Source of the DNA: Rubritepida sp.
GTDB lineage: Bacteria; Pseudomonadota; Alphaproteobacteria; Acetobacterales; Acetobacteraceae
Length of the DNA: 34,006 nt
NCBI GenBank assembly: GCA_028291455.1
Contig: JAQGHY010000044.1
Span: 1 to 34,006 of the forward strand
Direction: 5' to 3'
Positions 1 through 34,006 of the stretch are shown one piece after another (position 1 is the stretch's first letter; every line of letters begins with the position of its first letter). The position numbers and the translations under genes were made by a program. The notes beneath the pieces were generated by a model. It was given only the letters and a program-made list of their open reading frames with translations. It had not been told where the DNA came from and made no database searches.

Positions 1-44
1 AACACCCCCGCGGGATCAGACGGCCGGCTGGCGCACGCGCCCGG

Positions 45-1217
45 TTGCGGCTGTTGACCTTCAGCACGCTCTACCCCAACGCGGAGCAGCCGCATCATGG
101 CGTCTTCGTGGAGAACCGGCTGCGGCATCTCGTCGCCAGCGGTGAGGCCAGCAGCACGGTGCTGGCGCCCGTGCCGTGGTTCCCCTCGACATCGCGCTAC
201 TTCGGCCGCTGGAGCCGCTACGCCGCCATCCCCCTGCGTGAGGAGCGGTATGGCCTGGCGGTGCATCATCCGCGCTTCGCCGCGGTGCCGGGGCTCGGCA
301 TGTTCACCGGCCCGCTCGCGCTCTATGCAGCCGCGCGTCGGGCGCTGGCGCGGATGCTGGCGGAGGGGACGCGGTTCGATGCGATCGACGCGCATTACCT
401 CTACCCCGACGGGATCGCGGCTATCCGCCTCGGGCACGAATTCGGGCTGCCCGTAGTGCTGACCGCGCGCGGTTCCGACACGAGCCAATTGCCACAATAC
501 CGGCTGCCGCGCCGCCTGATCCAGGCCGCGCTGCACGAGGCGACGGCGCTGATCGCGGTCAGTGCGGGACTGAAGGAAGGGCTGGTGGCGCTGGGCGCCC
601 CGCCGGACAAGGTCACGGTGCTGCGCAACGGCGTGGATCTCGACGTCTTCCGCCCGCCCGCCGATCGGGTCATGGCACGCGCGGCGCTTGGGCTGGATGG
701 GCGCCCTGTGCTGCTCTCGGTGGGGCATCTGATCGAACGCAAGGGCCATGACCTGATCATCCGCGCCCTGCCGATGCTGCCGGACCATCTGTTGCTCATC
801 GTCGGCGAGGGGCCGGAGCGCAGCGCGCTGCAGACGCTGGCCGAGCGGCTCGGCGTCGCGGACCGGGTGCGGCTTGTTGGCGCGCAGTCGCATGGGGCGA
901 TGCAGCGCTTCTACGGCGCCGCCGATGCGCTGGTCCTGGCCTCCAGCCGCGAGGGCTGGGCGAATGTCCTGCTCGAAGCGATGGCCTGCGGCACGCCCGT
1001 GATCGCGAGCCCGGCCTGGGGCAGCCGCGAGGCGGTCGCCGCGCCGGAAGCGGGGCTGGTGCTGGACGAGACGACGCCCGACACGATCGCCGCCGGTGTC
1101 CGCCGCCTGCTGGCCGCACCGCCCTCCCGCGCGGCGACCCGCGCCTATGCCGAGGGCTTCGGCTGGGCGGAGACGACGGCGGGGCAACTGGCCCTTTTCC
1201 GACAGGTGGTGGGATGA
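45..1217 (+). CDS. GT4 glycosyltransferase, WlbH/TuaC-like
   Basis: Retaining GT-B glycosyltransferase expected to add a sugar from a nucleotide donor to the lipid-linked EPS repeat unit on the cytoplasmic face of the membrane. The N-terminal acceptor half begins with the family-typical MRLLTFSTLYPN and HGVFVENRL. The C-terminal donor half (from about residue 215) has LLSVGHLIERKGHD, GEGPER and the E-x7-E-like ASSREGWANVLLEAMACG, with GTPVIAS after it. The length of 390 residues is normal for GT4. The listed start is TTG with no clear Shine-Dalgarno, and the reading frame stays open to the window edge, so the true start may lie slightly upstream or translation may be coupled to an upstream gene. 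The stop overlaps the next gene (ATGA), implying co-translation. The family call is secure; the sugar specificity cannot be read from sequence. Confidence 0.9.
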   Translation: MRLLTFSTLYPNAEQPHHGVFVENRLRHLVASGEASSTVLAPVPWFPSTSRYFGRWSRYAAIPLREERYGLAVHHPRFAAVPGLGMFTGPLALYAAARRALARMLAEGTRFDAIDAHYLYPDGIAAIRLGHEFGLPVVLTARGSDTSQLPQYRLPRRLIQAALHEATALIAVSAGLKEGLVALGAPPDKVTVLRNGVDLDVFRPPADRVMARAALGLDGRPVLLSVGHLIERKGHDLIIRALPMLPDHLLLIVGEGPERSALQTLAERLGVADRVRLVGAQSHGAMQRFYGAADALVLASSREGWANVLLEAMACGTPVIASPAWGSREAVAAPEAGLVLDETTPDTIAAGVRRLLAAPPSRAATRAYAEGFGWAETTAGQLALFRQVVG

Positions 1218-3259
1218 AGCTGACACGCCGGCATGCCATGGCTGTAGTGCCCTTCGCGGCGGTTCCTGCCTGCCAGGGTTATGCGCAATCCGCGGCATCG
1301 TTGCCCTGCGCCTCGCGGCCCGGCGATATCGTCGGGCTGGTGCTGGAAGGCTCGGGCGCACCGGCCGGCACCGTGACCGTCTTCGGCCAGAGCTTCCGCC
1401 AGGGTGACCTGCCGCGTAACGCCTTGCCCGGTGCGCGGACGGAGGACGGACGGCCGCTGACGGTCCAGTGCGACATCAAGACCCGCCACCCCGACGGCTC
1501 CGCGCGCTTCGCCGTCATGGCGCTGGCCGCCCCAGCGCTCGCCCAGGGCGCGCGGGCCGGTGTAGTGCTCACGCGGGAGGGCCAGGCGACGGGTCCGCTG
1601 GACGCGGCACCGCTTCTCGCCCGGCATCGGGCGGAGCTGTCGATCGGCGAGCAGCGAATGGATCTGATCGCCTTGCTGCGCACCGCGTTGGCCGACCCCG
1701 CGCTGCGGCCCTGGCAATCCGGGCCGCTCGCGATCCAGGCGCGGGTCATGGTGCCGGTCACCGGTCTTGCCGTGACCTCGATGCGCCTCGTCGCGGACCT
1801 CTCCGTGCGGGCCGATGGCAGCTTCTGGGCCGACCTTTGGATGCGAAACGACGGCGCCATGCGCGCCGGCGGCGGGGCCAGCCCGGCCTATACCTTGCGC
1901 GTGACGCTGGATGGCCGGGACGCGCTGCGCGCCGACATCGCGCGCCAGCACCAATACACCGGTTGGGGCCGGCTGCTGGGCACCGGCCCGGTGCCGCCCT
2001 CGGTACGGGCGGATGCGGCCTATCTCGCCGATGTCGGCGCCGTGCCGCGCTACGATCTCGGTACCGGCGTGGCGCCCGCGGTGCTCGCCACCATGGGCGA
2101 GGCCGCGCGCACCCCGGGCTGGTCCGCCCCGCTGGGGAACCGCTTCATCCAGCAGGACATGTCCGGCACCGGAGGAAGGCCCGATATCGGGCCCGCCACG
2201 CAATCCCAGGCGGCCTGGCTCATGACCGGGGATCCCCGTGCCGCCGCCTTCGCCATCGGCCAGGCCGAGGCGGCAGGTTCCATTCCCTGGCATTTCTGGG
2301 ACGGCGCCTGGATGGACACGCGCCGCTGGCCGCGGCTGTGGACCGACGGGCGGGGCGGGCCGCCGCCCGGTGGGCTGCTGCAGCCGATCGCCGCCGATAC
2401 CGGCTGGAGCCTGGACTCCGCGCATCAGCCCGATCTCTCGACCGTGCCCTATCTGCTGACCGGCCGCCGCGCCTTCCTGGATGAGATGCAGGCCCAAGCG
2501 AGCTGGAGCGTGCTCGGCCAATGGACCGGCACGCGCGGCACGCCCGACCGGCCGGGCCTGGCGGAGGGCGTGAACATCATTCGCGGCACGCAGGTGCGCG
2601 GCGCCGCGTGGTCGCTCCGCCAGCTCGACGGCGCTGCCTGGGCCAGCCCAGACGACGACGCGATGGTGCCCTGGCTGCGCGCCACGGCCGGGGCCAACTG
2701 GGCCTGGCTGCGCGCACAGCTTCCGGCCTGGACGGCGACGCAGGGCGAGGCGCATGGCTGGATCCCCGGCGAGTACGGCACGCCCGGCCTGCTGCCGCCC
2801 TGGCAGCAGGACTACTTCGCCTCCACGGCCGCCGCCGCCGCCAGGCGCGGCAATGCGGATGCGGGGGCTGTGCTGGCCTGGATGGGCAATTTCCTCGTCG
2901 GCCGCTTTCTTGCCGACCGGCGTGGCTTCCCCCGCAACGACGGCGCTGCCTATCTGCTGGCGATCCGGGCCGATGGCAACGCCGGCGCGCCCTTTCGGAG
3001 CTGGGCGGAAATCGGCCAGGCGACCCGTGCCCGCGGCCTGTCCAACGGCGACGGCTGGAGCAAGACCGGCGGCGACTACGCGCAGCTCGCCTTGGCATCC
3101 CTGGCGATGCTCTCGGATGCGACGGGAGGCGGCGAAGCGCGCGTGGCGTGGCAATGGCTGCGCGCATCCGGCGCGCCCTTCATCAGCCAGGATGCTTTCC
3201 GGCGCGACCCCATCTTCAACATCGTGCCGCGCGGCGAGGCCCGTTCAGCCTGCCGCTGA
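1214..3259 (+). CDS. Secreted protein of unnamed family; putative glycan-active (RIFT barrel plus helical barrel)
   Basis: A 681-residue exported protein. The N-terminus MKLTRRHAMAVVPFAAVPAC has a twin Arg and a hydrophobic core, which suggests a Tat or Sec signal; VPAC is a weak lipobox. From about residue 50 to the end it is clearly homologous to residues 5-655 of the 1275-residue protein at 20448. Both share DIKTRHPDGS / DVKTRYDDGS, RGAAW, GEAHGW, PPWQQDYFAST, NFLVGRF and RDPxF. The early pattern (FGQSFRQGDLP, then KTRHPDGSARFAVM) resembles the N-terminal RIFT barrel of PcRGLX/YetA-like exo-rhamnogalacturonan lyases. The Trp- and Ala-rich remainder would suit an alpha/alpha barrel. That fold link is inference and no catalytic residue is proven. 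ATGA overlap with the upstream glycosyltransferase ties it to EPS; trimming or modifying the polymer in the periplasm is the likely role. Its 3' end overlaps the convergent GT2 gene by 15 bp. Confidence 0.75.
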   Translation: MKLTRRHAMAVVPFAAVPACQGYAQSAASLPCASRPGDIVGLVLEGSGAPAGTVTVFGQSFRQGDLPRNALPGARTEDGRPLTVQCDIKTRHPDGSARFAVMALAAPALAQGARAGVVLTREGQATGPLDAAPLLARHRAELSIGEQRMDLIALLRTALADPALRPWQSGPLAIQARVMVPVTGLAVTSMRLVADLSVRADGSFWADLWMRNDGAMRAGGGASPAYTLRVTLDGRDALRADIARQHQYTGWGRLLGTGPVPPSVRADAAYLADVGAVPRYDLGTGVAPAVLATMGEAARTPGWSAPLGNRFIQQDMSGTGGRPDIGPATQSQAAWLMTGDPRAAAFAIGQAEAAGSIPWHFWDGAWMDTRRWPRLWTDGRGGPPPGGLLQPIAADTGWSLDSAHQPDLSTVPYLLTGRRAFLDEMQAQASWSVLGQWTGTRGTPDRPGLAEGVNIIRGTQVRGAAWSLRQLDGAAWASPDDDAMVPWLRATAGANWAWLRAQLPAWTATQGEAHGWIPGEYGTPGLLPPWQQDYFASTAAAAARRGNADAGAVLAWMGNFLVGRFLADRRGFPRNDGAAYLLAIRADGNAGAPFRSWAEIGQATRARGLSNGDGWSKTGGDYAQLALASLAMLSDATGGGEARVAWQWLRASGAPFISQDAFRRDPIFNIVPRGEARSACR

Positions 3260-4237
3260 GTGCCAGGAGCCGAGCCGCAGCAGCACCGCCGCCGCAGCCG
3301 AGCCGAGCGGAGGCGGCAGCATCGCCACCGCCCGCTTCACGCGCTGCGCCCGACCGCGCTCCCGGTCCGGCAGTGCCGTGAAGATGCTCTGCACGGCGGC
3401 GAAGTCCCGGCGGGCGAAGGCGGTGTCCAGCGCCTCGCGCCGGCGCTGGCCGACGCTGGCCGCGATCTCGGCCGCGTAAGGCCGCAGCGAGGGGCGCTGG
3501 GCCAGCACATGCTCGAGGATCGCGGCGTCGCCGAGGTTCATCGCCTGCACGTCGCCCGAATAATTCGTCCCATGCTTGCGGATGCCGACCAGCGGCCGGC
3601 GCACCACGCCGAGTGGGGCATGTTCGGCCAGCCGCAGCATGGTGGCGAAGTCGGTGCCGACCACGCGGCCCACGCTCTCGTCCCAGCCGCCGATGCTGAG
3701 CAGGAACTGCCGCTCGGCCACGAGGCAGGAGGGGAAGAAGGGCTGGAAGCGGATCAGCCGCTCCACGATCGGCCAGTCGAAGGCCGCGCGGTCGCCCCCT
3801 AGCTCACGCATTCCCGACCAAAAGCCGGGCGGGGCTTCGGAGAATTTGTCGCCGGCCTGCCATTGCCCGTCGCGGACGATGCGGAAATTGGCGAAGGCCG
3901 CGCGCAGCTCCGGCTCGGCCTGCCACAGCGCCTGCATCTCCTGAAGCAATTCCGGATGCCAGAGGTCGTCGCTGTCGCAGAAGGCGACGAGGTTGCCGCT
4001 CGCGGCGGCGAGGCCGCGGTTGCGCGCCGCGAGATCACCGGAATTGGGAATGGTCCGCAGCGTGACGCGGGGCGCGTATTGCGTCACCAGCTCCGCCGTA
4101 CCGTCGGTGGAGCCGTCGTCCACGACGATCACCTCCTCCGGCGGGCAGGTCTGGGTCAGCACCGCATCCAGCGTCTCCGGCAGCAGATGCGCCCGGTTGA
4201 AGCTGGGGATGACGACGCTGACGCTGCGGTGGGCCAC
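3245..4237 (-). CDS. GT2 family glycosyltransferase
   Basis: Inverting GT-A glycosyltransferase, 330 residues, cytoplasmic, likely adding one sugar of the EPS repeat. The N-terminal nucleotide-binding motif is VSVVIPSFNRAHLLPETL, followed by VVDDGSTDGT. The metal-binding DXD is in FCDSDDLWHPELL at about residue 90. The start is GTG at 4237, only 2 bp after the TGA of the upstream FkbM gene, with no strong Shine-Dalgarno, so translational coupling is likely. It is the last gene of a three-gene minus-strand operon (GT2, FkbM, GT2). Its end overlaps the convergent gene at 1214-3259 by 15 bp, leaving no room for a normal intergenic terminator. Family assignment is firm; donor and acceptor are unknown. 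Confidence 0.9.
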   Translation of the reverse strand: MAHRSVSVVIPSFNRAHLLPETLDAVLTQTCPPEEVIVVDDGSTDGTAELVTQYAPRVTLRTIPNSGDLAARNRGLAAASGNLVAFCDSDDLWHPELLQEMQALWQAEPELRAAFANFRIVRDGQWQAGDKFSEAPPGFWSGMRELGGDRAAFDWPIVERLIRFQPFFPSCLVAERQFLLSIGGWDESVGRVVGTDFATMLRLAEHAPLGVVRRPLVGIRKHGTNYSGDVQAMNLGDAAILEHVLAQRPSLRPYAAEIAASVGQRRREALDTAFARRDFAAVQSIFTALPDRERGRAQRVKRAVAMLPPPLGSAAAAVLLRLGSWHSAAG

Positions 4238-4239
4238 AA

Positions 4240-5184
4240 TCAGCGCGTCCGGCGGAAGACCAGGTCGAGGGTGCCGGAATCCGTAGGGCCCAGCGGCGCC
4301 GTGAGCGCGCGCAGCTTCTCGATGTAGAAGCGCCCTTCATAGGGGTTCTCGATCTCGAAGGGCTCGAATCCCGCCTCGGCGAAGATCGCGAGGAAGGCAT
4401 CCAGCGAACCACCGAACTGCGCCAGCGCCTCGGGATTCACCTCGACCAGGATTTCCACGTCGGACCGCAGCCGGGGCAGCACGTCGCGCATGCCCTGGAC
4501 GACCAGCCATTCGGCGCCCTCGACATCGATCTTGATCAGCCGGGCCGCCAGCAGCGCCGACATCGGAACGATATCGGTCAGGGGCCGGCCTTCCACGGTG
4601 GCCTCGCGCAGGGCGCCGGTGCGCGTGGCCTCGCTCGGCACGATGGTGGTGCCGCCGAGATTGGTGCCGTCGTGCAGGTACACCGTGACCTCGCCGGGCT
4701 TGTCGGTCGCGGCGAGGTTGTAGGTGCGGACGTTATGGATGTCGTTGGCGGCAAGGTTCTCGCGCAGCCGCTTGTGGATCCACGGCGATGCCTCCACCGC
4801 ATGCACCTCGCCGCCCTGGCCGCCCGGCCCTACCAGGCTGGAGGCGAGCAGGGCATGGGTGCCGACATTGGCGCCGATATCGATCACGACGTCGCCCGGC
4901 TTGAGGGCCGCTCGGTAGATGGCGGTGATGGCCGGCTCCCAGACGCCGAAGAAGTAGAGGAAGCCGTGCACGCTGTCGGGGAAGCTGCCCTGAAACCGGG
5001 CGCCGAAGCGCGACCGCGCCTCGATCTCCAGCTTACGCCAAAGGATGTGGCGCCGGACGACGCTGTCCCACAGGCGCAGCTTGCCGAAGCTTCCGGGCAT
5101 GTGCTGGAAATAGGCGCGCAGCCCGGCGCAGGCGGCGCGGATGGCGGCGGTCTTCAGGCCGAGGGGAATGGTGGTCATGGTCAT
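4240..5184 (-). CDS. FkbM family SAM-dependent methyltransferase
   Basis: A 314-residue methyltransferase, probably O-methylating a sugar of the EPS or its lipid-linked precursor. SAM-binding motif I is VVIDIGANVGTHALLAS and the acidic ribose contact follows in HAVEAS. The FkbM signature is LIKIDVEGAEWLVVQGM. The ORF track opens at 5265, but the ATG at 5184 is preferred: it overlaps the stop of the upstream GT2 by one base (TGATG), a typical coupling arrangement, and the extra 27 N-terminal residues in the track are an out-of-frame reading of the GT2 gene. A second ATG lies 6 bp further in. The next gene begins 2 bp after its stop. Position between two glycosyltransferases supports a role in glycan decoration. 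Confidence 0.9.
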   Translation of the reverse strand: MTMTTIPLGLKTAAIRAACAGLRAYFQHMPGSFGKLRLWDSVVRRHILWRKLEIEARSRFGARFQGSFPDSVHGFLYFFGVWEPAITAIYRAALKPGDVVIDIGANVGTHALLASSLVGPGGQGGEVHAVEASPWIHKRLRENLAANDIHNVRTYNLAATDKPGEVTVYLHDGTNLGGTTIVPSEATRTGALREATVEGRPLTDIVPMSALLAARLIKIDVEGAEWLVVQGMRDVLPRLRSDVEILVEVNPEALAQFGGSLDAFLAIFAEAGFEPFEIENPYEGRFYIEKLRALTAPLGPTDSGTLDLVFRRTR

Positions 5185-6173
5185 CACACGCCCCGCACGG
5201 TAAAGCGTTCGGCCGAGCTGTAGCGCGCGGCACTGTCCGGCGCGGCAGCCGGGCCTCCTGCCCAAAGACGCAGGAATAGCAGGAAGTCGCCCGCCTCACG
5301 CGGATCGATGCTCCAGCCGCGCAGCGCCACGCCCAGCGCCCGCATCCGGTTCCCGGCCATGAGGTTGTTGAGCGCGAGGCCCTTGGTCGCGCTGTAGCGG
5401 GCCCAGCGGATCTCCCGGCGGTAGGGGCGCAGCATCGGGTCGCGCGCGGCGACGCTGTGCATGCGCAGCGATGCTGGGGCCAGGCGCCGAGCATCGGAGG
5501 TGAGGCCCGGGCCGCCGCGCCGCCAGCCATAGCCGTCGGCATCCAGGTAGAACAACGGTGCCTGGGTCGAGAGCTTCGCCAGCAGGAGGAAGTCCTCGTA
5601 GTAGGAGATGCCTTCCGCGAAACCGCCGATGGCGTCGGCGAGCTCTCGCCGGACCAGCGTGGCGCCCAGGTGGATATGGAAATTCGCCAGCAGCATGCGG
5701 GTGAGTGCCGGGCCCTCGAGGCGCTGGACGTCGCTGCCGAGCTGGATGCCGCCGGGGCAGGTGAAGCGGCGCGCCGGCTCCGAAAGGCCGTTGGGCATGA
5801 CGAGGCGGTGGCGCGCGCCGATCCAGCGCGCCTGCGGATGGGCGGATACCAGGGCCTGGAGGCGGGAGATATGGCCCGGCAGCCAGACATCATCCGCATC
5901 GAGGAAGCCGATCCATTCCTCGCGGGCCGAACGCAGCCCCGCGTTGCGGGAGCTGGCGGGGCCGAGATTCCGCGGATTGTGCAGCAGGACGACACGCCGA
6001 TCGGCCGCGGCCAGGGCGGCCATCGCTTCTATCGTATCCGCGCGGCGCGAGGCGTCGTCCACCAGGATTAGCTGGCCGACGGCACCGGACCGGTCGTCGA
6101 GGACGGAGCGGGCGGCGGCGATCAGGAGATGCGGCGGGCTGTCGAAGACGGGACACACGATACTAATCCGCAT
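5184..6173 (-). CDS. GT2 family glycosyltransferase
   Basis: Inverting GT-A glycosyltransferase, 329 residues, first gene of the minus-strand operon. The motifs are MRISIVCPVFDSPPHLL, LILVDDASRRADT, RNLGPASSRNAGL and the DXD region GFLDADDVWLPGH. The ORF track starts at 6200. The ATG at 6173 is chosen because the protein then begins with the family-typical MRISIVCPVF and a Shine-Dalgarno (GAGGAG in AAGAGGAGC) lies about 9 bp upstream. The gene is transcribed away from the AT-rich divergent region shared with the epimerase gene. Its stop overlaps the FkbM start. Role: addition of one sugar to the EPS repeat; specificity unknown. Confidence 0.9.
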   Translation of the reverse strand: MRISIVCPVFDSPPHLLIAAARSVLDDRSGAVGQLILVDDASRRADTIEAMAALAAADRRVVLLHNPRNLGPASSRNAGLRSAREEWIGFLDADDVWLPGHISRLQALVSAHPQARWIGARHRLVMPNGLSEPARRFTCPGGIQLGSDVQRLEGPALTRMLLANFHIHLGATLVRRELADAIGGFAEGISYYEDFLLLAKLSTQAPLFYLDADGYGWRRGGPGLTSDARRLAPASLRMHSVAARDPMLRPYRREIRWARYSATKGLALNNLMAGNRMRALGVALRGWSIDPREAGDFLLFLRLWAGGPAAAPDSAARYSSAERFTVRGV

Positions 6174-6404
6174 CTTCAAAGCTCCTCTTGAATGGTGCAT
6201 TCTTATTAGCCAACAAATCTCGAATTATCAAATGAAAATCGAATATGCATGTATAAACTGCAGGTAAAAAACCTTAATTAGAGCGATAATTAGAATAACC
6301 AAAAAGATAATTGAAGTAAATAAGATGAATATACACGATTTATACTTGTAAAGATTAGCGTCACAGTGCTTGTTGGGGTCATCCTGCAAGAGGGTTTTAG
6401 AGAC
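6174..6404. promoter_or_regulatory. AT-rich divergent promoter region
   Basis: About 230 bp separating the divergent GT2/FkbM operon and the epimerase gene, with far lower GC than its flanks (long A/T runs such as TTATCAAATGAAAAT). On the plus strand a -10-like TATACT lies at 6341-6346, about 60 bp before the epimerase ATG, but no convincing -35 is spaced to it. AAGAGGG at 6388-6394 is the epimerase ribosome binding site. The minus-strand GT2 ribosome binding site lies just inside the left edge. No ORF was found. Promoters for both operons are expected here; the exact sites are not proven. Confidence 0.55.
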
Positions 6405-7493
6405 ATGGCACAGCTTCTGGTGACGGGTGGGTGTGGCTTCATCGGCTCGCACCTCTGTGAGGCGCTGCTGGCCCAGGGCCACCAGGTCCGCGTGCTGGAC
6501 GACCTCTCGACGGGATCGCCGCGTAACCTCGCCCCGGGCGCGCGGCTCATGGTCGGCAGCGTGAACGATGCCGACGCTGTCGGCCGTGCCATGGAAGGTG
6601 TGGACGGCTGCTTCCACCTAGCCGCCATCGCCTCGGTCCAGCGCAGCACGGAGGCATGGCTCGCCTCCCATCGCTGCAACCTCTCAGGCGCGATTGCGGT
6701 GTTGGAGGCGGCCCGTGCAGGGCGGTCGCGCATTATTCCCATCCCGGTGGTCTATGCTTCCTCGGCCGCGGTCTACGGCATGCCGCTGGCCTGCCCGCTG
6801 GATGAGGACGCGGCGCTCCGCCCGCTTTCGGCCTATGGCGCGGACAAGCTGGGTTGCGAGCTGCATGCCCGCGTGGCCGGGCTGGTGCATGCGGTGCCCA
6901 CGCTCGGGCTGCGCTTCTTCAACGTCTTCGGTCCGCGGCAGGATCCGCTATCGCCCTATTCGGGCGTCATCTCGATTTTCTGCGAGCGCCTCAGCCGGCA
7001 GCAGGGCATCGCCATCCACGGCGACGGCGGCCAGACGCGCGATTTCGTCTTCGTCTCGGATGTGGTGGCGGCGCTCATCGGCGCCATGGGCGCGGCCAGC
7101 CTCGAAGCCCCGGTCTTCAACGTCTGCACCGGGCGGCCGACCTCGGTGCTGGAACTGGCGAAGATGATCGGCGAAGTTTGCGGCACGCAGCCCGCTATCG
7201 ACTACCTGCCCACGCGGACGGGCGACATCCGCCATTCAGTCGGGTCCATGCGGCGTGCCCGCGAGGTGATGGAGCTCGCGCCGTCGTTGGCGCTGGAAGC
7301 CGGGCTGGGCCGGGTTATCGACTGGCTGCGGGCGGGATCGCCGGGCCTGGTGGCGCCGCTGGTCACCCTGCGGCGGCGGGGCAAGACCTCCGGACGCTTC
7401 GTCGCGTCTTCGCCCGCGGCGCGGGAAGGATCAGCCCTGCCACCACCCCAGCAAGCGGGCGATGCCCATCCACAGGGCCACCGAGAGCAATAG
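6405..7493 (+). CDS. NAD-dependent epimerase/dehydratase (GalE/WbpP-like)
   Basis: Short-chain extended dehydrogenase acting on a nucleotide sugar, most likely a UDP-hexose 4-epimerase supplying EPS precursors in the cytoplasm. The Rossmann motif TGGCGFIGSHL is at the N-terminus, SSAAVYG precedes the catalytic YGADK (YxxxK), and RFFNVFGPRQDP is the typical substrate-binding region. The ATG at 6405 is preferred over the track start at 6366 because MAQLLVTGG is the usual beginning and AAGAGGG lies about 10 bp upstream. The protein is 362 residues. The family core ends near residue 315, and the final ~50 residues (Pro/Arg-rich, ending QGHREQ) look non-homologous and overlap an antisense small ORF. 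The tail may be a read-through after loss of an earlier stop. Substrate assignment is inference. Confidence 0.85.
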   Translation: MAQLLVTGGCGFIGSHLCEALLAQGHQVRVLDDLSTGSPRNLAPGARLMVGSVNDADAVGRAMEGVDGCFHLAAIASVQRSTEAWLASHRCNLSGAIAVLEAARAGRSRIIPIPVVYASSAAVYGMPLACPLDEDAALRPLSAYGADKLGCELHARVAGLVHAVPTLGLRFFNVFGPRQDPLSPYSGVISIFCERLSRQQGIAIHGDGGQTRDFVFVSDVVAALIGAMGAASLEAPVFNVCTGRPTSVLELAKMIGEVCGTQPAIDYLPTRTGDIRHSVGSMRRAREVMELAPSLALEAGLGRVIDWLRAGSPGLVAPLVTLRRRGKTSGRFVASSPAAREGSALPPPQQAGDAHPQGHREQ

Positions 7494-7547
7494 GATGACG
7501 CCGAGGGAGAGGCGCCACGACAAGCGTTGCGTCGTTCTCAAGGCCAC
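7431..7547 (-). CDS. Candidate 38-aa single-span membrane protein
   Basis: Antisense to the odd C-terminal tail of the epimerase gene. From a GTG at 7547 the frame reads MALRTTQRLSWRLSLGVI and on through a strongly hydrophobic stretch (VILLLSVALWMGI) to the ending ARLLGWWQG. A basic N-terminus, one transmembrane span and a Trp-rich end are typical of tiny inner-membrane proteins. No clear Shine-Dalgarno precedes the GTG, and the ORF track extends this frame far upstream as an asnB shadow. It is not recognised as a named family. The call rests only on composition and on the poor fit of the overlapping epimerase tail. Confidence 0.35.
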   Translation of the reverse strand: MALRTTQRLSWRLSLGVILLLSVALWMGIARLLGWWQG

Positions 7548-7796
7548 ATGCCGAACTTCGGGCGCGTGGCTGCTCCCAGAGATCGTCCCGACACCCGAGT
7601 CCTCCGAACGTTCATTCGACGAGGACGGTGGCGACGGTTTGCGAAATCTCCAAGTCAAATCTCGCCAGGGAGTAGATCTCTTCAACACGAAAATACTTCC
7701 GCGATATATTCGTAGACGAAGCAGTATAGCAGATCGACAACTGGAAATTCGTAAAATTATTCGACACTTATCTGAAGAATCAGCGGGGTAATCTAC
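7548..7796. promoter_or_regulatory. Intergenic region upstream of the amidotransferase gene
   Basis: The gap between the epimerase stop (7493) and the amidotransferase ATG is about 300 bp. The first half keeps high GC; the second (about 7660-7790) is AT-rich with GATATATTCG and AAAATTATTCG, as expected for a promoter. AGCGGGG ends about 7 bp before the ATG and is the likely ribosome binding site. The track ORF 7462-7791 through here has no recognisable domain and is not called as a gene. No firm -35/-10 pair could be chosen. Confidence 0.4.
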
Positions 7797-9710
7797 ATGT
7801 GTGGTATCGCAGGCTTGTTCCATGCCGTCAAACCGGCGACGCCCGACCACGGGATACTGCAACGGATGGCTGATCTGTTGCAGCATCGCGGGCCGGACGG
7901 CGAGGGATTTCATGTGGAGCCGCATCTTGGGCTGGCCCATCGCCGCCTTGCCATCGTGGATCTCGCCGGCGGCGCGCAACCCATGGCGACCGAGGATGGC
8001 CGCGTCATCATCTCCTTCAACGGGGAGATCTACAACCACGCATCGCTCCGCCAGGAATTGCAGGCCCTCGGCCACCGGTTCCAGACCCGCTCCGATACCG
8101 AGGCCATCCTGCTGGGCTGGCGCGAGTGGGGCGTGGAGGTGCTGCGGCGGATGGACGGCATGTTCGCCTTCGCGCTGTGGGATTCCGAGCAGGGCGAATT
8201 GCTGCTGGCGCGCGACCGCCTCGGCGAGAAGCCGCTGCACTATGCCCGCCTGCCCGACGGCGGCTGGGCCTTCGCCTCGGAGATCCCCGCGCTGCTGGCC
8301 GTTCCCGGCGTCACCGCCCGGCTTGACCCGGCCGGCATCGATGACTTTCTCGCCCTCGGCTACGTGCCGGACCCGGGCACGATCTACGCCGATATCCGCC
8401 GCGTCCCTCCCGCCCATGCCCTGCTGCTGCGCCGCGGCGAGACGCAAGCGGCGACGATCCGCTACTGGCAGGCCCCGACCAGCGCCACCACGGTATCCTC
8501 CGACGCCCCGGAGGAGCTGGCCCGCCGCCTCGACCAGGCCGTGCGGGACCGGCTGATGGCCGACGTGCCGCTCGGCAGCTTCCTCTCGGGCGGGCTGGAC
8601 TCGGGCGCCGTCACCGCGATGGCCGCGCGCTCGCTGAAGGGGATCTCCACCTTCACCATCGGTTTCGAAGGCGCGGCCGACGAGCGGCATGTCGCGGGGC
8701 TGGTCGCCTCTCGCTTCGGCACGCACCACCGCAGCGAGCGCTGCACGGCCGACTATATCGAGGCCGCGCGCAGCCAGGCCCACATCTTCGGCGAACCCTT
8801 CGGCGACCATTCCTCCGTGCCGACGCTCGCGGTCTGCACCATGGCCCGGCGGCATGTGAAGGTTGCGCTCTCGGGCGACGGCGGCGACGAGGTCTTCGCC
8901 GGCTACCGCCGATACCGCTTCCACACCATGGCCGAGGGCATCCGCCGGATGATGCCCTCGGGCATGCGCCGCCGAGTCCTGGGCGGGCTCGCCGCCGCCT
9001 ATCCGGCGATGCACCGCGCGCCGCGCTGGCTGCGCGCCCGCAGCACCCTGACGGAACTCAGCCTGGACAGCGCGCTCGGCTATTACCGCATGGTTTGCAA
9101 AATCCAGCGGGAATCGCGCCAGAGCCTGCTCTCCGCCTCGATGCGCGCATCGGTGGACGGGCACGACCCTTCGCTGCGCTTCGCCGAGCTGATGGCGGAA
9201 TGCGACCCAGACGACTCGCTGCTGCAGGCTCAATATGCCGATCTGCATACCTACCTGCCGGGCGACATCCTCACCAAGCTGGACCGCACGAGCATGGCCG
9301 TTTCGCTCGAAACCCGGCCGCCGATCCTCGCGCATGAGCTGGTGGAATGGGGCCTCGCCCTGCCGGCTTCGCTGAAGCTCCGCAACGGGGTCGGCAAGCA
9401 GGTGCTGCGCGGCGCCATGGCCGGACAATTGCCGACGGAAGTGCTGCATGGCGGCAAGAACGGTTTCGCGGCCTCCATAGGCAACCAGTTCCGCATGCGC
9501 GCGGAAGACGTGCGCCGCCGCCTGACCGGCGAGGCGATGCAGGACTCGGGCCTGTTCGACACGGCCGGCCTGCACCGCCTGGTGGACGCGCATGCGGCCG
9601 GGCAGGGGGATCATTCCCAGGCGCTCTGGCAACTGCTGGTCATGGAGGGCTTCCTGCGGGGGGCCGGCCATGCCGCGGTGCCTGCCCAAGCCCAGCTCGT
9701 GCGGGGCTGA
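7797..9710 (+). CDS. Asparagine synthetase-like amidotransferase, XrtA/PEP-CTERM-associated type
   Basis: A 637-residue class II glutamine amidotransferase fused to an ATP-dependent synthetase domain. Glutamine is hydrolysed by the N-terminal nucleophile Cys2 (MCGIAGLF), with LLQHRGPDGEG, GLAHRRLAIVDL and FNGEIYNH around the active site. The synthetase half has the PP-loop SGGLDS at residues 264-269. The sequence closely matches the pattern of the exosortase A system-associated amidotransferases (for example FLALGYVPDPGTIYADIR), which sit in EPS loci of PEP-CTERM bacteria and probably amidate a sugar acid or other EPS component rather than make asparagine. The PEP-CTERM gene at the window end agrees with this. 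The stop lies 1 bp before the flippase start. Family is certain; the acceptor is unknown. Confidence 0.92.
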   Translation: MCGIAGLFHAVKPATPDHGILQRMADLLQHRGPDGEGFHVEPHLGLAHRRLAIVDLAGGAQPMATEDGRVIISFNGEIYNHASLRQELQALGHRFQTRSDTEAILLGWREWGVEVLRRMDGMFAFALWDSEQGELLLARDRLGEKPLHYARLPDGGWAFASEIPALLAVPGVTARLDPAGIDDFLALGYVPDPGTIYADIRRVPPAHALLLRRGETQAATIRYWQAPTSATTVSSDAPEELARRLDQAVRDRLMADVPLGSFLSGGLDSGAVTAMAARSLKGISTFTIGFEGAADERHVAGLVASRFGTHHRSERCTADYIEAARSQAHIFGEPFGDHSSVPTLAVCTMARRHVKVALSGDGGDEVFAGYRRYRFHTMAEGIRRMMPSGMRRRVLGGLAAAYPAMHRAPRWLRARSTLTELSLDSALGYYRMVCKIQRESRQSLLSASMRASVDGHDPSLRFAELMAECDPDDSLLQAQYADLHTYLPGDILTKLDRTSMAVSLETRPPILAHELVEWGLALPASLKLRNGVGKQVLRGAMAGQLPTEVLHGGKNGFAASIGNQFRMRAEDVRRRLTGEAMQDSGLFDTAGLHRLVDAHAAGQGDHSQALWQLLVMEGFLRGAGHAAVPAQAQLVRG

Positions 9711-9711
9711 C

Positions 9712-11241
9712 ATGGCGGTGAGCGACGACGGCAGCATCCTGCTGCGCACCGCGCGCGGGGCCGGATGGGTGATTGCCTGGCGAATGGCCACGCGGCTCAT
9801 GGGCCTCGTGAGCACGCTGATCCTGGTCCGCCTGATGGCGCCGGAGGAGTTCGGACTGGTCGCCCTGGCGGCGGCCTTCGCGGTCGCGCTGGACGTGTGC
9901 CTCGCGCTCGGCGTGGAGGACCAGATCATCCGCGCCGAGGCACCGACACGCAGCCTCTACGACACCGCCTTCACGATCAACCTGCTGCGTGGCGCGGTCG
10001 TCGGCGGGCTGGTGGCGCTGTCCGCCGCTCCGGCCGCGCGGTTCTTCGGCGATCCGCAGCTGGAAGACGTGCTGTTCGCCCTCGCGATCTCGGCGCTGCT
10101 CGCCGGTCTCGCCAATATCGGCGTGGCCGACTTCCGCCGGAACCTGCAATTCCAGCGGGAGTTCATGCTGCAGATCGTGCCGCGGCTGGCGGGGATCGCC
10201 GTCACCATCGGCCTCGCCTTCCTGCTGCGAACGCATTGGGCGCTGGTGGGCGGCATCTTCGTCAACCGCTTCGGCGTCGTGGTCATGAGCTACGCGCTGC
10301 ATCCCTTCCGCGCGCGCCTCTCGCTCTCGGCCTGGAGGGAACTGGCCGGCATCTCCGCCTGGAGCTGGGCGCTCAGCTTCGCCAGCGTCTTGAAGGATCG
10401 TTCGGAAAGCCTGGTGATCGGGCGCGTCCTCGGGACCACGGCCATCGGGCACTACGCCGTCGGCCTGGAGATCGCGACCTTGCCGTCGACGGAGCTGGTG
10501 GACCCGATCTGCCGCGCCTGCATGCCCGGCTTCGCCGCCAGCCGGCGGGCCGGCGAGGATGGCGGCGGGGCCGACTACCTCCGTATCCTGGCCCTGCTGG
10601 CCATGCTGACCCTTCCGGCGGGGCTCGGCATCTCGCTCGTGGCCGCGCCGGTGGTGGCGCTGGCCTTCGGCCAGGCGTGGCTCGAAGCGGTGCCGGTCGT
10701 GATCGTGCTGGGCATCGGCAGCGTCCTAACGCCGCTGGGCAATGTGAGCGGGGCGATGCTCAATGCCCATGCGCGGCTGAGCCAGCTGCTCGGGATCAGC
10801 GTGGCCATCGCGGTGCTGCGCATCGTCCTGCTGGTGGTGCTGACGCCGGGCCTGGGCGTGACGGGCGCGGCGCTGGCCGTGACCGGAGCGGTGGTGGCCG
10901 AGCATCTTTCGACGGTGTTCTTCGCCTTCCGGCTCCTGCGCCTGCGCCTGGTCCGGCTGGGAGGCATCCTCTGGCGGCCCGCTTTGGCGGCGGGGCTGAT
11001 GACGCTCCTGCTGTGGGTGGCCGGGCTTGGCTGGGCCACCGCCCCGGCGAGCTCCGCCGCGGCGGCGCGGGAATTGGCGCCGGCGGTACTCCTTGGCGCG
11101 GGCAGCTATGCCGCGGCGCTTTTCGGCCTCTGGACCCTGGCGGGGCGTCCCCCCGGGGCCGAGGCGGACATGCTCGGGCTGCTGCACCGGGTGGCGGCGC
11201 GGCTGCGCGTGCGTATCCGCCAGAACCTGCCGGCTGGTTGA
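9712..11241 (+). CDS. Wzx-type flippase / lipopolysaccharide biosynthesis membrane protein
   Basis: A 509-residue polytopic inner-membrane protein of the MOP/polysaccharide transport family, expected to flip the lipid-linked EPS repeat across the inner membrane. The N-terminus (GAGWVIAWRMATRLMGLVSTLILVRLM followed by PEEFGLVALA) is the family hallmark. About a dozen hydrophobic segments follow, for example in the ALAISALLAGLANIG and GLGVTGAALAVTGAVVAEHL regions. The ATG at 9712 is used; the track start at 9592 reads through the asnB C-terminus. The start follows the amidotransferase TGA by 1 bp and the stop is 2 bp before the next ATG, so all three genes are probably one operon. No Wzy polymerase was recognised nearby. 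Confidence 0.88.
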   Translation: MAVSDDGSILLRTARGAGWVIAWRMATRLMGLVSTLILVRLMAPEEFGLVALAAAFAVALDVCLALGVEDQIIRAEAPTRSLYDTAFTINLLRGAVVGGLVALSAAPAARFFGDPQLEDVLFALAISALLAGLANIGVADFRRNLQFQREFMLQIVPRLAGIAVTIGLAFLLRTHWALVGGIFVNRFGVVVMSYALHPFRARLSLSAWRELAGISAWSWALSFASVLKDRSESLVIGRVLGTTAIGHYAVGLEIATLPSTELVDPICRACMPGFAASRRAGEDGGGADYLRILALLAMLTLPAGLGISLVAAPVVALAFGQAWLEAVPVVIVLGIGSVLTPLGNVSGAMLNAHARLSQLLGISVAIAVLRIVLLVVLTPGLGVTGAALAVTGAVVAEHLSTVFFAFRLLRLRLVRLGGILWRPALAAGLMTLLLWVAGLGWATAPASSAAAARELAPAVLLGAGSYAAALFGLWTLAGRPPGAEADMLGLLHRVAARLRVRIRQNLPAG

Positions 11242-11243
11242 GC

Positions 11244-12215
11244 ATGGACCTCGCTCCCATACGGACCGGAATCCGGCCGGTGGCGGTCCACGCCGACACC
11301 TGGAGCGTGGCGGTCTTCGCCCGCAATGAGGCGGCGCGCATCGGCCCCTGCCTGCGCGCGCTGTCGCGTGCCACCGGTGCGGAGCGTTTGCATGTCACGG
11401 TACTGCTGAACGGCACGCAGGACGGTTCGGACGCGACCGCGGCCGCGGCCATGCGCGAGGCCGGGCTGGCGGGCTGCCTCTACGACATTCCCTTCGGCGA
11501 CAAATCGCACGCCATCAACCTCTACCTGCACCGGCTGCGTCCCACGGCGGCGATGCATGTGCTGATGGATGGCTACGCCGAGATCTGGCCGGAGGCGCTG
11601 GCTCTGCTCGCCAGGCGGCTCGCCACCACGCCGGAGGCGCAGGCGGCGGCGGCGGTGCCCAGCACGGGCCGCAGCTCCGCCGCGCTGCGGCGTCACATGC
11701 TGGCAGCACCGGGCCTGCATGGCTCGCTGTTCGCACTGCGCGACAGCTTCGTGGAGCGGCTGACCGCTGCCGGGTACCGCCTGCCGCGCGGCCTCTACCG
11801 GGGCGATGGGCTGCTGGGCTCCATGGTCCTGCACGACCTCGATGCCCTCGGCGGCGGCTGGATCGGCTCGCGCATCGCCGTGGAAGGCGAAGCGAGCTGG
11901 TCCATTCAGCCGGGGCGCGTGTGGCGCTGGCGGGACCTGAGCCGGCACGGCCGCCGGATGCTGCAGCAGGGGCGGGGAAGGCTCGAGCGGACGGCCCTGC
12001 GCGCGGTCATCTACCGCGACGGCTTCGGGGGCCTGCCCGAGGATGCGAACCGCATGGTCCTGGACTGGATCGCGGAGGATCCGCAGGCCCATACCCCGAG
12101 GCCATGGCGGGATCCTTTTGCGCTTGCCGCCCTCGCGCGGATCCGTCAGGCCGGCCCCGGCCCTTCGGCTGAGGAGTTGGAGCCCAGGCTGCTGTTACGG
12201 ATGCCCGGCACATGA
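11244..12215 (+). CDS. GT2-like glycosyltransferase
   Basis: A 323-residue protein with the start of a GT-A fold: SVAVFARNEAARIGPCLRAL, then VTVLLNGTQDGSDAT, where the usual VDDGS element appears as LLNGTQDGS. The position of the DXD motif reads LMDGYAEIWPEAL, so the canonical second Asp is missing or displaced. The C-terminal part contains GLYRGDGLLGSMVLHDL. Family is inferred from overall pattern; activity on an EPS sugar is likely given the context, but the altered metal-binding motif leaves room for a different donor or mechanism. The start is the ATG 2 bp after the flippase stop. The 3' end overlaps the convergent acyltransferase gene by 70 bp. Confidence 0.75.
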   Translation: MDLAPIRTGIRPVAVHADTWSVAVFARNEAARIGPCLRALSRATGAERLHVTVLLNGTQDGSDATAAAAMREAGLAGCLYDIPFGDKSHAINLYLHRLRPTAAMHVLMDGYAEIWPEALALLARRLATTPEAQAAAAVPSTGRSSAALRRHMLAAPGLHGSLFALRDSFVERLTAAGYRLPRGLYRGDGLLGSMVLHDLDALGGGWIGSRIAVEGEASWSIQPGRVWRWRDLSRHGRRMLQQGRGRLERTALRAVIYRDGFGGLPEDANRMVLDWIAEDPQAHTPRPWRDPFALAALARIRQAGPGPSAEELEPRLLLRMPGT

Positions 12216-13249
12216 GCCCGCGCGAAGGCCAGTCCGCGCACCGCCAGCCCCAGCATGGAGCGGCGCCGCACCATCTCCGCCCAATAGAGTGGCGTCGTGG
12301 CCTGGGCCAGGCTGAGCTTGTAGCGGTCGTCGCCGGCGAGCAGATCGTAGACGGCGTGCCCCGCCTCGACGGCATGTGCGATCGCCATTGCGTGGCAGGT
12401 CAGGCCAGGCTTGCCGTGCGGCCCGGCACCCTCGAGATCGAGACCGCTCTGATAGGCATAGATCCGGCCACGCAGTCGGAAGTTGTAAAGAATTCCGACA
12501 CAGCTTTCGCCGGCTTGCACGCGCAGCAGGTCCACCTCGTCGCGCGCCATCGCGCGGTGCAGCAGCGTCTCGTGGAAGCGGCGCATGAACGGGTCGGCGA
12601 AGGCGCCCGGCTTGCCGCGAGCCTGCCAGCTCCGGTGGTGCAGCGCGATCATGGCCGAGAGCATTTCCAGCGCCTCGGCCTCGGTCCCGGCACGGTGCAT
12701 CTGCGGCGCGCCGTAATGCTTCGCCGAGCGCCGAATCTGGTAGCGGGTATTGGCGCTCAGCAGCTTCAGGTGATCGCCCCCGGATGCGCGGACGGCGGCG
12801 AGATCGACATGCGGCGCCAGACGCTCCTGGCAGCGCAGCGCGATGCCGGGGGTATTCTCCAGCACATCGGCGGGCACGCCGCCCAGGATCAGGCGGCGCG
12901 CGCCCGGCAGATGCGCCGCCGCATGCAGCAGGGCCGCGCGTACTCCAGGGATTCCGAGTGCCAGCGGGCCGTTATGCTCGACGAAGGGGGCATCCAGCAC
13001 GGCATCGCCGCTCTCGCCCAGGTGCAGCCGGCCGCGGCGGCGGTTGAGCAGGGCCAGGCCCACCAGCCGGCCGCCTTGCGTGGCGCGCAGCACCACGGGA
13101 TCGGGAAAACGTTCCTCCACGAGGCAGCCGACCCAGCTCCAGCTCTGGAAGAAGGACAGGTCGGGCACCTCGGCTTCGATGCCACGCCACAGCTCGTCCA
13201 GGCCGGTGAGGCTCTTTTGTTGGGTTACTACGATCTCCACCGGCCGCAT
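12146..13249 (-). CDS. BioF2/FemAB-like GNAT acyltransferase (CelD/BcsL type)
   Basis: A 367-residue protein of the double-GNAT acyltransferase family (BioF2-like domain), related to FemAB-like proteins of EPS and PEP-CTERM loci. Family features are FFQSWSWVGCL near the N-terminus, NTRYQIRRSAKHYG in the middle, GILYNFRLRGRIYAYQSGLD and the C-terminal YDLLAGDDRYKLSL. It probably transfers an acyl or aminoacyl group to a glycan precursor in the cytoplasm. The ATG at 13249 is chosen; the track start (TTG, 13276) would leave only 17 bp to the divergent gene. Neither start has a good Shine-Dalgarno. It is the only minus-strand gene in this part and overlaps the GT2 gene tail to tail by 70 bp. Confidence 0.82.
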   Translation of the reverse strand: MRPVEIVVTQQKSLTGLDELWRGIEAEVPDLSFFQSWSWVGCLVEERFPDPVVLRATQGGRLVGLALLNRRRGRLHLGESGDAVLDAPFVEHNGPLALGIPGVRAALLHAAAHLPGARRLILGGVPADVLENTPGIALRCQERLAPHVDLAAVRASGGDHLKLLSANTRYQIRRSAKHYGAPQMHRAGTEAEALEMLSAMIALHHRSWQARGKPGAFADPFMRRFHETLLHRAMARDEVDLLRVQAGESCVGILYNFRLRGRIYAYQSGLDLEGAGPHGKPGLTCHAMAIAHAVEAGHAVYDLLAGDDRYKLSLAQATTPLYWAEMVRRRSMLGLAVRGLAFARAHVPGIRNSSLGSNSSAEGPGPA

Positions 13250-13293
13250 GTTCCGTGCCGCGCTCCAAACCCGCAAGCGAAACCTTCGATACC

Positions 13294-15513
13294 ATGACCG
13301 AACGACAGGTATCCCCGAAGCCGCGCCGCGTGCTGCACGTCCTGAAATACTATCGCCCCGACTTTACCGGAGAAGGCGTTTTCCTGGAGCGGTCGAGCGC
13401 CGTCATGCAGGAGGTCCTGCCCGATGTCGCGCATGATCTCCTGGTCACGCACACGCCGCGCCCGGAAGATAGGATGCCGGCTTGCTCCACCCTCAGCCGC
13501 GTCGCCTATCTCTCGCGCCATCCGCTCGGAACCTGGCGCAGGCAGCTGGCGATGGCGGCGTGGCTCGTCACGCATATGCACCGGTACGACGCGGTGCATT
13601 TCCGCACCCATGCCGACTGGTACTTCGTCAGCTACATCCTGGCACGGCTTGCGGGCCGCAAGCTCGTGCTCTCGGCGACGCTGGACGACAGCGTGCCGGC
13701 GCTGATCGGCCAGTATCGCCCTAGCCTGCGCGGCCTTGCGGCCCGCGGCTTCGGACTGTTCGACGCCTTCGTCAGCAACGGCCCCAAGCTGCTGGAGGAG
13801 ACGCGCAGCGTGTCCGATCCCGAGCGCTGCCACCTGGTGCCCTGCGGCGTCACCATTCCGGCCGCCACGCCCGGCGAACGTGCGCGCATGCGCGCCGAAC
13901 TCGGCATCGGCGCCACCGACCCGGTGCTGCTCTTCGTCGGCGGGCTGTGCGAGCGCAAGGATCCGCTGTTCCTCGTCGAGGCCATGCCGCGCATCCTGGC
14001 ATCGCATCCGCGCGCGCACCTGCTGCTCGTCGGGCCCGAGCTCGAGGCCGACCAGATGCGCGCGCTGCAGGCAGCGATCGACACCTACCGGCTGGGCCGG
14101 CGCGTGATCCTCGCCGGTGAGCAGCTCGATCCGCATCCCTGGTTCGCGGCCTCCGATGTGCTCGTCTTCGCGTCGCGGCTAGAAGGCTTCGGCACCGTCG
14201 TGCCCGAGGCGATGGCGCATGGCCTGCCCGTCGTGGTGCGCCGGCTTGCGGGCGTGAACGACAGCTTCGTGCTGGAGGGCGAAACCGGCTTTTTCTTTGA
14301 GACAGAGGATGGCTACGTGAAGGCGGTCGACGAGCTTCTGGGCAATGCCGATCTGCGTGCCCGGATGGGCGCCGCCGGGCGGCGCCTGACGGCCAGCCGC
14401 TTCGGCATGCGCGGTGCGGCCGCGCGCTATCTCGGCATCTACGGCGCGTCGCCGGCCGTGCCCGAGGAGCCCGCGGAGGAAACCGGGCTCGGCTGTACGG
14501 CCTCCATCCTCGACCGCCGTTTCCACGTCCCCGTGGTTGTGCCGGCCGCGACGCAGCCGCTGCTCATCACCATGGTGGATGCGGAGGAGGCCTTCGACTG
14601 GTCGCGCCCTTTCAGCCGCGACGCCAGCGACGTGACCTCGATGGGCGAGCAATGGCGCGCGCATCGGGTCTTCGAGCGGCATGGCGTGGTGCCGCTCTAC
14701 CTCGCCGATCATCCGGTGGCCGCGCAGAGTTCCGGGCGGGAACCGCTGCGCGACCTGCTGCGCTCGGGCGCCTGCGAGATCGGTGCGCAGATGCATCCCT
14801 GGGTGACGCCGCCCTTCGACGAGGCTCTCGGCGAGCGCAACAGCTTCGCCGGCAACCTGCCGGTCGCGCTGGAACTGGCCAAGGCGCGGCACCTGACGGA
14901 GCTGCTGGGCGAGGCCTTCGGCGAGGCGCCGCGCATCTACCGCACCGGCCGCTTCGGCGCGGGGCCGCGCACCGGCGATATCCTGAAGTCCCTGGGCTAC
15001 CTGGCCGATAGCAGCATCACGCCCTGCTGGCCGCCGGAGGGCGTGGTGCGTCCCTGGCTCTCCGCGCGGCCCTTCTGGGCCGATCGCGAAAGGACGCTGA
15101 TGGAGATCCCCGTCTCCGCCGCGCTGGTCGGGCGCCTGTCGCACGCGACCGGCGTTGCGCCGCTCGTCTTCGGCAAGCGCATGCAGCGGCTGCGCGTCGC
15201 CGGCGCGCTGTCCCGCCTGGGGCTGATGGAGCGCATCCGCCTGAGCCCGGAGGGGATGACGCTGGACGAGGCGAAGCGGCTGACGCGGCACATGCTGGCC
15301 GACGGGCAGCGCGTCTTCGTGCTGACCTACCATTCGCCGTCGCTGGTTCCCGGCAATACGCCCTATGTCCGCACGGACGAGGACCTGAAGCGGTTCCTCG
15401 GCTGGCTCGACGAGTTCTACGCCTTCTTCGCGCAGGAGGCCGGAGGCCGCTTCGGAAGCTGGCGCGACCTGCGGCTCGGCCAACCCACTACGATGGCGCT
15501 GGCAGCGGAGTGA
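13294..15513 (+). CDS. GT4 glycosyltransferase fused to a WalW-like polysaccharide deacetylase domain
   Basis: A two-domain protein of 739 residues. Residues 1 to about 400 are a GT4 glycosyltransferase: KYYRPDFTGEGVFLERSS, LLFVGGLCERKDP and the E-x7-E-like SRLEGFGTVVPEAMAHGLP. Residues about 420-730 resemble the CE4 domain of WalW-type LPS biosynthesis proteins: TMVDAEEAFDW at about 426, QMHPWVTPPF at about 499, RTGRFGAG and LTYHSPSLVPG. A classic NodB HxxxH pair was not seen, as expected for this subgroup. Likely role: adding a sugar and deacetylating or otherwise processing the growing lipid-linked glycan. ATG 13294 is preferred over GTG 13255; the ribosome binding site is weak. The stop overlaps the next gene (GTGA). 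Confidence 0.85.
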   Translation: MTERQVSPKPRRVLHVLKYYRPDFTGEGVFLERSSAVMQEVLPDVAHDLLVTHTPRPEDRMPACSTLSRVAYLSRHPLGTWRRQLAMAAWLVTHMHRYDAVHFRTHADWYFVSYILARLAGRKLVLSATLDDSVPALIGQYRPSLRGLAARGFGLFDAFVSNGPKLLEETRSVSDPERCHLVPCGVTIPAATPGERARMRAELGIGATDPVLLFVGGLCERKDPLFLVEAMPRILASHPRAHLLLVGPELEADQMRALQAAIDTYRLGRRVILAGEQLDPHPWFAASDVLVFASRLEGFGTVVPEAMAHGLPVVVRRLAGVNDSFVLEGETGFFFETEDGYVKAVDELLGNADLRARMGAAGRRLTASRFGMRGAAARYLGIYGASPAVPEEPAEETGLGCTASILDRRFHVPVVVPAATQPLLITMVDAEEAFDWSRPFSRDASDVTSMGEQWRAHRVFERHGVVPLYLADHPVAAQSSGREPLRDLLRSGACEIGAQMHPWVTPPFDEALGERNSFAGNLPVALELAKARHLTELLGEAFGEAPRIYRTGRFGAGPRTGDILKSLGYLADSSITPCWPPEGVVRPWLSARPFWADRERTLMEIPVSAALVGRLSHATGVAPLVFGKRMQRLRVAGALSRLGLMERIRLSPEGMTLDEAKRLTRHMLADGQRVFVLTYHSPSLVPGNTPYVRTDEDLKRFLGWLDEFYAFFAQEAGGRFGSWRDLRLGQPTTMALAAE

Positions 15514-16256
15514 GCGGCTTGCAGGGTGTTCTGGTCGGCATACTGCTGCCGCCGCTGTTGCTGGCCCTGGTGGGCCTCCTGGCGGGGCTGCTGGCCTGGC
15601 GGGGGCGCCGCTGGGGCGGGCTGGTTGCGGCATTGTGCGCCGTGGCCACTCTGCTGCTGGCCACGCCGCTCGTCTCCGGCGCGCTGATGGCGTCGCTGGA
15701 ACGGGAGGTGGCGCGTCCAGCGTCCGTCCCCGGCGGGGCGCAGGCCATCATCATCCTGGGCGGCGATGTCGCGCATGGGCGCGCCGGCCACGAGGTCGGC
15801 ATGCTGACACTGGAGCGCCTGCGCGCGGGTGCCGCGCTGCAACGCGCGACGGGCCTGCCGATCCTCGTCACCGGCGGCGTGCTGGGCCGGGGCGAGCCAC
15901 CGCTCGCCGCGCTCATGGCGCGCAGCCTGCGCGAGGATTTCAACGTCCCGGTCCGCTGGATCGAGGGCCGCGCGGGCGACACGCGGGACAACGCCGTCTT
16001 CGCGGCGGAGATACTGCGGGCGGATGGGATCGGCGAGGCGCTGCTGGTTACGCATGCCTGGCACATGCCGCGCGCCCTCGGCGCCTTCGCCCGCCGCGGC
16101 TTTCCGGTGCGGGCCTATCCCTTGCGCGTTGCTCCGGCGGACGGTTGGGGAGCCTCGAGCTTCGCGCCACGCCCGGATCATCTGGCCGAAAGCTGGTTCG
16201 CCCTGCGCGAATGGGCGGGGCGCGTGGCCTATGCATTGCGGGATGGCGGGCCATGA
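15510..16256 (+). CDS. YdcF family (DUF218) membrane protein
   Basis: A 248-residue inner-membrane protein. Two hydrophobic segments (VLVGILLPPLLLALVGLLAG and GLVAALCAVATLLLATPLV) precede a DUF218 domain with AIIILGGD at its start, GLPILVTGGV, a DTRDNA motif and LLVTHAWHMPRAL. These are the conserved elements of the YdcF/SanA/ElyC family, which is tied to envelope polysaccharide metabolism, although its reaction is not settled. The start is the GTG at 15510 overlapping the upstream TGA (GTGA), so translation is coupled. A 149-bp lower-GC gap with a promoter candidate follows if the next gene starts at 16406. Confidence 0.88.
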   Translation: MSGLQGVLVGILLPPLLLALVGLLAGLLAWRGRRWGGLVAALCAVATLLLATPLVSGALMASLEREVARPASVPGGAQAIIILGGDVAHGRAGHEVGMLTLERLRAGAALQRATGLPILVTGGVLGRGEPPLAALMARSLREDFNVPVRWIEGRAGDTRDNAVFAAEILRADGIGEALLVTHAWHMPRALGAFARRGFPVRAYPLRVAPADGWGASSFAPRPDHLAESWFALREWAGRVAYALRDGGP

Positions 16257-16307
16257 GCGGCTGTCGGAGAAATTTACATATGCGTATCGGGCATCCATCC
16301 GGCCTTG

Positions 16308-16317
16308 AGAACGTTCT
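16308..16317. promoter_or_regulatory. Perfect 10-bp palindrome upstream of the sigma-54-like promoter
   Basis: AGAACGTTCT is self-complementary and lies about 20 bp before the -24 element, inside the low-GC gap. It could be an operator or activator site. TTGAGA overlapping its left edge, with AACAAT 17 bp later, is also a weak sigma-70-like pair. Confidence 0.3.
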
Positions 16318-16337
16318 GACGAAACTGAACAATTTTC

Positions 16338-16354
16338 CTGGCTCGTATTTTGCT
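16338..16354 (+). promoter_or_regulatory. Sigma-54-like (-24/-12) promoter
   Basis: CTGGCTCGTATTTTGCT matches the RpoN consensus YTGGCACGrNNNTTGCW at every strongly conserved position, with the exact 10-base spacing between GG and GC. The mismatches are A to T in the -24 block and the r position. Transcription would start near 16365, upstream of ATGs at 16388 and 16406. RpoN with the PrsK/PrsR pair is known to control EPS and PEP-CTERM genes in XrtA systems, so the site fits the locus. The same search by eye in the other intergenic regions gave no equal match. Confidence 0.5.
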
Positions 16355-16405
16355 TCAGCGGTCCTTGGCTGCCCTTGGCCGGTGAAGATGAAGGAAGCAG
16401 ACAGC

Positions 16406-17539
16406 ATGCCCCGCACCCGCCAGACGCCGCTCGGCCAGCGTGTGGGCCTGCCTCTTCCGTCCAGGCTGCGCCTTCGCCGATCGAAGGCAACGCCGCCGCA
16501 TCCCGTCCGCTTCCACGAGATGCCGCTCCGGACCCTGCCCGACTGGAGCGATGCCTGCCTCTCACCCCCCGACGGCGGCGACATCTTCGCCTCCCGCCTC
16601 TGGTACGGCGCCATCCTGACGCATGCCCTGCCGGAGGGCGCCGAGGCGGTGCTAGCCATGGTCGGCGAGGGCGAGGGCCGCATGATGCTGCCGCTGCTCC
16701 GGGGCCCGGGCGGGCTGCGCAGCCTCACCACGCCCTACACGCTCGAATGGCGTCCGCTCTTCCCCCAGGCCGACCGCTGCGGGAGCCACGCCGCCGGACG
16801 CAGCCTGGGCACCTGGCTGCACCGCCGTCCGCCGATGCGGCTGGAGGCGCTGGATCTGGACGCGCCGGGATTGCCGGCCTTGCTGGCGGGCATTGCCGCG
16901 ACCGGCATCTCCGTTCAGCCCTACCGCCACTTCGGCAATTGGCATGAGCCCTTGGCGGAGGGCGCCGGATGGGACGGCTACCTCGCGGCGCGGCCATCGG
17001 AGTTGCGCAGCACCGTCCAGCGCAAGCTGAAGCGCGCGGGGCGCGAGTTCCGCTTCGAACTGATGGATGTACCCGGCGCGTCGCTGCAGGAGGGCATCGC
17101 CGCCTATGAGGAGGTGCGGGCGCAGAGCTGGAAGCCCGCCGAGCCTTTCCCCGCCTTCGACGCCGCCCTCATGCAAGCGGCAGCGGCAGCCGGCGCGCTG
17201 CGTCTCGGCGTCCTGCGCGACAAGGCGGGACAGCCGCTGGCGGCGCAGTACTGGCTGCTCTCCGGCGGCCGGGCCTGGCTGCTGAAGCTGTGCCATGCCG
17301 AGGCCAGCCGCGCGGCCTCGCCGGGCACCGCGCTCACCGCGCTGATGATCCGCGGGCTGATCGAGAGCGACGGCGTGCGGGAACTTGATTTCGGCCGGGG
17401 CGACGACGCCTACAAGCGGCTCTGGATGTCCCAGCGGCGGCAGAAGATGGGCGTCGAGCTGGCGCATGCCTGGCATCCCACCGGTTTCGTTTCCGTGGCG
17501 CGGCACCGCGTCTCCGGCTGGCTGGGGCGCCACGCATGA
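16406..17539 (+). CDS. BioF2/FemAB-like GNAT acyltransferase
   Basis: A 377-residue member of the same double-GNAT family as the gene at 12146-13249, but clearly divergent from it. Recognisable parts are IFASRLWYGAIL, STVQRKLKRAGREFRFEL, LAAQYWLLSGGRAWLLKLCH and the C-terminal LDFGRGDDAYKRLWMSQRR. It probably transfers an acyl or aminoacyl group during glycan assembly. Three in-frame starts exist: 16253 (ATGA overlap with the YdcF gene), 16388 and 16406. The last is preferred because AAGGA lies about 10 bp upstream, the preceding ~150 bp are AT-richer than the coding DNA around them, and a sigma-54-like promoter sits there. Its stop overlaps the next start (ATGA). Confidence 0.82.
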   Translation: MPRTRQTPLGQRVGLPLPSRLRLRRSKATPPHPVRFHEMPLRTLPDWSDACLSPPDGGDIFASRLWYGAILTHALPEGAEAVLAMVGEGEGRMMLPLLRGPGGLRSLTTPYTLEWRPLFPQADRCGSHAAGRSLGTWLHRRPPMRLEALDLDAPGLPALLAGIAATGISVQPYRHFGNWHEPLAEGAGWDGYLAARPSELRSTVQRKLKRAGREFRFELMDVPGASLQEGIAAYEEVRAQSWKPAEPFPAFDAALMQAAAAAGALRLGVLRDKAGQPLAAQYWLLSGGRAWLLKLCHAEASRAASPGTALTALMIRGLIESDGVRELDFGRGDDAYKRLWMSQRRQKMGVELAHAWHPTGFVSVARHRVSGWLGRHA

Positions 17540-18720
17540 AGATCCTCTACAGCCACCGCATCGGCTCGCGGGACGGCCAAGGCGTGCATCTGGAGGCCAT
17601 GGTGGGTGCGCTGCGCGCCCAGGGCCATGAGGTGCAGCTTGTCGGACCGGCCGGCTTCGACAAGGCCGCGCTGGGCGGCGAGAGCTCGCTGGTGGCGCGG
17701 CTGCGGCGCCTGCTGCCGCGCTGGCTCGCGGAGTTGGCGGAACTCGCCTATGCGGTGCCCGCCACATGGCGTCTGGCGCGGGCCGCCGCGGCCTTCCGCC
17801 CGGATGTGATCTATGAGCGCGCCAACCTCTACCACATCGCCGGGCGTCTCGTGGCCAAGCTGCGCGGGGTGCCGCTGCTGCTGGAGGTGAACGCGCCGAT
17901 GGCCGAGGAGCGCGGGCGCTTCGGCGGGCTGGCCCTGCCGCGGCTTGCCGCCGCGATGGAGCGCTTCTCCTGGCACGGCGCCAGCCGCGCGCTGCCGGTG
18001 ACGGAGGTTCTCGCTGGCCACCTCGTTGCCGCCGGCGTTCCGCGCGAGCGGATCGCGGTGGTGCCCAACGGCATCCACCTGGAGGAATTCCCCGAGGCGG
18101 CGCCGGCGTCCGAGCGCGATCCCCTCGTACTCGGCTTCGTCGGGTTCGTGCGGGATTGGCATGGCCTCGATGTGGTGCTGCGGGGCATGGCGGGCTGGCA
18201 GGGCTCACCGGGACTGTCGCTGGTCGTGGTGGGCGAGGGGCCGGCGCGGGCAGGGCTGGAGCGGCTGGCGGGCGAGCTCGGCATCGCCGACCGGATCCGC
18301 TTCACCGGCCTCGCGGAACGGGCGGAAATCCCGGCGTACATCGCCGGTTTCGACATCGCCCTGCAGCCGGCGGCGGTGGCCTATGCCTCGCCGCTCAAGG
18401 TCTTCGAATACATGGCGGCCGCGCGCGCCATCGTGGCGCCCGATCAGCCAAACCTGCGCGAGGTGCTCGACCACGCCCACAGCGCGTTGCTGTTTGATCC
18501 CGCCGAGCCCGGCGCGTTCTGGCGCGCGGTGGAGCGGCTGGCGCGCGCCCCGGAGCTGCGCCGGCAGCTCGGCGACAACGCCCGCGCCGAGGTGCTGCGG
18601 CGCGACCTCACCTGGGAGGGCAATGCGCGGCGCGTGGTCGCCATCGCCGAGGCGGAGATCGCCACGCTCCGGCGGCGGGACGCGGGGGCGGCCCGCGTCA
18701 CCGCGGCGTCGCGCCGGTAA
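17536..18720 (+). CDS. GT4 glycosyltransferase
   Basis: A 394-residue GT-B glycosyltransferase. The N-terminus MKILYSHRIGSRDGQGVHLE carries the glycine-rich acceptor loop, and RPDVIYERANLYHIAG is typical of GT4 enzymes of exosortase-type EPS loci. The donor half has VVPNGIHLEEF, GFVGFVRDWHGLD, VVGEGPAR and the late DIALQPAAVAYASPLKVFEY, where the usual E-x7-E is partly altered to SPLKVFEYMAA as in one GT4 subgroup. It starts by ATGA overlap with the acyltransferase and ends by TAATG overlap with the next GT4, forming a coupled trio. It acts on the cytoplasmic side, adding an EPS sugar of unknown identity. Confidence 0.9.
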   Translation: MKILYSHRIGSRDGQGVHLEAMVGALRAQGHEVQLVGPAGFDKAALGGESSLVARLRRLLPRWLAELAELAYAVPATWRLARAAAAFRPDVIYERANLYHIAGRLVAKLRGVPLLLEVNAPMAEERGRFGGLALPRLAAAMERFSWHGASRALPVTEVLAGHLVAAGVPRERIAVVPNGIHLEEFPEAAPASERDPLVLGFVGFVRDWHGLDVVLRGMAGWQGSPGLSLVVVGEGPARAGLERLAGELGIADRIRFTGLAERAEIPAYIAGFDIALQPAAVAYASPLKVFEYMAAARAIVAPDQPNLREVLDHAHSALLFDPAEPGAFWRAVERLARAPELRRQLGDNARAEVLRRDLTWEGNARRVVAIAEAEIATLRRRDAGAARVTAASRR

Positions 18721-19862
18721 TGGACATGCAGCTGGAAAGCGCTCTCTCGAGCACATGGCTCCCGAATAACGAGGTGCCGCTCGTGCTGCATGTCTTCCCG
18801 AGCTTCGCGGTGGGCGGTGCGCAAGTCCGCTTCGCAGCACTGGCCAACCGTTTCGGCGCGCGCTGGCGGCACGCCGTGGTGGCACTGGACGGGGACGCCG
18901 CTTGCGCCGCGCGCATCGGGCCCGAGGTTCCGCTGACCCTGCTGCCGCCGCCCGACGATTCCGATTGCGGCGTCGTGCGGCGACTGTGGCGGATCCGGCG
19001 GATGCTCCGGCGCATGCAGCCCGACGTGCTGGTCACCGGCAACTGGGGCAGCATGGAATGGGCCGTCGCGAACCGGACCCTCGGCATCCGTCATATCCAC
19101 ATGGAGGATGGCTTCGGCCCCGACGAAGCGAGCACGCAGCTACGCCGTCGCGTTCTCGCGCGCCGCTGGAGCCTGCGCGGCAGCACCGTGGTTCTTCCGT
19201 CCGGCTCGCTGATGCGCATGGCGCGCGAGCAGTGGCGCCTTCCGCCGGCGGGGTTGCGCTACATCCCCAATGGCGTGGACCTGCGGCGCTTTCGCCCCGA
19301 TGGGCCGGTGGCGCCGATCCTTGTCGGGGGAGACGGGCCGCTGATCGGCACGGTAGCGGCGCTGCGGCCCGAAAAGGCGCTGGATCGTCTGTTGCGCGCC
19401 TGCGCCCTGCTGATGCGCGAGGGCACAGCCTTCCGGCTTGCGGTGGTGGGCGACGGGCCGGAACGGGGATCGCTGGAGCGGCTGGCGGCTGAACTGGATC
19501 TCTCCGGGCGGATCGTCTTCACCGGTGCCATTCCAGATCCGGCCGCTGCCTATCGGGCTTTCGATGTATTCGCGCTGTCCTCCGGCACGGAGCAGATGCC
19601 CTTCTCCGTGCTCGAGGCGATGGCGAGCGGCCTCCCGGTGGCGGCGACCGACGTCGGCGACATCAGGGGCATGCTGGCTGTGGAGAACGAGCCTCACGTC
19701 GCCGCGCTGGACGACGGTGCTCTCGCGGCCGGGCTGCGCGGCCTGCTGGTGGACCGGACGCATCGCCAAGTCGTCGGCGCGGCCAATCGCCAGAAGGCGG
19801 TTGCGGTGTTCGACCAGGAGGCGATGTTCCAGGCCTATGCCGATCTGCTTGAGGGCGGCTAG
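18720..19862 (+). CDS. GT4 glycosyltransferase
   Basis: A 380-residue GT-B glycosyltransferase, last gene of the rightward EPS block. It has VLHVFPSFAVGGAQVRF at the N-terminus (acceptor-side Gly loop), HMEDGFGPDE, YIPNGVDLRRFRPDG at the domain junction, GTVAALRPEKALDRLL, VVGDGPERGSLE and the catalytic-side SGTEQMPFSVLEAMASGLPV. The start ATG shares its A with the stop of the previous gene. The first ~17 residues are not conserved-looking; a true start a little downstream is possible but no better ribosome binding site is seen. Members of similar loci (the stp2 type) are PEP-CTERM associated; assignment to that exact subgroup is not certain. Confidence 0.88.
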   Translation: MDMQLESALSSTWLPNNEVPLVLHVFPSFAVGGAQVRFAALANRFGARWRHAVVALDGDAACAARIGPEVPLTLLPPPDDSDCGVVRRLWRIRRMLRRMQPDVLVTGNWGSMEWAVANRTLGIRHIHMEDGFGPDEASTQLRRRVLARRWSLRGSTVVLPSGSLMRMAREQWRLPPAGLRYIPNGVDLRRFRPDGPVAPILVGGDGPLIGTVAALRPEKALDRLLRACALLMREGTAFRLAVVGDGPERGSLERLAAELDLSGRIVFTGAIPDPAAAYRAFDVFALSSGTEQMPFSVLEAMASGLPVAATDVGDIRGMLAVENEPHVAALDDGALAAGLRGLLVDRTHRQVVGAANRQKAVAVFDQEAMFQAYADLLEGG

Positions 19863-19929
19863 GCAAGCCGCGCCTGATGTAGGGGCATTCACGCGCTTCG
19901 CCCCGGAGTAAGCGCAGAATTCCGCCGGG

Positions 19930-19944
19930 CGCCAGGTTCTGGCG
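19930..19944 (+). terminator. Short hairpin after the EPS operon
   Basis: CGCCAG-GTT-CTGGCG is a perfect 6-bp stem with a 3-base loop about 70 bp after the GT4 stop. No T tract follows, so it is only a weak terminator candidate. Confidence 0.25.
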
Positions 19945-20010
19945 AAAACTGAAGCGGCGCTGTCGGCAAGCTTCCACACCAGCCAGAGGCACCGCCGGGT
20001 TCAGGCAGAG

Positions 20011-20031
20011 AACTCGCGGAATCCGCGAGTT
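20011..20031 (+). terminator. Perfect 9-bp hairpin
   Basis: AACTCGCGG-AAT-CCGCGAGTT is a perfect inverted repeat with a 3-base loop, followed by TGAAATCTT. It lies 150 bp after the last EPS gene. It could terminate that operon or be a palindromic operator for the downstream gene; the missing clean T tract keeps confidence low. Confidence 0.35.
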
Positions 20032-20447
20032 TGAAATCTTCGATACAACCTTAGCGCGAATCTCTACTCACATTTGATGGTGCCGGGCTCGGTGGGGCCG
20101 AATCACCATTGAGCTATCGCCAGTCTTCTCAACTAAGCGGTGCTTTCGGAGGCACAGTTAAAAATCGTTGTCTTGGAGAAGTTCTTTCCACGGCATGCAC
20201 GAATGATAGCCGGTGCGACAATCGATGAAATGTAAAAAATCCTGACAGACGAGAGAGGAAAAAGAACCAAGGAAAAAAAACTTCAGGAATTTCTCTGGCT
20301 TTTGCAGAGATACGTATTCAGATGCAAATTTGATTAACTTAAAGGTAAAATACTGACACTAAGGGATGAGAGTTTACGCTTGGTTTAAATTTTTCCGGAG
20401 GGCACACCGGGTTCTCCAACAACACGCCCTGTTCCCCCGGAGATCGC

Positions 20448-23400
20448 ATGACTGAACTCTCGAATCTCAAGCTTGCTTTTGAAAATGCCGGTGCAGCCAC
20501 CCTGGCATCTGGCGTCGCCACTTTCGGCCAGGTGTTCCTGCCCGGCGAACTCCTCTCGGGAACCGGACTGACCGCTGAATTCGGCGGTGCCAGCCACGAC
20601 GTCCAGCTCGACGTAAAGACCCGATACGATGACGGCTCGGTCAAGATGGCGGTGCTCTCCATCGAACGGCCCGACCTCGCGCCCGGTGCCGCGCTCGACG
20701 TCACGCTCTCCGCCGCCGCGGCAAAGCCCGCCACCGCCATCGACCTCAATCAGGCGCTCGCCAACCATTCCTTCAACGTCGACCTGACCATCCAGGGCGG
20801 CGAGCATGTCAGCGTCGATGTCCTCGCCGCACTGCACGATGCGCTGGCCGACGGGTCCGCCAGCTTCTGGCAAAAGGGCGATCTGGCCAGCCAGGCCCGC
20901 GTCGAGGTCACGCTCGAAGGTTCGCAGCGGTTGGTCTTCGACGTGACCGCCTTCAAGGACGGAGGCTTCGCCGTCGAGGCCCAGTTCAACAACGACGGCG
21001 CCATGGGTGCGACCGGCGGCCGCGTCGCCTACGACCTCGTCGTGACGATGGATGGAAAGCAGGCCGCGGCCGAGACCGTGAACCAGGGCCAGTACCAGAA
21101 CTGGCACGAGAGCTTCTCCAGCAACGCCACCGACGGCGGGCAGGGCACCGGCAGCCCCGAGGCCGGCTGGCTGAACATCCGCCAGGACATCGCCCATCTC
21201 GAGGCGACCGGCGTCGTCGCCAATTACGACCTCAGCCTGCAGATCAATCCCAACCTGCTCGCCGCCTACGCCGCCGCCACCCAGGCCGACGGCTGGGGCG
21301 ATCCGCTCGCGACCAACGGCGTGACGCAATTCATGCCTGCCACCGGAGGCCGCTCCGACATCGGCATTACGACGACCGCCAACACGTCATGGCTGATCAG
21401 CCAGGACGCGCACACCGCCGCCTATGCGCTCGGCCAGGCCGAGACGGCCAGCTCCGTGCCGTGGAACTTCTGGGATGCCAAGAACGACACCTGGCTGAAC
21501 ACCGATGCCTATCCCCAGCTCTGGACGGATTACCGCGGCGGCACCGGCAGCCCTGGTGATCCGACCTCGACCGGCCTGACGCAGCAGGTGGGAGGCGACA
21601 CCGGATGGAGCACCGATCCCGCCCATCAGCCCCAGCTCTCCTTCGTGCCCTATGTGCTGACGGGCGAGCGCTGGATGCTCGATAATCTCGAGGCGCAGGC
21701 CGCCTGGAACATCCTCGGCCAGCAGCCCTCGGTGCGCGGCGACGCCGACGACAACGTGATCAACACCAACCAGGTGCGCGGCGCCGCCTGGGCGCTGCGC
21801 GAAGTGGACGCCGCCGCCTGGGCAGCTCCCGACGGCAGCACGGAGCAGACCTTCTTCCAGCACGCCTCGGATGCCAACTACGCCTGGCTGGTCGCCCAGA
21901 TCCCCAAATGGACGGCCGAGCAGGGCGAGGCGCATGGCTGGGTTCCCGGCAGCTACGGCGCCGACGGCGCCATGCCGCCCTGGCAGCAGGACTACTTCGC
22001 CTCCACCGTGATCGCGGCGGCCGGGCGGGGAAATGCGGATGCGATGACCTTCCTGAACTGGGAGGCCAACTTCCTCGTCGGTCGCTTCACGAGCGAGGCG
22101 CAGGGCTTTCACGCCCACGACGGTGCCACCTATCTGCTCGCCATCAGCGACCCCGTGACCGGTGCCGCCCCCTACACGACCTGGGCTGAGATCGGCGCGC
22201 AGACGGAGGCGCGCGGCTGGAGCAACGGCTTGACGGGATGGGAGCACAGCCAGGGCGACTACCCCCAGCTGGCCCTGGCCACACTTGCCGGCATCTATCA
22301 CCTGACCGGCTCGGCCGAGGCCAAGGCCGCCTATGACGCGCTGATCGCCGATGCCGCGCCGTTCTCCGGCACCAGCGACTACGAGCGCGACCCGACCTTT
22401 GCCATCACGGCGCCGGATGCGTCGTCGCCGCAGACACCGGTCGTACAGGACCCGGCCCATCCCACCCCGACGCCGGACCCCACGCCGGTTCCCGACCCCA
22501 CTCCGGTGCCAACTCCCACTCCCACTCCGGTACCCTCGTCCGGTCTGACGCCGCTCGCCATCATATTGGGCGCCGACAGTTGGCAAGGCGACCCGCTGGC
22601 GGTGATCCGCGTCGACGGCCAGGGGGTGTTCCGCGGCACGATCGCCACCCAGCACGCGGCGGGCGGGCAGCGGCTCGAACTGGGCAACTTCGACGCCCAT
22701 ACCGCCCATACGGTCACGGCCGAATTCCTCAACGACGCCTGGGGCGGTACTGCGACGACGGACCGTAACCTCTACGTTGAATCGGTCCTCGTGAATGGCG
22801 TCGCCACCGGTGACCATCAGGCACTGCTCGATGGCGGAACGGCGAGCTTCGTGCTTGCGGCGGCACCTGTCGCGGTACCGACGCCGGTACCCTCATCCGG
22901 CCTGACGCCGCTTTCCATCGTACTGGGCGCCGACAGTTGGGAAGGCGACCCGCTGGCGGTGATCCGCGTCGACGGCCAGGAGGTGTTCCGCGGCACGATC
23001 GCCACCCAGCATGCGGCGGGCGGGGAGCGGCTCGAACTGGGCAGCTTCGACGCTTATACCGCCCATACCGTCACGGCCGAATTCCTCAACGACGGCTGGG
23101 GCGGTACCGCGACGACGGACCGAAACCTCTACGTGGAATCGGTCCTCGTGAATGGCGTCGCCAGCGGTGACCATCAGGCACTGCTCGAAGGCGGGACAGC
23201 GAGCTTCGTGCTTCCGGCGGCACATGTCGACGTGCCGACCCCGGCCCCCACTCCGATCCCGACCCCGACCCCGGTACCCTCGTCCGGCCTGACGCCGCTC
23301 TCCATCGTACTGGGCGCCGACAGTTGGGAAGGCGATCCGCTGGCGGTGATCCGCGTCGACGGCCAGGAGGTGTTCCGCGGCACGATCGCCACGCAGCACG

Positions 23401-24275
23401 CCGCAGGCGGGGAGCGGCTCGAACTGGGCAGCTTCGACGCCCATGCCGTTCATACCGTCACGGCCGAATTCCTCAACGACGGCTGGGGCGGTACCGCGAC
23501 GACCGATCGAAACCTCTACGTGGAATCGGTCCTCGTGAATGGCGTCGCCACTGGTGACCATCAGGCGATGCTCGAAGGCGGGACGGCGAGCTTCGTGCTT
23601 CCGGCGGCACCCGTAGAGGTGGCGCAGGATGTCCTGCGGGTCGCGATCTCGGGGGACTCCTGGCAGGGCGACGCGAGCTACCTGGTGCTGCTCGACGGCA
23701 AGCAGGTGGGCAGCGGCACGACGAGTGCCTCGCACGCGGCCGGCGCGCTGGAGTTCATCGATCTGAAGGGGGATTTCTCGACCGCCGGGCACGAGTTGAC
23801 CCTGAGCTTCCTGAACGACGCCTGGGGCGGTACGGCCACGACGGACCGCAACCTCTATCTGGACTCCCTCACCCTGAACGGCGTGGACCAGCATCACGCG
23901 GCAAGCCTCCTCAACGGCGGGGATGCGACGTTCGACTTCGGGGGTGCGCCGGCGCCAGCCGCCGGTGTCACCCCGAACGTGATGCGTGTCGCGGCGTCCG
24001 ATCAAGGCGCTTCGCCCACGGTGCTTCTTGTGGACGGCGTGCAGATGGGCGGCGCGCAGGATGCGAGCGTGCCGCAAGCCGGGGCGGCGGAGCTCCATGA
24101 GGTCAAGGGCGACGACGCGGCTGCCGCCCATTCTCTGGCGCTGCAGCTTCTGCAAGGCGACGCCGCCAGCACTGCGGCAAGCAGCAACCTCCATGCAACA
24201 CCGGAGTTCCATGGCGAGGACCAGCAGGTCCATGCGCCGCTCGTGCCTCACAGCGACGCCGTTTTCGCTTTCTGA
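20448..24275 (+). CDS. Large leaderless CBM60-repeat protein with a domain of unnamed family; putative secreted glycan-active enzyme
   Basis: A 1275-residue protein. Residues ~5-655 are a paralogue of the whole secreted protein at 1214-3259 (shared DVKTRYDDGS, GEAHGWVPGSYG, PPWQQDYFAST), possibly a RIFT barrel plus helical barrel as in PcRGLX-like lyases. A Pro-Thr linker (about 670-698) follows. Then come four Ca-dependent, xylan-binding CBM60-like repeats starting near residues 700, 819, 948 and 1062, each with DSWxGD and FLNDxWGGTATTDRNLY. A fifth copy (about 1172-1275) has lost both motifs. There is no signal peptide (MTELSNLKLAFENAG), and the C-terminus ends SDAVFAF, acidic then hydrophobic as in type I secretion signals. 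The PrtD/PrtE pair at 30365-33444 could export it. The start is supported by CGGAGA 6 bp upstream. A terminator follows. Enzymatic activity is inference. Confidence 0.8.
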   Translation: MTELSNLKLAFENAGAATLASGVATFGQVFLPGELLSGTGLTAEFGGASHDVQLDVKTRYDDGSVKMAVLSIERPDLAPGAALDVTLSAAAAKPATAIDLNQALANHSFNVDLTIQGGEHVSVDVLAALHDALADGSASFWQKGDLASQARVEVTLEGSQRLVFDVTAFKDGGFAVEAQFNNDGAMGATGGRVAYDLVVTMDGKQAAAETVNQGQYQNWHESFSSNATDGGQGTGSPEAGWLNIRQDIAHLEATGVVANYDLSLQINPNLLAAYAAATQADGWGDPLATNGVTQFMPATGGRSDIGITTTANTSWLISQDAHTAAYALGQAETASSVPWNFWDAKNDTWLNTDAYPQLWTDYRGGTGSPGDPTSTGLTQQVGGDTGWSTDPAHQPQLSFVPYVLTGERWMLDNLEAQAAWNILGQQPSVRGDADDNVINTNQVRGAAWALREVDAAAWAAPDGSTEQTFFQHASDANYAWLVAQIPKWTAEQGEAHGWVPGSYGADGAMPPWQQDYFASTVIAAAGRGNADAMTFLNWEANFLVGRFTSEAQGFHAHDGATYLLAISDPVTGAAPYTTWAEIGAQTEARGWSNGLTGWEHSQGDYPQLALATLAGIYHLTGSAEAKAAYDALIADAAPFSGTSDYERDPTFAITAPDASSPQTPVVQDPAHPTPTPDPTPVPDPTPVPTPTPTPVPSSGLTPLAIILGADSWQGDPLAVIRVDGQGVFRGTIATQHAAGGQRLELGNFDAHTAHTVTAEFLNDAWGGTATTDRNLYVESVLVNGVATGDHQALLDGGTASFVLAAAPVAVPTPVPSSGLTPLSIVLGADSWEGDPLAVIRVDGQEVFRGTIATQHAAGGERLELGSFDAYTAHTVTAEFLNDGWGGTATTDRNLYVESVLVNGVASGDHQALLEGGTASFVLPAAHVDVPTPAPTPIPTPTPVPSSGLTPLSIVLGADSWEGDPLAVIRVDGQEVFRGTIATQHAAGGERLELGSFDAHAVHTVTAEFLNDGWGGTATTDRNLYVESVLVNGVATGDHQAMLEGGTASFVLPAAPVEVAQDVLRVAISGDSWQGDASYLVLLDGKQVGSGTTSASHAAGALEFIDLKGDFSTAGHELTLSFLNDAWGGTATTDRNLYLDSLTLNGVDQHHAASLLNGGDATFDFGGAPAPAAGVTPNVMRVAASDQGASPTVLLVDGVQMGGAQDASVPQAGAAELHEVKGDDAAAAHSLALQLLQGDAASTAASSNLHATPEFHGEDQQVHAPLVPHSDAVFAF
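22545..23610 (+). repeat. Three near-identical 322-bp tandem repeats coding CBM60-like modules
   Basis: Copies at 22545-22866, 22902-23223 and 23289-23610 are each 322 bp. By eye, copies 2 and 3 differ at under 20 positions; copy 1 is slightly more diverged. They are joined by Pro-Thr linkers of 35 and 65 bp. Such identity at the DNA level, beyond protein conservation, points to recent duplication or ongoing gene conversion. The upstream linker (about 22461-22540) is itself low-complexity CCNACN sequence. A fourth copy (23631-23943) is homologous only at protein level. Confidence 0.9.
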
Positions 24276-24282
24276 TGCCAAC

Positions 24283-24317
24283 TCCACGCGCGGGCCATCG
24301 AGGTCCGCGCGTGGAGA
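24283..24317 (+). terminator. Strong hairpin after the CBM60-repeat gene
   Basis: CTCCACGCGCGG (24283-24294) and CCGCGCGTGGAG (24306-24317) form a perfect 12-bp stem with an 11-base loop, starting 8 bp after the stop codon. No T tract follows, so it may act with Rho or as an mRNA 3'-end protector, but placement makes terminator the best call. Confidence 0.65.
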
Positions 24318-24556
24318 AGACTGAGCCTCGGCACTGTATGCCGTTGAAGGTAGATTCCGCACCTCCGGACAGCCCATCGCACTCGGGTACAACCAAAGCG
24401 CGTAATGAGGGTGCGAATTGTTAGAGGGCGTCAGGGAAAGATCAGCATCCCTGAGTACTTTCCGATCCTGTCAAGATTCAGCGCATTTATGTAATTTCCT
24501 TGTACTGATCACGGCGACAGCAAACCGCAAGCCGTCATTCAACTATAAGGAAAGCC
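24318..24556. other. Intergenic region before the XRE leader
   Basis: No gene supported. It contains an inverted repeat TCAGGGA-(10)-TCCCTGA at 24431-24454 and an AT-rich stretch around 24475-24505 (CATTTATGTAATTTCC) that could hold the promoter of the XRE gene; no clean -35 was found. The 74-codon track ORF at 24418 has no recognisable features. Confidence 0.35.
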
Positions 24557-24673
24557 GCGGATCGGCGTGTTTTGTCTCACACGCTAATCCGCAGGTTGCA
24601 GAAGGAGCGAGAGCTCCCGGCACCATAAACTGCGTCGGCTGACCGGGAAATCGGTCTCCTTCGTCTGAGGAGA
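24557..24673 (+). promoter_or_regulatory. Hairpin-rich leader of the XRE gene
   Basis: Four inverted repeats follow one another. 24557-24592 is GCGGAT-cg-GCGTGT, an 8-base loop, then ACACGC-ta-ATCCGC. 24604-24617 is GGAGC-GAGA-GCTCC. 24641-24656 is GACCG-(6)-CGGTC. 24655-24673 is TCTCCT-(7)-AGGAGA. The 3' arm of the last contains the Shine-Dalgarno of the XRE gene, and it shares two bases with the preceding hairpin, so the two may compete. The first may instead be an operator bound as DNA. This could be an RNA or protein control element; it matches no riboswitch class known to me. Confidence 0.4.
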
Positions 24674-24678
24674 GAGAA

Positions 24679-25167
24679 ATGCACGGCAATATCAAACCGA
24701 TTGGGCTCGATGGCCGAATGGATCTCGTCGGCATTCGCCGGGTTCCGATGGATGAGGTCGCAGGCCTCAACAATCGATCGCCGACCTCTGCCGATGCAAC
24801 CGTGGGTGGCCGCATCAAGGAGCTCCGGCGGGCCGCGGGCCATACCCAGAAGCAGGTCGCAAATCTCATCGGGGTCACCGGCGCGCAGTTTCACCGATAC
24901 GAGACCGGCGCGACACGCGTCGCCGCCAGCCGCCTCATGGCCATCGCAGCCGCGCTCGGCACCCGGCCCGAGGCGCTGATCGGCGCGATGGGCAAGGCCC
25001 AGCCGATGATCACCGCCGCTCCGCTCGACGGCGCGGCGACGGATGGGCTGGTCGAGCTGGTCGAGGTGTATGCGACCATCAGCGACCCCCGCCGGCGCCA
25101 CGCGCTCATCGCCTTCGCACGCGTCGTCGCGCGGGCGCAGGGCTCGGACGACCCTGTGGCGGACTAG
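24679..25167 (+). CDS. XRE family helix-turn-helix transcriptional regulator
   Basis: A 162-residue DNA-binding protein. A Cro/C1-type helix-turn-helix spans about residues 43-97: GGRIKELRRAAGHTQKQVAN, then LIGVTGAQFHRYETGATRVA, followed by LMAIAAALGTRPEALIG. The C-terminal ~45 residues (SDPRRRHALIAFARVVARAQ) are helical and may mediate dimerisation. The N-terminal ~40 residues are not conserved-looking. The ATG at 24679 has a good Shine-Dalgarno (GAGGAG, about 8 bp upstream), partly hidden in a hairpin. Homologues of this type are common orphan regulators in Acetobacteraceae and rhizobia. It stands between the CBM60-repeat gene and the large kinase; its targets are unknown, with autoregulation possible through the palindromes upstream. 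Confidence 0.88.
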   Translation: MHGNIKPIGLDGRMDLVGIRRVPMDEVAGLNNRSPTSADATVGGRIKELRRAAGHTQKQVANLIGVTGAQFHRYETGATRVAASRLMAIAAALGTRPEALIGAMGKAQPMITAAPLDGAATDGLVELVEVYATISDPRRRHALIAFARVVARAQGSDDPVAD

Positions 25168-25175
25168 CCATGGCC

Positions 25176-25199
25176 GCCGCCGGTGGAAACACCGGAGGC
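25176..25199 (+). terminator. Hairpin with GAAA tetraloop after the XRE gene
   Basis: CCGGTG-GAAA-CACCGG is a perfect 6-bp stem closed by a GNRA loop, extended by GCC/GGC across one mismatch. It starts 9 bp after the XRE stop. There is no T tract. Confidence 0.5.
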
Positions 25200-25266
25200 G
25201 TAGCTCATGCTCATCGGAATGGCGCCCGCGAGGGCGCATTCGCCTCAAATCACGACTCGCCGCAAA

Positions 25267-25292
25267 CCGGGGCCGCCGCAGGCTGGCCCCGG
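25267..25292. terminator. GC-rich hairpin between convergent genes
   Basis: CCGGGGCC-(10)-GGCCCCGG, a perfect 8-bp stem, lies between the XRE gene and the convergent kinase gene and could serve both directions. T tracts are absent on both sides. Confidence 0.4.
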
Positions 25293-25372
25293 GCGCGCGC
25301 TCAAGCTCCGTAAGCGCCGGCTGATCCGATCGGACGGCCGACGCGCGACCCCTCCGCAAATTGCAGATCTCC

Positions 25373-28300
25373 CTAAACGGAGGTCATCACGATCCGTATC
25401 AACTCCGGCAGCGAGCGTGCGCCCAGCTTGGACATGATGGCGGCCCGGTGATTTTCCACCGTCCGCTGGCTCAGGTTCAGGTCGGCCGCGATGTTCTTGT
25501 TGGGCATTCCCGCGATGATGCGGTCCAGGATCTCGCGCTGGCGTTCCGTCAGATTGGCGAGCTTGGCCGCATGTTCGCTCTTGGAGGCTTGTTGCCGGGC
25601 GCCATCCGCGATGAGGGCCGTCGCCTTCTCGAGGCTGCGCAGCAGAGCGTCGCCATGGATCGGCTTTTCGATGAAGTCGATCGCCCCCGCCGACACGGCG
25701 CTCACTGCCAGGCGGATATCGCCCCGGCCGGCGATCATGATGGCGGGCAGGCGATGCGCGTTCGGGCGCAGCGCATTCAGCAGCGCCAGCCCGTCCATGC
25801 CGACGATTGCCGAATCGACCAGCACGCAGCCGCGCCGGGTCGGGGTGTCGGCATCGAGGAAGGCCCGCGCGCTGGCGAAGCTTTCGGTGGCCCAGCCCTG
25901 GCCCTCCAGCCACTCGGCGGTGGCAAGCCGCAAAGCGGCGTCGTCTTCCACGATGAAGACGTGCCCTCTCGGTCCTTCGGCGGGTGCGGTGCGGGCCCCA
26001 CGGGCATGCGGAAGCCACCGATGCACCCGGTCCAGCAGGTCCGTGGGATCTATGGGCTTGAGCAAGTGGTCGAAGCTCCGGCCGCTGATACCCTCCAGCA
26101 CCGAAGCCTCAATGTCCTCGCCGGTCAGGAGGATGGCGGCTGGCGGCCGGGCCTGGGCCTGGCCGATGCGACGGACGACATCGAGCCCGGTCATGCCATC
26201 CGACAGGTCGTGATCCGCGATGACGAGGGCGGGCGGATTTTCGAGGGCGAGGCCCATGGCCCGCATCGCGTCGGTTGCCAGCGTGGCCGCGTAGCCGTCG
26301 CGTTCCAGCAGGATGCGCAGCATTTCCCCGAGTTCCAGATCCTCCGCGATGATCAGGATGTGGCGAAGGCTTCCCTTTTCAGGCGTCACGAGCAAGGACG
26401 CGGCGGCAGGCGTGCTTGTCGGCACGTCGATGGCGAAGATCGCCTGGCCCATGGCGCGCGGCTCGACACGGATCGGATGACCCAGCAACTCGGCCAGCCG
26501 CCGCGCGACCTCCAGGCCGAGGCCAAGGGCCTCGCCGCGCTCGACGAGGGGGTGGCCCGCCTGCCGCGTGTCATCGAAGTTGGCGCGCGGCTGCGGAAGG
26601 GGAAGCTGGATCAGGATCTCGATACGCAGGAGGTCTCCCTTCCGGCGGCAACCCAGCAGGATCCTGCCCTTGGGCGTGTATCGCAGCACGGCTGAAATCA
26701 AATTGCGAAGAACCTGCCGCAGCAGCCGGATGTCGCTGATGATCATCCTTTCGCAGGGGACCATCCGCCATTGGAGGCCCCTGGCGCGCGCATGTTCGCC
26801 GAATTCCTTCTCCAGCGTGGCCAGCAGCGTGCCGATCCGAAAGGCCGAGAAGCTGGGATGGACGTTGCCGAGCTCCAGCTGCTCGCTGTCCTGCAGCGCA
26901 TCGAGGATGCCGGACATCACGGCGATGGGACTGTCGAGCCGGCCGATGTCACGGAGCACCTGCGGGTCGCTCACCGTCTCCGCCATGATCTTCTGCAGCA
27001 TGACGATGCTCTGCAGCGGCTGGCGCAGGTCATGACCCGTCGTCGTCAGCAGGCGGGACTTCTCCCGGCTGGCCCGCTCGGCCATGGCCTTGGCGGTCTC
27101 GAGCCCCGACGTGAGCATGACCCGGTCGGTGATGTCCTCCACGGCGAGGAGGGTCCGAACCGCCGGTGCGCCGCCCCTCAGGCGGCTGGCGGCGAGCCGG
27201 AGAGTCCTTCGCCCCCGGGCCGGAAGCGTCACCTCGACGACGCTGTCCTCGATCGTCTCCGGCGTGCCGTCGCGGCTGGTGAGGAAGGACGCCAGCTTCG
27301 GCACCGAGCGCAAAGCGGGTCCCACCAGCACGCGCAGCGCATTCCCGCCGAGCTCACGGTGGGCGCCGAACATCGCGCCGAAAGCTTCGTTGGCGAAGAC
27401 GACCTGCAGGTTCGCGTCCAGCACGATGAGCGGCTGGCGGATCGACTGCACGATATCGGCCGTGGCACCGAGGACGGCCTCGGCATGGCCGGTCGCCTTC
27501 TTTATTTCGGAGATATCCACATAGGTGATCACCACCCCGACGAGGCCCCTCTCGTGGTCGTTGCAGGGCTGGATGCGGCGCATGAGCCAGCTGCCGTCGG
27601 GCCCCAGCACTTCCCTGGCACTCGGCTGCAGGGTCGTGAGCACCGCCCGTGCCTCGTCCAGCAGGCTCGTGTCGCCGGCGAGCGGCGCGATATGGGCCAA
27701 GGGCCGCCCGATGTCGTTGCCGATGATCCGGAAGGGCAGGCGTTCGGAAGGGGTGTAGAAGCGGATGTTCAGCTCGGCGTCCAGAAGGAGCATCGCTACA
27801 CCGGAGCTTGCGAGGATGTTCCTCAGTTCGCCGGAGGCCTGCCGTTCGTCCTGCAGGGCGCGCCGCAGCTGTTCGTTCAGCCCGTCGAGCTCGCGGTTCA
27901 GGCTGGCCTGGTCGTCGCGGGCGGCGATCAGCTCCTCCTGGGCCGACATCGCCTCCTGGCCGTCGAGGTTGGCCTGCTGCTGCACGAAATCCAGTTCGAG
28001 CCTGAGGCTCTCCAACTCGTGCTGGAGGGCCTCGTTCTCTTTCTCCTGATCGGCGATCCGTGACCGGTCCCCCAGATCCGGCAGCTCCACGGGCGTCGCA
28101 CTGCCGGCTGCCGGCGATTCCACGAAGCTGACCAGCATCAGCCCATCATCTTCGTGCTGGACGGGTTGGACACGCAAAGTCACGAGGTCGCCGGCGGAGC
28201 CGTCGTAGGAAGGCATGATGCCGAACGACACCGTCTGGCCCGATCGCCGGGCCTCTGTGATGGCATGCGCGGCGCCGCGCCTCAGCCGCGGCACCAGGAG

Positions 28301-30007
28301 GGCCAGCAGGCGGTTCGTCGGCTCGCCGGCGGGAAGGTCGAGGAAGCGGCCGAGCGGCCCGATCGCAAAGAGCACCCGGCCGGCCGCGTCGATCAGGACG
28401 CTGGGGGGAATGAAGGCGTCGGTCGCGGCGCGGCGGGCCAGTTCGGCGACACTGCGCGGCGCCAGGAGAGAACGCCGGGTGCCCGAGGGCGGGCTGGCCG
28501 CGTCCGGTTCGGAAGGGTTGGCGGCGGTGGGCCACGGGACATTCAGGCGCCGGTAGATGCGCGGCACCGCCGAGACGGCCGTGAAGCCCTGCTCGATGAA
28601 GCGCCCGCTATCCGTGCCGTTGACGCACAGGATGCCGGAACTGTTCAGCGCGAAGTGGAAGAGCGCCAGCAGCTTCGCGCGGGCATTCGGCAGCAGATGG
28701 TTCAGCAGATCGCGGCAGACGATCATGCCTAGGCGCGAGAACGGCGGATCCTTGAACGGATTCTGTGCGCCGAACACCACCATGGCGCGCAGCCTGGGCG
28801 TCACGCGCCATCCGTCGTTTTCCTCGACGAAATATCGCGCGAGCTGTTCTCGGGGAATGTCGCGCCCGAGGTGCCGGGGATACAGGCCCGCCCGCGCATA
28901 AGCTACCGCTGCGGGGTCGATGTCCGAGGCAAAGATCTGCGGCGGGATCGTCCCCTCGACCGCAGCGAGGGCATCGGCCGCCAGCATGGCGATCGTATAG
29001 GCTTCCTCCCCCGTGCCGCATGCCGCCACCCAGATACGCAGCGGCTGCGCTGGTGTGGATGCGGCCAGCATGGGCACCAGATACTTGTCCCGCAGGGCGA
29101 GCAGCGCCTCGCTGTCCCGGAAGAAGCCCCTCATGTTGACGTGGAGGTCGTCCGCCAACGCCTGCGCCTCGCTTTCGTCCGTCTCGAGCGAGGCGAGATA
29201 GGCGGCAGGGGAGGCGGCACCGGCGATCCGCATCCGGCGCTCGATACGCCCCTGGAGCGTGCTGGGCTTGTAGCCCTCCAGGGAAAGCGGCGTCAGCCGC
29301 GCGAGGCTGGCGACGGCGCCCTTCAGCCAGGACGCCTCGGGCGCGACGGATTGGATGCCGACCCGGCTTTCTCCGGCTGCGCGCTCTGCGCACCAGGATG
29401 CCAGGGCTTCGCCGATCTCCGTCGCGGACAATACGCGGTCGGCGAGGCCGGCGGCGATCGCTCCTTCCGGGGTGCCCGATACCTCTTCCCCGTCGAAACC
29501 GGCCGCCGGCGACTGGGCGAAGACATAGCCGCCGCGTTCGCGGATTTCCCGCAGCCCTGGCCAGTTATCCGGACCAGCGCCCGACAACAGGATGGCGACG
29601 GCGCGAGAGGTTTCACTCGCCGCCAACGAGCGAAGGAAGCAGTCGAATGCTGATCCCTGCGGCGCCGGCGTCGCGGAGAAGTGCAGCACGCCGCGCTCGA
29701 GGACGGGTTGGCTGCCGGGCGGCGCGACATGCAGGTGATTGGGCCGGAGCGGAGCGCCTTCCTCCGCCACGACGACGGAGATCGGCGAGTAGTCGGCCAG
29801 AAGGCCGGCCAGCAGGCCCGGATGGAGATTGTGATGCTGGAGGATCAGGACGAATGCCAGGTTCTTGTCGGTCGGCAGGCCCGTCAGCAGGGGCAGGAAG
29901 TCTTCAAGGCTCTCCGCTCCGATGCCGACTACAGCGGCGATTTGTTCAAATCGGGGCCCATTTTCCGACCGCCCATCGGTCAATTCAGGTTTCCGCATCG
30001 AAAGCAC
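25373..30007 (-). CDS. CheB-CheR-PAS-histidine kinase-REC-REC-LuxR hybrid signalling protein
   Basis: A 1544-residue cytoplasmic sensor-regulator with no transmembrane span. CheB-like 20-205: His58 (LQHH) and Asp147 (SGAGPDN) are present, but the usual GASAGG serine loop reads GAESLEDF. CheR 225-490: GFFRDSEA, WVAACGTGEEAY. PAS-like ~530-630; coiled coil ~650-735; PAS ~730-835 and ~845-960. HisKA has His992 in TTGHDLRQPLQS. In HATPase 1080-1195 the N-box is altered (RNLISAVLRYT) and no DxGxG is seen, while ALGLGL remains. REC1 1215-1330 has Asp1265; FixJ-like REC2 1348-1455 has Asp1398. The LuxR helix-turn-helix spans 1486-1540 (LTERQREIL, LSQRTVENHRA). GTG 30007 has AGAGGG upstream; ATG 29998 is an alternative. 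With no che genes nearby, it probably links an intracellular cue directly to transcription. Confidence 0.9.
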   Translation of the reverse strand: MLSMRKPELTDGRSENGPRFEQIAAVVGIGAESLEDFLPLLTGLPTDKNLAFVLILQHHNLHPGLLAGLLADYSPISVVVAEEGAPLRPNHLHVAPPGSQPVLERGVLHFSATPAPQGSAFDCFLRSLAASETSRAVAILLSGAGPDNWPGLREIRERGGYVFAQSPAAGFDGEEVSGTPEGAIAAGLADRVLSATEIGEALASWCAERAAGESRVGIQSVAPEASWLKGAVASLARLTPLSLEGYKPSTLQGRIERRMRIAGAASPAAYLASLETDESEAQALADDLHVNMRGFFRDSEALLALRDKYLVPMLAASTPAQPLRIWVAACGTGEEAYTIAMLAADALAAVEGTIPPQIFASDIDPAAVAYARAGLYPRHLGRDIPREQLARYFVEENDGWRVTPRLRAMVVFGAQNPFKDPPFSRLGMIVCRDLLNHLLPNARAKLLALFHFALNSSGILCVNGTDSGRFIEQGFTAVSAVPRIYRRLNVPWPTAANPSEPDAASPPSGTRRSLLAPRSVAELARRAATDAFIPPSVLIDAAGRVLFAIGPLGRFLDLPAGEPTNRLLALLVPRLRRGAAHAITEARRSGQTVSFGIMPSYDGSAGDLVTLRVQPVQHEDDGLMLVSFVESPAAGSATPVELPDLGDRSRIADQEKENEALQHELESLRLELDFVQQQANLDGQEAMSAQEELIAARDDQASLNRELDGLNEQLRRALQDERQASGELRNILASSGVAMLLLDAELNIRFYTPSERLPFRIIGNDIGRPLAHIAPLAGDTSLLDEARAVLTTLQPSAREVLGPDGSWLMRRIQPCNDHERGLVGVVITYVDISEIKKATGHAEAVLGATADIVQSIRQPLIVLDANLQVVFANEAFGAMFGAHRELGGNALRVLVGPALRSVPKLASFLTSRDGTPETIEDSVVEVTLPARGRRTLRLAASRLRGGAPAVRTLLAVEDITDRVMLTSGLETAKAMAERASREKSRLLTTTGHDLRQPLQSIVMLQKIMAETVSDPQVLRDIGRLDSPIAVMSGILDALQDSEQLELGNVHPSFSAFRIGTLLATLEKEFGEHARARGLQWRMVPCERMIISDIRLLRQVLRNLISAVLRYTPKGRILLGCRRKGDLLRIEILIQLPLPQPRANFDDTRQAGHPLVERGEALGLGLEVARRLAELLGHPIRVEPRAMGQAIFAIDVPTSTPAAASLLVTPEKGSLRHILIIAEDLELGEMLRILLERDGYAATLATDAMRAMGLALENPPALVIADHDLSDGMTGLDVVRRIGQAQARPPAAILLTGEDIEASVLEGISGRSFDHLLKPIDPTDLLDRVHRWLPHARGARTAPAEGPRGHVFIVEDDAALRLATAEWLEGQGWATESFASARAFLDADTPTRRGCVLVDSAIVGMDGLALLNALRPNAHRLPAIMIAGRGDIRLAVSAVSAGAIDFIEKPIHGDALLRSLEKATALIADGARQQASKSEHAAKLANLTERQREILDRIIAGMPNKNIAADLNLSQRTVENHRAAIMSKLGARSLPELIRIVMTSV

Positions 30008-30180
30008 CCCAGCACCCTCTTGTGATCCTCCGATAACGGCTCGCCGAAACAGCAGAGAGCCAAATTAGTTCCAAATAATAAAGGAAAAAATATGAAAATG
30101 TCCCTAAGACAGTCCGTTGGGTCGTATTAAAATGACAAAAATGCGCTGTAGTTCAAAACCATTATTTTACTGTAGCCACT

Positions 30181-30285
30181 ATGACCAGAACGCAAAAGGA
30201 TTCGTCCCGGCTAAGATGCCTGGTCGTTTTGGGTTGTATCGTATGTAGCGCGGCCGCCGTGCCCGCTGGAGATCCTCCTCCCTAA
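30181..30285 (+). CDS. Possible 34-aa secreted peptide
   Basis: Too short for the ORF track. ATG at 30181 opens MTRTQKDSSRLRCLVVLG, continues CIVCSAAAVPAGDPPP and stops at TAA. Basic residues, a hydrophobic core and an AxA-like VPAG site resemble a signal peptide, and VLGC is a weak lipobox. No Shine-Dalgarno is visible before the ATG, and nothing comparable is recognised. The frame may be chance in an intergenic region. Confidence 0.2.
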   Translation: MTRTQKDSSRLRCLVVLGCIVCSAAAVPAGDPPP

Positions 30286-30310
30286 CTTCGCTCATCCTCG
30301 CAGGCACGCC

Positions 30311-30341
30311 GAAAACCGGCCCGCCGCGAAGCGAGCCGGTT
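30311..30341 (-). terminator. Rho-independent terminator of the type I secretion operon
   Basis: Read on the minus strand, AACCGGC-(14)-GCCGGTT forms a 7-bp stem, with a smaller GC hairpin possible in the loop. It is followed by further Ts (GCCGGTTTTC). It lies 24-54 bp after the stop of the membrane fusion protein gene. Confidence 0.6.
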
Positions 30342-30364
30342 CCCGCCGGACATGGCAGCCTCAG

Positions 30365-31720
30365 CTATTGCTCGTGGAACGCCCGGGCCAGGCTGTCCTT
30401 CAAAGGCTGCATCAGGTAGCGCCAGAAACTACGCTGGCCGATCTGGACATGTCCCTCCACCGGCATGCCGGCGACGAGCACGACATCGGGCAGGGCCGCC
30501 AGCTGGTCCTCGTCGATCCGGATATGGGCGCGGAAGTAGGGCGGGCGGCCTTGCGGCTCGGTCGTCACGTCGGCGGCGACGAAGGTCACATGCCCGTGCA
30601 AAACCGGGATGAGCCGCTGGCGGAAGGCCGGCAGCCTGACCTCCGCGGGCAGACCCATATGGACCACATCGATGTCAGCGGGCTGGATGTTCACCTCGGC
30701 CACCAGCCGGTCCTGCACCGGAACCAGATCCATCGCCGGATCGCCGGCGCGGATGACGGCTCCCACGGTGAACTGGCGGAGATTGAGGATGGTGCCGGCC
30801 TCGGGCGCCACCATCTCCCGCCGCGCGGAGATATCGGCCGCGGCGCGCATGCGCTCCTCGGTATCGGCCAGCTTGCCCGCGACGTCGCGGGCTTCGGTGC
30901 CGATTTCCTGCTGCCGCTGGTCCCGCGCCTGGGCGATGCCGTTGCGCGCCTCGGCGATGGCGCCGTTCGCCCGCTGCACCTGCCCCTGCAGATCCAGCGC
31001 CTGCCCATCGAGCCCGGCCAGGGCGCGCTGCAGGGCCAGCAGCTCCGGCACGCGGGCGAGGCCCTGGCGCACGAGACCGCTGCGCATCACCTCCTCCTGC
31101 CGCATGAGCTCGCGCTGGCGGCGTGTCGCCTCCAACTGTCCCTCGGCGCCGGAGATCACCGCCTGCTGCTGCGTCACGCGGGATTCCAGCACGAGAAACT
31201 GACTGGCGAGGTTCGCGGCGCGGGCCTCGAACAAGGCGCGCTGGCCGGTCATCGCCTCCTGCGCGCGGATGTTGTCCGATGCCGTCATCTCCGCGGGGAA
31301 GGCGACGGCGGCGGCGCGCATCGTCTCGGCGTCTAGCCGGGCCATCTGCGCCATCAGCCCGAAGCGTTGCGCGCGCAGCCCTTCGAGGGTCGCGCCGGAC
31401 TGCACGTCGTCGAGCCGCATGACCACCTGGCCAGCCTCGACCCGAGAGCCGTCGCGCACCAGGATCTCTCGGATGATGCCGCCTTCGAGGTGGGACAGCG
31501 TGCGGCGCGTGCCCTCGACCTTGATCACGCCAGGCGCGATCGCGGCCTCCGCCAGCGGGGCCAGGACGGCCCAGCTCATGAAGCCGCCGAAGAAGCCGAT
31601 CATCACGACCAGCCCGCCCACGACCAGGCCGCCGGTGCGGGGCCGCTGCGCATCCAGCATCGGGTTGAAGGTCAGGCCGATGGCCGGCCGATGGTTCATG
31701 TTCTCGAGCCTGGTGCTCAT
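30365..31720 (-). CDS. Type I secretion membrane fusion protein, HlyD/PrtE family
   Basis: A 451-residue periplasmic adaptor linking the ABC exporter to an outer-membrane TolC-like channel. A short cytoplasmic N-terminus is followed by one transmembrane span (GGLVVGGLVVMIGFFGGFMSW, about 31-52). The first half-lipoyl/barrel segment is GVIKVEGTRRTLSHLEGGII. A long coiled-coil region (about 100-300, rich in Ala, Gln, Arg and Glu) follows, then EAGTILNLRQFTVGAVIRAGDP and the C-terminal barrel with VRLPAFRQRLIPVLHG. The length is normal for the family. The ATG at 31720 overlaps the exporter stop (ATGA) and has a consensus AGGAGG 7 bp upstream. No TolC gene is in the window. A possible substrate is the leaderless CBM60 protein at 20448-24275. 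Confidence 0.92.
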   Translation of the reverse strand: MSTRLENMNHRPAIGLTFNPMLDAQRPRTGGLVVGGLVVMIGFFGGFMSWAVLAPLAEAAIAPGVIKVEGTRRTLSHLEGGIIREILVRDGSRVEAGQVVMRLDDVQSGATLEGLRAQRFGLMAQMARLDAETMRAAAVAFPAEMTASDNIRAQEAMTGQRALFEARAANLASQFLVLESRVTQQQAVISGAEGQLEATRRQRELMRQEEVMRSGLVRQGLARVPELLALQRALAGLDGQALDLQGQVQRANGAIAEARNGIAQARDQRQQEIGTEARDVAGKLADTEERMRAAADISARREMVAPEAGTILNLRQFTVGAVIRAGDPAMDLVPVQDRLVAEVNIQPADIDVVHMGLPAEVRLPAFRQRLIPVLHGHVTFVAADVTTEPQGRPPYFRAHIRIDEDQLAALPDVVLVAGMPVEGHVQIGQRSFWRYLMQPLKDSLARAFHEQ

Positions 31721-33444
31721 CGTGCATCCTCCTTCGCGGGAGCTATCAACGGTGCTTGCGATGGCGGCGCGAGCAGGCGGCGCATCACTTCTTCGCGCGG
31801 GCCGAGGATCGAGACAGCCCCGCCCTTCAGCAGCAGGACCTTGTCCACCCCCTGCACCAGCGCGGGCCGGTGCGAGACGAGGATCACGGTCACGGCACGC
31901 AGCTTGAGTTCGTCCAGCGCATGGCCCAGCGCCATCTCGCCGTCGCGGTCAAGGCTGGAGCTGGGCTCGTCCAGCACGACCAGCTTGGGGTTGCCGAACA
32001 GGGCGCGTGCCAGCCCGATCATCTGCCGCTGCCCCCCCGAGAGATGGGTTCCGCCGTCGCCGATCTCGGTGTCGTAGCCGTCCGGCAGGCCCAGGATCAT
32101 CTCATGGCAACCGGCGATGCCGGCGGCCTCGAACACCGCCTCGGGTTCGGCCTCGCCCATGCGGGCGATGTTGCGGAAGACCGTGCCCTCGAAGAGCTCC
32201 ACATCCTGCGGCAGATAGCCGACATGGCGGCCGAAATCCTCACGCTGCCAGAGGAAGACATCCGCGCCGTCCAGCCGGACATTCCCCGCCGAGGGCTGCG
32301 CCACGCCGATCAGCAGGCGGATCAGCGTGGTCTTGCCGGCGGCGGAGGGGCCGATGATGGCGAGGGATTCGCCGGCCGCGAGGGTGAAGCTCACCCCCTT
32401 CACCGCGGCTTCGTTGCGTCCGGGGAAGACGAAGGAAACGCGATCCGCCGCCAGCTTCCCGGTGGGATCGGGCAGGCGCATGCCCTCGGGCCGCAGGCGC
32501 GGCAGGCCGAGGAAGGCCTGCAGGCGGCGGTAGGATTGCCGGGCCTGGACGAGTTGCTTCCACGAACCGATGAGCTGCTCCACTGGGGCCAGGGCGCGCC
32601 CCATGATGATGGATGCCGCGATGGAGGCGCCGGCCGTCAGCTCCTGCTGCAGCACCAGCCAGGCGCCGATGCCGAGGATTCCGATCTGGATCGCGAGGCG
32701 GCTGAATCGCGTCGTCCCCACGATCCAGCCCGCCCGGTCCGCCGCGCGGGACTGGGGAGGCAGCATCCGGGCCACGCCCTCCCGCCAGCGCATCAGCACC
32801 GCGGGCAGCATGCCCATGCTGTCGATGACCTCGGCGTTGCGGCCGATCGCGTCGGCCCGGCGCTGGCTGGCCATGGCGGCGGTATTGGCCTCGCGCAGGA
32901 ATTTCGCGGTCACGGCCTCGTTGAGCAGGGTCAGCGCCAGCAGCAGGACCGCGCCGCCCAGCGCGATGGCGCCCAGGATCGGATGCAGCAGGAAGATCAC
33001 CGCCAGGTAGACCGGCACCCAGGGCACGTCATAGACGGCGAGCATGCCGGGCGAGCCCAGGTAGCCGCGCGTGACGGCCAGATCGCGGAGCGCCTCCATC
33101 CGGTAGGGGCGGCCGCGGAGCTGGGCTTCCAATGCACGGGCAAAGCCCTCGGGCGCCACCCGGTGCTCCACCCAGCTCGCGACACGCTGCATGATGGCGG
33201 ATCGGATCGCATCCAGGACCGCGAAGATCAGGATGGCGAAGATGGCGATCAGCGTGAGGTAGAGCAGGGTGTCCGTGTTGCGGGTGGTGAGCACCCGGTC
33301 GAAGACCTGCATCATATAGAGCGACACGGTGAGCTGCAGCAGGTTCGCCACGCCCGAGAAGGTGCCGACCAGCAGGAACAGCCCGCGGCAAGACGCGAGG
33401 GCGCGCGCGAGCACGGTGTCGTTGGGGGTATTGGGATTTCGCAT
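31717..33444 (-). CDS. Type I secretion ABC exporter, PrtD family
   Basis: A 575-residue half-transporter that dimerises in the inner membrane and drives one-step export. The membrane domain (about 20-300) has hydrophobic segments such as TLLYLTLIAIFAILIFAVLDAI and VYLAVIFLLHPILGAIALGG, plus the PrtD-type YDVPWVPVYLA. The ATPase domain has Walker A GPSAAGKTT (365-373), signature LSGGQRQ (468-474), Walker B LVVLDEP (488-494) and switch His525 (LVSHR). No C39 peptidase or C39-like domain precedes it, as expected for PrtD. The track start (33591) adds 49 low-quality residues; ATG 33444 (MRNPNTPND) gives the usual PrtD length, although its ribosome binding site is weak. It overlaps the membrane fusion gene by ATGA. 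Confidence 0.92.
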   Translation of the reverse strand: MRNPNTPNDTVLARALASCRGLFLLVGTFSGVANLLQLTVSLYMMQVFDRVLTTRNTDTLLYLTLIAIFAILIFAVLDAIRSAIMQRVASWVEHRVAPEGFARALEAQLRGRPYRMEALRDLAVTRGYLGSPGMLAVYDVPWVPVYLAVIFLLHPILGAIALGGAVLLLALTLLNEAVTAKFLREANTAAMASQRRADAIGRNAEVIDSMGMLPAVLMRWREGVARMLPPQSRAADRAGWIVGTTRFSRLAIQIGILGIGAWLVLQQELTAGASIAASIIMGRALAPVEQLIGSWKQLVQARQSYRRLQAFLGLPRLRPEGMRLPDPTGKLAADRVSFVFPGRNEAAVKGVSFTLAAGESLAIIGPSAAGKTTLIRLLIGVAQPSAGNVRLDGADVFLWQREDFGRHVGYLPQDVELFEGTVFRNIARMGEAEPEAVFEAAGIAGCHEMILGLPDGYDTEIGDGGTHLSGGQRQMIGLARALFGNPKLVVLDEPSSSLDRDGEMALGHALDELKLRAVTVILVSHRPALVQGVDKVLLLKGGAVSILGPREEVMRRLLAPPSQAPLIAPAKEDAR

Positions 33445-33785
33445 ACGGTCATGGCCGGGACGGGCGTTCGCCCGCGTCCAGCATCTCTCCAAGCTGCATC
33501 CGGGCGCGAAGCACGGCTGTGGATCAGGGCGGCCGTCTGGTCTCCAGCGCGATCTGATTGGCTGGAAACCGTCGTCCGAACCTTCGTCCACGCCGCGCCT
33601 GGCGACCGAGGGGGGTGCGAGGGGATCGCTCCGCCGGGTTCAAGTCCGGGCTGGTTTCCGGCTCAATCACGGAGAACGCAAGAATAACGGGGCAGGATTC
33701 TGAGGAACTTTACAACTTCGCGCGACGAAAAAGGGCCGGCACGCAGATGCGCGCCGGCCCCCTTAGGATGCCGATGAACCAGAAA
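33445..33785. other. 341-bp intergenic region between the PEP-CTERM gene and prtD-like gene
   Basis: No gene seen. The promoter for the secretion operon is expected here on the minus strand, but no clear -35/-10 or sigma-54 site was recognised. The right end holds the PEP-CTERM gene terminator. A GGGTTCAAGTCC stretch near 33636 resembles a tRNA T-arm but has no matching tRNA around it. Confidence 0.4.
33728..33760 (-). terminator. Rho-independent terminator of the PEP-CTERM gene
   Basis: On the minus strand GGGCCGGC-(12)-GCCGGCCC forms a perfect 8-bp stem followed directly by TTTTT. It ends about 25 bp after the PEP-CTERM stop. This is the most canonical terminator in the window. Confidence 0.85.
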
Positions 33786-34006
33786 TCAGTTCAGGCGGCG
33801 GCGGCGCGCGGCGGCGAGGCCAAGCAGGCCGGCACCGAGGATCGCGAAGCTCGCGGGCTCCGGCACCGGGGTCGGGGCCGTGATCCGCGCATAGAGCCCG
33901 ATGTTGTTGGAACCGCCCTCCTGGCTGATGAAGGAACTGGTCAGGGTGTTGCCGTTGTTGGTGGAGAAGCCCAGCAGCTCGATGGTGTAGGCCACTCCGG
34001 CGACCG
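33786..34006 (-). CDS. PEP-CTERM sorting domain protein (5' part beyond the window)
   Basis: Only the C-terminal ~73 residues are present. The frame is open to the window edge (VAGVAYTIELLGFSTNNGN), so the GTG at 33995 in the track is probably not the start. The C-terminus is a complete PEP-CTERM signal: the VPEPAS motif, a hydrophobic helix (FAILGAGLLGLAA) and the basic tail ARRRRLN. Such proteins are exported by Sec and processed at the Pro-Glu-Pro site by exosortase (XrtA), usually with release or attachment to the extracellular matrix. The upstream visible part is Asn/Ser/Thr-rich, typical of the family. It links the window to an exosortase system, in line with the amidotransferase at 7797-9710. 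A strong terminator follows. Confidence 0.88.
   Translation of the reverse strand, partial: VAGVAYTIELLGFSTNNGNTLTSSFISQEGGSNNIGLYARITAPTPVPEPASFAILGAGLLGLAAARRRRLN

Follow-up and report, generated by a model that had tools for sequence, protein, structure and literature searches.

The window, meaning the whole 34,006-nucleotide stretch of Rubritepida sp. DNA analyzed here (GCA_028291455.1, JAQGHY010000044.1:1-34006), starts where its contig starts, in a genome assembly of 356 contigs that is 89.8% complete. It carries two members of one protein family, a short copy of 681 residues and a long copy of 1275 residues (Table 1). BLASTP aligns residues 42-671 of the short copy with residues 9-654 of the long copy at 46% identity over 661 columns (E 5e-163), bearing out an initial sequence-only reading in which the whole short protein was homologous to the first half of the long one; the long motifs which that reading had named are present in both proteins in the same order. 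The overlap it had described between the short-copy gene and a GT4 glycosyltransferase gene is likewise real, with bases 1214-1217 reading ATGA and the GT4 stop codon at 1215-1217, and in many relatives the same gene precedes the short copy. The family was correctly described as unnamed: NCBIfam and PHROGs hold no family for either protein, no publication naming it was found in the open-access literature, and no known activity was found for any member.

Table 1. Features of the window and the evidence for each (positions counted from the first base of the window)
Feature	Position	Strand	Evidence
GT4 glycosyltransferase, 5' end outside contig, ATGA overlap with short copy	3..1217	+	Pfam Glycos_transf_1 E 7.5e-38
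Short copy, 681 aa	1214..3259	+	Family alignment A1; AF2 model pLDDT 93.7
Leader region, residues 1-36, twin-arginine type MKLTRRHAMAVVPFAAVPACQGYAQ	1214..1321	+	Hydrophobic stretch after RR
RIFT barrel, residues 37-120, PcRGLX_1st-like	1322..1573	+	PF19501 E 0.0018, hhalign, model
Central beta-sandwich, residues 131-265	1604..2008	+	Secondary structure of AF2 model
Alpha/alpha toroid, residues 268-676	2015..3241	+	AF2 model; conservation in bacterial and phage members
Genes of this EPS locus located between the two copies (GT4, YdcF-like, GNAT)	13255..19862	+	Profile scans
Long copy, 1275 aa, no leader	20448..24275	+	ORF, BLASTP
Long-copy core, residues 1-654, homologous to mature short copy	20448..22409	+	BLASTP
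Four CBM60 (PF16841) modules with Pro-rich linkers, outer limits approximate	22515..23900	+	Pfam E 4.9e-41
C-terminus SDAVFAF, acidic residue then hydrophobics, type I secretion signal-like	24252..24275	+	Motif count
HlyD-type adaptor, type I exporter	30365..31720	-	TIGR01843, 339 bits vs cut-off 209
PrtD-type ABC transporter, type I exporter	31717..33591	-	TIGR01842, 680 bits vs cut-off 510

A second contig of the genome, C312, carries PrsK, PrsR, PrsT and a Wzy-like TIGR03097 gene. Both C312 and the window are collinear with the relative G175, in which C312 ends at L035:6632 and the window begins at L035:6656, so that the short gene falls into the row PrsK-PrsR-PrsT-Wzy-GT4-short copy. The exosortase A gene lies on another contig. 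PrsK, PrsR, PrsT and EpsH are components of the XrtA/PEP-CTERM exopolysaccharide (EPS) locus (PMC1569441), and it is the genes of this locus that neighbor the short copy. Between the two copies, the window encodes a 752-amino-acid protein (13255-15513, +) whose first half is a GT4 enzyme and whose second half looks deacetylase-like with no Pfam match; this fusion recurs in the EPS loci of relatives. No sigma-54/PrsR box was found at threshold before family genes (0 of 76 upstream regions). A sigma-54-like site with one mismatch lies ahead of the GNAT gene (16339-16354, +), in a window where the count of such sites is near chance.

The family is present in 58 of 300 genomes of the bacterial family, and many carriers have two or three copies. 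A frequent pattern among them is a leadered short copy, mostly of twin-arginine type, together with a leaderless long copy. Short and long genes share one contig within roughly 35 kb in about 15 carriers by our own count from the table of matches, and some pairs are divergent neighbors 0.3-0.4 kb apart. The sequence-only reading had proposed, from the coupling to the GT4 gene, that the protein acts on the EPS being made, and a neighborhood survey of homologues upholds the association with EPS loci across genera; the outcome which that reading had named as refuting it, homologues with no tie to such loci, did not arise. TIGR03097 scores above its cut-off in 50 of 58 carriers against 48 of 242 non-carriers (Fisher p 3e-21, a value that ignores phylogeny and is inflated by shared ancestry); several of the eight carriers without it are incomplete genomes. 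Across 40 fetched loci the same EPS neighbors return, namely an XrtA-type amidotransferase, PrsK/R/T, Wzy, a flippase, GT4 and GT2, and the short copy is a conserved neighbor of PrsK/PrsR/PrsT/Wzy in many genera. In a minority of loci, most of them the adjacent divergent pairs of G062, G223, G185 and G137, the fetched stretch contains no recognized EPS neighbor. In a wider sample of the alphaproteobacteria, 15 other genomes have matches, and most of the full-length homologues adjoin PrsK/PrsR/PrsT, Wzy, EpsB2 or chain-length genes (homologues from other alphaproteobacterial families lie in such loci in G597, G650, G349, G643, G355, G414, G508 and G438). Divergent bacterial relatives of about 540 amino acids (L088:723-2339, L109:7535-10267, L110:6703-8304) lie close to the large phage group in alignment A5; at least two have twin-arginine-like leaders, and their placement in EPS loci is not clear.

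The second half of the long copy does belong to a named family, CBM60, with four stretches of these carbohydrate-binding modules and the best Pfam match at residues 1063-1151. Most long copies begin directly with the core, and their C-terminal modules are of CBM60, RTX or M10_C type; several relatives carry RTX repeats, and the long copy of the window has none. Two giant cadherin/RTX proteins, L098:2106-10733 (2875 aa) and L106:10361-17299 (2312 aa), have the enzyme core near the C-terminus and look adhesin-like. The Rubritepida genome also has a third copy, of the long type, which is interrupted by contig ends (C156:27379-27778, L056; C298:1-861, L055) and lacks its middle there; where it overlaps the long gene of the window, the two are 93.5-94% identical in DNA. 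Behind the long copy of the window lies a small unnamed ORF of 162 amino acids (24679-25167, +); it is conserved in three of the fetched genomes.

The two copies differ in their export features, as the sequence-only reading had anticipated when it set a leader against none. By a home-made rule rather than SignalP, 29 of 31 short copies have a leader-like hydrophobic stretch, which twin arginines precede in 20, and 12 of 31 have a lipobox-like cysteine motif; the twin-arginine pattern occurs in 0 of 27 long copies. A C-terminal acidic residue followed by hydrophobics, resembling a type I secretion signal, is found in 13 of 23 long relatives, 0 of 33 short copies and 5 of 142 background ORFs, and is thus limited to about half of the long copies. 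The long copy of the window has no N-terminal leader and a type I exporter nearby, downstream. The HlyD-type adaptor gene is kept beside the long copy of G175 at 80% identity; the PrtD-type gene is likewise present in G175, and it recurs close to the L104 homologue. A gene located between the long copy and the exporter (25373-30007, -) encodes a 1544-amino-acid fusion in which CheB, CheR and PAS are joined to a histidine kinase, two receivers and an output domain of LuxR/FixJ type. In the family tree, short and long copies are strongly sorted yet do not form two clades. The long copies of the window's relatives make up one clade, and a different group gave rise to the adjacent divergent pairs independently; a simple two-clade origin was rejected, as the tree demands at least five or six changes.

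Members of the family are also found in phages. A first scan of viral contigs returned 19 contigs with identities of up to 55-57%, and a scan with a distant sub-family returned 98; the two scans partly share contigs, and about 80 different proteins remain after removal of near-duplicates. PHROGs holds no family for these phage members. Their gene neighbors include tail fibre (1.5 kb upstream in L117), tail sheath (downstream in L122), portal (L126), head-tail adaptor and endolysin (adjacent in L120). EBPR siphovirus 1 gp39 is a member and adjoins gp40, which is annotated as a glycosyl hydrolase. Several phage proteins run from a short N-terminal stub and a Pro-rich linker straight into the sandwich and toroid, without a RIFT barrel. 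Two others contain the whole domain set twice in tandem (L142:903-6656, 1918 aa; L219:305-5062, 1586 aa). When the RIFT region is left out of the tree, members from phages and from bacteria are intermingled, and well-supported branches force at least two changes.

AlphaFold2 modeling of short-copy residues 37-681 with 41 sequences (the window, L005 and viral contigs; alignment A6) predicts a RIFT barrel, a beta-sandwich and an alpha/alpha toroid with a pLDDT of 93.7 and a pTM of 0.94; a model from three sequences reached a pLDDT of only 38.7. Foldseek against the PDB gives five matches under 1e-3, all of them to the polysaccharide lyase family 26 (PL26) enzyme PcRGLX (best E 8.5e-6, probability 1.00), and the next best match is another polysaccharide lyase at E 0.03. 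Against a viral structure library, the model matches one uncharacterized Caudovirales protein (E 2.9e-15). PDB searches by sequence, with single proteins and with profiles, gave no meaningful match to the family. PcRGLX (PDB 5xqo, 5xqj, 5xq3) likewise has a RIFT barrel followed by a beta-sandwich and an alpha/alpha toroid, and its RIFT domain is homologous by profile: PF19501 matches 24 of 56 members (best E 2.3e-6), exceeding its curated cut-off in the relatives L037 and L062 and falling below it in the short copy of the window (18.5 bits vs 22.1), and hhalign to PcRGLX proteins reaches E 4e-7 with the RIFT domain alone aligned. The resemblance to PcRGLX/YetA-like lyases seen in the N-terminal pattern by the sequence-only reading thus stands. 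Of the three Pfam domains proposed there for comparison, PF19501 was matched, whereas PF21345 and PF21346 were detected in none of the 56 + 41 members (E up to 0.1 and 1) and PF21346 had no match in the Rubritepida genome.

The family nevertheless differs from PcRGLX in several ways. PF21345 and PF21346 go undetected, and the fold match to PL26 has low TM-scores (0.34-0.37 for the full chain), indicating that domain placement differs or that the kinship is remote. Taxa, locus, export and phage use are also different, and the substrate is presumably the cell's own EPS. The family was not assigned to PL26, because the RIFT domain is the only part detectably homologous by sequence. On the strength of the model, the family probably folds like PL26 and works like a lyase.

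A PL26-like fold could also fit enzymes that digest outside polysaccharides such as plant pectin or hemicellulose as food, with proximity to EPS genes reflecting regional clustering only. PL26 itself digests such polymers, and CBM60 is described as xylan-binding, which may point to an outside substrate. We consider this unlikely, since many genera, and other families too, have the gene within the PrsK/R/T-Wzy-GT4 row, the short-copy gene overlaps the GT4 gene, and no uptake or sugar-catabolism genes were recognized among the conserved neighbors. An enzyme for plant polymers would also be of little use among phage tail genes. The alpha/alpha toroid fold is used by epimerases and hydrolases as well, and Foldseek matches the toroid weakly to N-acylglucosamine 2-epimerases (E 0.08-0.5). 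This might indicate an enzyme that modifies EPS rather than depolymerizing it, such as an epimerase or a transglycosylase acting on the polymer; with an epimerase match much weaker than the PL26 match, and with phage use that favors cleavage, we regard this as very improbable.

Seven residues never vary across the bacterial and phage rows of alignment A6, all of them in the toroid: H404, T416, R441, R462, W466, R469 and W530. H514 of the GEAHGW motif was considered as a catalytic residue and rejected, as it varies and is a glutamine in the 73%-identical relative L005; Y534 varies as well and was likewise set aside. The constancy of H404, R441, R462 and R469 even in phage members of 25% identity suggests catalysis and would argue against pure binding. 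It therefore weighs against a role for the family as non-catalytic EPS-binding or matrix proteins, in which the toroid would bind polymer and long copies would be adhesins tying EPS to the cell, as the adhesin-like giant relatives in L098 and L106 and the CBM60 tandems might imply. Phage tails usually cleave the polymers they encounter, and we consider the matrix role unlikely. The active site probably lies in the toroid, the part that phage members keep even where they lack the RIFT barrel. An Arg/His-rich invariant set combined with a PL26-like fold would point to a lyase that acts beside a uronic acid rather than to a hydrolase. This guess at lyase chemistry, drawn from the predicted fold and the Arg/His set, is weaker than the guess that the proteins are depolymerases.

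The most likely role of the family is to cut the EPS made by its own gene cluster, so that the substrate would be the EPS of the exosortase-A-linked locus. The two genes probably encode the same kind of polysaccharide-cleaving enzyme for two compartments of one EPS pathway, with a module shared with phages. The short copy, with its twin-arginine or lipoprotein leader, would reach the periplasm or membrane beside the Wzy polymerase and trim nascent or misplaced EPS. The leaderless long copy would leave through the neighboring type I exporter, and its CBM60 modules may anchor it to the completed polymer; its task there would be to shorten or release the EPS. Phages carry the same putative catalytic module among their tail genes and would use it to cut through this EPS. 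A more specific proposal, to which we give about even weight, is that the family represents a new CAZyme family, a lyase family distantly related to PL26, which acts as a dedicated XrtA-EPS depolymerase in a periplasmic/extracellular pair and has been exchanged with phages, whose tails would attack this EPS with the toroid as their depolymerase.

A comparable arrangement exists in rhizobia. ExoK and the PrsDE-secreted ExsH of Sinorhizobium meliloti shorten succinoglycan (PMC1403797, PMC4916376); like PlyA/PlyB of Rhizobium leguminosarum, they are EPS degraders with two export routes, one of them through a type I exporter. Judged from its sequences, the family would resemble ExoK/ExsH in comprising two EPS-locus homologues, one with a leader and the other suited to a type I exporter. 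ExoK/ExsH and PlyA/PlyB are glycanases of known families, whereas the proteins described here, in which Pfam and NCBIfam scans find no glycoside hydrolase (glycanase) domain, form an unrelated, unnamed family with a lyase-like predicted fold, a putative activity and a home in XrtA EPS loci. Among phage enzymes, the LKA1 gp49 tailspike is likewise a polysaccharide-cleaving enzyme in a tail module, the activity of the present family being a prediction. LKA1 gp49 uses a beta-helix (PMC5701251). In contrast, the model of the homologous bacterial protein is an alpha/alpha toroid without a PHROG family, not the beta-helix trimer common among tailspikes.

If these assignments hold, the family would be an independent case of an ExoK/ExsH-like two-compartment arrangement. 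It would also add an alpha/alpha toroid type, for which PHROGs has no name, to the candidate phage depolymerases. The phage enzymes may serve as ready-made reagents for cutting the polymer and solving its structure. The source of EBPR siphovirus 1 is a wastewater reactor for phosphorus removal, a setting in which EPS of this kind is important to flocs and granules. Descriptions of exosortase-A EPS loci go back to 2006 and give names to PEP-CTERM proteins and PrsK/R/T, and the description of the XrtA/PEP-CTERM locus contains no depolymerase, lyase or hydrolase (PMC1569441). The family offers a testable depolymerase candidate with a fixed position in these loci, and would fill the missing depolymerase place in the XrtA/PEP-CTERM EPS locus.

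Follow-up and report, generated by a model that had tools for sequence, protein, structure and literature searches.

A decayed CheB-CheR-PAS-kinase-receiver-LuxR chain as a putative kinase-independent transcription factor at an EPS and type I secretion locus in Roseococcus and Rubritepida

Background

When the modules of receptor modification, phosphorelay and DNA binding are joined in one protein chain, it is natural to ask which of them still work and what the chain controls. Such a chain of 1544 aa is encoded on the minus strand (25373..30007) of a stretch of Rubritepida DNA of 34,006 nt, hereafter the window, in the order CheB-CheR-coiled coil-PAS-PAS-HK-REC-REC-LuxR HTH. As related cases, a survey mentions a CheB-CheR hybrid (PMC2890560), and kinases with CheB and methyltransferase input domains are described in Azospirillum (PMC4618731). 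No functional study of the CheB-CheR-PAS-HK-REC-REC-LuxR architecture was found in the literature within our search, in which subscription journals were mostly not covered.

Anatomy of the regulator and its locus

The reading frame of the regulator opens with GTG and contains no internal stop. Along the chain, all on the minus strand, Pfam places CheB at residues 26-202 (E 8e-28; 29402..29932), CheR_N at 236-278 and CheR at 294-465 (1.6e-36), the last two making up a CheR-like domain at 236-465 (28613..29302). A putative coiled-coil linker, judged from sequence, covers residues 641-727 (27827..28087), and is followed by PAS_10 at 728-832 (27512..27826) and by a second PAS, matched as PAS_4, at 855-963 (27119..27445), which is missing in most intact relatives and also occurs in L080 and L099-L104. 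The kinase part has a HisKA-like dimerisation region (26858..27094) and a HATPase_c-like region (26420..26734), the latter scoring 25.3 bits at residues 1092-1196, slightly below the Pfam cut-off of 26.4. Response_reg is matched twice, at about 1216-1330 (receiver 1, 26012..26362) and 1350-1459 (receiver 2, FixJ-like, 25631..25960), and a LuxR/GerE helix-turn-helix closes the chain at 1485-1539 (5.9e-19; 25391..25555), where the segment SQRTVENHRA is invariant across 48 aligned proteins. The search over the full protein thus upholds the domain order and coordinates that the initial annotation had read from the letters. Moreover, no transmembrane-like stretch is found in the protein, the highest 19-residue hydropathy being 1.65, and no che gene lies within the window, both as claimed there. 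The chemotaxis system is located elsewhere, since this genome has MCP genes on other contigs.

A frameshift or an assembly error joining two genes was named from the start as what would undo this picture. In fact orthologous chains of 1444-1469 aa are found at the same locus in three independent assemblies, two of them from isolates, so the gene is no fusion artefact and this candidate is rejected.

The architecture is not rare either. Regulator matches at E<=1e-120 are present in 36 of 200 genomes of the family, and chains of about 1420-1590 aa with the same architecture occur in several of its genera. A contig scan with the C-terminal alignment of the clade returned 418 relatives, the best 80 of which are mostly Alphaproteobacteria; the same scan with the single window protein as query returned none. 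In PLSDB, 21 plasmid records match at one place over at least 80% of the query, with 'chemotaxis protein CheB' as the usual annotation. A unique architecture is ruled out by these three sets; the architecture by itself is ordinary, and it is the decay described below that is the unusual part. Among the matches listed, the closest are from Roseococcus pinisoli, Roseococcus sp. SYP-B2431 and Rubritepida sp. RYN_446. As a separate observation, receiver 1 is the last module of one genus relative (L046:7836-11483), so that receiver 2 and the HTH are missing; the genome concerned, G006, contains no close match of the DNA box treated further on.

The regulator is surrounded by glycosyltransferase and type I secretion genes and by genes for an XRE regulator and a CBM60-repeat protein. 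On the plus strand lie a syntenic protein of 1275 aa with four CBM60 carbohydrate-binding modules (20448..24275) and the XRE-family regulator (24679..25167); on the minus strand, co-directional with the regulator and upstream of it, lies the HlyD-family membrane-fusion protein (30365..31720), followed by the PrtD-type ABC permease/ATPase (31717..33591). R. pinisoli and SYP-B2431 have the order of EPS glycosyltransferases, CBM60 protein, XRE and convergent regulator, preceded by HlyD and the PrtD-type ABC protein, and the shorter Rubritepida contig agrees in the part that it covers. The locus of L080 has the same order with the secretion genes absent, while L045, of the same genus, carries an intact-type regulator in a rearranged cluster. 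Besides, a long amino-terminal domain with only a marginal Pfam match is common to the proteins of the frames at 1214-3259 and 20448-24275 (44-48% between loci), and one of them adds the four CBM60 modules to it. The frame at 9592-11241 encodes a hydrophobic protein of 549 aa that probably serves the EPS cluster as polysaccharide flippase, and the longer ORF overlapping it (9765-12215) looks like a wrong frame.

Loss of catalytic and switch residues

With three orthologs from Roseococcus and Rubritepida, the window protein makes up a set of four decayed proteins, which we compared with the rest of the family by a residue census on the alignment and by motif search. The N-box Asn of the kinase is present in 91 of 91 other members and in none of the four (A/V/V/V, Ala1106 in the window); the G1 Asp is likewise universal among the 91 and gone from all four, being deleted in the window, which lacks the G1 DxGxG and retains GLGL. 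The phospho-acceptor His, found in 90/91 others, is kept as His992 in the window and replaced by Gln in the three orthologs. In receiver 1 the Asp and the Lys are each present in 91/91; the Lys is lost in three orthologs and the Asp in two, while the window retains D1265, T1295 and K1317 with an acidic pair reduced to A1221/E1222. In receiver 2 the Thr/Ser of 91/91 other members is Ala in 4/4 decayed proteins (Ala1426 in the window). Of the five receiver active-site residues of FixJ/NarL proteins, receiver 2 of the window therefore has four, with E1354/D1355, D1398 and K1448 kept.

The amino-terminal modules show the same tendency. Of the other full-length proteins, 76 of 78 have both the CheB and the CheR motifs intact, against 0/4 of the decayed clade. 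An active CheB has the GASxGG serine motif with its His and Asp; the motif is missing from all four, and the window reads GAES with His58 and Asp147 in place. An active CheR combines SAM-binding residues with CRNxxxY; the Asn and Tyr are replaced in the four proteins, and the window has CRDLLNH for CRNLLIY (Asn433 to Asp, Tyr437 to His) with the SAM-site Glu/Asp retained. As to class, the kinase homology and the loss of essential catalytic residues place the kinase part, judged by residues, among the putative pseudo-histidine kinases. Pseudo-receiver losses are clear in L097 and L096, and the window is short of one receiver-1 acidic residue and of the receiver-2 Thr. Of the four, the window protein has on the whole decayed least, retaining the kinase His, the receiver-1 D/T/K, the receiver-2 D/K and the CheB His/Asp. 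Apart from this clade, a distant relative of another genus with the full architecture (L048:8875-13347) shows an independent, partial loss: its CheB lacks the serine motif, and Arg stands at the position of the kinase His.

These losses suggest that the kinase, CheB and CheR modules of the window protein have lost catalysis. Accordingly the proposed union of receptor-modification chemistry, phosphorelay and transcription finds poor support here, given the losses at the N-box, G1, CheB, CheR and receiver-2 positions; it would suit the intact relatives better. One might still regard the chain as a working though atypical multi-enzyme kinase, in which the missing residues are tolerated or replaced, as the window keeps His992, GLGL and the CheR SAM-site residues and its HATPase_c match lies only slightly under the cut-off. 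This is very improbable, for the two positions invariant in 91 relatives are lost in 4/4, the His is missing in three orthologs and the CheB motif in every one.

The folds themselves appear to be retained despite the lost catalytic residues, as far as two structure models tell. Their mean pLDDT is 86 and 82, with pTM of 0.42 and 0.46, so that domain packing is uncertain, and residues 1140-1157, at the expected position of the ATP lid, are predicted with low confidence. The N-terminal model matches the CheR and CheB folds, and the C-terminal model matches FixJ (TM 0.85 to full-length FixJ), NifL, ShkA and DivL. Together with Pfam and a FixJ model, which gives the last 195 residues 218 bits under a cut-off of 255, this identifies in the carboxyl end the REC plus LuxR HTH fold of FixJ/NarL regulators. 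The 'complete FixJ-like regulator' seen there by the initial annotation holds for the fold and the HTH and breaks down at the switch residues, where the receiver-2 Thr has become Ala.

As none of the four decayed proteins has lost the receiver-2 Asp, another kinase or acetyl phosphate might conceivably phosphorylate it, and the protein would then be a conventional FixJ-like regulator with a dead amino-terminal half. The Lys and acidic pair kept in the window, the FixJ model score and the FixJ fold agree with this. We consider it unlikely, as the switch Thr is Ala in 4/4, and R. pinisoli (L097), with Asn/Ser at the acidic pair and Arg for Lys, should not be phosphorylatable.

Evolution and selection within the clade

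The four decayed proteins form one clade in the tree with support 100 and a stem branch of 0.87. Their sister L080, from another genus, has the kinase and receivers intact and lacks CheB and CheR. Identity within the clade varies by domain, from 36% in CheB and 38% in CheR through about 60% in the PAS domains (60-61% for PAS_10) to 86% in the HTH; the coiled coil is the least conserved, with 34% aa identity and no codon-position signal. In all regulator domains except the coiled coil, codon positions 1 and 2 are better conserved than position 3, and therefore the regulator protein is under selection. Moreover, the neighbouring HlyD, ABC and XRE proteins are about 70-80% identical among orthologs against about 50% for the regulator, which means that the fast change is a trait of the regulator and not of the locus.

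Such a pattern could be that of a pseudogene-like relic, whose REC2-HTH end alone is useful and whose remainder drifts. The low conservation of CheB, CheR and coiled coil, the long stem branch and the absence of CheB and CheR from L080 go in this direction; however, a frame of 1444-1544 codons has stayed open in four species, the codon-position signal extends even to CheB and CheR, and the PAS domains are about 60% identical, all of which makes a relic quite improbable.

A DNA box associated with the regulator

The intergenic region between the CBM60 and XRE genes was aligned across the four genomes, and this footprinting yielded a conserved 21-bp block with the consensus TGAGTA-NW-TTCCGA-N2-CTG. 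The block occurs once in the window with no further close match in the genome, and the same block is also found at the loci of intact relatives. Its halves form an imperfect palindrome around a centre of 2 bp, which would fit a dimer of the NarL/FixJ type. The FixJ site of S. meliloti, GTAMGTAG, was tried as an operator as well, and the intergenic regions contain no exact copy of it.

The box accompanies the regulator across genomes. Searching from -500 to +150 of the open frame with at most three mismatches, and with the reversed pattern as control, we found that 55 of 75 intact full-length regulators are preceded by a box (control 0/75), with an orientation of 52 versus 3 facing away from the regulator. 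The exact core is present in 38 of 200 family genomes (reversed control 0), namely in 23/36 regulator-positive genomes versus 15/164 others (p=1.3e-11). Among those 15 box-positive 'other' genomes, 4 proved to carry an HTH-bearing regulator against 0/15 box-negative controls, which strengthens the co-occurrence. Within the genus, each of the four genomes with a decayed regulator has one exact box, between the CBM60 and XRE genes, and the 17 others have none.

In the window the block stands in a triple arrangement on the plus strand. Box 1 (24347..24367) has its core GTAGATTCC at 24350 and scores 13 bits by PWM; box 2 (24452..24472), TGAGTACTTTCCGATCCTGTC, reaches 28.5 bits and is the sole strong site in the window; box 3 (24491..24499) has the core GTAATTTCC. 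The GTANWTTCC cores at 24350, 24455 and 24491 are the only ones in the 34 kb. The spacing of 105 and 36 bp is identical in four genomes, where some outer boxes have one mismatch; L080 and L045 have the central box only. Across the four genomes, 31 of 39 box columns are identical versus 16 of 121 spacer columns (p=3e-14), and the alignment is free of indels. A distance of 105 bp corresponds to ten helical turns, and cooperative binding may take place here. Boxes 1 and 2 enclose a further block conserved in the four genomes, TACAACC-N3-GCGCG (24388-24402), which does not represent a regulator box.

The distance from the boxes to the annotated XRE start is about 180-330 bp, and the XRE gene downstream is the likely target of this predicted triple operator. 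The regulator thus has its box nearby, yet not before its own gene: its upstream region, which could not be aligned for footprinting, has none, and neither do the secretion genes of the locus. That region (30008-30364) is AT-rich, with 52% GC against about 68% around it. As for second targets within the clade, the two-mismatch matches that genomes G012 and G001 have in common fall within a nuoA-like coding frame and are for this reason probably chance; they were discarded.

It could be argued that the boxes serve another regulator, such as the XRE protein or a stand-alone LuxR protein, so that their link to the window protein is indirect, since they face the XRE gene and, at the thresholds applied, 11 of the 38 genomes with a box lack a full-length HTH-bearing regulator. 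This is distinctly unlikely, because few of the 55 intact loci with a box beside the regulator are known to have an XRE gene; moreover the box follows the HTH-bearing form, and genomes with HTH-less CheB-CheR/kinase forms alone (G006, G031, G068 and G070) have no box. That this HTH binds the box is what such co-occurrence suggests.

Among the relatives, 320 strong boxes are found in 1.8 Mb around the regulators of L041-L175 (e.g. L133, L145, L165 and L110), and probably mark an uncharacterised stress regulon. With ORFs called mechanically, the genes downstream of strong boxes encode Dps-like ferritin, receivers, PRC-barrel, OmpA, glycine-zipper, CsbD, BON and Ysc84 proteins and an EcfG-like sigma factor. 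This gene content suggests a general or envelope stress role for the intact family, and the box offers the first testable regulon for a large family often annotated merely as 'chemotaxis protein CheB'.

A proposed mechanism

The architecture, the residue losses, the monophyly, the selection, the synteny, and the conservation and association of the box are established from the compared sequences. On these grounds the decayed regulator is probably, though far from certainly, a kinase-independent transcription factor that derives from a stress-type regulator and acts on its own EPS and type I secretion locus. Its ancestry would lie in the soluble CheB-CheR-PAS-kinase-receiver-receiver-LuxR regulators, a family widespread among Alphaproteobacteria, in whose intact members the signal presumably passes from kinase to receivers to HTH, and the HTH would bind the box before stress and envelope genes and beside the regulator's own gene. 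Within the clade of Roseococcus and Rubritepida, decay would have reached the ATP site of the kinase, the receiver switch and the catalytic motifs of CheB and CheR while the chain stayed fused, leaving a transcription factor with no need of its own phosphorylation. Since key active-site residues are lost and yet the HTH and the spaced boxes are conserved, the gene switch is probably free of chemistry of its own. The PAS domains, with a presumed sensing role, and the dead modules may then serve as a sensing and dimerising scaffold, and the HTH would bind the triple operator before the XRE gene (24347-24499) and thereby control the EPS/CBM60/type I secretion locus locally.

More tentatively, and somewhat short of an even chance, a phosphorelay regulator may here have turned phosphorylation-independent within one genus and one chain, its phosphorylation-driven dimerisation being replaced by multi-site binding at the 105/36-bp triple operator, and its stress regulon having shrunk to one local target. 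The graded series of intact relatives, the CheB/CheR-less sister L080 and four decayed proteins with a predicted operator makes the step from phosphorylation-dependent to independent control directly testable, and two of the decayed orthologs come from isolated strains.

Comparison with known systems

The nearest systems are the intact alphaproteobacterial proteins, for example those of Methylocystis sp. MJC1 (NZ_CP107559.1) and Acidiphilium cryptum (NC_009467.1), which share the full-length domain order at 34-43% identity, the HTH recognition segment and the DNA box. They differ in retaining the HK, receiver, CheB and CheR motifs and in having mostly one PAS, and their boxes often stand at several stress-type genes per genome, versus one locus in the decayed clade. 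With FixJ/NarL regulators (FixJ, 5xso/5xt2) the likeness lies in the REC2-HTH fold, at 38% identity and with a LuxR HTH, whereas in the window this domain sits in a chain of 1544 aa and has Ala for the switch Thr. NifL and DivL (9qq6, 4q20), which signal via protein contact and not by normal kinase output, resemble the window protein in the PAS and kinase-like core; they act on a separate partner, however, while the window protein carries a DNA-binding domain of its own. Finally, the pseudo-receivers and pseudo-histidine kinases such as ChxR, HP1043 and ShkA REC1 keep the fold without the phosphotransfer residues, and some are phosphorylation-independent transcription factors (PMC12632262). 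How pseudo-receivers switch is described there as an open question, and pseudo-histidine kinases have barely been considered yet (PMC12632262). Those cases have one dead module each (PMC12632262), whereas in the chain of the window the kinase, receiver, CheB and CheR are all missing key residues.
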